Origin: Chrysoperla carnea
Taxonomy: Eukaryota > Arthropoda > Insecta > Neuroptera > Chrysopidae
DNA length: 64,000 nucleotides
NCBI RefSeq assembly: GCF_905475395.1
Contig: NC_058337.1
Location: forward strand, 97,582,368-97,646,367
Direction of reading: 5' to 3'
Under the pieces are notes generated by a model. That model searched no databases. It saw nothing but the letters and a program-made list of their open reading frames with translations, and was not told where the DNA came from. This document shows, one piece after another, positions 1-64,000 of the stretch; the first letter of the stretch is position 1; each line of letters opens with the position of its first letter. Position numbers and translations under genes: made by a program.

Positions 1-3000
1 ATGCAATCAAAGTATGTCTATAACTTAGTCCGTTGTTTCTGAAAACTAGTTGATTTATCTTAATTTTATGCAAATCGCAGTTTTACAAAACTGCAGGCTC
101 AAACTCTACCTACAAGTGGCATTGAATTTGGGAGTAGGGTATCGACATTATTTTAAGACATGATAGAATAAATGTTACACGGATTTTTGTTTCTTTTTTA
201 TCCTTTTCAAAAATAAAGTGCCTAAAATTATTTTCTCTTGTAAAGAGTGCATTAAACATTAAACAAATTTAAAAACCAAACAAAATATATTCGAAAATTA
301 CTCCTTAAATTGAAAAAATTAGTATTAAAGTTTAGTATTCATAATATTTACATTTTTACAATTTTTTAGAGCAAAGTGGGTATTCCAAAATCAACATACT
401 AGTCCAAATAACGTCTAGATTTTTATTTGTTAGATAGAAGATGGGAATGTCAAAATTTTTAACTACACAAAAAAAAAATGCAGAATATTAAAAGAAAAAC
501 GAAAATTTTCCTTTTGCCTCAAGTAAACTTCTTTCCACTCCAAGTAAATTTTTTCCTTATAAATTATGTCACAAAAGTTTCTTACAGCAAAAAATATTTT
601 TTCTAAAATGAAAAACTAAACTATGAGACTTAATCAGCAGAAGTTTAAACGTTTAGCATTAAACTCTCTATAGCTATTAATTTTTAAAGCCGAAAATCCG
701 TTTTTTATACAATTAACTCTTCTAAAAACTATCCGTCGCAAAATACTATCGAATCTCCATCATCCACAGCTCATTTGAGAGCTTATTATATCTAGTTTTA
801 GTAATTAAAGCTCAAAAAATTTTAAAATCCAGGAGGGTCCCAAGAATTGAAAACTGTATTTTCGTCACTTTCTTGAAAGTCGGAGGTTTAAATGTGATAA
901 AAATCATTCATGAACACTGAAAGTGTGCACCTAATGGAAAAAAAAATCAATTATAGCTCTCTACATTTCATTAATAATGCGTTTTTTATGGTAAGGTTTT
1001 AGTTAGATTAACCTGGTTCTCGTTTTCGTTTTTATTCAAATGTTTGATTTTATGGGCAAAATTAAGCAAAAGTAATACAATAATAGTAACTTAGTAAGTT
1101 ACTTAGCCAAAAACTTTTATACAGGAAAGAATAAAAGTGTATTTAAAAGAAAAAGGATAAATTATTTATAAATGCTTTTTACGCTTTCCTAGGATATCGA
1201 CACAGAGACGACATAAGATAATAAAAATTTGAAAATAGAAGCTTTTGAAAGAGCTATGAGTGATCCAGATTAACGGTTAATTAAGAAAGTTATTTTGGCA
1301 AAAATATTTGTACAGGAAGGAATAAAAGTGCATTTACAATAAAATATAAAAATTATTTTAGGATAGGACAATAAAAATTTGAAAGCTTTTGAAAGAACTG
1401 TGAATGATTCAGATTAACGATTACACAGCTGTTTGAAAATTAAAAAAATATTTTAATAAAACATCTCAAAAGTGGAAAAAGTATATATGTGTCATGAAAA
1501 TAGGAGTACTTACGTAATTTAAAATATATAAAAACATTTCACACTTTAAATATATATTAAAAACAATTAACACACATAAATAATTTTTATAAATTATTAA
1601 TTGTTAAATCAATATTTATGATGATTTTTTTTATAAAACACTGTTTTTAGATTGCACACCTTTCCTATAACGTATATACATACGAAGGTATATTGTACGT
1701 ATAGAGGTAATGGTAATATTGTACCATATATGAATGTTTAGGTTTAATGTCCATATGAGAAGATGATATGATATGGGCCTCGACAGTTTCTAATGGGCCG
1801 AGCAATGTAGTGATTGGAGGCCTTGTAATTGGGCTCCCCGTACTACATCATCATCTTCATAACAATAATATAATACTACACAATACTTTTATAATAACCA
1901 TCATTATAATGATAACGAAATATGAATTTTTTTTATTCTATCTAAAAATATTTTATTGATATTCTTAAGAGAAAAAAAAACATGATGGTCTTGAATCACG
2001 ACGTTTCTATTGATTTTTTTTCCATTTATTTATTTAGTTTTAAACCGATATAATTTTAATATGATTTTAATTAATTACGCTAGTTTACATAGTTTTTGAC
2101 CTTCAAGAATGTACGAGCGCCAGGAAAATTTTGGATAAAAGGCTTGATATTTTTTATGTAAAGTTGGACTAAGTTTAAATCAAGCCTGAAAATTTTAGAG
2201 GGGGGAGGCGGTTGCACAATTATTTAAATAAATAAATGACTTAAAAAGTAGGCATATTTAATATTAGGCTTATGGGAAAACGGTTGAAGGATCATATGTT
2301 TTCAAAGATTTCCAAAAAAATTTTCCCAGAAAAAAAACTACTTAAATTAAAGTTAAAACTTTAATAAATTATTAAAAAAAAAAAAAAAAAAAAACTCGCT
2401 GTGCCCGACTAACAAAGGTTGTGTAAGCACAGTAGTGGGAACAAAAATTTCAAAAAATATATATTTTCAATTTTGATGGTGAATTATGTTGTAACTTGAC
2501 AATATAGTAAGCAAACAATTTTTCGATATCTGGAATAATTTTTAAAATATTGAAAATTAATATTTTTGTTTGATTATTTGGCTTTTGATATTTCGAAAAC
2601 CAAGATAGATATCGAAAAATTGTATTCTTATTTTTCGTCTGCATTCATGAAGTTATAACTAAATTCATCATCAAAGTTGAAAATAAAGTAGAAATAATTT
2701 CAACCATAAGTCTAAACCTACCTTGGCGCTCGTACTACCTTAAATGAACAGTGTTTTTTTTAATAATTGAGTTATACTGAGTTTCAAAAAAATTTTGAAA
2801 ACACGTCACATTTACGAAATAGTTATTATTTTTCTTTTCCAAAAAAAAAAAAAAAACAGCCCACAACAATATTTAAAAAATTAAAAAAAAAGAATTACTT
2901 TATCTTTTGGCTTGTATTTATTCGTGTCTTTTAAAATTGACAAGCAATTTTATCTTGTATTCCTTAAAATAGACCTGGCAATAAGCACCTACATGATCTG

Positions 3001-4580
3001 GTCCCAGTATATTTCAGAAAGATTCGGAAAAATGTAGCATAAATGCTTAAAATCTATGCTCTAATATGCTAGTAATATGCCGAGCTGTAAATAAATATTT
3101 ATTCAACTGAAGTCTGAAAACAAATTATAATGATAACTGCATTCTTTGACGAAGGTGAAAATTAATTTTGACAACTTTCATTTTAATTACTTGAACTATA
3201 CAGTTGTCTAGTCCTTGTGCACATGCTTTATTTTTATTAAATGAAAATTATCGTATTACCTACTTAAATTATTTGGTAACAGATTTACCATTTGTGCCAG
3301 GAAAAATCTCAAGGTCTGAAGTGAACTTTTTTTTTTAATTCCGAAAATACTAAATTAAAATTTAATAGAAAAAAAAGTTTAAACTTCCATAGAATGTGAT
3401 AGTCACAAAACTAACATCAATTCTTGTTTTATGAAATCATTATGAATAAAGGTATAAATAAATATAAAATATAAAACTGCTTTTAACACGTCAAAATGTG
3501 TTTTGTTTTTTCATCACTAGATGTTGTATACATGTTCAAGAATTGTGATTTGAAATGTCTGATAACCGCTTCGTGAACAATGTTATTAATGGTTAATTCT
3601 ATTCAATGAACATCTTATTCTTGCAAAAGCACATTCATTTTGTAATAATTAATATACAAGTAATATGAAGGTATAATCTAATAGATTGCGATTTTATCAT
3701 CTACTGATAACATCGCCATTTAAAGGATAATTACTTTGTAATTTCTGAATCAGGATAAGTACAATATTATTACATCTACGAGCTAGTTAAATAAAATCGT
3801 TAAGACGGCTGAACTCATGGTCACGAGAATAAAATCAACCGTTTATCAATTCAAATTTGAAAGGGATTAAAAACACATGAAGATCTCTATGGCGATACCC
3901 GCGTATGACATCACTAGTGAGTATCTTCCTCTTTGTTTATTTAGAACTGTTCGTAGTATATCTAGGCTTGCGGAACTAATTTACGTAGTCAAAGGTGATA
4001 AAACATACAACCAAAACAATAGGAATTAAGTGTCCGCGTGATATTCGGCACTTAACAGCCCTTTAACATACTAACGTACCTAATATTTACGGAAATATTA
4101 ACACTTAAAATTTTAAAATCATTTAAAATTGTCCAAAAAAACATCTTAGAAAGTTGAATATGAGTACCTATCCACTAGATATTTTTTACATTAATTTTGA
4201 TCACTTTTTTTAGAAATAGGAACGTAAATATCTCCTTAAATAGTGAATCGAAAAATCTCTTGAGGACAAATTAATCGAAAATTTTATTTTCTGGTAGGTA
4301 ATTTGGTTATTATAAAAATTTCAATATCATTAATACATATCGAGAATTTTCAAAATTTCAAACTTCTTGACCATCGAAAGATGACTTTTTATTGAAGACT
4401 CTATGTAGAATTTTTGATACTTTCCTGTCTATATATCATATATAAAATCAAATCAATATCAAATGCAAAATATGCATTGCCATAACGCTTTTATCAAAAT
4501 GATTTTGTCTCTTTATAATTTATTTTATTAATTAACTAAATGAAATGTAAAAAATGCCATTAAATTTTAAAAATAAAAAC
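1..4580. other. No gene recognised
   Basis: AT-rich non-coding DNA with homopolymer A/T runs. Apart from the duplication at 1098-1430, the only notable item is a GC-richer 100 bp patch at 1765-1860 (short ORF MIWASTVSNGPSNVVIGGL...). It could be a UTR or exon, but I cannot support that. Confidence 0.6.
1098..1430 (+). repeat. Diverged tandem duplication
   Basis: ACTTTTATACAGGAAAGAAT, then GATCCAGATTAACGGTTA (unit 1) recur as ATTTGTACAGGAAGGAATAA, then GATTCAGATTAACGATTA (unit 2), period about 180 bp. No coding. Confidence 0.65.
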
Positions 4581-4582
4581 AT

Positions 4583-5192
4583 TGAAAATAAACAATTGAG
4601 TTAATTGTTGAAATACCCTGTTTTTACATTGTAGAATATCAGTGCCTACGTTATTTTTACGAAATTGGAAAATATAAAATTTTTCTTAGTTTTTTGGAAT
4701 TTTGATACCTTTGACCCTTCTTACTTTGGTCCTCTTAAAATTATCAAATGGATTAAGTATGAAATTAAAATAACAAAAGTTTTGTTGAAAATGGACACCC
4801 AAGTTTTACATAAATTTGCGACCTCACGGGAAACGACATTTACAAAAAAATTATTCAAAAAAAAAAAATTGTCCACTTTTTTATAAAGAACAATTTTTCT
4901 ATTTTAACTTTTGTTCTATTTCTTACGGTTTACAAGGTGGGTACTACGAATCCCGAACCAATTGACCTCTTGTTTATTGACGAGCTCAGAGTAACTTTTT
5001 TCGCCCGAGTACGCTAAAAGAATTTAATTCGATGTCTATTGTCTGTTTTGGGCTATCGTGTTGATCGCAGGTTGTTCGACGGTTGGAAAAACGGAAATTG
5101 ATTAGGTGATTTTACAATTACCTATACTAAACATAACTCGGGACTAAACTTAATATACTCTAACATATTTAATATATACGGGGTATAAAAAC
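4583..5192 (+). repeat. R1 repeat family, diverged copy
   Basis: AACAATTGAGTTAATTGTTG at the left, ACGGTTTACAAGGTGGGTAC in the middle, and ACTCGGGACTAAACTTAATA then ACGGGGTATAAAA at the right follow the R1 order with more substitutions. The ORF at 4665-4886 falls inside and is not a gene. Confidence 0.6.
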
Positions 5193-5551
5193 AAAAAATA
5201 ATACAATGTCCATTTGAACAATAATAAATTTTAGTAAAAAATATCTTCAAATTTTTAAACTGCAGCCAGCCATGGTTTTTTATTCTAGATTTGTTCTCTG
5301 TTTTTATTATGTGTCAAAAAAAACTAAAAATAATTACTACTTCCAAAAAGGATCCTTTTTTGTATTGATATTAAAGACCTCCCACAATATAACAATAGTA
5401 AATTCATTAACGTCCATCTGTGAAATTTCGCAACGGTTGACTAAACAACAGAAATGAAAACATTATTAAAAATTTTTGTTATATGGTTGATTGTTTTCAA
5501 TGCACGATACATATAATGTCCATATATATCTAAAGAATATAAAAATTTTTA

Positions 5552-6042
5552 TCTATAAATATATAGGAGACTTTCTATAGATATAGATAGATAGATAGAT
5601 AGTCACTCATCACGATATCTCTGGAACTATAAGACCTAGAGACTTGAAATTTGGCAGGAATATTTCTTTTGCCAAGTAGAGGTTAAGAACGGATTTTACG
5701 AAATTCCACCCACAAGACGGGTTGCGGGGGTGTTCATGAATAAAAAATTCATATTTTTCAATTATGGCTTTTAATAGTTCAAAACTTGGTCAGAATGTTT
5801 TAAATTACATTTAGAAATTTTTTTAACCTTCGGAGGGTAGAAAGGTGTAGCGAGAAAGTGGGAAGGAAATATCGAATATTTACAAATATACCTAAGTGGG
5901 GTATCAAATAAAAGAGCATGACGTGTACATTACAAAACTGTTATCCAACGCAAGGAAATGTGGAGGGAGGGGTGCAAGTGGGGATGTTGCCCAGCAAAGC
6001 GGGTATATTTTACGCCACGCAAAGCGGGCGGGTAACAGCTAG
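5552..6042 (+). mobile_element. Helitron-like non-autonomous element
   Basis: Starts TCTATAAATATATAGGAG, ends AAGCGGGCGGGTAACAGCTAG, and is flanked by A on the left and T on the right, matching Helitron rules (5' TC, 3' CTRR, insertion between A and T). Internally it carries a (GATA)n tract and GGAACTATAAGACCTAGAGA, a passage common in insect Helitron-like repeats. No helicase coding, so it is non-autonomous. The ORF at 5918-6160 overlaps its 3' end and is not a gene. Confidence 0.65.
5577..5602 (+). repeat. (ATAG)n microsatellite inside a Helitron-like element
   Basis: TATAGATATAGATAGATAGA and following, about five tetramers. Confidence 0.85.
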
Positions 6043-7212
6043 TAAAAAATACTTTCTTAGAGACCATATTTATTGTACCTTAGAGACCATATTTATTGTA
6101 ATTTTTCTTGTATATCACTCATACATAACTTATTCTAAAAGTTGCTTCAAGCTTTTATAATAGTCAAATATGAGTGATTCATAAAAAAATTTATTTTCTA
6201 ATTTTTAGTACAGTATAAGCTTGTCCCTAAAAACGTATTATTCATTTAAATATATCAAAAATGGTGGAAGCAATCGAAAAATCAGGTCATTATCATATTT
6301 CAGGTCATTAGGTAATTTTTGTTTTCATAACAGCCTAAATACTATAAAATAATTAAATTATTATAATTTTAATGTAAAATTAAATGTTAAAAATCATGGA
6401 GTCTATTGGGTATAGTCGTAATAAGAACAGCTCCGATTTCAAAAGTTTTTTTGTACGTGTTTCTTAGATCTTCAGAAATATTCAGCCGCACTTACCTCTA
6501 CATTACTATGAAAACTGACCAAATACGGATAGTTTTCCCATCGCCAAAGCACTCCAAATAATAACAGTGAAATTTTTTTTAGAAAAATCGAGTATTTTCG
6601 AGCCACTGATCATTAATTCAAGGTTAAAAAGCAACTGAATATGGTTGCTACCCCTTTAAAACTACCCCTAGAAGTGATGGAGAAAAAAAATTCAATTTAA
6701 AATTTTTCCTCATCTTCGTTGTTCATGAATTCGAGGTCAAAAAGAAACTGAGAATGTTTGCAACCCCGTTAAAACTATTATAAAAACGTGGTAAGTTTTT
6801 TCTCACTTAATTATAATAAAAACATTCCACGGTTGAATACCTTTTTGTTGACCACGTCATCATTATATTAACGGGTACTTACTATAATTAAAATATTGAA
6901 ATCAATAAGTTTCGTATTAGTAATACATATTAAGTTCATAATAAGTCTATATAATGTTTGTATATAATTTATTTGTATTAGGGTAGATTGCATTAGAAAT
7001 AAATTATATCAGATTTTCACCATATTTTAAACACTAGTAAATTTTTATTTAATTAACCAAGAACTCAAAAAAAAACATTTTCTGACGTTGATGATTCCTG
7101 AAAATGAATTTAAAAATAATAGTTGTGTTCCTTTGCAAAAATTTTGACAGTCAAAAAGTACCTATGAAATGAACCTATGAAAACCTAAAAAAAAGTAAAT
7201 AATTGTAAATAA

Positions 7213-7275
7213 GAAAAAAGTGAAAACAAACAATGGACAGAGTTAACTGTTGAAATACCATGTAGAGACTGTGTT
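7213..7275 (+). repeat. R1 repeat family, 5' fragment
   Basis: AAGTGAAAACAAACAATGGACAGAG..., then AAATACCATGTAGAGACTG: only the first 60 bp of R1 remain before unrelated sequence. Confidence 0.5.
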
Positions 7276-7299
7276 GATTACGCTATCTCAATTCAAAAC

Positions 7300-7440
7300 T
7301 TATCAAGGACCGAGAATAATACAATAATTTAATCAGTTTTTTCCTGGCCAGGATTAACGGATTTTTATATCTAAAATATCCACATTTACATGCGCTCCCA
7401 CCATATTTATTCTGCATTTTTGATAAATAAATAATAGTCT
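7300..7440 (+). repeat. Dispersed repeat R7, copy 1
   Basis: ACTTATCAAGGACCGAGAAT, AATAATTTAATCAGTTTTTT and CCAGGATTAACGG match 10785-10930. Confidence 0.45.
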
Positions 7441-8659
7441 CAAAAACTAAAAAAAAAAAAAAAATAAATAATAGTTTAAAAAACTAAAAAACACGATTTT
7501 GTAACTAGCTTGTTTCATTCACTCACAGATGGCGAGACTATAAGTTCGCAATCTACCCACACTGTGTGCAATATGCATTTCAAAACAAAAGGTGAATGAA
7601 AGAATGTGTTCTGTTGGACAAGAATATATCCAAATATTGATAAATATAAATAAACACTGACCTTAAATATGAAAAAAAAAACAGTTGGTGGGCAAATTAT
7701 TTTTGAAATAAAGAATTAGATTAGAAAAAAATATTAAAAAAATAAAATGAGAATGATGATTTTTTAATTTTATTATGCTACTAAAATTTTTGATGCATCC
7801 ATTTTTTGTTTAGATACAAATTTAAAGGCCTGCGCGAAGCAAAAACCGTGTGTCTACTAGGTACCGTAAGCCAGCTGTTCCTTATCGTACTGTGTTTATT
7901 TTCTGGTTGGGAATGAAAATCAAAAAAACTGAACAGGCACCAAAAACCGACATCTAGGTTACCTAGGACACTAAAACTTCAATAGATTCAGGTTGCCATG
8001 AATTTTGAGAAAATGCAGTCGTTTTATAACTGTCAATTTGTACTTTTTGTCGAAATTTTTTGTTTTATCATTTAAAAATATTGAGTACCTAGTGAAAGTT
8101 ACCAGAAGTTAAAGAAAACAGAGATAATTTAAAGTAAGTACAATGCAATTTTTATGTTGTCATAATAGAGAATAAATAGAGAAAATAAATGTAATATACT
8201 CACATATTTTGTTGACTAAATCAGAAGTGTGTCTTTTTTAAACTAATACTAAAATTATTTTATATAGTAAAAACTAAAAGTAGCTATAAAATTAAATTCG
8301 TTGTCTATTAAAATTAAAACCTTAAATTTTCAGGAAAATATGTATTAATTGGAAACATAAGAGCTGCATTTATAATGTATCAAGCTATGAAAGGAATATA
8401 GTTCTTATCGGATGTCCCACGACTCATCCCTGTCTCTGTCTCTCTGATGATTAAAACTGCAAATTTGTGAGTAAAACTTCAAGTAAATCATAAGGATAGG
8501 CGACTTTTACCGCCTTTTAGTGCCGCCTTTATAGTGCTGTAATTTCTGAATCCAAAATCAATACCTTTAATGCTTTACCTCTATGGATATATAAAATATC
8601 TGGGGGTTGAATTCTGAAAATCCCACGTTCAGTGCCAATTAATTGATGAAACAGATTGA

Positions 8660-9125
8660 TTTGACTATAACTATGAGTTACTGCACTATACGTCTACTTT
8701 GATTAAACTGACTGACAGATGTTAGATTAAACCATAACTATGAGTTACAGCACTTATCAGATACCCTGATGTAACTGACTGACAGATATGATATCAGATC
8801 ATAACTATACGGGCACTATACGAGTCACGTATAGTTATGATAACCATAACTGCGCTCGCTATTCGTGTAAGGTATCGTCAAATACTATATGGCGTTCCAA
8901 GTTTAATACTTTATAAAGTAGACAAAGATACTACCATATAGATTTAAGAAAGAAAATAAATAAGATATAGTCTCTACCTGGAATTCCATATAGTATTTGA
9001 CTATACTTTGATGTAACCGGCTGTTTCATGTTGTATATACCTATCATACGAAAACTAAGTATGAGCTACTTATATAATATGTATATTTTGATATAATTGA
9101 CTTATAAATGTTCTATATAATTCTA
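8660..9125 (+). repeat. Diverged 70-bp tandem array with a central palindrome
   Basis: ATAACTATGAGTTACTGCAC, a repeat at ACCATAACTATGAGTTACAG, a partial unit at CATAACTATACGGGCACTAT, and a diverged unit after 9050 (AGTATGAGCTACTTATATAA). GACTGACAGAT closes the first two units. Between them, TCAAATACTATATGGCGTTC (8878) faces GAATTCCATATAGTATTTGA (8982) as an inverted repeat. Confidence 0.6.
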
Positions 9126-9230
9126 ATTACGTTAATTTGAAAATAAATTCCATGATATATTTAAAATCTGCATTTTGCAGCTTTTTGCTATTTAAAGAAA
9201 TGACAGATCGTTTTAAAACCAAATTTGTTT

Positions 9231-9727
9231 AAGGTAATTGTAAACCTACAGTTTTATAAAAAAAAGTTGTGATTTATTGCGCGGTACATACATATAAACC
9301 AAATACATGCTTTTTATAGTCAAATAATGTGTTATTTTTAGCTTTACAATACCACGCAACTACAAAAATATATAATATATTATGTGGCAGTGCTGCTTAT
9401 AAATTTGATAATGCCGATATCTCTCTTCAATCATCAATACTCTGACTATAGTCGTTCTCGGTTCATCAAATGATGGATCCTCGTTGAACTCATAATTAAA
9501 TTAAAATTTTGTTTTTATGTCATAGACAACCTAATATTTTTATGGTATTATTATAAACTACAATATTGTCTAAATATTTTAGGTAGTTTTTACACTCTCT
9601 AGATATTTGGATTTAGAAATATCCAATTGAAAAGGATAATGTATATGATTCATTATTTTTTCAACCAACTTTGAACGATAAAATAATAACAAAAATGACT
9701 TAGGGATTTTTTGTGATTTTTGGAAAC
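9231..9727 (+). repeat. Dispersed repeat R4, copy 1
   Basis: Shares GTAATTGTAAACCTACAGTT, GCGCGGTACATACATATAAA, ACCACGCAACTACAAAAATA and CAACCAACTTTGAACGATAA with copies at 55108-55553 (inverted) and 61783-62230. No coding potential or clear terminal inverted repeats. Confidence 0.75.
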
Positions 9728-10784
9728 TTTGTTAATTAAAAAAGGTATTTCTTAAGGTTTATTGAAATCTCTAGTATTATTCAATCCTTGCATATCTCCT
9801 TAATTTTAACAAAATGAGCTAGTAGCCATAATAGATTAAAATGGTCCACCCAGTATATAGATGTTATGGAATTTCCACTCAAACACATATTTTAATTTAT
9901 TGTACATATTCATATTTATAAAATTATCTATTAAATATTATATTATGTAGAATATACCATTCATTATATTATTAAATATTATACCTGATTAAAAAAGGAA
10001 AAAAAATTATTTTTAAAGAGTTTAATAAAATTATTTAAACCATTAGCACTAATATGTCAAATGCTACACTGTTATAAAACTTAAAAATATATATGTATAT
10101 AAGGATTTTATTATTTAAGAGTATATATAAATATTGAATTCTGCATAATTTATTCAATTTTCTCAGTAGGTATAATATTTTTAATTAATTAATATTTTAT
10201 TGTTTTAATGCCGACTCACAATTAAAATTCAAATTGAAGCAAGTAAACCGATTCAAAGTAAGTTGGCAAAAGTCTATCGTTAGCAGAGGTGAAAATATTC
10301 ACAGCCCTAAAGTAATGTTGACGAATGTATTGTGGAGGTACTCAAAGAAATTGGGTACCTTCTTATCATGAGGGTGCATTCTTATCATGTTGATAAAAAC
10401 TTTAAAAAGAGCCAAAGTCTGATAATGAATTATTTTTCGAGATATTAGGGATGAATTTTGTTACTTTCTGCAGTTCCAAAGAGATGCAAGTAATAACGCA
10501 AAGTGTTTTGTTTTAGCGAACAGTTTTTATTTTTAAGCAGTATAATTTACAGTGATTTTTAATATAATCTGCAATCATACTGAACATAAGATACAATAAC
10601 CTAAAATCGGAGTGTTATCCTCTGTATCATGTTGAATTTAAACTTCTTCCAAATATTCCTGTTGGATTAAAACACGCTTTTATTTTCTTGGAATGCATCT
10701 GTGTATCTATGTAACGGAATTTTTCAACGTGATTTTCAGCCACTTCAAAACTTCAGATTGAATAGAAACTTACCGTTATCCTTG

Positions 10785-10930
10785 CACACTTATCAAGGGC
10801 CGATGAAAATATAATAATTTAATAATTTTCCTGACTAGCCTAACCAGGATCTTGAGGATTAACGATTAACCAAAAAATCTTTGATGGTGGAAGCGCAGAT
10901 AACATTCCATAGTATTAATATATAATATAG
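10785..10930 (+). repeat. Dispersed repeat R7, copy 2
   Basis: ACTTATCAAGGGCCGATGAA, AATAATTTAATAATTTTCCT and GGATTAACG parallel 7300-7440; a Helitron-like GCGAGGCGGGTAGGTAACTG lies about 90 bp downstream. Confidence 0.45.
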
Positions 10931-11791
10931 TAAAACACTAAAAAACACACTTTTGTTGCTTGCTCAACTAAAAAGTTCAACTAAGTGAGGGCTAAGGAAG
11001 TGTAGACTATATTTCCAGCGAGGCGGGTAGGTAACTGGTGGCATTTTATATGGGATTTATTATATACGAAATAAACAGCGAGTGCTCTGTTGAAGGTTTT
11101 AGTTTGAGTTTTCGTATCGAGATTTTTAATTAGAATAAATGTGAATTTTCAGCCGTTGTATAACAAACCGTTTTCACATGGCTTGTGCTATATCATTGTG
11201 CTATTAGAGTACACTCAGTTAATAGGAAAAATTATTTTTACAGACTCTCAGTTTCAACGTTTAATTTCAATTAAATGGAATGGTTTTAATTCTTAGTTTC
11301 AATTATTAAAAAAAAAATTTTCAAGAAAAATTTATCAGCCACGAAAATTAATAAGAGAACAATCTTTTTGAATAGTTTTCAAATATCTTTATCGTGGTGG
11401 TAGCAAGCAGAGATAAATTTGGTATAAAATAATGAGTATGTACCGAAATTTTATTATCGAACGTTTTTATCTTATGAAAACTTGTACTAAAAGGATCCTA
11501 CGATGAATTCGGGAATATGTAAAAAAAAAGTATTACAAAAAGATTTACTAATACGTAATAATTTCAAAAGAAGACATTGTTGATAGTTTTACTCGTCCCA
11601 TACTCAACAAGACGACAGTTTTATTCTCTAATTCACAACAGTCATGTAGCACTTATTGTTATACATTAGTATTGTTACTAAAACAGTATTCCTCATGAAG
11701 GAGGTGCCTTACTGATATTTACTGAATATATATTGTGTGGCGGGGTACACATCTATATTTGAGGGCGTTCTTCACAAACTTATAATGTTTT

Positions 11792-11794
<3 letters not shown>

Positions 11795-11875
<81 letters not shown>
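11795..11875. repeat. (TA)n microsatellite
   Basis: About 80 bp of almost pure TA with one TG interruption. Confidence 0.95.
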
Positions 11876-11879
<4 letters not shown>

Positions 11880-12349
11880 ATACAAATATTAATATAGAGA
11901 GAAAAGAAGAAAAGAAGAGAGGCGGAGTTAAGGCAAAACTCCTACACAAAGAAAGTAAACAAAAAAAGAATAGAAATTCTTAATTTTCTGAATGTTTAAG
12001 ATTTTTGAATTCGTCATCGTTTTATTATTAAAATATTTCTCATGGGAAATAAATTAGTTAAATATATTTTTTTATGATTATTATTTAAATGCATACCTAT
12101 TTAATTTGTATTAAATATGCTACTACCTCATTTATTGCAAATTACGAATATCAGACCTTGCTTTTTTTTAATAAATTAGAAAAGTACAAAAATAATCATG
12201 TTAAATGAAATGGCGACCGGAAAGTCATCATTTCGAAGTTTCGAAAATTTAATTTTGAATTAATTGCAAATATTGATTAATATATTAATTATTGATTAAT
12301 TGTAATACGTACGAAATTTCTCTGGATATCAGACACATTTTTTTAAGGT

Positions 12350-12730
12350 TTTGCTTATCTCTACAGTTTCTCGAAATTGAGGCAAATAAAAAAGCATTTT
12401 CTTTCAGAGGTGACAACTTCTAAGCTCCTTTATCCCACTTTTGTCAAAATATAATGAATTTGCTCGCGTTGAGATATTGCACGCGTCCGCAGTTTCTCAA
12501 AATTGCGTTAGAGTCTAAAAATTTGCATGTCAGTCAAGGAAGTGCTTTTTGGAGTTGATAACTTCCCAACCCCTCTCCATATTTTATATAAAAAAAAGCC
12601 CGTTTTTCACGTTTTTTAAAACTTTTCGTAACTCTAAAGCTCTTCAATTTGAGCGAAAGTGCCGTAAGAACATTTGATAGTGCTGACTTCGCGGTTCTCC
12701 TTCCAGCCCTTAAATTGTAAATATTTCACA
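12350..12730 (+). repeat. Possible degenerate tandem repeat of about 125 bp
   Basis: Three similar blocks: CAGTTTCTCGAAATTGAGGC, CAGTTTCTCAAAATTGCGTT and CTCTTCAATTTGAGCG. Each is followed 40-60 nt later by GGTGACAACTTC, GTTGATAACTTCCC or GTGCTGACTTCGCGG. Similarity is partial. Confidence 0.4.
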
Positions 12731-14271
12731 TGCTTAAAAAATGAAAAGATAAAAATTTCATTTCGTTAGAATACATTAGATTATGTCAATCATGTAAAGA
12801 AAGGATTCCTACAATTTTTTAATCACTATCTTTTTCATGTTTGCAAGCAGACAAAAATTTCTTTTTATTTATCTTATTCTTTCGAAAATAAATGACATTT
12901 GTATCAGGTTTACAGAGCCACTCGGTATGTTGTATGTTTTTTACAGTCTCCAAATTCTTACTTACTATTCTTCATCAAACCTGTGATTTTTTTGTTGTTG
13001 TAAAATTGCATGTAATTTTGTAACCTGTTTTAGTTCTCACGTCAATATTCATAGCATTATTTTCTTATTTATACCGCCTTTTATTACAAATTCTAATTTA
13101 TTTTTCAAATTATGTGGTTTTTAGCGTTTGATTTTTTGATACATGTATACTCCAGGGAGTGAACGAAAAAAAACCATAATCCATGCTATCGAGAAGCAAA
13201 ACATTTGGTCGCGTAGAAGACAAAATTCTAAGAGGGATAGCGTTTTTGGCATCTTTCTAGTTGGTGCATACGATTTTGTATACACTTTCGTTTGACACCG
13301 TATTTCGTTGGCTATTTCTTTACCCAACCTCTACCCGAATTTTTTCTTCTACCCTACGAATCGATAGCATGCTTTCGGGCTTTATCATTGGGTCATTCGA
13401 AGAATATCTGGATTAAGTCCCCAATGCAAAAATTCATGCCGAGCGAGTAACACTTTGAAATATATTCCAAATGATAGCACATACATCGAGTATTGACATA
13501 CTACATCCTTATCCAGTCAAACCTGAGTGAAGGCTAGGCACATCCCTTTTTATGATGCACTTTTTGGACCCAACCTTTACCTACGCGGTAAAAACTTCAA
13601 ACTACTCTAAAAATGTAGTGTCCATGACATTATAACATAGTGCCTCATTTTATCTTGAGCGATATTGAGGTACGTCAATTTTAATACCTTCTTTTTTGAC
13701 GCCCTATAGTACCCATCGAATAACACCATTTGCAAATGACAAATCAAATAAATAAATTGCTTTTACGGAACAATAATGTGTTGGAACATTATTTTTTCAT
13801 GCTTATTTACTTGCCTAAAAAGTATTAAAAAAATTATATTAATAATAAATTGAGAATCACTTATACACATTTTAAAGAATATTTTTTATCTTTTCAACAT
13901 GAGAAGAATAGAAGTAAAGCATAAAGATATAGGTATTGTGTATTAAAGATATTGAGGTATAAAGTTTTGAATTTTGTGATGAATACTCAGCACTTATTTT
14001 CTCATATTGAACAGTCATCTTTAACTATATTTATATAATTATTTATTTATCTGTTCTTAATCTCGTATCATTTCTTTTCAATAATAGTAATTTATATGAT
14101 GGAATATGTTATACTAATTGATGCTATTGACTGTCAATATTGTAACTATATTATTGTGTTATATTGTATTTGTGTCTTTAGTTAGACATAACTTATTGTC
14201 AGTTTAAAATTTTTAATAATATACATTGTAGGTAATAATATAAGAGCCTGTGATAAAAAATAGCTATACTG

Positions 14272-14722
14272 AAGAAAAAAAATCTTAATACCAACCGATA
14301 TGAGGTTGCCTCAACCTCATCGCGAGATACAATTTGGCGATTGGTTCCACGAATGCGATAAAACTACCGCACGGGGTTGAATGGTGAAGTTGACACAAAC
14401 GCATGAGTTGTGTGTATGAAAGTAATATACTGTCTTAAAAATTTCAAATATTGTTGTTGAAATGCAACATAGTTTTAAATAATCTTTTTTTGACTGGTTC
14501 TACCTCTTAAATATTATAACAAAATAGTGACGTGATTGTCACAACTACATGAGCAGGTAGAGAAAATTAAACGTCTATACCTAATCTAATAGATTAAAAA
14601 AAAATATATAGATATCTTCGAAGTCAGATTTGAAACAGCGATATGTGGACTATCGATTTTGGTGTCCTAAGTCTACAGCTGTAACATTTGCGCTATCGCT
14701 GCTTGTTGCGTACACCAAAAAT
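14272..14722 (-). mobile_element. tRNA-derived SINE-like element, copy 1
   Basis: Read on the minus strand, the head contains an A-box-like GATAGCGCAAATGTTACAGC and, about 50 nt on, a B-box-like GTTTCAAATC. The body ends in a hairpin-forming GAGGTTGAGGCAACCTC and an AT-rich tail near 14275-14290. The body and much of the head recur at 36578-36850. Box spacing fits an internal RNA polymerase III promoter of a tRNA-derived SINE. Confidence 0.6.
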
Positions 14723-14736
14723 AAGTAAGTTAGTAA

Positions 14737-15095
14737 CAATAATTTTCATGTAGTTGGCTCAATCACATATGGACTAGACATGATAGGTATGCGATCATCA
14801 TAATCAAATCATTTATTTAAACCATTATATATTAAAACTAAGTACAATTTTATTTTTCATTAATAAAATGCATGACTTTAAACAAAAATCAATCTCTTTC
14901 ATAGAAGTAATGATTTTGTTTATTTAACTTCAGTGATTTTATATTGAATTCATATTTTAAATTCAATCCCATTCTATTGCGTAAATACAAATATTTAGCT
15001 GTACTTGTTCCAATCATTAGGAAATTGTTTGAAAGTATATTTACTTCATCATTATTTTAATTTTTTTTTCAGTGTATTAGAAGGCTGGTTTTTTT
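14737..15095 (+). repeat. Dispersed repeat R2, copy 1
   Basis: Contains CAATCACATATGGACTAGAC, CTTTCATAGAAGTAATGATT and TTATTTAACTTCAGTGATTT, shared with 36853-37208 and 60518-60955. At 14.7 and 36.8 kb it directly follows the SINE-like element, so the two were probably mobilised or duplicated together. Confidence 0.7.
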
Positions 15096-15099
15096 GCAT

Positions 15100-16550
15100 G
15101 CGATTTCCATAAATATGTAGAGTCGTAAGCTCTGGTCAGTCAATTATACAAAATTCTGAATTAATGAAACATTGAAGCAAAATATTAATAATTTTTTTAA
15201 CAAAATATGAATCTGCAAAATAATTAAAGATTAATTTAAAAAAGTGAAGGAAGAGATTTTCGTTTGATCTGGAGAAAGCTGAAATCGGAAACTTATCTCG
15301 CCCACTTAATAGCGAAACTTTTGTACGAAACATTCAAAAAAATATTATACAAGGTGGGACTGAGAATTGTGCAATTTAGAAAACATTCAATCATAAAAAT
15401 CAGTTAAGAAAATTACTAACATTTTATTTTCAAGTGAATTATATTTTTAACTACTTAAGTAAATTGCACTTTTAATACCTATACTTAAGATTGTTAAATT
15501 GTATAAGAAAGTATTCAAGGAAATTAATTAAGTGTAACTTAGCTCATAAAATAACTCCAGTAATATGGCGTCCATTCAAATGTTCACATTCTTCCAGACG
15601 AGCAAGTTTCATTCATCATATGTTGTAGAATTTGAACTACCTATTGAGAGTTTTATTCTTTCAGTACTCCAGCCGTTAGTGATCGGTTATCCGGGTATCA
15701 TTTCTCTCTCACCTGATATTCTGCTTTTTAAGTAAGAAAATGTCATAAGTTGTTAAGTTGTTGAAATTGCAGGACGCTTAATCGAACTTGTCACAGACTT
15801 AATTTATTTTAACACAGCATTTGCCTGCAGTAATTGATGAAATTCAAGATAATATACCACTTCTTACCACGTCTAATAGCTGTTACATCCACGCTTCAAA
15901 GTTTTCTCCGACATACAAGAGCCCGGCTATAAAGCGCTACGCATCATAACCGGACAAAATGTACAAGGAGAATATTATGTTTACCATATATCATATTCAT
16001 CTTTGTTAAAATGCCCTAAATGGTTTATTTTTTCAAAATCTTCGAAAAAGTCTGCCATGACCTTCGGGTTATCCTTCAGTAATAATGATCGATTATCGCA
16101 AAATATCCTACTCCTAGTCTTATAGCAATAACGTGTTGCTTGGTCGAAGTTTACGCCTTCGTAACGTGACAAACTCAATTGATACTACCGGCTGCAAAAA
16201 TTAGTTCTCATTTCATTTATTGATTTGGCTTTTATAAGCCATATCCACCACGGTTTGTATAATGTATATTTAGGTATATACGTTAGTGGAGATTCGATAT
16301 CAAAAGAAAAATGAATTTAATTAATCGAGAAAGAATTTTAAAAATGTTGCTCACATTCCAAATATAATTTTTTATTTAAAAGGTATTTCTATTTTGTTTG
16401 GTATACTATAGGTATGCTCTATAGGTATGCTACATGTACCTATATTAAATTAATTGTTCATCATTTGTTTATTTGTTTTTTAATAAATGAAATATTTAGT
16501 TTGGTAGAGTATAACAAAGCAATGGTATTTCAATTATTAAAATTTATATT
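15100..16550. other. No firm gene
   Basis: AT-rich DNA apart from the small ORF at 15981-16178 and the GC-richer 15880-15960 next to it. Confidence 0.5.
15981..16178 (-). CDS. Small unrecognised ORF in a GC-richer patch
   Basis: About 65 codons without an ATG at the listed start (TTG), containing VNFDQATRYCYKTRSRIF and KVMADFFEDFEKINHLGHF, ending W-stop. Residue composition (charged and aromatic, few lysine/isoleucine runs) is more protein-like than most ORFs here. A TTTTTGCAG acceptor-like site lies just upstream at about 16195, but the frame after it hits a stop unless shifted. It could be an internal or last exon, or a transposon fossil. No function can be given. Confidence 0.2.
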   Translation of the reverse strand: MSLSRYEGVNFDQATRYCYKTRSRIFCDNRSLLLKDNPKVMADFFEDFEKINHLGHFNKDEYDIW

Positions 16551-16553
16551 CTA

Positions 16554-16640
16554 CTAGCGGACCCGACAGACGTTGTCCTGTGGAAACGTATACTATGCTT
16601 TACCTGCTCGCTAAGCCCGTTAAGCCCATCTGCCAGCCGA
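16554..16640 (-). mobile_element. Helitron-like 3' end, minus orientation
   Basis: Minus-strand reading ends in CAACGTCTGTCGGGTCCGCTAG-like sequence (CTAG at 16554-16557). It is GC-rich against a very AT-rich background. The partner 5' end was not found; the element type is inferred from the terminus. Confidence 0.35.
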
Positions 16641-16879
16641 TCTCCTCAGGTCCGCCAAAACCATTACGCTAAACCCCAATTTTACTTCTGTCTATTCGAC
16701 CTTTGGTCTGGTTGGAGCTCTCATATAGCTCTAATAAATACCTATTCACAATACTTGAATAATAATAAATAATATTCAGTACTATTCAAAATACATAGTA
16801 CGTAGTAAGTTAAAATAAAAATATAATTTTAATATTAAATAACACCTCAATACTATTTAAGATGCATGGTTATTTATAT

Positions 16880-17095
16880 GCATGGTACACTTTTTAAATG
16901 CGCTTCCACCATTTAATGAAATTTAATTTTTTTAATGCGCAACTCTCAAAGACAGTTGTAGCGGAGCGAATGGGAAATTTATACCATCATCGGATCCATT
17001 TGAACACACACGAAAATATCATCAATATCGATCCATCGGTTTAGGAAGAGTTCAGAGACTACACACAAGGAATATGGATGTAAGGCCAAAGAAAA
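16880..17095 (+). repeat. Dispersed repeat R6
   Basis: AAATGCGCTTCCACCATTTA followed by GCGCAACTCTCAAAGACAG and TTGTAGCGGAGCG matches 57170-57290 in order; the start also resembles 7392-7410. Confidence 0.5.
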
Positions 17096-17403
17096 ACGAG
17101 ACTTTTATAATTTCAGCAAGCCATCTGTCTTATTCACAGATCATTTTAAAACGCTCATAACTATAACATTTTGACCAAAAGCAAATCATTGGACTGTTCT
17201 TTCAGAGAAAAATATGTTTCAAATAGTTTTACTGCTCAAATGAACTTAGATTATTTCTACTGTAGGTTACAGGTAGCCTAAATTTAGTAGTTAGGTACAG
17301 GTAACCTAAATTTAGTAGCCGTCACTTGATACGGGCTGTGCGATTGGGGTTTTGCAAGGAAAAATCATGATCAAAATTATTTAAACTTTGTTAGAAATTT
17401 CAG

Positions 17404-17413
17404 TTTATTTATT
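17404..17413 (-). promoter_or_regulatory. poly-A signal of paralogue A
   Basis: Two overlapping AATAAA hexamers on the minus strand, 26-35 nt past the stop codon, well placed for cleavage and polyadenylation. Confidence 0.6.
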
Positions 17414-17438
17414 TATATAAAATAAAATAGGTTATACT

Positions 17439-20036
17439 TTACTCAACCAATAGATAAATCTGAAATCTGCCTACACATTCATCATTTTGAAAAAACTTAC
17501 AGTCTGATCTAAAACTACCCCTTGGCATGTTTTTTGGAATCGTTGCTCTTAAGTCAAAAACTTTATATTCGCCCTGAAAATTAAATATTGGTGATGATCG
17601 TAGCGAAATAAGTTTTTTTGTTGAAATTAGTTTACGTACCGGATACATTTTACAATCATATGGCATATCTGTTTGTTTAAAAAAATCCTGAAAATATACA
17701 TCAAACTGTGGCATGCTCATAATGTTGCATAAGTCTGCTTTATTCAACTCAACCAATGGAACTTGAATGTATCCATTACCCATTTTTTTATAGTATTTAA
17801 AGGTTATCTACAAAAATATGCAGAGAATTAAATAAAAACAAGTGAAAACAAACAATTGACTGAGTTGATTGTTGAAATACCATGCATAGACAGTGTTGAT
17901 GACTCTGTAACATTGCACATACATACATGTCACACATACATAACTGATATTACCATGCTATACAATTTACGCCTAATTTGCGCCCTCACGGGTAAACAGT
18001 GATATTTACGAAAAAATGTTTGAAACAAAAGTTGGTTTTTTTATAAGGAATATTTTTTACATTTAAACTTTTGTTCTTTCTTTAACGGTTTACAAAATGG
18101 ATCCTACGGACCCATGACCCAAATGACCTTTGTTGCTCATTTACAAACTTGACCATATTTTACGTCCTCAGTACGCTATTTCAGTCAAAAATTTCAGCAT
18201 GATATCTCTATTCGTTTTTGAGTAATCGTGATGACAGACGAACAGACATATGACAGACGACAGATGACAGACGACGGACGACAGACGACAGACGAAAGAC
18301 GATAGACAACAGACGACAGGTGACAGACGACAGACAGCCAATCGGAAATGGACTAATAAAGTGATTTTTACAACTTTACCAAACCTTGGGACTAAACTTA
18401 ATATACCTTGCATATTACATATATGCATGGTATAAAAACTTGGGACTAAACTTAATATACCTTGCATATTACATATATGCATGGTATAAAAATTTAAATT
18501 TTCGATAGGTTTAGCAATGCAATAAACAGTAAAATTGTATAGTTTTATAAGAGACTAAAAATAGAATAAATTCAAATTATTTAGAAGAAAATATCAGCAA
18601 CGTTGCGGTCGTGCCGCGGTCGTGCAAATCACGGAGCAGACAATAGTAAGTCAAATCCAGCTTCCTTATGTTGTTTTTCATGCAGTTAATCTGGACATGT
18701 AACGAAGGTAAGTATTAAAATGTTACTAAAAAATAAGCAAGTTTCTAAAAGGTAATACGAATGCAACCATTCAAATATCCGGTGACGAGAATATGCATTG
18801 GTACGACATAAGTCAAATTGTGAACATTTTTTAAAACACTAGCTAGTCTTCGGAAGATCTTGAAAAGTATTATTATGTTACAAAAAAAATTGAAGGTTTC
18901 GATCAAAAATTCAAAGTAGATTATTACAGTGTTGGCTTTACATTTTGACCCAGATACCAATTTCAACACTCCTTCTGACATCAAACGTAACATTTCGATA
19001 TACACACGTAACGTATTGTTTCCAGATGGTAAAGTTAATATCGAATACCAAGGAAATAAATATCGGGAACAACTATACATTGTCCCAGAAGAGTACGACT
19101 CTCTAGACGGACGAATGTATAAAGCATTTAAATACCTCCAAGTTATTGATGAATCTGGTAAATATTCAAAATCTAGCCCTCAGATTCACGTTGTTTATAA
19201 CATTGACAACAATGGTACTTAAATATCTTAAATATCCAGAACTTTTTGAGGAAAAAGTCAGATATGTTCCGAAAATAAAACTTCGGGAAAATGCAAAGCC
19301 CGTATATTCAAGAGAAAGAGAACTACATTACTAACTTCGCGAGAAAGTCGAGAGGAAAGTAGATATTTGAATCCCTGGACAAGGGAAAGTAGATACAACT
19401 GACGGAGAGTCTTTTTTGGTAGTTATTCCAGACGGAGATTCTGTGTAGACTACAAAATGAGGGTTACTAATTGTCTAGTTAATGCTTACTACCCTATCCC
19501 ACTAATTACTTTTTTTTTAAATAATTACTTTAATTTAAAATTTCATTCATTTCTTAGTTACGACCATGATATTTTACTGGGTATTTAAAGATTAGAAGGT
19601 TAAATTCGATGTCTTTATATATAACTTTTACTCGGCTGTTTATATAAATCATATATACCCTAAACGCTTAGAAAAAAAATTTACCCGGGGGAAAAAATGA
19701 AAACCCTGTAAAATAGTAAATCCACAATAAAGAATTAAGATCGTTATAAATTACCTTTATATCTGTAAGTGGCTGGAAAACCTTTATTTTTCCATGAATT
19801 GTCATCGTTGTTTTATTATATTTAGTCAATTTAAATGATCGTATGTCAAGATATTTCAGAAAATTTTCATCCTGATCGATAGATTTTATAGTTCCGCTCA
19901 CTTCATTACCTATTACGAAAAAAGTGTAAAATTTTAAATTTTTAATTATCATGAGTCACTTTACTTACATTTTAATATGTTAATAAACCTTATAATCAAC
20001 AAAGGCAATAAATATATTAATGGAAAATACTGCATG
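17439..20036 (-). CDS. DUF1091-family secreted protein, paralogue A (4 exons)
   Basis: Spliced model on the minus strand. Exon 1 is 20036-19969, exon 2 19896-19755, exon 3 17807-17640 and exon 4 17573-17439 (stop TAA), giving about 170 aa. Exon 1 begins MQYFPLIYLLPLLII, a hydrophobic signal peptide, and ends at a strong GTAAGT donor. Exon 2 carries DQDENFLKYLD and LTKYNKTT; exon 3 carries GNGYIQVPLVELNKADLC and PYDCKMYP; exon 4 starts GEYKVF and ends with DECVGRFQIYLLVE. This order matches DUF1091 proteins and paralogues B-D. Introns 2 and 3 are clean GT..AG, and intron 3 is only 66 nt. Two AATAAA motifs lie about 26-35 nt after the stop. Weak point: the acceptor with the better pyrimidine tract (exon starting at 19909) is out of frame with exon 1, so I chose the AG before 19896. 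A different first exon is possible. Function unknown; secretion is inferred. Confidence 0.8.
18225..18345 (+). repeat. Expanded CAGACGA-type minisatellite inside R1
   Basis: About 120 bp of irregular ACAGACG/ATAGACA/ACGGACG heptamers. Other R1 copies carry only 10-25 bp of this motif, so the array expanded locally. The ORF at 18168-18482 on the minus strand is the translation of this array. Confidence 0.8.
18380..18492 (+). repeat. 57-bp tandem duplication of the R1 end
   Basis: The block from CTTGGGACTAAACTTAATAT to CATATATGCATGGTATAAAA occurs twice back-to-back with essentially no differences, indicating a recent duplication. Confidence 0.85.
18757..19334 (+). pseudogene. Frame-broken coding remnant, unrecognised
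   Basis: Three consecutive protein-like stretches in different frames. The first (18757-18948) is interrupted by two in-frame stops and includes GDENMHWYDISQIVNIF, later KKIEGFDQKFKVDYYS. The second (about 18938-19222) includes YTRNVLFPDGKVNIEYQGNK and REQLYIVPEEYDSLDGRMY. The third (about 19208-19334) includes KYPELFEEKVRYVPKIKL. Each change moves the reading frame by one base in the same direction, as small indels in one ancestral ORF would. Base composition is less AT-rich than the flanks. It lies antisense inside intron 2 of paralogue A. I do not recognise the family. A decayed mobile element or an endogenous viral fragment are both possible, and neither is shown. Confidence 0.5.
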
Positions 20037-20845
20037 CTACAATTGTTCAATTTATGCACATTATTGAGCCAGGATACAATTATTGAGCCACTGCTTTTTG
20101 TACTATAATTTTATTTATTGCGTGACTGAGATGCTGATTGTATATTTATTTATATAGCAGGTATTACTTTAAAAAACAAAATTTGTATAAATAATACGGA
20201 AACAGATAAAATAGATACAGATAAAAGATATGCTTTGATTATTTTCTGTTTTGATGGGAGATCAAAAATTTTATATGAAAAGTCGTTTCACAACATGAAT
20301 ATTCCAATGTTTACAAAAAGTACAATAAATATTTTTGAATTTTTAAAAATATATCCTTCGTGATTTCCAACTACTATTCACTTTATTTTTAATAACTTTA
20401 CTAATGATCAAAATTTCTAGTTTCTTAATATTAACCCGTCAACATTCCCGTCAACCGTTCGGTAATATTTAGTCCCGCGATGAGAGACTTGCTGAAGAAT
20501 TATGTTCATGCATCCAATATTTCTAGCGTTAAATACTCATTAATTTCTTGAGTTCGAATTTGAATAAGTAAATAATATTACAACAAAAATGAAAATAATC
20601 ATAATCATATATTCATTAATTATACTATAAATATTTCTTGAATTAGTTCGTTATTTAAAATGAATTCTTTGCATATAAAGAAAGGAATTGTCAATAAAAA
20701 GACGAATTTATATAGAAAAATACACTTATAGGTTATGTACCAGAAAGAATGCTTTCAATAAAAATTATAATATAAATCATAAAAAATTTAATTTCGGCAA
20801 CTTCGTCTGCATATGTTAAACTTAAGATTAAAATTAATTAATAAC

Positions 20846-21421
20846 AAGTGAAAACAAACTATTGAGTGAGTAAATTGTTGAAATACCATGTATAAACAGT
20901 GTTGATGACCCAATCGTTTGATTTTTACGTCATGTAAATAAAGAAAGATATCATTCACTTTTATTAGATAGCCACACACATGTAACTGATATTCCCATAT
21001 AATACCTACTAAAAATTTGGCACCCAATTTGCGCCTTCGCGGATAAACAGTGATGTTTACGAAAAAATTCAATTCAAACAAAATTTTTTTATGAGGAACA
21101 TTTTTTACATTTAAATTTTTGTCTATGTCTAACGGTTTACAAGATGGGTCCTACGGACCTATGTTGCTCATTTACGAACTAAACCTTACTTTCTATGTCT
21201 TAAGCACGCTATAAAAATTTCAACTTGATATCTCTTTTCGTTTTGAGTTATCGTGTTGACAGACAGACAGATGGACACGCAACCGAAATCGGACTAATTT
21301 GGTGATTTTATGAACACCTGTACTAAAATTTTGTTGGTAGCATCAATATTTTCAAGCGTTACAAACTTGGGACTAAAATTAATGTACCTTGTATATATTT
21401 CATATACATGGTATAATTATT
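20846..21421 (+). repeat. R1 repeat family, near full-length copy
   Basis: Same order of landmarks as 17843-18492: AACAAGTGAAAACAAAC at the start, TTTGCGCCTTCGCGGATAAA, AACGGTTTACAAGATGGGTC, GACAGACAGACAG, and an end at ATACATGGTATAA. It adds an AAAATTTTGTTGGTAGCATC segment missing from the 17.8 kb copy. It lies just upstream of paralogue A. Confidence 0.75.
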
Positions 21422-21503
21422 AACTTTTATCGATTACCCATAGAGTGCCCATACTAACCGATTATATCAGCTAAAAGCAACCAATACTACTATTGTGTAA
21501 AAT

Positions 21504-21906
21504 TCCTATATATTATAAATGTGAAAGTAAAGTTGTTTGTTTGTTTGTTACGGTTTTACGCAAAAACTAATTTGACTAATGAATTTGAATGAAAAATGTG
21601 CTATAATTTATAAAGATATATTAAAAGAAAAAAAAAATTTTAATTTGGTCTATGACATTTCACTACGCCAACTATGAGCATTATTTGAACCATAAATTAA
21701 AGATTTCTGTAATAAAATTAATGTCCCAATTCTAATACACTCAATGAATCAAAACTCTAACATTACATATATTTTACCTACATAAAGCAATTCCTAACCC
21801 TATTTTGAGTGTTATGGATGGGGCATAAGTGAGAGCAGGAGATGTGGAAGCCATAACGCGGTGGCTTTTACTTTTAGTCCACATAATCGGGCTGGTATCA
21901 AGCTAG
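21504..21906 (+). mobile_element. Helitron-like non-autonomous element
   Basis: Begins TCCTATATATTATAAATGTG followed by a TTTG run and TTACGG; ends GGGCTGGTATCAAGCTAG. Terminal forms and length (about 400 bp) resemble the 5552-6042 element, although the 5' flank is T rather than A. It lies upstream of paralogue A, between A and B. Boundaries are by termini only. Confidence 0.5.
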
Positions 21907-21909
21907 TTT

Positions 21910-23250
21910 TAATTAAAAATCAACATAATATGAATTACCTGATATCCCCTACAAGTGATTCTACTATCCATTAAAGTTCAAAAAAAAAAGTTCAAATTTG
22001 TCTTCAAAATTAATTATAGATATTTGTTTTAATTATATATCGATCGCACTTGGTTAAAGCTAACTATATCATCCTTGGCATATGAGGGGTTGAAGTAGAG
22101 AGATAAGTCTAAGCAGAGTTGAGGTATTCAAGAGGGCTAACTCAAAAGGGAGTCTATTGGTAAAAGTAGAAAAGCGTCCAGCTGAAAGAATTTAATTTTC
22201 AGAATTGACCAAAATGGCGCTTTTGTAGAAAAAGTGTGCTTGATATAATATTGAGCACTTCTTTCATAATTTACACGCTTAATATAGGTATCCTTTACGA
22301 ACAGCACTTTTTGAGATGGTCCTATTATTTCCAGCGTCCATTGACAAGTTCTTCAATCAAAAGTCCATTGGCTTTCATAATTTGAGAAGTACTTACGTTA
22401 TACATGTTCTATTACACCAAAATTAATGAGAAAACATTGTTTTTTTTAATTCGCAGGGTACACTTTCTAATCTATTTGTGTGCTATTCGCTAGAAACACT
22501 AAGGGAAGATTAAAGAAGCATATGACTTAAAGTTTCCGGCTGGTTCAGAGGAAGGAACATCGATTACACAGGAAGAAATTAAAAAAACTTTTTATACAAC
22601 CAATAACATTATACATATGATAGACATTACAGTCACGAAATACTACAAAATGAATATAGAAAATATGTTAATGAATTTCAATAAAAAATCAGATATCAAT
22701 ATTTATATCAATGTCAAATAAGTAACAGGAAGGATCAATATGACTTTGCTAAACTTTGATCAACACCCGGTAGTTAGTTAATAAGAAAATACGAAACGCA
22801 GAAAAAATTTTAAGTACTAATTTTATAATCAATTTTCCAAAACAAATATCTAAGTCTATGATAGCTGTTTTGCTAATGTTTGCGAAGCCAGTTTTTGATC
22901 TAAATTTTGGTATATGTCCACCTTACTTTCTCACCAAATAGAGATTTTTATAAAGAATGACTTTTAGTCGCAACTTTTAAAAAAAATCCCTTTTACATAT
23001 TATTCTTTTCAAAATATAAATATATTTACAAAAATTTAAATCAAAAATTATTATCATTATAATTAATTTGATTCGTAAACAAATATTTTAAATAAAAAAT
23101 CTTTAAAATATAATTTTCTTATTTAGAGTGGTTAGAACAAGGCTGTCATCTGGTAGCTTCTTTGCGAACTGTAAGCTGCTTCTGAATGAGTATATCGTAA
23201 TAAAGGCCAATATTATATGTAGAGAGAGTAAATCACTTGTGATCCTTCAA
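21910..23250. other. Intergenic between A and B, nothing recognised
   Basis: No ORF or repeat I can name, apart from short A/T runs. Confidence 0.5.
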
Positions 23251-23254
23251 GCAA

Positions 23255-23570
23255 AGGTTTAATATCGCTTTATAAGGCCTCTAAAAGGCCTGACGCTGAA
23301 CGCCTAGACCTGATATCATCACAGTGGGGAGGAGGAAGAAACGATATCTCATCTTCTCTAACACTGTCCAGCTCTTACCATGAGAAGATGAACTCACTTA
23401 AGCCAGTCTTTCTTTGATGATCTCTCCGATCTCGAGTCCATTGACGCCAAAGCTCTCCTGCTATACTTAAACAACTCCAAATGGTTAATGGAGTAGTGGC
23501 CAGGGATGGGTAGATCCTTTTTCGGTATCACAATGGATCCTTTGGTCTAAGTATGTCTAATTTCAGGAAA
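23255..23570 (+). pseudogene. Decayed non-LTR retrotransposon (LINE), 3' end
   Basis: Plus-strand reading gives ETISHLL, a stop, HCPAL, a stop, and then SFFDDLSDLESIDAKALLLY ending in NNSKWLME and a stop. The HLL..CPAL zinc-knuckle-like motif followed by a DDL...L..LN.S.WL tail is the usual C-terminus of Jockey/CR1-like LINE ORF2 proteins. It is followed by GGTATCACAATGGATC...GGTCTAAGT, a typical 3' UTR tail of such elements. Two in-frame stops show it is dead. It sits between paralogues A and B. Clade assignment is tentative. Confidence 0.75.
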
Positions 23571-24048
23571 GAAAATCCAACTCTTATCAAACCTACTTTA
23601 ATTGATCTTCTAACTCTTACCAATCTGGAACTCAAGTCGACTTTTAGTAGCCATTAGATGTCAATGTCAGCTAGCTTTTGTGTGTTAATGTGTCTGCCTC
23701 TTCTTAAATGCAGACTTGAGTCCAACAGACCCATGACTTGAGTACAATAGCTATGGTCTTAGGTTGTTGATTTCAAATACTGCATATTTTAATTGTAATG
23801 TGCTTGCTCATAATCGTCTGTACGAACCGACCCATTGCTGGACCCAACAATATATTTGTTTTAATCTGCAGCTTTGTAGAACATTGTTTCTAGTCCAAGG
23901 TCTTTACGGCATTAAAAAATTATTACCGTTCAAATCATGATATTTTTATGATTTGACAAACATAAAAATTATCACGCAATTCACGTTAATTAATTTAATT
24001 CTAACATTATATTAAAAATGTATAGTGTTGAAAATATTACTCTCCGTA

Positions 24049-27000
24049 ATGAAGTATTTCATGCTAACATTGTTGCTACTATTTTTAAGTCTTCAAATTT
24101 GGGTAAGAGATCAAATAATCATTATAGTTAAGGAGTCTGGCATGCAGCTTAATAAAAAACCACCTGGACTATAACTAGGACAATTAGCCTAGTATATGAC
24201 CTTCATATATCGCAATCAAGTGGTAGTTATATTTTTGTCATGTTTGACTTGGAAAATAATGGAATTTTTTTAAAATTTAAACCACCTGGGCTTTAACAAG
24301 GACAGTTAGATTAGTATATGACCTTTACATATCCCCAGTAACCCTGAGCCAGACATTGTGATCCGGGTTTAAAACTGTTTTATCAAACTGCATCTCCGCT
24401 AACTAAAACTATTGACTAGAATAAAATTTTTCTACTCGACTCATAAAACAACTTTTAGTAAAATAATCTTTCAATGAATTCAAGTAATTTAAATTTTTGT
24501 TACTACCTTAATTAAGTCACTACAAGTAACGGTCATTAAAAACCATCATGGATTATTCACTAAAGTCATTTTAATCTATGCATTAAAAAATGACCTTAAT
24601 AAAAATTGTTGAGTTTGATGGGGGACGTCATGTTCTGACATCAAATAATAGCCAATTTAGATTCTAAACGGTAAGAGATAAAATAACACTTTAAAGGAAA
24701 AAGCAGATCTTCAAAAAAAAAAAAACAACCAATTTTTGATTAAAACGTATTTTCTGAAAAACGTTGGCTTTTGGAGGAAATGCGAATTAAAAATATGTCA
24801 TTATTGCATTTAATCAAAAGCAAATACGATTAAAGTTTATCGATAATTGTAGGCTAAAGTCATGGACACAGGCGAATATCCACTATTGCTCTTGACGACT
24901 TTTGGCTAAAGCCTTTTTCCGTAGTTAGCGTTTTTTCTCGATTAAATGCAATAATCACATATTTTTAAGTCGCATTTCCTCTGAAAGCTGATGATTTGGT
25001 GATAATATAGAAAGGTAATTTATGTGAGATATAGAAAGGTAATTTAAATCATCTCTAGAAGAAAAAAAATCATCTCTGATCTAGAAAATGTGAATCATCT
25101 CATATGGAGTAACAGCCAGACCAAAAAAAATTCGTTGAATATACTAAAGCTGATAATTTGAGGTTTGGTTAAAGTAGTTGTGTACTCACACATACTGTGG
25201 TCAGTCTAGCGAACGATAGAACAGGGGTGTGATATGCTATGGAAACGGTTAAGTTTTACATGGTACTAAAATGAATTTACTAAAGCTGAAAATTGTAATA
25301 TAGCTAGAATATTGCATATAGATAACGGCTACAACAGTCAGTCAGTTAAACGTTAGAACAGGGCTGTTCAGTCAGCCCTTATGAACCCTCTTATGAATGT
25401 ACACAAATAGGGCTGACTGAACAGCCCTGTTTTAACATTTAACTGACTGACTGGTATAATTGTTATCTATATGCAACATACAAACTGTATAACAATTTTC
25501 AGCTTTAGTAAATTCATTTTAGTACTACGTAAAACTTAACTGTTTCGATATGACTGGCCGCAGTATGTGCGTGTACACAACTACTATATCCAAACCTTAA
25601 ATGACCAGCTTTAGTAAATTCAAGGAATTTTTTTTGGCTTGGCTCTTCCATTATGATTGAGGAATAATAAAATAAGACCTTGCAACTTATTTGTCAAAAA
25701 TAAATTCGATCCGACTTCGGCCCCATGTGGCCGAAGCCAAAGTCAGATATAATTATGGTAATATAATAAGTAATCTTTACCTCTATTTTATGTTATATAT
25801 TTAATTTTTTTATACAGATGAAAAAAATACCTAAAATCAAAGGTATCGAGCAAGATCCAGCCTTCCTTAAATGGTATGATATTCAAGACATAAAATTGAG
25901 GAAGTATAACAAGACAACGTTAGCACTCAGTGGAAAATTTATAATAAAACGTCAAATCACTAACATCAAGGTAAACATATGCTTGTTAGAAAATTCTTCA
26001 ATACTCTTTCGCGATACATTATTTAAAATCTACAAGACATCCGAAGAAGACTAAACTGCAACGGTCTATGACTCGTACATAATATGGGCAAGTTGAAATT
26101 TGGGAGGCCCTCTGGTGCCTTGCAAATAAAAAAATACTATTAGAAACTTTTTTTCAATAACTCTAACGTGAAGCAAAGATATACACAAGAAAGACAGAGA
26201 TATATACCATTTTAATATATTATGGCTAATAGCTCGTTTTGTAGATACCTATATAACGCGATTTCAGGTACCTATATAACGCGAATAGTGCGCCCTAAAA
26301 AAGGGTTTTTTTTACGATTCCAAGATCACATGTTTTTAAATCACTTCCTAAAATGTATCATCACATTAAACTACTATCTACTCTTAGATCGATTCCTCTT
26401 CTATGCTAAAGTTAAAAGCTCTTCTAAAAGTTTATAAATTAAAATGTTTATTTCAGAAACTACGATTGTGTTTTTAGTAAACCGTTGCGCGTTAAAGCTT
26501 TCTAAACTTTTAATACAAGCTACCAATATAATTTTTATAAACCCTAAGAAATGGAGCTTCCATTTGAAATTGTTAAAAATGACCTACACATGGCGCTTTA
26601 AGATCATTCAAACAACATACGAATTGTATGGTTACTAAAAGTTTTTTGAACATTGATATTTTTGTCTCAACATTTTTGATTAAATGGTCGGAACCCTTTT
26701 GTTACCTCTGTCACACACGATAGAAACCAATATATATTTTTTTTTTTTAGTACAGTCTCAAATTAGGTCGAAAAGTTGGTTCATCATACTTACCAATACC
26801 ATTAGTAACTGTTAATAAAGCTGATTACTGTAGTTTTTTGGAAAATCCACATATACGGCCTATGATGGAAGATATGTTTAACCACACAAATTTAAAATAT
26901 AGTTGTGATCATAAACCAGTAAGTGTTAAAATAATTTTAACGTAACGGGGTGTTTTGTAAACAGTATTTTCTGCACTTTTATCAGAAATGTATGCTCAAT

Positions 27001-27777
27001 ATCTTTCTTGAAAATTAGTTTGGGAAGATCATAATCTTCGAGAAATATTCCTCAATAAAAGTTATTTACAGACATTCGCAATTATTATTATTAAATTTCT
27101 AAAGTTACTTAGATCATTCATTTTTCAAATAAACAATACATTCAAAAAGTATGTGGACAGTTCCAGAACTGGAGAAAGCACTTTGTTTTTGCCTATCTAT
27201 TGAAATGAAAAGGGCATCCCCTCATAATTAAAACTTACACAAAGTGATGAAAAATAATAATATATTTTACATGAAATTACCATGCGAATTCTCCTTTTTT
27301 GCGATTGTCGACAATTTCCTTAGAGTCGAAAAACTTATTGCATTGCAAATAAACATCTTCATAATAATTTCATCTAAATAAAATATTCCAAAATTATTTT
27401 TCATAAAGTTTTATAAAATTATTTCAAATAAGCATCTACATAAAGGAAAGTTCATTGAAATAAACTAATAATAAAATAATTTTTTTAACAATTTCGAAGA
27501 AGTTTTTTTTTTTTTTGCTATTGCGGAGTCGAAAAAAACTACTTTTTATTTCAATTATTTCTATAAAATGAGGGTGTCTTCATCTTAAATGCGACACGTC
27601 TGGTTGTTGTTTTAATTTTATATTATTGTGTTTTAGGGAGAATATCAAATCAGTAATTACGTGCCACACATACCATCAGAATTACCACCTGGAGATTATC
27701 GAGGTGAATATTCTCAGTATTTTGAGGATGAATGTATTGGGAAAATTCAATACAATATAGCATGGATTGAAATTTAA
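24049..27777 (+). CDS. DUF1091-family secreted protein, paralogue B (4 exons)
   Basis: Spliced model: exon 1 24049-24102 (18 codons), exon 2 25818-25970 (51), exon 3 26751-26918 (56), exon 4 27637-27777 (46 plus stop TAA), total 171 aa. All junctions are phase 0 with GT..AG borders (donors GTAAGA, GTAAAC, GTAAGT). Exon 1 encodes the signal peptide MKYFMLTLLLLFLSLQIW. Exon 2 holds KGIEQDPAFLKWYD and RKYNKTTLALSGKF. Exon 3 holds LPIPLVTVNKADYCSFLENP and ends YSCDHKP. Exon 4 holds GEYQISNYVP, then PPGDYRGEY, close to the GdYr signature near the C-terminus of DUF1091 domains. The two exon 3 cysteines are shared with the other copies. AATAAA signals occur at 27796 and 27805. This is the cleanest model in the window. 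Intron 1 (1.7 kb) contains two foldback elements. Role unknown; the family has been proposed to resemble GM2-activator/MD-2 lipid-binding proteins, but nothing here shows a ligand. Confidence 0.93.
24768..24988. repeat. Foldback element, short arms (intron 1 of paralogue B)
   Basis: GGAGGAAATGCGAATTAAAA through GCATTTAATC at 24772-24818 pairs with GATTAAATGCAATAATCACA through ATTTCCTC at 24940-24980. The spacer is about 120 bp. Confidence 0.75.
25114..25642. mobile_element. Foldback/MITE element with arms of about 250 bp (intron 1 of paralogue B)
   Basis: Left arm 25114-25379 and right arm 25409-25642 are reverse complements over nearly their full length; AACAGGGCTGTTCAGTCAGC against GGGCTGACTGAACAGCCCTG marks the inner end. 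The loop is about 29 bp. The left arm has an extra 30 bp or so that resembles its own inner end (CGAACGATAGAACAGGG). No ORF. Transcribed as part of paralogue B pre-mRNA it would make a long hairpin. Confidence 0.85.
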
Positions 27778-27795
27778 AATGTTTTTAAATGTGTG

Positions 27796-27810
27796 AATAA
27801 AATTAATAAA
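27796..27810 (+). promoter_or_regulatory. poly-A signals of paralogue B
   Basis: AATAAA at 27796 and again at 27805, about 20-30 nt after the stop codon. Confidence 0.65.
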
Positions 27811-28203
27811 GTCATATAATATTTCAAAATATCTTTGCTCGATAAGTAAAAATTCGTTGAAAAAGTACGAAAAATACAATACCTTACAATACATTTTTAA
27901 GTTATTATGTTTTCAGGGGAGTTAAATTCTTAAAAAATTTCGGAACAAATTTAGCTTAAGATCAATTGACAATCACCAGATTTTGATAAAATTTGCTTTA
28001 GCACAATAAATGTTGCCTGCGTATAAGAAGGAACAACACAGAAGATAGGTAAATGGCAGCCTTGTTTCAGCTCTTATTTAGTTTTAATCTCTCTAGATAT
28101 TAACTCCTAAGTTGATTTATGGATGGATTGAAGAATGTTACTTGCGCCAAACAGACAGGCTGATCAAGAAGCACATCAACTATTGCTATTTTAAACCATT
28201 TAT

Positions 28204-28746
28204 ATAGGAAATATACCAAGGTATATTAAGTTTAGCCCCAAGTTTGTAATGCTTAAAAATATTGATGCTACGAAAAAAATTTTGGTATGGGTTTTCATAC
28301 AATCATCTAATTAGTCCATTTTCGGTTGTCTGCCCGGCCATCCGTCTGTCAACTCGATTACTCAGAAACGAAATATGATATCAAGCTGAAATTTTTACAG
28401 CGTACTCCGGACATAAAAATGAGGTCGAGTTCGTAAATGGGCATCATAGGAAAATTGAGTCTTGGGTCCGTAAGATCTATTTTGTAAACCGTTAGAGACA
28501 GAACAAAAGTTTAAATGAAAAAAATGTTCCTTATCAAAAAATAAACAACTTTTGGTTGAAACATTTTTTCATAAACATAACTGTTTTCCCGAGAGGGCGC
28601 AAATTGTATAGTATGTATTATGTGGGAATATCAGTTATGTATGTGTGACATGTATAGATATATGTGCAACGTGATAGAGTAATCAACACTATTTATACAT
28701 TGTATTTCTACAATTAACTTAGTCAATTATTTGTTTTCACTTGTTT
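28204..28746 (-). repeat. R1 repeat family, minus-strand copy
   Basis: Minus-strand reading begins AACAAGTGAAAACAAATAATTG (at 28746) and ends at TATACCTTGGTATATTTCC near 28210. It includes AACGGTTTACAAAATAGATC and GACAGACGGATGG. It lies between paralogues B and C. Confidence 0.72.
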
Positions 28747-28984
28747 ATTTAATTTTATGTGTAGATTACATGAAAGCTGGTACGCTACTTATTTTGTGAC
28801 ATCCGGATCCTATAAATTAAAATATTAAAAAATTCATAATATTGTATCATGTTTCACGCAAAAACTTCACTTTTTTTAGTGACACGCAATAAAAATTATT
28901 CGGAAATGTAACTAAAAAAACATATAAACTGACTTTCATTTAATTAGTTTTTTCCAAGAACAGAACTATATTCCAACATTGATT

Positions 28985-31907
28985 ATGAATTGGATTTTAA
29001 TAACTTTTAAATTCTTGTTACTAGGGCAATTATTTATAGTAAGTTAGCTTTGTAAAATAGCTTTGAAAATTTTTCCTGATCATTTATTGTTTTCATCACT
29101 TAGGAGGTACAAATGGTTCCAAGGATCAAAGGCATAGTTCAAGATCCAAATTTTATGGAGTATTATGATACATCTGGCGTAAAAATTACTAAGTTTAATA
29201 AAACAACCTATGCTTTAACTGGTAATTTTGTCATTAAACAACGCTTGGATCATCTTAAGGTAATTTTAACAATAAAAATAACAAAAATATCACACGGAGA
29301 ACTTTTAAACGATTGGCATAAAATAAATTATACCAGTTGACATTGTACCTAGCAAAGCCTAGAGATTATTATTATATTTTCTAAAGTGGGTTCGAAAATC
29401 ACATAAATGTAAATTTTTGTTCCCTATAATTAGGTAACATAGTTTATCTCAATGAAAAATGCTAGAGGTAGGAAGCCTTTTCCAGAAGGCACACTGAATT
29501 GAGAGACTTTTTATAACAACATATCCAAGAACCAAAAACATTTCGGGATACAAGGGCATTATTATTCTTAATATTAATATAGTTAACAAACCCGAATGCA
29601 TGGAAAACATGGGAAATTACACCGATTTTAATGAAACTTTTTGTAACATGTTTATAGTACCCCAACATTAAGTCAACTTAACTTGTCTGAGGGCCCCCAT
29701 TCTCAAATATTAGGATATGCTAAATTTAATTTGATTTACTTTGGGGCGTTTTGTCACTCGGATGAGGCAGTTACCTCAGAGTAATTAGACCTCAAAGTGG
29801 AAAACGTCACATCAAAGACATTTTTTATATTTATTTTTCAGAGAATCATTAATATTTTATTAAGAACAAGTGAAAACAAACAATTGACTGAGTTAATTGT
29901 TGAAATACCATTTATAGAAAGTGTTGATTATACTGTCACGTTACACATACATATATGTCACACATACATAACTGATATTCCCATATAATACATACTATAC
30001 AATTTGCGCCCTCACGGTTAAACAGTGATGTTTACGAGAAAATGTTTCTGACAAAAATTGTTAATTTTTTTATAAGGACATTTAAACTTTTGTTCTATCT
30101 CTGACGGTTTTCAAGATGGGGCCAACGGAACCAAGATCCAATTGACCTATGTTGCTCATTTACGATCTCCATCTCACTTTTTACGTCCGTGATGTATAGT
30201 TTTCCAAATTGGAATTTATTGGAACTAACAATCACACTTTACACACCGTGAGTACGCTAATCCCATAGTAACTATTTCTCGGAATCTGAACCTATGATGG
30301 ATATTTTCAAATCGAAAGCATTTTTAAAGTTTTTGTATGTTCACAATATCTTGAGTAAGTCACAAATAAGTGTAAAAATACAATAAATAATAAAGTTTCG
30401 TATTTGGTTATTATAATTACTTTATCCAATTTATTTATCTTTTTAATATGTTAAGTTTTTATTAATAATTTTAGTTCAGTGTAAGTATGGCTAAGAAAAT
30501 GGGTAATGGATATATACCAATGCCAGTCATCGAAAAAAGTGATTATTGTGGAACACTGAAAACACCGGCTATAAAGCAACAATTTGAAGATTTATTTGCT
30601 CACACAACTATGCCATTCGGTTGCGAGCATGAACCAGTAGGTTTTATTTAATTTTAAAACTTTTCATAATACATAGACGCTAAGTACGGAAATCGCAATT
30701 AAAAAATGCCAAAACTAGGTACGTTTTAGGTGTTAATTAGGTACCAAAGTCAGAAATTAGGTGATTTGTAACTTACAAGGCAACTCCATATTCAAAGTTG
30801 CGTTGCTAACATTATGTGAAGCTAGCAACGCAATGAAAATAATAATGAAATAATTGATTCATTCATTTTAGCATTATATGATGCTAGGCAATGCAACTTT
30901 GAGTTTTGAGTCGCGGTGTAAGTTACCTTATTTCTGACTTTGGTATCTAATTAGTACCTAAAAAGTGCCTAATTTTGGCATTTTTTAAATGCGATATCCG
31001 TACTTTACGTCGCTGGCGTTCAGATTCTATGTTAGTGCTTTTTTCAACATTTAAAAAATAAAATACATGTTAATTCCCTTTTGTTTTCTCAGATCGATTG
31101 CAGAGAGTCACTCATTGCTTGAACATTTCAAAAAACAGCTTTACCCTTGAAAACTCATTCTAAATCACCCTTCCCCTCTTTAATACCTTCGATATGCCTG
31201 ATAAATATCCCTAATTTTAAAGTTATTGATCCTTAAACCCTTAACTAATGAGACTTGGAAAAAAATATATAATGAATTTTTTTAGTGAAGAAAAGATTTC
31301 TCTTTGCTCTGAAAGTAAGACTATTCGCGACACTCTGTGTATACATCATGAAATTCGCTATGAGAATCAAACCACCGAATTACTTCATTCAAGAATATGT
31401 ATTCGTACGGCAGTTCTGTATCATTCAAATATTTATATAATCCACTATAGATATTTGAATAATCTAAGAGCAACTTTTTATTCTAAGTAGTACCCTTTTT
31501 ATTCTAAGTAGTACTTTTTATTCTAAGTAGTGTTGTTGTATCAGCTATGAATTTAATAACTCTATTTATGGCTTAAATTTTACTAAATGTCGGGTTTCCG
31601 AGTTGAAAAATTTTCTTAATAAAGTCTATTTATTCGGATTATTTGTTTGTGTCTAGTTGTAAAACTCGCACATCAATAAGAGTTTTGTTAACCTAAAAAA
31701 TTTTGTATTAATATGTTCATTTGTATATATCAATTTGCTCATTTTTATAGAAAGCAATTATTTTATTTTTAGGGTGACTATAAAATCCTGGATTATGTAC
31801 CTAAAATGCAGCCAGGGTTTCCACCTGGAGAATATCGTGGTGAATTTACATTCTACCATGATCATGAAACGCTTGGTATAATTAGATTTTTCATTGTTTC
31901 TAATTAG
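28985..31907 (+). CDS. DUF1091-family secreted protein, paralogue C (4 exons)
   Basis: Spliced model: exon 1 28985-29038 (18 codons), exon 2 29104-29259 (52), exon 3 30475-30636 (54), exon 4 31773-31907 (44 plus stop TAG), total 168 aa. All introns are phase 0 and GT..AG; intron 1 is just 65 nt. Exon 1 encodes MNWILITFKFLLLGQLFI, a signal peptide with exactly the same codon count as in B. Exon 2 has KGIVQDPNFMEYYD and TKFNKTTYALTGNF. Exon 3 has GNGYIPMPVIEKSDYC and ends GCEHEP. Exon 4 has GDYKILDYVP and PPGEYRGEF. B and C are head-to-tail with only about 1.2 kb between them and are alike through exon 2, which suggests a tandem duplication. AATAAA lies at 31990, 83 nt after the stop. Intron 2 holds a broken R1 copy and intron 3 a foldback element. 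C keeps the two exon 3 cysteines. Confidence 0.93.
29866..30260 (+). repeat. R1 repeat family, truncated or chimeric copy
   Basis: Starts AACAAGTGAAAACAAACAAT and follows the family up to about 30190, where TTTTCCAAATTGGAATTTATTGG interrupts; a short R1-like GTGAGTACGCTAAT follows. It lies in intron 2 of paralogue C. The ORF at 29797-29988 is part of it. Confidence 0.65.
30685..31012. mobile_element. Foldback/MITE element (intron 3 of paralogue C)
   Basis: Left arm (AGTACGGAAATCGCAATTAA, GGTACCAAAGTCAGAAATTA, AACTCCATATTCAAAGTTGC) pairs with the right arm (GCAACTTTGAGTTTTGAGTC, TTTCTGACTTTGGTATCTAA, GATATCCGTACTTTACG). Arms are about 150 bp with a small inner palindrome. No ORF. Confidence 0.82.
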
Positions 31908-31989
31908 AAATACGTTAATAATGATGTAATGAAAATTCAAAGCATGTGTTTTTAAAAACATACAGTATATTTAATTGGATCCATGATTA

Positions 31990-31995
31990 AATAAA
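31990..31995 (+). promoter_or_regulatory. poly-A signal of paralogue C
   Basis: A single AATAAA 83 nt after the stop codon, giving a short 3' UTR. Confidence 0.55.
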
Positions 31996-34422
31996 AAACT
32001 TAAGTATAAATTAGTTTTTTTAAATAAATATTTTCCTATCCTTACTGCGATATCCTTTTTTAGTCAATCGGCGGTTGTACGTGATATATGCAAATAAATG
32101 TAACTCGGTTATTAAAAAAAGACCCAGGAAATATAAAAATTTTCAGAGACAGAAAGGTGATTCCACCAAAATGACTTCAGCAGCTCAAGAGATGAGCCAG
32201 ATATATATTTAAATGGAAGCTAGCCCAGAGGTGGATACTTACACATTAATATGATCGGACTTGTTCTGGCAAATCAATTAAGCTCGCTTAAAAACTATGG
32301 GTTAATGAAAATATCTACTTGGCATAATCTTACTCATTCTAGCATGAAAACTGTCTCAAGATTTGCTATTCTTAAGGCTCGGAAATTGTTTATTTTGTGA
32401 CAGCAAGAATGTTATGATTCCATATTGCAAAAGGCGCTATTTTGGCGATAACCCCAACAGGGTTACCCGTTGCTTACATAGAAGTGGAAATTAAGCGATT
32501 TTGTTGATTCTATCAATTTTAACAAATACTCTTTTTATTTCAACATTGAAATGACATGGCTTTTTATGCTAGTAACGATCGTAAAAAATTAATAATATTT
32601 TTGCGTACATCCGGGGATAGGCATTGTGGAAGCAAGGTAAAGGGACTAAAACTACGATATTCTATACTACTGAGAGTAATTTTTTTCGGACTATCATTCG
32701 GAATAAAAATCATTTATTTAACAAAAAAATGATCATAGAGTAAAAATATTCAAAAAATAATCCTACCTCGACGGATGTCGATAATAACATAGTCAGAGTT
32801 GTGGAAGCTTTCTTGGCTACTAGCTCGATAAATGGATATAAAAAATTTAATCGTTAATTTAATGTTTCTTGGAATACACTGTTGGAAAAGGACGAATTTA
32901 TTTAGGATCATAAACTTAACTTGTAGAAATCTTATGGGGGATATTAATAAAACTTTCTCTTTTCTTAAGTAATTTGTATAATATTTCGATCAATCTCATT
33001 CGATATAAGGTAATTTTGACCCAAAAAGTACAAAAATCAGGTACATTTGATGACTGATAGTTTTTGAAATACGGACTAAAATCGATTCAAATATTGCGAT
33101 TTCTCAGAAACTCTGCATCCAATCATTAAATTAACCTGATTTTTATACTTTTTGGATCAAAATTACCCCATCCATCATGTTTCATCAAATTCCAAAACCA
33201 AAATTTTGTTTTCGTTTTTTTAAATTTTTCCAAAGGGGTACCGGGGCAAAAAATCGAGAAATTTTTTTCATCTCCGATTTCGATAAAACTCAGTATATAA
33301 GGTAATTTTGACCCAAAAAGTACAAAAATTAGGTACATTTGACGACTGGTCGTATAGTTTTTGAGATACGGACTAAAATTTAAATTGAATTTGTAAAACT
33401 TGAAAAGGAATATATGTACCATGTTTTTGTATAAAGCTTATAAATTTTAAGAGTTTCTTATAAGTTCTACCTTACATTTTTTAATTTTCAATTGTGACAA
33501 TCTTTCAATGTAGGATACAATCTGCAGATCTGAATTATTATACGATGGCAAAAAATAAAAACCACACATATGTTAGACCACGAAGTCATATTGAATTTTT
33601 AACGGCTCAAGCTCTATACAAGCTCTTGATCGATGTAGGCATTCGAGGATCGAATAAACCAGGTCGAACACCAGCGCTAGTTTAAAAGTCAAAATAAATA
33701 TAACAAGTCAACAACTTTATTACAGGCCATTTTTTGATCTAATAATATCCTGGATTATTTTTCCAAGAGAATCAAACTTTTGAGGCGCCCTATGTAGAGA
33801 AAATTCTTAATATAGTGACAAAAACCCTAATCACCAAGATTTCTGATTCAGACAACGAATCAACGAATTTTTTTCAGTTTATAGTTGCAGAACAATTTTC
33901 ATGAAGAGTAAAAATTTAGAGGTCGCAAGAATCTATTAATATACGTGTGTATACGTATAACATACAAAGCATCTATTGTTCGAAACTGACAATGATCTTT
34001 TGGGCCCAGCACACAGAGTAGTTGTTACCCACCGATACAGAATGACTACATAGCTACTCAGCAAACGTAGATCGTACGTCTTCGGGTTTTTTCAATTTAC
34101 CATATAAAAATTATACTACATAGTACGTACAACAGATAAAACATCTTGAGGAGCAAAAATGACAAATTTTTTAGAGTTTGAGAAAGTTGTATTATTGCAA
34201 CCCACGATTAAACCCTTTTTAATCTTCATCTCACAGCCAAAGGAACATGAATATTGAATAAAAATTTCATTCAAGCTATTCAATGGTTTAAATTGGATAA
34301 CATCCAAGCTCTGATTAAAATAAAATCAATTTTAATAGTTCAATAAAAAATAAATATTCGCAAAGAAATATAATTTCTGAATTGATAAATATGGGGAATT
34401 ATACATCAAAACTAAATATTCT
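31996..34422. other. Intergenic between C and D
   Basis: C and D converge here. Contains repeat R5 (33000-33385) and a 63-codon ORF at 33494-33685 (ends VGIRGSNKPGRTPALV) that I could not assign. 33990-34085 is slightly GC-richer but non-coding. Confidence 0.5.
33000..33385 (+). repeat. Dispersed repeat R5 with internal direct and inverted copies
   Basis: AAGGTAATTTTGACCCAAAA occurs at about 33007 and again at about 33300. An inverted version (ACTTTTTGGATCAAAATTAC) lies at about 33149. A related block is at 44985-45245. The minus-strand ORF at 33126-33422 lies within this repeat and is not a gene. Confidence 0.6.
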
Positions 34423-36258
34423 TCAATTAATCAATGTAACAAATAGTTGACAACCAGCAACAGTGATGTAATTTTTGATAAACAATAAATCCAATCGCCA
34501 TTCCCTACCTGGAACAAATGGTGGAAAACGTTCTGCGTTTGGTCTATAATTTGTTATGTTATACACACCCTGAAAACAAAATTTCTACAGTAATTAAGCT
34601 TAAAATTTTATTATTTTATTTGTACTTACAGGCTCATGTGGACAAGTAAACGGCATATCGGATTGGCTAAAAAAATCTTTAAAAATGTTAAATCGATCGG
34701 ATAATACTGTTGGACATAACGGTTCATTTTCATATCTGCATAACGATGATGGAGTATAACCGTTCGCCAACTTTTTATTCAAAAAAATACTTATCTGAAA
34801 TCGTAATTATTTCGCTTAGTATTTAAAATAAAATATAAAATATAGAATTAAGGATATTGTTACCATCATGTCATCCGTTTCTGCTTGTTTTATTTCAACT
34901 GGACCATTTAATGCGTACATAGACTTGCTAACTTTTACCATTTTAAAATTTGTTAAATCAATGAAATCATTAGTTTCATTTAAAATTCGAAAACCTCTTA
35001 TTTGAATTTCATAAAAATTCTAAAAACAAAAGACTTTTATAGAATACAGTGCCGCTTATTTGTAAAATAGAAAGCCGATAGATCTCTCAAGAAGCATAAA
35101 ATAAGTTCGTATGAATTTCCATATTGTTCGTTGCATGAATATTTTTAAGCATTACAAATTTGGGACTAAACTTAGTATACCTTGATATATTTCATATACA
35201 TAAAACCATACACGGTGCGGAACCATAAACTCGTACTTGAAACATATCTAAGAACACTCTCCATTAAATAACCCTTTTCTTTAAAGCCTACTCCAAAATG
35301 AGCCGATTTCGAATATCATCGCCATTTTTTTAGTTTTTCGGGTGCGGAACCCTCAACTTGCGCTTGAAACATAGCTAAGAACACTCCCCATTATATTACC
35401 TTTCGTCGAAACAAAAAAATCAAAATCGGTTTACCCGTTCATGAGCTACGATGTCACGAACAGACAGACAGACGGACACACACACATAGCGGTCAAACTT
35501 ATAACACCCCATTTTTTAGTTCGTAGGTAAATAAACAACTTTATCAATACCAATTTCTCATTTTTTCTCAACACAATAAGAGCGGCTATTGCTGAGCAAG
35601 CAATGGGCATCCAATGAAATTAATTTTTTTGGATACATAAAATGAAATTGACCATTAATTTTTTGACCATGTTAAAGGTCAAATGGATGGTCAAAACATA
35701 TTTAAATCATTTAACTTTTAATTGCCTCTCTTTAACTAAATTACAATTAATTACTCTGGCTCAATTTCACCAAATTGTGCAAGGCAAGCTAATGAGATAT
35801 TTAGAGATTAATAAATTTATCTTTGAAATAAATAATAACAAAAAAATTGTAATTACTTAATTTAGCTTCACGAAAACGACCTTGAAAATGTTTGGTAAAA
35901 ATGTGTAAAAGAGATTTTTATCACTGCAAAATTAATTTAAATGAAAGATCCATTCTGATCAATGTTTGGGCCAACGATGTTTTCTTCTAAATGTTTTAAA
36001 GTACCAGCGATATGGAAGAAAATAAATAAATATTGGGCTAATAATGAGAATATACTTTCCGATTTAAAATCTTTTAGTTAAATTATCATTCAGTTTTTAA
36101 TTGTCTTACAAACTACATTACAACTACCACACTGTGCAAATAAAACGTTTAAGTGATTTTTAAGATAAAAATATTTTCTGCTTAAAATAAATAATTACCA
36201 AAAATTTTAAATTACTCAAATAAATTAAAAGTGTTAATAACAATTTGAAATAATACAT
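34423..36258 (-). CDS. DUF1091-family secreted protein, paralogue D (4 exons, divergent)
   Basis: Spliced model on the minus strand: exon 1 36258-36199 (20 codons), exon 2 35019-34864 (52), exon 3 34794-34630 (55), exon 4 34569-34423 (48 plus stop TGA), total 175 aa. All junctions are phase 0 with GT..AG borders; introns 2 and 3 are short (69 and 60 nt). Exon 1 encodes a signal peptide starting MYYFKLLLTLLIYLS. Exon 2 differs from the other copies but keeps the layout: DFIDLTNFKMVKV, then SMYALNGPVEIKQ. Exon 3 has NKKLANGYTP and DMPFTCPHEP. Exon 4 has GVYNITNYRP, FPPFVPGREW, and a longer tail with an extra cysteine (TVAGCQLF). It is the most divergent member and points away from A, convergent with C. 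The poly-A signal is weaker (ATTAAA about 90 nt downstream). Start choice rests on the signal peptide and the donor at 36198. The 3' end is firm; exon 1 is slightly less so because intron 1 is 1.2 kb. Confidence 0.88.
35132..35205 (+). repeat. R1 repeat family, 3' fragment
   Basis: ATTTTTAAGCATTACAAATT, TGGGACTAAACTTAGTATACC and a TTTCATATACAT end match the last 70 bp of R1. It sits in intron 1 of paralogue D and is followed at 35215-35520 by another repeat type. Confidence 0.6.
35215..35525 (+). repeat. Repeat-derived block in intron 1 of paralogue D
   Basis: GTGCGGAACCATAAACTCGT and GTGCGGAACCCTCAACTTGC are two diverged tandem units (about 125 bp apart), each followed by GAAACATAGCTAAGAACACT-type sequence. 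After them come a CAGACAGACAGACGGACACA tract and a TTATAACACCCCATTTTTTA end. Typical of an insect dispersed repeat; no coding. Confidence 0.55.
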
Positions 36259-36577
36259 GATTGTATTATTTTGGAAACATATAGTAAATTTTAAGCATTA
36301 AGCCATATTTGCCTTGCTAATTATCTAAAAACCGGACGTAATATGATCATCTCCTTTCATGCATATTAAAAAACATTGTTACATGTTTTCGATCAATTTA
36401 TTAACATGATACCTAACAATCTGATTGATGTATATGGTTTTTGGAGGCCAGCCTTACAATTTTCTGATTCAATTTAATTATAGTAGGGTAATAGGGTAGT
36501 AGGCCATAGTTTCTCGACATATATCGTTTTCTATAAAATAGAACCGAAGAATACAATAAAATGAAACACTGAAAAAC

Positions 36578-36850
36578 ATTCTTAATGCCAACCAATATGA
36601 GGTTGTCTCAACCTCATCGCGAGATCATATATGGCGAATGGTGCAACGAATGTCATACAACTACCGTACGGGTTTGGGTAGTGAAGTTGACACAAAGGCA
36701 TGAGTTTTGCATCACAGCATAGTTTTAAACAATCTTTTTTTGATTGGTTCTACCACTTATAAATATAATAACAAAATACTAATGTGACTGAGTGTCCTAG
36801 CTCTACAGCTTAACTAACTGCGCTATTGATGCTTGTTATATGTATTTACA
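36578..36850 (-). mobile_element. tRNA-derived SINE-like element, copy 2 (internally deleted)
   Basis: Strongly similar to 14272-14722 in the same orientation (shared GAGGTTGTCTCAACCTC hairpin body, TTTTTTTGATTGGTTCTACC segment and ATAGCGCAGTTAGTTAAGCT A box). It lacks about 180 nt that in copy 1 includes the B box, so it is probably non-functional. Confidence 0.6.
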
Positions 36851-36852
36851 AA

Positions 36853-37208
36853 GAAATACGGTAAAAATGATCAATATTTATTTCAAACTCTTTGTTGACT
36901 GGTAACAACAATCTTCGTGAAGTTTAAAGCAAACGCAAAGAAATTTTCTTTTAATTCATCGATTCGTTTTATTTACACGATTATATATTCCAACTAAGTA
37001 CAATTTCATTTTTCATCAGTAAAATGCATGACTTTAAACTAAAATCAATCTCTTTCATAGAAGTAATGATTTTGTTTATTTAACTTCAGTGATTTTGTAT
37101 CAATGAATTCATAATCCCATTCGATTGTAAATACAAATATTTAGCTGTTCTTATTCAAATCGTTAGGCAATTGTTTGAGAGTATCTTTATTTTATTTCAA
37201 CATGAAAC
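36853..37208 (+). repeat. Dispersed repeat R2, copy 2
   Basis: Near-identical to the 60.5 kb copy over TTTATTTCAAACTCTTTGTT, GCAAACGCAAAGAAATTTTC and ATTATATATTCCAACTAAGT. Ends ATGAAACGGCCAACTTTGGG, then diverges. Confidence 0.72.
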
Positions 37209-37209
37209 G

Positions 37210-38899
37210 GCCAACTTTGGGATGAGATGCCAATAGATGATGGATCCACCTTTGTCTTATAGAATTTTCTCAGATATAACCAAAACTGAGATTCAAATAA
37301 AATATATAAAAATAAATACTCTCTCCGAGTCAAGTATGACTTGCATATATAGAACATAATGATTTTCATTAGATTTTGGATTAAGACAAAACCCCACTTA
37401 TTGTCATTCAATCTTTCAAATTAATACCCACACAAACACATTCTTACACATACTCATATCCAACACACGAAGCTTTTCGCAAGTTAAACTTCAAGAAGAG
37501 TGAAGATACTATAAAATTTCTGAATTCGCTTTCAGGGATAAAAGAATTACTTTCTATTACAGAATTCATAATTCAATCATCATATACAACATACATTTTT
37601 TATATCATTTTTTTTCTTGTTTACATTTTTATTATTTTATGTTATTATTATTATTATAATTTTTTTGTTTGTGTGAGAGAGGTTTTGCTTTTGGTATGCA
37701 TGAACATATATTATTATATTTATACACAGGTATATGTGTTTTTATAAAATTGTTTTAATTGAGAAATATAGTTCAAAGTTATGATAAAATGATGGAGGAT
37801 CATTTAAAGATTGAAACTATTCTGTGTGCTAAGACTGAATTTTTATGTGACTCAATATTTTATACACAAAAAATTTCATTTTGCATTAACCAAGGTCGGC
37901 AAGTGAAAAGAAAGCGTCAGTTCAACATTGTCGATATTTTTATCTTTTGTCATCAATATGTCATTCTTTTAATGAATCACTAATTTTCAATGAATTACTA
38001 AGAATTTTTATATTCGGTTGAGGTCCATGTTAGTCCAACTAAACTTCATTGTTATAATAGGGAATCAAAGAAAATTTATATTACGTGAACCTCTTAATTG
38101 ATTTATTCACCCCAATGGTTCAAATTAGAGTATAATAGAATGACTCGTGTGAAAATTTCAGTTATATTTTACACCCGATGACTTTGGACTGAACTATTTT
38201 TTCTCTTAAATGCAAAGGTTTTGAGTAAATTGTGGTAAAACGTGATAAACCTTTGATTTTTCCAAAATCATCTTTTCTTTACTGCACTTATAAAAAGTTT
38301 TATTCTACCAAAAAAATCTAAATGCCATATAAGTGGCATTGCTGCCTCCTTCAGTAAATTTCACTTGATTTGATGGGAATATTCGTTACTTACCTTGTAA
38401 TATCAATTCTTACCTCTTTATATTTCTCATAATTTATTTGTTAAAAAGGGCATACTATCCACTTAATCTAATTTGGTTATTGATTTCACCTAAAAAGCAC
38501 AATTAATTTTAATTAAAGTGAATATTAGTAGAAATCAATATTATCGTTTTTTTTTTATAGATTTCCTTAGAAACTGATGTAAATCAACTAATTAGTGATG
38601 ATATAAACCTCAAATAGGTACGAGCTGGAGTATTTTAGAGCAAAGATAAGTTCGTCTGTTTTTCTGCTTACCTTTTGCAGCTAATGATACCTTCTATTAT
38701 ATTGTAAAACAAGTAATCAAACAAATTTTCAACACCAGTAGCTCAGTTGGCTCAGTTTCCGCCGTCACAACCAAAATTAATTTAATTAATAGTTTTGATG
38801 GGATGGTGTAGTTGTATGGTATATGCATTAAGGAGGTGTACTTAGGCTCTAAAAATAATTAAGGGGCTGTTAAATGAAATTATCAGAAGAAAAGTTAAT
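37210..38899. other. No gene recognised
   Basis: AT-rich with no coding signal. A tRNA A-box-like GTAGCTCAGTTGGCTCAG at 38739 has no B box within tRNA distance. Confidence 0.5.
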
Positions 38900-38985
38900 A
38901 AAACACATAAATGGTATCACAATGGGCTATATAGCCTAAGTGTGTCCTTCGTGGACAACCAATATAGCCTATTCTAACATAATCA
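38900..38985 (+). mobile_element. LINE 3' UTR fragment
   Basis: GGTATCACAATGGGC..., then CCTAAGTGTGTCCTTCGTGG and a CCTATTCTAAC end. It resembles the tail following the LINE C-terminus at 23510-23560, so it is a 5'-truncated copy of a related non-LTR element. No coding sequence remains. Confidence 0.55.
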
Positions 38986-39067
38986 AGCAAATTAATTTCC
39001 AAATATTCCATTATAAATACGTAGGTGTATAATTATTAATTATGCATAAATAAAAAAAGCAATTCAA

Positions 39068-39560
39068 GCCTCAAAGACACATAGCATTTTTTGATATTTG
39101 TTTCCATTTTTTCCTGTCCATTGCTGCTTCTTTCCAGTTCTTTATTCCCATCAGTCAAAGATCGCCTACTGTGGCCTCAATCTATTTTCTTTTTTCTCTT
39201 TCTCAAGAGCTCTGTCAGTATTTTCTTCGTATTTTTTTGCTATGACATTTTATGTATAAGGCACAACCAACTTATGCGGAGCGGCTTAATTGTTTTAACT
39301 ATATTAGGGTCCTTATACATTTCATAAACTTCCTCATTTACCCTCCTTCGCCATAGGCCACTTACATCTTTCATTACTCCAAAAACTTTCCGTAAAGTCC
39401 TCTTTTTCTATATCAATAATTTGTTTTTCATTCTTTTGTTCACAATCCGTGCTTAATGGTCGATTTTATCATCGTATGGTAGATATTTCGTTTTCACTTC
39501 GTTTACTATTAACTCGTACTCTTTAGCTATTTATAAACTTATGAACTTTAATAGAACACG
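39068..39560 (-). pseudogene. Decayed non-LTR retrotransposon, RT C-terminal region
   Basis: Minus-strand reading shows, in order, ELIVNEVKTKYLP (end of the RT palm/thumb region), GVMKDVSGLWRRRVNEEVYE followed by MYKDPNIVKTIKPLRISWL, and finally MGIKNWKEAAMDRKKWKQ ending at a TGA near 39070. These match the conserved C-terminus (N.ELY..Y.DP.IV..IK..RLRW and MG...W...A.DR..W) of insect non-LTR reverse transcriptases often mis-annotated as craniofacial development protein 2-like. Frameshifts and stops separate the blocks, so it is a fossil. The opposite-strand ORF at 39091-39327 is only its shadow. Confidence 0.8.
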
Positions 39561-41336
39561 AAAAAAAAATTATTTCGCCATTATTTGTTTCATGATAAAA
39601 ACTGGTATAGATCCTCATTTTCGTGCGTTATAGCCAGGCATTCGATACATCTTGGCGTCTTCGAGCCCAAGTAAAATATGTAAAAGTTTAAGGGAGCTCA
39701 GAGGACGAAGGGAGCTCAAATACTTGACTATAGTGCGAATGTTATGGATGATGACTCTAGCGCAGTAGTCTTTGTTTTTAAAGATATAATTTAGACAGCG
39801 AGCGGTATGTGGAATTTTAAGTTTTAAAAAGAACTCAATTTGATGTTCCGTTAGATATCATTCTTTAATCAAGTTTATATGTATTGTATTTCAAGCATAT
39901 TTCCCATCAAATATATTATTTTAGTATATTCTCTTGAATGATTTTTCAATTTATTTTAGGATGATGAAAAAACAATTTGAAAAAATTTGTAGGAAATTTT
40001 CTGAAAACTATTTCAAAACCACTCTTTACTCTATCTCACATTGTATACAAATCCTATACTTTTATAATGTAGATACTATTCATCATAAGTATCCTTGGTC
40101 AAGTAAATTTATTGAAAATATTAATAATAATATCATGCTGATTTAATACATGAAAGGTGTTTGAAAGGCGGGCCCTAATATTCGAGAGAGGATCCTACCA
40201 GGTTCATTAACATCATCATCATCAACAAGATATGCGGTGAATGATGTAAAGAAGATGTAGAGACCTTAAAACTAACCGACATATGGCAATCAACCATGAC
40301 TGACTCCTGGAGTAAGAGAGTGGACCTCACACCACGCTTGGTGTAAAACCTTATATGCCACCTTCTCACCTTTCGTGTAAATTATTATAAATAATAAGTA
40401 CATTCATTTTTTTTTATACCTCAAAAATTATAAAAAGGTAAATTTAATAAAGATATTTTTTTGAAAATGTATTTTTTAATATTTTAGTATAATTTATTTA
40501 AAACGGAAATGACAAGATATTTTTACTACTATAATGTATTGATTAATTAATTTTTATGAATTATTACTTAGTTTTTTTCGGTGTTTGTAATCATTTTGTA
40601 TTCGATTACTTGTTTCAAATGTCAGACCGGCCATTTTCGAGATAGAGAGTTAGGAGGAAATAAAACGATTAAAAGTAGTATTAAAAGTATTATGAATCGA
40701 CCGACCGTACAAATGTTACGTAAAGCTAGCAGGCATATATACCCCCCCTCCCCAACTGTCATTAATGAAACCATGGTAACTATTTTCGGACGTTTTGGAG
40801 GAGAGAATGGGGGAGGTAGAAAGTTAGGGATCACGGATTATTGTACGTGCCATAAATAGAATTATTAATTATTTATATTTAATTAACCCAGTCAAACAAT
40901 CAATGTTAAAATTTATAAAAAACAAGTATCTAAACTTATTTATAACAAAGGAATTGGCAAAGGTTGCATTATAAAGAACTTCATGAAACGAATTCAAGTA
41001 GTAAATATGTTACGAATTTGTTCGATTTTTATTTTAGTTGAATATTGAATGAAAGCAAACGTAAACCAGAATGAAAATTAATTAATTATTAATTAATTAC
41101 TAGTGTATCAATTAATTACTAACTCAAAGCCTAATGAATATGGTATTTTTTTTAAATATTTTCAATCACACAATAGGTACAGGTACAAATATTACTCCTT
41201 TTTAATCCAATATTATATCTACAAAAAAGATTAAAATTATTTAAAAAAAAAAAATTAATTGTAGGTATTTTTTTCAAAATATAAAACAAATTCAAGTTAA
41301 TTAAAATTTTATATTATTTATTTTTTATTAAATAAT
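39561..41336. other. No firm gene
   Basis: 39640-39800 resembles part of a Helitron-like family (TAGTCTTTGTTTTTAAAG). Otherwise only the GC-richer island at 40620-40855. Confidence 0.4.
40581..40859 (+). CDS. Small unrecognised ORF in a GC-richer island
   Basis: 92 codons opening with a hydrophobic segment and then CFKCQTGHFRDRELGGNKT, NRPTVQMLRKASRHIYP and a glycine-rich FGRFGGENGGGRK end. An overlapping antisense ORF covers 40622-40834, so the open frame may reflect composition alone. The island (about 40620-40855) is clearly less AT-rich than its flanks, as UTRs or exons often are in such genomes. No homologue recognised. Confidence 0.2.
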   Translation: MFVIILYSITCFKCQTGHFRDRELGGNKTIKSSIKSIMNRPTVQMLRKASRHIYPPSPTVINETMVTIFGRFGGENGGGRKLGITDYCTCHK

Positions 41337-41886
41337 TCTATCTTTTACTATTATACAACTTCTGATCTTTCCTTTTACTATTGTCTGTCTGCATGTCTGC
41401 TTGTGTGTTTGTTCGAGCATTACACAAAAGACACCTATTTTTATGAAATTGAATTTGTTTAAAGGGTATGATTAAGGCTGGAGCTTTGAGATATAGGTAC
41501 TATTATATATCATAATTCTGATATAGTATATTATGGTACAGATTAATACATATCATATTATAGATTATAGATTCTGGTATAGATTATTATATATCATAAT
41601 TCTGATAAGGTAAATTTGGTAATAAAGAAAAATTAGTTTTAATTGTGGTTCGAGTGTTGAATTTATGGAAACCGTGTACAACTATTCAAAGGGTTTAAAG
41701 GGATTTTATTTGATACAATATCACTCTATTTTTATACCCATTATACAGTTACAAACTTTTTGTTATTTTATTACGTAGGTTGTTTCCTTTTAATGCAGGC
41801 CAAAGAAAAAAAAACGTCAAAAAATATGAAAATCGATTTATTTTAAAGGTTTGTATTCTCCAGCAATGCAGTCGGGTAACAGCTAT
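41337..41886 (+). mobile_element. Helitron-like element, degraded
   Basis: Starts TCTATCTTTTACTATTATAC with a following TGTCTGTCTGCATGTCTGC stretch, and ends CCAGCAATGCAGTCGGGTAA, then CAGCTAT. The end parallels the 3' end at 6042 but with CTAT in place of CTAG. No coding capacity. Confidence 0.4.
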
Positions 41887-42613
41887 TAAATAATGTTGAA
41901 AAAGAGTAAAACTACTTTTGAAGAGAAATAACAAATTATTCAGGTGGTTGAAAAAAACAGGATGACAGTTGTAAAAATTTGTTACTTAAATACATAATAC
42001 TCAAAAAATTGTATATTTTAATATATTTTATCACACTAATAACATTTTTTGAAAACGAAAGACTTTTAAATATCATAATAAATAATTCAATTATCACCTT
42101 CCAGAAATGGTCTTGATATTTTTTATTATTGTAGACTGCTTTAAAAAAAAGGTAAAATACGTCATCCTCAGGCCAGTTTGTCTATAGCAATTTTATAAAT
42201 TGTTATAATATTGTAATACCGCTAGATGACTCTAAATAACTTTCGTTTACACTTGGAATGCAATATGCAATACCACAATTAAAAACTCACTACGCAAACG
42301 GTACTGTTAATAAGCATATTATTTACTGTTTGGCATATGTATACAAATGTTTAACGATAACGGAAAAAGTTGAAATGAAAAACACATTTCATCAGATTTT
42401 AGTAACACCCAAACTTGTAACCAAAAGTTTTCGAATTTGATCTTTTCCTGCTTCATTAGCTACCTTCTTGGTAAAACAAGCCAAAAGCCACCCAAGATAT
42501 CTGTCATATCGACGTTATTGAAATATTGAAATGTAGACGTAAACTCAATCAATCGGTAAATTATTTATTTACCGGAGCTTTGGAGGTGAGGTTATCAAGA
42601 TATTTGTATAATA

Positions 42614-42720
42614 CTAGCTTGATACTCTCCCGCTTCGCTGGGTTTAAAAGTAAATATCATCGCGTTAAAGATCATAGGTTACACGGGTAAAATATATGTA
42701 TGTACAGATTTCAATTTTTT
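42614..42720 (-). mobile_element. Helitron-like 3' end, minus orientation
   Basis: On the minus strand the sequence runs CCCAGCGAAGCGGGAGAGTA, then TCAAGCTAG followed by T, the same type of terminus as at 6042 and 21906. I could not locate the matching 5' end, so only the terminal part is given. Confidence 0.45.
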
Positions 42721-44984
42721 TTGAAAATCTTATATAGTATTGATTCATTGATATATCAAAAAAGATGGCCATGGATTGTATCTCGATCAATTTTACAGAA
42801 ATCTTTATATATCTAAAATCAAAAGAATGCTCATAGAGGAAATGTCAGACTAAATTTAATTTTTTTAGTAAATTTTTTGTATACCTTTATAAAAAATAGC
42901 TCAAGTGTTAGTCTGATTTATTAAATCGATTTTCTAAATTTGATGACGTAAATGTGTATTTAAAAAAAAGATAATTTTTACAAAAAAATACTTAAATTTT
43001 TTAAAGAGACTAAAATATTATTCTTAATTTTGATACTGAATTGTTTTGTAACTGAACATAAGGCTCAATGCCGTAAAATTAAGTGTCAACCATTTATTTT
43101 TGGACCACCCAATTTAATGAACCCATACGTTTCAATAAAAGAAAAATACCTACTGTAGTCTAGTTTATTTTTCGTCCTGTTTTGTCCCAACTCTTTCAAT
43201 ATAGAGTGACTGTAGAAGGTTTGTATAACGCTGTACTAGTTAAAGTTCAGGTCAAAATAGGTTGATTTGGCTAAGCTTGCTTCAGTACAAATGTACTTCG
43301 TTGGAGCGTTACGCGAGAGTTTGAAACTTTCCCCAAAATATTTAATACACTTATGGGGCGGTAACTGTTTACGTCGATATGGCTGGTTTACCGTGTTTTT
43401 GTATAAGTAGCCGTTTTACTGTTTTCAAGATATTAATGAAGTATCCGAATTGCATTAAAAATTATAATGCTAAAAGTACTTAAAATAACTAAAACAAATT
43501 GTTAAATTCGGATAAACCGTGAGAATAACCGAGTGTTATTTCAACAAAATACTGTGATAATCTTTTTCGTAATTAATAATTCGTTTTATCCAATGATAAT
43601 CAAAATCTTTTATTTTGATTGCGTAGAAATTGGAGGGGTTTAATTACAAATACCAATCACACCATTTACACCAATTGATTGATATTAATAATTTTTATTT
43701 TGTATATCATTTTAATTTAACTAATTTTATAAAATTTATACAAAAGAACTTTACCTGGTAAATTGTTATGGAACACCTTTTTAGGCCATTATGTGTAGCG
43801 TATATTTACTCGTCCTGTATTTCATCACATACCTACTTAAATTTTACAGATGCATTAATTTTTACGTAATTTTTAAAAAAATTCTTCAGTACCAGAATCT
43901 TCAAATACTATACCCATATACAATTGAGGCAAAAATAATTCAACAAAATTAAAAACACGTTATAAAATACCATGTTTGTTTTATAACATGAGTGGTACAA
44001 CTAACTAAACAAAAAATCACCTACAAAAACAAAACGATATATTTTTACTTGCTGCTGTTTCGCATTACAAAAACGAAAAAACTAAAACATATAAATTTTA
44101 TATGTCAATCAAAAACCAATCTACCCAAAAATAAAAAATAAACAAAAAATCGTTGAGAAGAAAGAATAGGATTGAAATTGATTCAAATCTTGAAGAATTA
44201 TCTTTTCAGTTAAATTGTATTTATGTTGTGCACACGGTTATTTATGCATTTTGCTCTATACGCATATTTTATTTTACCCATTCGTTATATTTCTTACTGT
44301 AATACTTCCAATATTGGAATTTATTTTTGTAAATCTTGATCTCATCCAGGAGGTTTCGAAAATCTGTAACGATTAATTGATTATAAAAAATAATTAAAAG
44401 AAAATTCAAAGATACTTTGAATATGAAATTATTCGCCGTAAGAACCTATTTCAACCAAGTATTGTTGAAATCTAATTTTATAAACACTAGTAGGTAATAA
44501 AATCGATGAAAAAAGATACTGAACGTTTTTGACTAATTTGTATTTGAAGAATCTGGTACAGCCTAGCCGTTTCGTATCTTTTAACATCCTGTATACGGTA
44601 AACTTCATATAAAGAACATGTATATGGAAAACGTTTCAAAATCAATGCAATTCATTTATGCGATGATCATATACAGCGTGATTTTTTTTAACTATATAAA
44701 TACTCGAAACTTGTACACTTGTACAAGTTTTATCGAGGAAAATGTTTCAGACCAAAAATTTTGATTTCATAATGCTTAAACTTTAATTTGGTTATATTTT
44801 AAAGCGGTTACTCGATACGTACAGTAAGGCAACAAAATTAAAAAAATTTCATGCCATGGAGTCAGAGTCTGATTTAAAGTGGCGCTTGTTTATTTTGTTT
44901 ATTTTTTTACTTAATTAAAACTAAATTTAAAAATCAGTTTCAAGCGGTCACTCGATTCCGTATATTCGTACCACTTTGAACTCA
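42720..44984. other. No gene recognised
   Basis: AT-rich non-coding DNA. No ORF over 60 codons with protein-like composition. Confidence 0.5.
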
Positions 44985-45245
44985 AAAACTATTCAACCAG
45001 TCATCATATGCACCCGATTTTTAAACTTTTGGGTCAAAATTACCGTATATATCTACTGAGCTATATCGAAATTGGAAATTAAAAAATTTTCTTGATTTTT
45101 TGCAATTCTTTTAAGGGGTGTACCTTTGAAAAAATCGAGAAATACGCAAGAAAAATGTTTGTGTTGGAATTTGATTAAACTCGGTGGATGGGGTAATTTT
45201 GATCCAAAAAGTATAAAAATCAGGTTAATTTCATGATTGGACGGA
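44985..45245 (-). repeat. Dispersed repeat R5, second copy
   Basis: GATTTTTAAACTTTTGGGTC on the left and GGGGTAATTTTGATCCAAAA on the right form a terminal inverted pair flanking AAAAAATCGAGAAAT-type sequence, the same arrangement as part of 33000-33385. Confidence 0.55.
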
Positions 45246-45319
45246 CCTATAAAAAGTTACAATGTCTGCGAGTATCATCGGCAAAACTTCATTTTCAAAC
45301 TAATAAAAACCCTAAAATT

Positions 45320-45412
45320 GTGAACAAAAGGAAAGAAAAGTGTGGGCTATAACGCGATAGTCTTTGTTTTTTAAGGAGAAATTACCCAGCATAGCAAGCG
45401 GGAATCTGCTAG
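45320..45412 (+). mobile_element. Helitron-like 3' end
   Basis: Ends ACCCAGCATAGCAAGCGGGA, then ATCTGCTAG and a flanking T. The preceding GCGATAGTCTTTGTTTTTTA also appears in similar form near 39765-39785, suggesting another fragment of the same family there. Confidence 0.45.
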
Positions 45413-46185
45413 TTGATAAAATAGAATATATTTGTTTAATTTTAAGCTCCTAAGCCCAAAAACCAAGCGATAAATCGACAATTGGTGTTATTCATTTTCG
45501 CTTTATTTAGTGTATTTAACAATAATCTCTTGTCAAATATTGGCGCCACAGTTATCGTACTCGAATCGATTTACATCTCCAATATATCGGAAGTACATTT
45601 ATTTTTTTATTACATTATTTTTTATTGTATTCAGGTTATGTCATTAAATGTAAAAGTGAAGTAACTAACCAAAAGATGAACATGGTTTCGTATAACGATC
45701 GAGAGAGAGTCAACATTTTAAATAGTTTTAAAAAAAAAACTGTATATGTATATATGGCAATTTCACGACGCAGATACCTCCTAACAATCGTCATGTTGTG
45801 TCATCGTGATGACTGCTACAACAGCACACATAGCCGTCTAGTTTTTTAAATCGATTGTTTTAGAAAGATGTCTCTCACCCAAAACAAGTATACATATCAC
45901 AAGCAGTACACACTGAACGAAACTTGGGTAAAATATGAATGAATATAAATATATTAAACGTCCAAATGTTGCGAGAAGATTGTCCTGTTTTTTATCGCCT
46001 AAATTTATATATATATACATCTAGATGATATAGGTACAAAAGGTCGTAGCACAATCACTCTAGCAAAATTTTAAAAGATAGTTAATTGAAATGTAACATT
46101 ATAAACGACAAATTAGAAAGTATAGCGTACATAAATAAATATCTTTTTTATTCTATGCCCCTGATATTGTAGTTGCGGAAATGAA

Positions 46186-46492
46186 ACACTAATAAAATAA
46201 AATTTGAAAACTAAAACCCCGACAATTACAGAATCGCGCTCTTAAAAGTATGAAAACAAGAAAATGTTTTAATTGAAAATTGTTATATGATAAGTAAAAT
46301 GGCCATTACAGTCGGGGGGCCTCTTTTCCATCCTTGGAAAACAGTTTAATCTTAGATGTCCCCCGACTGCAATGACAATTTTAGTTCTCATAACAATTTC
46401 AGACGAAAATATTTTCTTGTTTTCATACGTTTAAGAGCGCGATTCTGTAAGGTCCGCGTTAGTTTTCGAACTTTATTTTATTTAAGACAATT
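46186..46492. mobile_element. Palindromic MITE
   Basis: Left arm includes ACAGAATCGCGCTCTTAAAA and CATTACAGTCGGGGGGCC; right arm includes GTCCCCCGACTGCAATGACA and TTTAAGAGCGCGATTCTGTA. Arms are about 130 bp around a 40 bp loop. Ends are near TAATAAAATAAAATTTGAAA and TTCGAACTTTATTTTATTTA. No ORF. Confidence 0.85.
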
Positions 46493-49400
46493 TGGGGTTA
46501 TGATTTCGTGAAAAAGTATACCAGTATACGGCGCCGTATTCAATTTAATGTGACGGTACATAGCCTTTAACCAGCGGACGATCAAGCCGCTTCTAACGAT
46601 ACCAAATTTGTCAAATTATGATAAGTAGTGTAAAGTTCGAAAAATTTGAACATTAAGGTGGTTTTCTGCATTCGATTCGTTTGTAGAGCGTCAGGAAATT
46701 TTGTGACCTAAATTGATTTTTGAGAAATTAAAAATATACAATTTTCATAAATAATATAAATTTTATCCTTACATTTTGAATTAACCGTAAATATACTAAA
46801 ATCACAACTCGATTAATACTGATGAAAATGATTCCGAACTCGTTACCTGCAGGTTTTTTGAGTCGCTGAATACGAATATTGTGGCAGAATTGGACACCAG
46901 GAACCTGGTGCCCGAAGAACCTTGGCCCAGGTACCTCGAAGATCAATTCTTGAGCTTTTAAATTATTAAACAGAGAATTTACTAAGTAACGACTACAGAT
47001 TTAATACTTTTTTTTTATAATTGCATCCGTGTTATTACAATTAAATGGTTTTTACAATAGCGTTTCAATATAAATTGTTTACATTCTTATACAAATAATA
47101 TTTCATAATAAATACTATAAATTTTGTCCAACAATTGATTTTTGTTATAAATGACTGATATAGCCGATATATCTTTTTATATGTTTTGTTTGAGCTAGGG
47201 TCTTATTCTACTTTTAGTAAATAACTTTTTTTATTTATGAAGGGGAGCTAATTCCTACTAGGTTATGTTTTTATTACTTACTAATCCTACCAAATTAGGT
47301 GCAATTTACCGTAGTTTTGAAAGTACTAATGAAGGTTGGCAATAATATCAGTTTTAGCTTTGTACCTGTAGAATAAAAGCTTGCCCATGGATGTTTGAAA
47401 CTCCCTGAAATCTATTGTGCTACGCATTACGATCGCTTTAATTTTTTTGATCTAATAAAATTCATTATACTATTAGCCGTTACTCTTCTTGGGTTAAAAA
47501 TAAACATGTTTCACGTTTTTTCGTTACTTGTCGGAGATGTGGGTAAAAAATAATGGCAGATTCGAATTTGTTTTGGTCAAAAACATAAAAGTAGGATAAT
47601 TATATCCAGATTCTCGACAATTCTATTTCAGCAGAATTTTGGCTGGTATAATAAACAAACTTTGAACTCTATTTATAAATACAAATTTCCATCCATAGCC
47701 TTCTTGGAACCTTTTATATCTCTTAATCAGCCTGCTCTACCCATCGTTACTACATTACTTCTTAAATGGATTGCCTCTTGGACTTCATCTGACCGTCAGC
47801 CTCAAAGCTTTCGTGATCGCAATATGATATAAGTATTCACGTTTACATCTCAAAAAACTAGTCTAAAATATAAAAGACCTATCTTTGAAAAAACTGTAGA
47901 AAGGGTATCAGCTCATTTACGGGATTCCAAAAAATTCTAACTTCAATTTTATTTATAAAACAGATTTTTATGATAAAAATAATGAAATTTGGGGATTGTG
48001 GCTTATTGAATTCGATATTTATTCCATGAAAGTGTCAAATTCCAAGTAAGCAATAACATTCTGCATGTTAAGTATTTACCATATAGGATGATACATTTTA
48101 ATAGACTTGTTAAAAAATGGTTTCACACAAAAGTGTCGTCATTTGGGAGGGAAAAAAATTACGGATATCACTGTTCTTACAAGCGGATAGTTTCATGTTC
48201 AAATGGGGGTCAATTTAAATTTTTTACATTGAACTATCGATAAGCTAGTCTACGATAGTAAAAACTATACTGTAAAAATCGTGAAATTAAATCTGGAACT
48301 ATGGCAACTGTAGAATAAGAAAATTGAAACTGATATAATTGCCAACTACATATATGAAAAGTGGAATTATGGGTGAGTTGAGAAAATATCAACAGTTGAT
48401 TTCCTTACTAAAAAATCCGGATCCGAAGTCTTGGGTCTTCAAAGTTCAAGACATAAGAAAAAGAGCATGGAAACGTTTCTGTAACTGAGAACCCTTGTAT
48501 GTATGTATGTATGAATGCAATTCATTGGAAAGTATTCGTATTGGGCTAGGTATGCTTAAAATTAAATAAAATGCTTCTCTCCGAAGGCTGGTAACTAGAG
48601 ACTATCTCTGTCTTATTATGAAGTCTTTTCTTATTTTAAGTAAAATGGTATGAGAGCTTGGTCTGAGTATTCAATAATTGTCATTTAGCGTTTAAGTATT
48701 TAAATTAAATTGGCAATAAATATTTATAAAAATTTAATAATAATATTTTCATACAAATATATTTTGCCTTTTACTTTTACAACGTTAGGCGGAATAAACA
48801 AATCTTCGTTAGTAAAAATGAATGATCCATTGAAAGTATCGGCTTCTGATACAACATATTTTGTAACGCATTGTACATATTATTGAGAATAAATATTATT
48901 TTGAAGACGTGTTTACAAATCAATTGAATGGGATTGTTTTTCAGTGTTGTTTTTTAAATCAAGCATATAATTCTTATATTTCTTGGAAGCACTAACTTCA
49001 ATCCACATAATATATGATTGAAAAATCAATTTTAATGCTTATTTAACGATTACTTATAATAAATAGGTAATATTTATTAATTTTACTCGGATACAAGCTT
49101 ATAGTAATAATAAAAAATATTATCGTTTAAAAAACAATGTATATGAATTAAACAAAAAAAAAAAAATTTTTTTCGGCAACAAATTATAAAAATTGTATTT
49201 AATTTTGAAAATGACCCATTCTTTAAGTGCTTAGGCGCTTTTGACAAGTTTTAAACTCATTTCTAAATTTCAACTCATGGACCGCCTAACTCCTATACGA
49301 AGCAACTTTGCTTAATCGACTTTTTTAGAGATGAACTATGAGGGATCAAACGTTGCCATTTATTCTGATACACCCAGTATATTTATTTTATAAATAAATA

Positions 49401-49675
49401 AACATTTAAAAATTCAAATCAATTAATACAAATTAAAAATCATAAATATGTATATTTAATAGGTTAAGTAATCTGATTTGTTATTGTTAATTATTATTTG
49501 AAAATAAATATTTTATAATTTAATTTGCTTTTATAAAAAAATCTGTATTTATTAAATTACTAAAAATAATTAATATTTTTATCACATACAGAAATAAACT
49601 TTGAATCAAATAATCTTTACTTGAACCAAAAATGTAATAATTGAACTAAAAAAAAAATAAATTACGATCCTACGT

Positions 49676-49750
49676 CGCCAAGGTTAGAAGCAGCCAATGC
49701 TAGAGGCAACCAAGGGTAGGGGCAGCCAAGGGGAGGGACAGCCCCCCTAG
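49676..49750 (+). repeat. 16-bp GC-rich minisatellite
   Basis: Four units of the form CAGCCAAGGGTAGGGG (with variants CAGCCAATGCTAGAGG and CAACCAAGGGTAGGGG), a GC-rich island in very AT-rich DNA. Confidence 0.75.
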
Positions 49751-49834
49751 AAATCCACAAAAATTGTTCAAAGCACACAATAATTTAAAATTTTAGTTAC
49801 TAATTTTTAGTTACTAAATACTAGTTATTTTACA

Positions 49835-49935
49835 TTAACATTTGACCCATGTTGCCCATTTCCGAAACCATTCAGGAACTTTTTGGGTTCTGAGTACGGT
49901 ATTAAAAAAAATTTCAGCTCGATATTTCGAATCAG
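49835..49935 (+). repeat. R1 repeat family, internal fragment
   Basis: TTTGACCCATGTTGCCCATT, a TTCTGAGTACGGTATTAAAA passage and TTTCAGCTCGATATTTCGAA correspond to the middle of R1. Highly diverged. Confidence 0.4.
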
Positions 49936-52900
49936 TATCGTAAAATACAGGCAATGCTTGTACGTGGGACAGATACCTTGCGCAGAACCTGCCCCACCTG
50001 TGAATGCCACCAAGATTAATTATTCCCTATACAACTATCATAGACAATGCTTTTAGGCTATTTAACTTGAAGCATCAAATCCATGTTTTACAATGTGTCA
50101 TGGGCTCTTGGGCCAATTTATTATATAAACGCAATATAATAACAACAATTTCAAAAACAAAAAAAAATACAAAAACGTACAAAATATCTTAAATAATTAC
50201 TTCTAATAATGTCTCTTTCTCAATAATAACCTTTTAACGTGATGCAAAGACTCTAAGAGCTATTTTCAAATAATTTCTTCAGTATAATTTTTTTTACTGT
50301 ATTTTTAGGCTTTAGTTGATTGAACATCTAATGATAAATTTTAGTAGAATACATAAAAAAATTTACAAACTGTATTAATAAAAATTCTTATACAAATTTT
50401 CTTCGAAACTAAATTCATAAACAGCTTTAATTATTTCTTTACCATCTTGTACAAAGTTTTTTTTTTTTTTTATTTGGGTTCCATCCATTCAGTGCTCCAT
50501 GAAATTAAAAAATATTAGTATTTACCAATAATCAATTATTTTTTATCATTAAATAAAAACAATAATATCCGCTATAAAAATATTTTTATGGGAATTTTAA
50601 ATGCCGTGTATTGTTTCTTTTTAATAAATTTATATGTGATTTCAAGGGTGTAGAATTTTTACCAAAAAATGATACAAAGTACAAAAAAGAAGAAGAGACT
50701 TAATATTTTAAATCCTATTAATGTGGATTATGAAATTTGAAGATGGTCGCTAAATTTAAATAAAATGTAAATTTTTATTAAGGAAAATAAATTAAAAAAA
50801 TTGTAAAAGTTACTTTTTTTTTTTAAACATTGACATTTTATACTATTTCTAGGTGTAAAAGTAAAAATTGTATTACTGTAGAAAAATGAGCTCGTAGCTA
50901 AAAAAGAATTTTAATTCTAATCTTAAATGCTTCAAAATTTCGACATTATTTGAATTTGTACTATCGAAACAACAAATTTCAGTGTTTATACAAGCTACAG
51001 TTCGAAAACATAATAAATTGCATTTGGTCCCAAAGAGACAATGGAAGAGAGCGTAGAAGCGGTCTTATTCATACAAGGAGCTTTTAAAAGTTAGTATTCT
51101 GAGGCAAAGCAGGGTCGTAACACTTTGAACTAACAATAATCTCCATCAAACGAACCTTTCTTACCCGTTGTAATAATTAATAAAATTAGATGGATGCCTT
51201 TGCGGTTTCAAGAATGCTCGGAACACAAACATGCACTTGCCTTGGAAATTTAAGACCCTGCCCTGAAGAAAATTCTTCATGAAGAATTCGCGTATCTATG
51301 AAATAATAGTCGGAAGGGATTATTTTGATGAATGGCATATTACTCTTAAGCTTGAAACAAAACTTTGAACCAATCTACGATACCAAGTCATAGTCGATAG
51401 GTATTCCAGCTGGTAAGCTTGAGAGAGTGAACAGAAATTTTCAGTTGTCACTTTCAAATCAGCATAAAACTAAATTTTAAGAGCCGCGATTTCGAATAAG
51501 ATCTAATTAAAAGAATTGCAAGACAATTGACATTCAAGAATGACTGGACCATAATACTAACCCTGTTGACATAAGTATAGAAAGTAAACAATTACTGTTT
51601 TTTAAAATTATTTTTTGGTGTTTTTGATATAGCTACCTTGGCATAAATTTGTTGAACGATTTTATTAATATTGTTATTAATAATATTAAAATGATCTTAA
51701 CATGAAACTTTTTCTGTAGGGTTAAATAAATAAGAACTTGAAATATATTTGATATCAACTCGTTAATTTCGATTTGTTTTGTATGTAATGCTACAAAAAA
51801 AGTGATTGCCTTTGTTTGAAAAATTATATTTTATCAATTCCCATGAAGTTACTACAATTTTTTTAAAATTTGAATCTTTTATTTTTGCTTCAATAAGTGC
51901 TGTGTTTGTTTTGATGTAAATATTTTAGGTCTTTTTTCTAAAGGACCTCATACACACTACCAAACAGTTTGTGCAACTTCCATATTTTTACAAAACTTAC
52001 AATGTAATAGAGCGACTCTTAAAGCATAATTTTACGCTGCTTTAAAGCTGATATGGCGTAACTGATTCTTCTCTCTTTTAAAAAGCTTTTTTTTTTCATT
52101 TTCTAGTCGCTATGATTGGAATCTTTACTATAGCTTGACGTCTTAGGTTTGTTATAGGTCCTTGGGCGACTGGTGTTCAAATGAATAATTTTACAATCCT
52201 AATTAATGCTTCACCTTTGGGTACAGAATCTTTGCTCATATAGTTTGCTCTTGAAACAGTAAAATGAATTTCACTTGAAAGCGTATATTTGGGTCCTTAT
52301 TCGAAAACAGCCTTCAACAAACTTCAATGAAAGAAATTAAACATGAATTACCTATCGATATATAATATAATAATATTGGTGAGTCGAAAAAAACTACTCT
52401 CTACTCAGATCTGATCCTTAGTTTGCAAGGGAGATCCCGTTTTTGGACATTTGAAATATGTTAATAATCCGAGATCCCTCATGGAAGAAGTGAAATACGG
52501 ATATTTCAATAGTATCGAATCAATAAAGCCGTCCCTGTAAAGCTAATCTGAATCAATAAAGCTATCTGATTCAGTATTAAGTTTGGTCTGCGCGTCTCAT
52601 TTTTTGTAGACTTTTGTAGGGGATGGTTTTATTTGGCATTACTTGGATGGAATACGTAGAGTTAAAGTGTATGATGAATGTTGAATTATTTCCATTATTC
52701 GAAAATTAATCAAAATTATAATCCGAATAAATGATCTCCAAACTAAACCAAAGATCGAAACGGTGCGGAAGTTGTTTTTTTTTTATTTGATATAAAAAAC
52801 TTTCCATGATATAAATATGTGAAAATTTCAATCGATTTACGTCGAAAAAAATGGATTACATATTGCCAAAATTCATTTCATAGAGCGTTTACTCTCAATA

Positions 52901-54169
52901 ATTATATCTATGTGACCTACTGACGTCAAAATCAAAGGAAGCTTTGCACAATGTTGAAATAAAAATGAAGCTAGGTACAGGGCGGCTACATCTCTGAATA
53001 CATTTACAAGTTGAAAGTAAATGACTATTTATGGATATTAATGTCAATATTTTGCAATAAGAATTATAAATATTATTCTATATAAATATATGCAAACATA
53101 AATAAATATAAGTTAAAGGCAAATTTGATCGTCTTCATATAATACTTAATACATTCGCATAGGTAGAGAGCTACGATGCTAAAGATTTTTTTTTCTTTTC
53201 GATTATAATATACAAAAAAATGACATTGTTTCTTTTTTAATATTTGTGGTATGTAAAATTATATTAAACTTAGAGGTTACCAAAATAGTACGAATGTTTT
53301 AAGCTCACTATCTTTTATCTGTTATAGGATGTTGAAAATTTCTATGTTAATTTTATAAAATAGTTTTGAAAGCTATGGAAAACAACTGGTTAATAAACAA
53401 TTCAAAATACAGCACAGTAATAAAATAACAATTTATTTATAAAAAAAATTTGCATTAAATTCAAAATAAGAATTTGGTGATTTTTCAAAACTTTCTAACT
53501 AAATAAGCTTCATATGAATCCTGCTTTTATGTTCTATCGTATTTATTTTATGCTGTATCGCAATTTGCTTCTTTTATGCCGTATCCCTATGCATATCGTA
53601 TATGTATGTAATTAATTACCACCTGTTGTGGACACTGAAACACAATATCGTTTGGTAAAAAATCTTGTACTTGGTTTTAATACCCAAATTATTAAACACT
53701 ATTCACTATGGTAAAAATTATATATAATTTTTCATTTAAGATGCTTTTTAACTTATTAAAAAGCTTCATATTTGAACTTTTTATTAAAAAATTATCATTT
53801 TCAATGAATTGGACTCAAATAGGTACAGGCTAGGTAAAATGAGCAGGAGTTTCCTCTCCGTTGATTGACGACACTAATGTTGGTGTGCATTTAATTTCAA
53901 TGCAATTCATTTGTTAATTCTCATAGAAATAATGATGTTCGGCTGAATATTGCTCCATGAATGGCGACCAACGTTCAATCATTGGTCTAGGACTGGCAGA
54001 TGATTGGATGATTATTTTGACAAGTATGGCAAACAAGGAATCAAGCATTGTCAAGTAGAATGAAAAAATATATATTGCAGTTACATTCTCACTCCATATT
54101 GCAGTTTCTCTCCTATTAACTTGCTGTTAGTATTTACAACGCCTCAATATCTAATTTATAATTTAACTT

Positions 54170-54250
54170 AGCGGATGGTGTTGATGGGATTCGAACTGGT
54201 GACCCTCGGAGCAAGACTTTCACGTGCTAATCATTACGCTACGGAATTAC
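54170..54250 (-). repeat. tRNA-like sequence (pseudo-tRNA or SINE head)
   Basis: On the minus strand: TAGCGTAATGATTAGCACGT (A box), then TCACCAGTTCGAATCCCATC (B box) at tRNA-like spacing. The five-base T stem (ACCAG against CCCAT) does not pair well and no acceptor stem is evident, so a working tRNA is unlikely. A tRNA-derived SINE head or a pseudogene fits better. Confidence 0.5.
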
Positions 54251-55107
54251 ATGATAAGTATCACAGTCTTGTATAGGAAAGCATAGCCTGTATTAATGGC
54301 CATGAGACAAACAACTAGATTGCAACTTTTCTGCAATTTTGAGCTGTATCTAAGAAAGTGTGACATACGATTTGACAAACACAACAAATTTGGCAATGCT
54401 ATACACACTTTCTCCCACGAAATACTAAACAACCTAGCTAGTAATTTTTAAGTTGTAAAATCTAAGCATAGTTGTAAGAGTTGCGCTCTCTAACTAAATA
54501 TGCACATGATTGTTTCCATGTATTATTTTCTATGTAGAGGAAAACAGACAGTAATGAATATATGTGCGATAATGTTCTACGCTAACTTATACACAAAACA
54601 GGCAAATAAAAAGATTTTAAAATATTTAGTTGACCATTGAATAATTGATTTGGATTGCATGAATGGTAATAATCTCCTTCTTCTAGCTCTTCATAGTCGC
54701 CTGTACAAAATGAATGCATTATATGAAACTAATGTGCGATAAAAATATATGTATATACACACATACACACATATATTATCTTTGTGTATGTGCATGGAAA
54801 AATACACTATTTTAAACAAGTTGAACTCATTCTTTCTTCTTTTGGATTAAATGGGACTTTGAGTATAAATTTAAGCCCCTTGGAAGACATAAAGTTCCAA
54901 CTAATATCTCTACAACAGTATTGAGTTTAACTTCAATCAAGGCTTGTCTTCTGTTTTTCCCAACTTCTTCATTTGTTTTTTTTCCGTCAATAAAACGTAT
55001 TTTTCTTGCATTGTCTTGTAGTTCAGGAGATATGCAAGGATTAATTAATACTAGGGATTTCAATACAAATTTATAAATATATTTTTTAATAACAAAGTTT
55101 CCGAAAA

Positions 55108-55553
55108 TCACAAAAAATTCCTACGCCATCGGGCTTTTTATTATTAATATATGTAGGTGTATATAAGTGTTATAACCTTTTGTTATAACATTTCTATATC
55201 AAAAAATCTAGAGAGTGTGATAAAAAACTATCTAAAATATTTAGACAATCTTGTAGTTTATAATAATACCATAAAAATATAAGATGGTCGATGATAAAAA
55301 CAAAATTTTAAAGAACTCATTGAAGATCCATCATTTGATGAACGGAGACCACTATAGTTAGAGTATTGATGATTGAAGAGAGATATTTATACTATCAAAT
55401 TTATAAGCAGCACTTGCACACAATATATTGTATATTTTTGTAGTTTCGTGGTATTGTAAAGCTAAAAATTACACATTATTTGACTGCAAAGCATGTATTT
55501 GGTGTTATATGTATGTACCTTGCAATAAATCAAAACTTTTTACAATACTATAG
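55108..55553 (-). repeat. Dispersed repeat R4, copy 2 (inverted)
   Basis: Reverse complement of the 9.2 kb copy; keeps TTCATCAAATGATGGATC, which the 61.8 kb copy lacks. The region matching the CAACCAACTTTGAACG part is replaced or deleted and contains a TATAACCTTTTGTTATAA palindrome instead. Confidence 0.7.
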
Positions 55554-55899
55554 CGAAGCAAACACCTTAATATATCTTCATAGCTCAAAGGTTGATGCAA
55601 TTTAAGGTTTTTAGATGTTGAGAATTACTTTAACCTATGTTAAAATGTCAATACGGAGCAGACCTAAATTAATCTATGCGAATAGGATCGATATCTAACT
55701 GTTACCGTTTACTTCGCATATGACGTCCGCTGTTTCAGAGGGAGACTGTCAATTTATTGGAATGGCATTGGGTGGTTTAGTATCGGAATAGTTTAATAAC
55801 AAAGTTTTGATATTTGGGAAAACTTAAACAGAAAGTGGTATTGATATCGGTTTGGTATAATAACTGGGTGCCAGTGGAGTCTTGGAATATGAACGAATT

Positions 55900-56330
55900 T
55901 TCCATCAAACGATGTTACGTACTAGTATCTGGTTCGAAACAAAATGATCTACCAGTTCAAGTCCAAAGTAAGTAGTAGCAACGGGTGTCTATATGCTGAA
56001 ACAAGCTCGTTAGACTAATTTTCAATCAAACTGAGGTGGATGTTAGTATCAGATTGTTATCAAGATAGTTCACTAATGTAATCTCGGCATTAAGAATTTT
56101 CAATCAAACGGAGGTTAGTTTAATGATCTACCAGCCAAGCTTCGCCATTGAAACGGGCTCAAAGGCTCGGGGATGGTGTGTCACGTTCTTTCGGGTGAAA
56201 GCCACTGCATTAACGGACTCTCAATCAAACAAGAGTTTAAGTAGTTAGATTATTTTCCAAAAGGACTTACTGGCCGAGTTTCTGTGTTTGGACTAACTAT
56301 TAATCATATGAAGTTACTACTACTATCAAA
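55900..56330 (+). repeat. Irregular array of an ATCAAAC(A/G)-cored motif
   Basis: TTTTCCATCAAACGATGTTA (about 55907), TTTTCAATCAAACTGAGGTG (56019), TTTTCAATCAAACGGAGGTT (56096) and CTCTCAATCAAACAAGAGTT (56218) recur at 78-122 bp spacing. Shared pieces between them are TTAGTATC(A/T), GATCTACCAG and ATCAGATTGTTATCA. Less AT-rich than the flanks; no ORF. Confidence 0.5.
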
Positions 56331-56399
56331 TTGTTATAAAAACAGATTAGCAACCTAATCTCGATATTTAGATAAAATAGAAACCAATCGAAGAGGTCG

Positions 56400-58373
56400 T
56401 TTCTTTCTATTAACATTATTTGTCACAAAAATCGGATTTAGGTACAAATCTCAAAAACTATCGTTTTATATTAATTAATTCCAAAATGAAACCTATGTAA
56501 TTTAGTTTAAATAATTCATTTTTGTTTTGAAATAATTATTATTAAAATTAGTAAGTTTTCATCTTATGATGAACAAACAATTTATGCTTTTGCAAAGAAG
56601 AAGAAATCTTCTTCATATTCATATACAAGAGGTATAATTCATTTACGAATGTATAACATAATATACACGAACAAACTAAACGGATTGTTTCTAAGAATTT
56701 ATTACAAAATATGAATATAAATAAAATTAATACTAAGTACTCATGACTAACAAACAAAAACACAACAAACATTCGCATAAAAATGATCAGAAACAAAATT
56801 GTTATTATGGAATACACATAAAAATATTTATTTATCATTTCAAAAAATAATGAGATTCTCTCATTCTACTATCTTTTTGAAATCGTGAGAAAATCTTTAT
56901 TATAAAAATGTATATTTTATGCATATTATTGTATACGAAAATGATCAAAAACACAAGATGGGACCTATGGTTCGGATTACAAACACAACTTGACAAAACA
57001 GAATTCAAAGACGTTTGAATCAAAAACGCACGGTTTTTAGGATTTACGTTCTTAATTTAATTATTTTTTACAAATAATTTTGTGCTTGTGAATTTCATAT
57101 TTTTGAAGGCTTATTGTAAGCTAAATTTATTATGATTATTTAGGAAAAATTGCTCTAAAATTTTTGATTTATATGCGCTCCCACCATTAAACGAAATTTA
57201 ATTTTTTGGTGCGGATCCCTCAAAAACATTTGTAGTGGACCGACACAAAAATTTCTTCAAAATCAGCCCACCCATATAGAAGGGGTAAACACCTACATAA
57301 ATATATATATTAGATTAATAAAGTAGTGTATCGTTACCATGGAAAACGCCACCAAGAAAACTCTTGTACGGTACGAACAGTAAATGTCTACATGGCAACG
57401 CACATTTTACTAAATATCATTTAATTAACAAGTCTAAGTAAGTCCAGTTTTTGCTGAAACTCATCCAAATCTAAGAAAATAAGTCTCTGCTTGCCAGTTT
57501 TTGCCAAAGCAATGAAATGGCGTAACAGGCTCCTCGAGGAACCTCTTTGAAATCCTTTTTTTCAAAGGAATTGAAGTGCTTCGTAAGGGGCAGCATTTTA
57601 TGAGACATATAAAATCCTTATCTCATATTGTATGTTATCACTAATTCGAAAGGTTGTTAGGCATCCTGGCTATGAACCATTTCTGATGTTAATTCTTATT
57701 TATATTTCTTGCTTTTATGGTATCAGACAGAATAGCCGATAGAGTATTCGCATCCGACAAACCAGGATGTGGTAAACCTATTTATAAAATAGACTACCCA
57801 TTAAGTATACGGTAAGAAATGGATGGCGTTTACTACAATGCTGGTATGGTATAGAGACAGATACTATAGTGTCTATGTAAGCATAAGTAATATTATAGTA
57901 TTTAATAAGGCTATAAATCAGAAGTATTGTGATATCGTCAGCCAGTATGGGCACCAGGCATTAACTCACCCATCATAACTATTGCTAATGTTACTATTCC
58001 CTCAATACTGACATAGTAAGTAATATCCACAGAAAAATTTTTATCTTGTACAATATAATTCTAATAAGTGGTTGGTATAGGTAAAATTATTTTCGTTTAT
58101 TTGTTATGTTTAAGTATAAAGCTTTGAAATAAATCAATAAGGTAATCATTAATAGAGCTATGGTATAATGGACAGTGGTATAAGTGGATTAAGTACAAAG
58201 CTTTTGTATAAGGATTAGCTATTACAGAGCTTTGATATATGAATATTGTATATCAACTCATTATCATATCGGGTTTGAAATAATTAGGTGACTAGCTTCC
58301 AGTTTTTACTAATTAAGAGTTATCTAGTTTAAGTGTGATCTATGAAAAAGGCAAAACTTCCATCACCATTGAC
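56400..58373. other. No gene recognised
   Basis: Apart from R6 (57170-57290), moderately AT-rich DNA. 57340-58030 is less AT-rich, yet stops are frequent in all frames. Confidence 0.5.
57170..57290 (+). repeat. Dispersed repeat R6, second copy
   Basis: ATATGCGCTCCCACCATTAA, GTGCGGATCCCTCAAAAACA and TTGTAGTGGACCG follow the order seen at 16880-17095. Confidence 0.5.
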
Positions 58374-58556
58374 TTCACTAACTTATTTCAATTGCGTTTT
58401 TAAAAGATTTAATAATTTCTGGATCATAGGCATAACATTTATCATTTAGGACAAAAATAATAGTCATAACGTAATAACGGACAATAGCCTTTATTATTGG
58501 ATTTTAATACTAAGAAAGACTTCACTGAAAAAAATTAAAATAATGACAACCTCATT
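58374..58556 (-). repeat. Inverted-repeat arm R3 (left)
   Basis: Reverse complement of 60951-61111: TAATAGTCATAACGTAATAA, GGATCATAGGCATAACATTT and AATGACAACCTCATTCCG correspond one to one with the right arm. Confidence 0.7.
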
Positions 58557-60517
58557 CCGAAATGAATGTTGATGGAAAAATTTCTGTTATATCGAAACTT
58601 GAGCGTAGACCAGTACATGGGACAAAGACCTATAACATCTAAGCGTTTCTTCCGATGTTATGGCATACTGATATGATAGCTAATTCAGGATTGCCATTTT
58701 ATCTAAGATTCGATCTTGCAGCCTCAGTTGGGAGCTTTAAATACCCAAAGTTTAATGGCGTGTTCTTTTCTAAATGGTTGCTTACCATAAAACTTGAACA
58801 GCTAGATAACGATTCAGCCATCTGTACTAAATCGATTGTGTCCTCCTGTTTTTAATTGCAGGGGAGATATATCAATTAAAATGAATCATCCATCTCCCCC
58901 CCCCCCCAACCCATCAAACCAGTTGAAGTCATCTAGTTATTTAAAAAATCGGGCACCCTCCCCTCTCTTACATTTTTTAGAATTGATAGTCGTTTATATA
59001 AAAAAAATTTTTATCAAAAATTGCCCTGGCACTCGTACATCCTTAACTATATTATGCGAGTACTATAACATAATATTAAATTTAACTTTGTTTACAATTG
59101 ATCAGTGTAGAGACATATGATGTCACATTGAATAAGCAAAACATGCATTCATTATTCTTCTACATTAAAAGCAAAGTAAAAATCAGAAACAAAACAGTGG
59201 TAACAATGATATAAGAAGCATATAAAAAATGACCGTAGCTTTTTATTAAAAAATAAACTAAGGTACTCTTCGTCAATTGATTGGTGGAATTTTTAAACAT
59301 GTACATAAGAAAAATATATAAATTATTGTAATCTAAACTATATAGAAGCGTATTTTTACTTATGCGATCAGATATTGTGCATGACGAAAAAAAAATCGAA
59401 ATCATTTATTCGCACCGTGCGTGCGTTTTATTGGAGGCGTTTCCATGATAACGATGAACTACTTTAATTATAGAATTGTATGAATGCATATACAATTGTA
59501 TGGATTGCATTTATGACTTATATTGAAAATTTAATATTATTGTCTCACAAATTTAAATAAATAATTATGATAATTTAAAAAATAATTTTTATGCAATTTG
59601 GTTTCTCAATTTCATTATTTTTTATGCATTAAGTTTAATTAATTAATGTTTTTCAATAATTTTAATTTGACATTCACTATAACATTTACATGTAAAGAAT
59701 TGCAAATTAATCATAACAGCCTCCTTTAACGCCAAAATTTTTCACTGGAAACGCTGGCATCGATTTTATTGTCCCTACCAATGACTACGCACACAGCGAA
59801 TACAGTAATAGTGGATTGGTATTTCGATACCTATTTAATAAATTTATAAAATGCTTCTTGAATGTGTACAAACGAACTAACTGATTCGATCAAGTTATAC
59901 AGATAGATCAATGAATCGAGACATTTAAATAAAATATCTTTCTATTCTTTAAGATTTTAACAGTTTTTAACAAATGAATCCTTAACATCTTTCAATTTAA
60001 ATAAATGTTTACTACATTTTCAACTGTAATTTAAATAAATTATTATAGTATTTTATTTTTGTGTACTACATTTAAATACGACATTTTAAAATATATTACT
60101 CTTGAAACAAACGAACAAACATCAAATTGTTCAACTAAGGACATTAAATTAAGTAAACAACATTTTTAAATATGCATTTTATAAGACTGAACAATTTGAT
60201 TTAAATTGTCGTCCAATAATTACTTATGTAAACAATTATTAAAAAAAAATACCTATTCGCATTTAAGGAATAAAATGCTATTGTTTGCTATTTTTTTTTT
60301 GAAATCTTCATTTTGTTTAAATTATGAATGTTATTAATTTGTTAATAGAGCCGAAAATAATGTATTTGCAGCTTGTAAGAATGAGCAATACCATCAGGAC
60401 TGCAAGGATATTCACAAACCCTATGTGTTAACAGCCAGCTTAATCCTTTTACAATTTTTGGTTTAAGTATGTCAAATAACACCATGCCATTGCCAAACGA
60501 GAAATTGCAAATGTTAT
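58557..60517. other. DNA between the R3 arms, no gene
   Basis: Two short ORFs (58655-58855 and 58836-59120) cover a poly-C run and low-complexity sequence; neither looks like a gene. No transposase motif was seen between the R3 arms. Confidence 0.5.
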
Positions 60518-60955
60518 AAGAATGATCAATATGTTTATTTCAAACTCTCTGTTAACTGGTAACAACAATCTTCATGAAGTTGCCTCAATCACATATGGAC
60601 AAGACATGATAGGTATGCGATCATAATAACCAAATACTCTTTTTAAAGCAAACGCAAAGAAATTTTCTTTAAATTAATCGATTCGCTTTATTTACACGAT
60701 TATATATTCCAACTAAGTTCAATTTTATTTTTCATCAATAAAATGCATAACTTTAAACTAAAATCATTCTCTTTTATAGAAGTAATGATTTTGTTTATTT
60801 AACTTCAGTGATTTTGTATCAATGAATTCATATTGTAAATTCAATCCCATTCTATTGTAAATAGAAATATTTAGCTGCACTTGTTCCAATCATTAGGAAA
60901 TTGTTTGATAGTAGTTTTACTTTATTTCAATATGAAACGGCCAACTTCGGGATGA
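60518..60955 (+). repeat. Dispersed repeat R2, copy 3
   Basis: Combines the CAATCACATATGGACAAGAC part seen in copy 1 with the GCAAACGCAAAGAAATTTTC part seen in copy 2, so it is the most complete copy. It ends ATGAAACGGCCAACTTCGGG directly against repeat R3. Confidence 0.72.
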
Positions 60956-61111
60956 GGTTGTCATTATTTAAATTTTTTTTTTAAATCCAATAATGAAGGC
61001 TATTGTCTGTTATTACGTTATGACTATTATTTTTGCCCCAAAAGATAAATGTTATGCCTATAATCCAGAAAATATTAAATCTTTTAAAACCGCCATTGAA
61101 GTAAGTTAGTG
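60951..61111 (+). repeat. Inverted-repeat arm R3 (right)
   Basis: Pairs with 58374-58556 across about 2.4 kb. The enclosed DNA has no transposase-like ORF, so this may be two independent insertions in opposite orientation rather than one element. Confidence 0.7.
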
Positions 61112-61415
61112 CAATTTCTTTCTTGACCATAAATCTTCTGGTCTTGAAAATAAAGGACAAATCTTTGGAACATAGTTTTCTTTGTGTAATAAGTATTTGA
61201 AACCAGCAGAACGTTGACGCTAGCTTTTATTAAAGTCAGCTCTTCTATGCAGCTATCAACCCTTTCATGTTATCAACAGCATGAAAACACAATTAAGTAT
61301 ATGATCGAATTCCAAAAACACTGTCCATAAAATAATATGGGTTACAGATTCTTTGCCATTTCAAAAATAGAATGACAGTATTTAAAAGAATTGAATCATC
61401 TAATACGTATTTATT

Positions 61416-61452
<37 letters not shown>
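61416..61452 (+). repeat. Poly-T tract
   Basis: About 36 consecutive T. Possibly the reversed poly-A tail of a retroelement, though none is recognisable next to it. The ORF at 61372-61563 translates this run and is not a gene. Confidence 0.9.
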
Positions 61453-61457
<5 letters not shown>

Positions 61458-61782
61458 TTCACAATCAACAGTTGCTCCATTGTTTTTCTTATCTGTAAAT
61501 ACACATTTTTATTCTCTTATTGTGATTATAAATACAGAACAGAGTACGTTACTTATTAAATAAATAAATAATAATGGTTTTTTTAAATTTTTTTTTGGGA
61601 AATAATTTTTTAATGTTTTTCATTCGTTTACACACAAGGCTATAATCATATGCACATAGTTTTTTAACGATGAAAACAAATGACATGAGTGATAACTATT
61701 TTGATAATATTTTAACTAACAAAATGGTACCTAGTCCGGCAGCCGTGAGCTAACTTGGTTTTGTATCAAATTTTTAAAGCTT

Positions 61783-62230
61783 AAGGTGATTGTAAACCTA
61801 CAGTATTGTAAAGAAGTTTTGGTTTATTGCACGGTACATACATATAAACTAAATACATGTTTTGTATTCAAGTAATGAGATTATTTTTGGCCTTATACCA
61901 CGCAACTACAAAAATATATAATATATTATATGCAAGTGCTGCTTATAAATTTGATAATATATATATATATCTCTCTTCAATCATCAATACTCTAACTATA
62001 GCCGTCTCTGTTCACGAAAAACCTTAAATTTTTATGGTAGGTATTATTATAAACTTCAAGATTGTCTAAATATTTTAGATAGTTATTTATCACACTCTCT
62101 AGATTTTTTAAAATAGAAATTTAAAATTGAAAAGGATAACCTAAGTGATTCATAATTTTTTCAACCAACTTTGAACGATAAAATAATACTGAAAAGCCCA
62201 GTAGACCTAAGAATTTTTTGTGATTTATGG
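61783..62230 (+). repeat. Dispersed repeat R4, copy 3
   Basis: Same landmark order as 9231-9727, with a roughly 60 bp deletion after the TCATCAATACTCTAACTATA stretch and an expanded ATATAT run at 61960. Confidence 0.72.
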
Positions 62231-64000
62231 TGTTCGGTTCATGCATAAAACGAATCTCGGATCAAAACCGCAATCAGAGTTCTAGATATCGCGCCTTTCG
62301 AATTTTAATCCTACAAATAATATTTAATTTTTGTGACAACAATTTCGTTTATTTGTATGATATTTAAAAAAAAAATTGCAATAAGTTCATTCTTAATTAA
62401 ACTGTTTTGACACTTAATGTCTGATTTTTTTTAATCATAGAGTTTATCTATCAAAATAATATAAAAAATTTCTCACAATAATTATAAATAAATTAAGCTA
62501 TAACCAGATTGGTCTAATTAGTAAACATAAATATTTTTTTATTATAGTTTTTGTTGTAATAGATTATCGATTTATTGATATAAAGAAAAAGTTGTACTTT
62601 CCTATTACAAATAAGACCTAATTTTTGTATTGTAAACTTGTTTTTAAAGATTTATTAATCATAAATAATAGTTTTAATAAGTATAGTAATACAGTATTTG
62701 ATTTATTTTATTTGAACATATATGGTATTTATTAATTGTTTTCAATTTTAATTGAATTTAAAAAAATTTATCAATTTTTATTCCAATAATTTAAATTTGT
62801 TGTAATTTTTATGAATTTATTTAATTAGTACCGAATTTAACAAATAATATAGAATTATGCAAGTGTTTTTAGTGCAATAAATACTACATAATTTATTTTT
62901 CTTAACCTTTCTTTAAAATTTGGATAATTTTTGACCATCCTAGTTTTGTAGCATCTAACTATATCAATTAGTATTACTTGTTTAAATTGAAATTTTATAA
63001 TTAATTTTTTTTTGGTCCGTACATAATTAAAGTTTTATTTGTCAACAAAAATTCGAAATTTTTTTTCTTCAAAAAACAACACTATTAAAAGATTTTTTGC
63101 TAGTTTTCATCTCGTTTATATAACATAAAGTGTTAAAGTACACTCTGTACAATTAATCAGATAAAAATTCTGAAATCGCGTGTATTACAATTATAAAGCA
63201 TTTCCGGACAAAAAGTAGTTTTGAAATATAAACTACCTCTAATCAAACAGTATATTAACGACTGATAATTAATTTTTATAATATTGTCATAAATGTTTAT
63301 GTGATATAATACAGTGATAATCAAAAATGAATGACAAATGTTTGTAAGGTGCGTTAAACAACGTTGGAGATATATACACAATTTTCTCGGTACCCGACTT
63401 CCATAGAGCTCTACCTTGCAAACGTGTCATTCGTTTTTTCATTGTCTGCGAAATCAATTGATCAGAGCCACTCAAAAATATCGTTTTTTATTTGGTTCTC
63501 CCCGGATTCTTTACAGACCTAACTAGTCTATAAAGGTCCTTTACTTATTTGTTTAGCGTGAATCAGTTAAAATGAATCATTCAGTTTAAAAACGAATAAT
63601 TAATAATTAATTTATCGATTTCTTGCTAAAAAATACGATTTGCGCTCGCTGCGGACAAACTTTCGTTTAATCACAATTATTATTATATTATTATTCAAAA
63701 TAATTAATATTTTATATAATATATACAATATTTACTAGATTTAACAATAACCGTTTTTGACAGATGAAATCTGTCAATTTTATAGTTCACATAATATTTG
63801 TTTTCGTTATTGTGTTTTTCTACTTACTTTTTTCAGCTGGTCCAAGGAAAAAAATTTAATTCAACTTATATTGTAACTTGAGACTTATTAACATATTAAC
63901 TAACGTTCTAGAGCATGATTTAATGTTTTCGTCAGATGTCGTTTTCATCGTTCTTTCTACGAATATAATACTTTTTTATTGGCTATAAACCATTTAATTT
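62231..64000. other. No gene recognised
   Basis: Very AT-rich with no repeats I can match. 63370-63540 is slightly GC-richer; a minus-strand ORF (63287-63475) there is unrecognised. Confidence 0.5.

Follow-up and report, generated by a model that had tools for sequence, protein, structure and literature searches.

Four spliced genes in the window

The analysed window, a stretch of 64,000 nucleotides of the Chrysoperla carnea genome, contains four genes of four exons apiece between positions 17439 and 36258, designated A (minus strand), B (plus), C (plus) and D (minus). In gene A, whose spliced model gives a product of 174 aa, a signal-peptide-like exon 1 of 67 nt (20035-19969) lies 59 nt from exon 2 (19909-19755), which follows a phase-1 intron and carries a KYNKT sequon; exon 3 (17807-17640) and exon 4 with the stop codon (17573-17439) complete the frame, and AATAAA occurs 26 and 30 nt past the stop. 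The spliced product of gene B has 171 aa and is encoded by exon 1 at 24049-24102, exon 2 at 25818-25970 (1715 nt away), exon 3 at 26751-26918 and exon 4 at 27637-27777, the last of which includes the stop, with AATAAA 19 and 28 nt beyond it. Gene C was modelled as a product of 168 aa, with exons 1 and 2 (28985-29038 and 29104-29259) separated by 65 nt and followed by exon 3 (30475-30636) and exon 4 with the stop (31773-31907). Gene D (175 aa when spliced) has an uncertain exon 1 of 20 codons at 36258-36199, 1179 nt from an exon 2 without the NKT sequon (35019-34864), and its exon 3 and its exon 4 with the stop are located at 34794-34630 and 34569-34423.

Every anatomical statement of the initial annotation was rechecked, and the strands, the shared exon plan and the phases were all as it had described them. 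All 12 introns, 59-1947 nt in size, are bounded by GT..AG, and 11 of the 12 junctions are in phase 0, the single exception being junction 1 of gene A (phase 1). The longest coding exon measures 168 nt, below the 170 nt given as the upper limit, and exon 1 of both B and C is 54 nt long, that is, exactly 18 codons as had been noted. This length is not peculiar to B and C, however, because the best exon 1 candidate was 54 nt long in 8 of the 27 family loci having one. A signal-peptide-like exon 1, also part of the original description, is predicted for each gene: exon 1 is hydrophobic in all four, with a best 9-residue Kyte-Doolittle mean of 2.38-2.98. Exon 1 is the least certain part of the models, since candidates of this type recur at a background of about 0.56 per 4 kb per strand; for the same reason exon 1 can be considered secure in A and C, where it lies so close to exon 2, and less so in B and D.

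The other exons were scored with exon 2, 3 and 4 profiles derived from 26 family members located elsewhere in the genome, which had themselves been found with profiles seeded by A-D. In the window these profiles matched exactly four exon 2s, four exon 3s and four exon 4s, at 32.5-58.2 bits: in the order of exons 2, 3 and 4, the scores were 57.1, 57.6 and 41.2 bits for A, 53.6, 58.2 and 41.3 bits for B, 40.9, 54.7 and 34.4 bits for C, and 32.5, 48.6 and 48.2 bits for D. The next-best window matches reached only 13.0, 8.2 and 7.2 bits, and the best of 20 randomised first-order Markov windows gave 13.2, 16.0 and 12.8 bits. With the exon-profile scores so far above those of the randomised windows, the explanation that A-D are open frames arising by chance in AT-rich sequence was rejected, and its probability is negligible. 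Judged by their predicted spliced frames, A-D are real genes, and the observation from which we started is confirmed.

Domain and structure matches

All four products had been proposed to belong to the DUF1091 family, and the search of the spliced products against PF06477 supported this directly for two of them. At the Pfam curated cut-offs of 25 bits for DUF1091 (PF06477) and 22.7 bits for ML (PF02221), B and D scored above the former (34.0 and 30.0 bits), whereas C alone, at 23.8 bits, was 1.2 bits short of it and A alone gave no match. B was also above the ML cut-off (24.9 bits), and thus exceeded both; A fell just under it (21.7 bits), C scored 14.2 bits and D had no ML match. In the wider family, all three further C2 genes were above the DUF1091 cut-off, and among 18 members scanned at E up to 0.05, DUF1091 was matched by 16 and ML by 4. 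We placed A and C in the DUF1091 family because they are homologous to B and share its exon plan; as the DUF1091 scores are low, this looks like a diverged branch. An NCBIfam search returned just three single matches, at chance level.

When a profile of 18 members was compared with the PDB, the three best matches were GM2 activators, with weak E values of 0.0042-0.010. In this alignment the two invariant cysteines of the family coincide with two cysteines of GM2A, which we take to be the bonded pair Cys112-Cys138. The family differs from the GM2 activators in that it has just two invariant cysteines, and the scores are weak; the likeness does not imply a lysosomal co-factor role for A-D. For B alone, the sole PDB match at E up to 10 was a phosphatidylglycerol/phosphatidylinositol transfer protein (E 0.038), presumably an NPC2-type ML protein, which was also matched in the search with the four window genes (E 0.023). 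The top matches of the latter search were dehydroquinate dehydratases (E 0.0066-0.014), which we rejected as clearly spurious; because these scored alike, an E value of about 0.005 in the PDB search is not proof of relationship.

A large family in the genome and its rates of change

A-D are additional members of an already known insect family and part of a much larger genomic set. The profile scan found exons 2-4 at 35 or more loci of the genome, 28 of them on contig C1, in line with the suggestion of a lineage-expanded family. When the whole genome was searched in six frames with PF06477, with 14 candidates scored, one place was found and none of A-D, which bears out the view that annotation based on open reading frames misses these genes. 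A fungal-type carotene desaturase, a hallmark of aphids, was also looked for and gave two matches of 55 residues, neither of them above the cut-off. A sizeable putative secreted, lipid-binding-like family is thus invisible to domain searches on open frames (one place, against at least 35 loci when spliced), and exon coordinates are now at hand for expression work.

Several features are constant throughout the family. The residues C95, C120, K48 and G58 (numbering of gene C) are invariant in 30 of 30 loci, exon 3 terminates four codons past its last cysteine in the same proportion, and an NxT/S sequon is present in 29 of 30. The early locus scans took phase-0 exons only, and exons 2 and 3 were then scanned again with all phases allowed; exon 3 started in phase 0 in 31 of 34 loci and ended in phase 0 in 33 of 34. 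At some loci the all-phase scan picked different sites from the phase-0 scan.

The four window genes are deeply diverged from all relatives found. In the tree, A, B and C fall in one clade (A and C share identities of 0.36 and 0.42 with B over exons 2-4) and D clusters with a gene from contig C3. Bootstrap support for a single group of window genes was 0% (200 trees), with at least two label changes on the starred branches, and we rejected the possibility that A-D are one tandem clade. The cluster of four paralogues therefore stands as four related genes in one region, but not as one tandem clade, D not being a sister of A-C. The long divergence from all relatives would also be compatible with the window genes being decaying copies of larger clusters, as would the incomplete relatives present elsewhere, one at C1:2357.5-2359.0 kb, whose exon 3 is off-phase, and others in the vicinity of C1:137.74 Mb; however, with four open frames, canonical splice sites and invariant residues retained despite deep divergence, we consider such decay very unlikely.

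The proposal that the family evolves fast is not demonstrable among A-D: dS was 0.99-1.67 in all six pairs, near saturation, so that rates among the four cannot be judged, and a codon model fitted to A-D by themselves was discarded for its absurd branch lengths. The figures on selection come from relatives. Codon-model omega was 0.32, 0.27 and 0.20 for groups of 5, 11 and 14 relatives, and pairwise dN/dS was mostly 0.3-0.8. In the tight K2 group, nine of the 10 pairs had dN/dS of 0.30-0.55 and one had 1.23 with a dS of just 0.08; the other 12 low-dS pairs listed ranged from 0.42 to 0.81. The closer family members are under purifying selection, and positive selection as a general rule was rejected on the basis of the omega values.

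Predicted function and origin of the gene plan

Taken as a whole, the interpretation of the cluster given in the initial annotation is partly supported. Judging from sequence, A-D are very probably DUF1091-family genes whose products are expected to act like the lipid-binding proteins of the ML and GM2-activator type. Exon 1 would be removed as a signal peptide, leaving a mature protein of about 150 residues that would fold as a beta cup; the two cysteines invariant in exon 3 may be joined by a disulfide, and the NKT sequon conserved in exon 2 may carry an N-glycan, except in D. Such a protein could bind a hydrophobic ligand, either a lipid or a cuticular hydrocarbon, and then carry or present it extracellularly. 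The family would have expanded by duplications both in tandem and to dispersed sites, and its copies probably diverge in ligand, tissue or stage. The ML domains of GM2A, NPC2, MD-2 and Der p 2 recognise lipids, according to PMC9832027, which attributes to ML proteins five conserved cysteines, four of them paired in two disulfides; this five-cysteine pattern was not seen across our 30 loci, where just two cysteines are invariant, and single members may have more.

In a more specific version, in keeping with the chemosensory link raised in the initial annotation, the genes would act as do fly CheA and CheB, their candidate named relatives among insects and soluble proteins of contact-chemosensory hairs that aid the detection of cuticular hydrocarbons, perhaps via pickpocket channels. 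We consider this role rather unlikely, in view of DUF1091 being far wider than CheB and of the six frames of 36301-51299, which gave no Pfam match, channels included. Pfam matches were likewise missing from eight long ORFs near A-D and from two of the six frames of 1-14998. The resemblance to Drosophila CheB and CheA, compared by description, is that of small proteins from multigene families, probably secreted here too. PMC2827562 describes CheB42a as a secreted protein that modifies a DEG/ENaC channel and shows limited similarity to sulfotransferases; a relation between CheB and the GM2 activator, proposed earlier, is both cited and disputed there, the authors judging that their CheB42a data do not support the GM2-activator hypothesis because CheB42a is secreted and not lysosomal. 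CheA/CheB are also named in reports on Triatoma transcripts (PMC9801554) and on Aedes albopictus (PMC5637092). For Rhodnius, five CheB genes are reported, all antennally expressed and most of them higher in females (PMC5216343); their codes are consecutive, as would be expected of a cluster. These insect CheB sets were again compared by description, and the Rhodnius set differs from the at least 35 related loci found here, several of which are dispersed.

Alternatively, the family may consist of secreted lipid carriers from a different tissue (the gut, saliva, the reproductive tract, the haemolymph or the cuticle) whose expansion served diet or reproduction rather than sensing. We give this reading close to an even chance: the expected anatomy would be identical, growth by repeated duplication, here to 35 or more loci, fits many secreted families, and ML proteins act in lipid metabolism and immunity (PMC9832027).

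The likeness to lipid-binding proteins of the GM2-activator type, which we favour, may extend to gene structure. In the family profile alignment, the exon 3/4 junction aligns to the KE|GTYSL site of the GM2 activator. A literature search for the exon boundaries of GM2A did not find them; we take exon 4 of human GM2A to start at c.427, in phase 0, which would correspond to the aligned site. It is conceivable, if somewhat doubtful, that the four-exon plan is ancient and that insect DUF1091 genes and vertebrate GM2A derive from a single ancestral gene whose introns they share, expanded here to at least 35 copies. The family supplies a simple gene-structure test of this common ancestor, and agreement of the boundaries would be a clear argument for a common origin of DUF1091 and GM2A where sequence similarity is marginal.

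Four genes built of short exons

We rebuilt the models of the four genes at 17439-36258, A (-), B (+), C (+) and D (-), from the raw window sequence, and the coordinates and strands proposed in the initial annotation were correct, as was the length of 18 codons given there for exon 1 in both B and C. Exons 1 to 4 measured 54-67, 153-156, 162-168 and 135-147 nt, in agreement with the proposed limit of 170 nt, and gave proteins of 174, 171, 168 and 175 aa for A, B, C and D, respectively. All 12 introns (59-1947 nt) start with GT and end with AG, and 11 of the 12 junctions are in phase 0, the exception being the first junction of A, in phase 1. The AATAAA motif was located 19-30 nt past the stop in A and B; in C and D candidates for it occur from ~80 nt past the stop. 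We also noticed a dispersed repeat of ~350 nt, with copies 65-89% alike, within introns and flanks of the cluster (window 17815-18161, 20834-21093, 28416-28767 and 29856-30181), an inverted repeat (window 25238-25550), and a 100-aa ORF without Pfam match on the opposite strand of intron 2 of A (window 18920-19222, +).

All 2067 open stretches of at least 20 aa in the window were searched with exon profiles made from 26 relatives that lie elsewhere in the genome. The relatives had been found by A-D-seeded profiles, which makes their independence incomplete, but the randomised windows faced identical profiles. Each profile gave four window matches: 32.5-57.1 bits for exon 2 (next 13.0; best of 20 Markov-randomised windows 13.2), 48.6-58.2 for exon 3 (next 8.2; best randomised, again of 20, 16.0) and 34.4-48.2 for exon 4 (next 7.2; best randomised, of 20, 12.8). 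Thus, the window contains four genes of this type and no recognisable fifth. Exon 1 is weaker evidence than the other exons, given the background rate of similar candidates (hydrophobic exons that start with ATG and have an acceptable donor site, ~0.56 per 4 kb per strand).

The family across the genome

In the genome (559 Mb, 337 contigs), protein searches returned 50 exon-level matches with B, 75 with one of the 6-Mb cluster genes and 46 with D, many places being common. Exon-profile models of 18 stretches, then two and then three more, yielded 30 loci with exons 2-4: four in the window (97582368-97646367 of contig C1), eight at C1:2.34-2.37 Mb, 14 at C1:6.05-6.11 Mb, two on contig C4 and one each on contigs C2 and C3. 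Five further loci within the modelled stretches are incomplete. An all-phase scan added five loci (two on C1 and three on C2, exon 2 being short in two of the latter), bringing the total to 35, with 28 on C1; this is a lower bound, as the search with the 6-Mb cluster member shows at least four more outside the modelled stretches. A six-frame PF06477 genome search, in which only the best candidates were scored, missed all spliced-model loci, so that "hidden in short exons" was a fair description. The sole place it returned, L001 (C3:2811571-2811789, +), is an intronless 149-aa frame (DUF1091 31.5 bits, above cut-off), which the four-exon plan does not fit. Near-identical members were also seen ~131 Mb apart on one contig. 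Those at C1:6.07-6.11 Mb and those at C1:137.735-137.745 Mb, the latter set partly incomplete, share 93.5-98.2% of nucleotides in four exon pairs, indicating either a duplication that was recent and spanned a long distance or an artefact of the assembly.

Two exon-3 cysteines, K48 and G58 (numbering of gene C) are invariant over the 30 loci; in the same numbering, G82, Y127 and P141 are kept in 29, N81 and Y83 in 28, and R146 in 26. The exon-2 NxT/S sequon is kept in 29 of 30, D being without it, and was absent at this place from the three C2 genes of the all-phase scan. Exon 3 ends four codons past its last Cys in 30/30 loci, a spacing that was no search requirement, though the search profile favours it. 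In the all-phase scan, exon 3 starts in phase 0 in 31/34 loci and ends so in 33/34; exon 2 ends in phase 0 in 30/34 and starts so in 27/34, and the phase-1 first junction of A may therefore not be unique. The best phase-0 exon-1 candidate was 54 nt long in 8 of the 27 loci having one.

Family assignment and proposed function

The four genes had been described as a DUF1091 cluster, and Pfam upheld this for the spliced products of B (DUF1091 34.0 bits, ML 24.9 bits) and D (DUF1091 30.0 bits), all above cut-offs; C scored slightly below for DUF1091 (23.8 bits) and reached 14.2 bits for ML, and A had no DUF1091 match, only ML at 21.7 bits, slightly below cut-off. Among 18 members drawn from the 30 loci known at that stage, 16 matched DUF1091 and four ML (E <=0.05), and all three C2 genes of the all-phase scan passed the DUF1091 cut-off. 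Against PDB, the 18-member profile ranked GM2 activators first (E 0.0042, 0.0097, 0.010), with the two invariant cysteines aligned, as well as the motifs G.Y and YR. The only match of B alone was a phosphatidylglycerol/phosphatidylinositol transfer protein (E 0.038). The search with the four window genes placed spurious dehydratases (E 0.0066-0.014) ahead of the same protein (0.023), and PDB scores therefore count only alongside Pfam. The conserved-cysteine feature of ML was not recovered across the family, in which two cysteines are invariant over the 30 loci, although single members may have more. A link between CheB and GM2 activator was proposed by Starostina 2009 (as cited in PMC2827562); the authors of PMC2827562 state that their own data do not support it, since CheB42a is secreted. 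On the basis of these scores, the published objection and the cysteine feature, A-D are best placed in DUF1091, with ML as an apparent resemblance. The last two points slightly reduced our confidence that A-D are DUF1091 protein-coding genes expected to work like ML / GM2-activator lipid-binding proteins, a reading we consider highly probable.

Gene anatomy and conservation were observed here, and the remaining mechanism we infer from knowledge of the family. Exon 1 would encode a signal peptide of a secreted protein, whose mature form would be a disulfide-bonded, N-glycosylated beta cup. The ligand could be a lipid or hydrocarbon, presented to a receptor or carried between tissues. CheB42a, a secreted protein, modifies a channel of the DEG/ENaC type (PMC2827562), and bug antennae express CheB genes (PMC5216343). 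A sensory role for A-D appears rather doubtful, while another secreted role may have somewhat less than an even chance.

The family is a sizeable, diverged branch of a known kind. A DUF1091 literature search gave no title on such a family, although the expansion may have been published; a CheB search gave fly, mosquito, tsetse and bug work amid many unrelated papers. The exon boundaries are possibly identical to those of GM2A, and this is the point we judge most worth following.

History, selection and COX1 observations

B and C are sisters (support 99/96 in the 30-member tree, 98/96 in the 35-member tree), and one clade unites A-C with the genes at 2.34 Mb, on C4 and at C2:47.7 Mb (100/98 and 100/99, respectively). 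D groups with the C3 gene (97/88 and 90/82), away from the A-C clade. Two old lineages are thus mixed in the cluster, which is no simple tandem array. The dS was 0.99-1.67 in all six pairs among A-D, too high for a rate test. In relatives, the codon-model omega was 0.32 (5 genes), 0.27 (11) and 0.20 (14), and simple pairwise dN/dS for the 22 lowest-dS pairs was 0.30-0.81, with one pair at 1.23. The family is thus constrained, but loosely, which settles the suggestion of a fast-evolving family neither way.

Two COX1-like places were also noticed in the genome. L039 (C1:138886126-138887466, -), inside the chromosome-size contig C1 and close to its end, carries a COX1 frame of 542 aa that is intact and, read in the standard code, free of internal stops, adjoined by AT-rich bacterial-looking ORFs; it looks Rickettsiales-like by eye and could represent either DNA transferred from a bacterium or an assembly chimera. 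L040 (C2:59569181-59569471, -), a mitochondrial-type COX1 fragment with TGA codons, insect-like by eye, we read as a nuclear mitochondrial relic.
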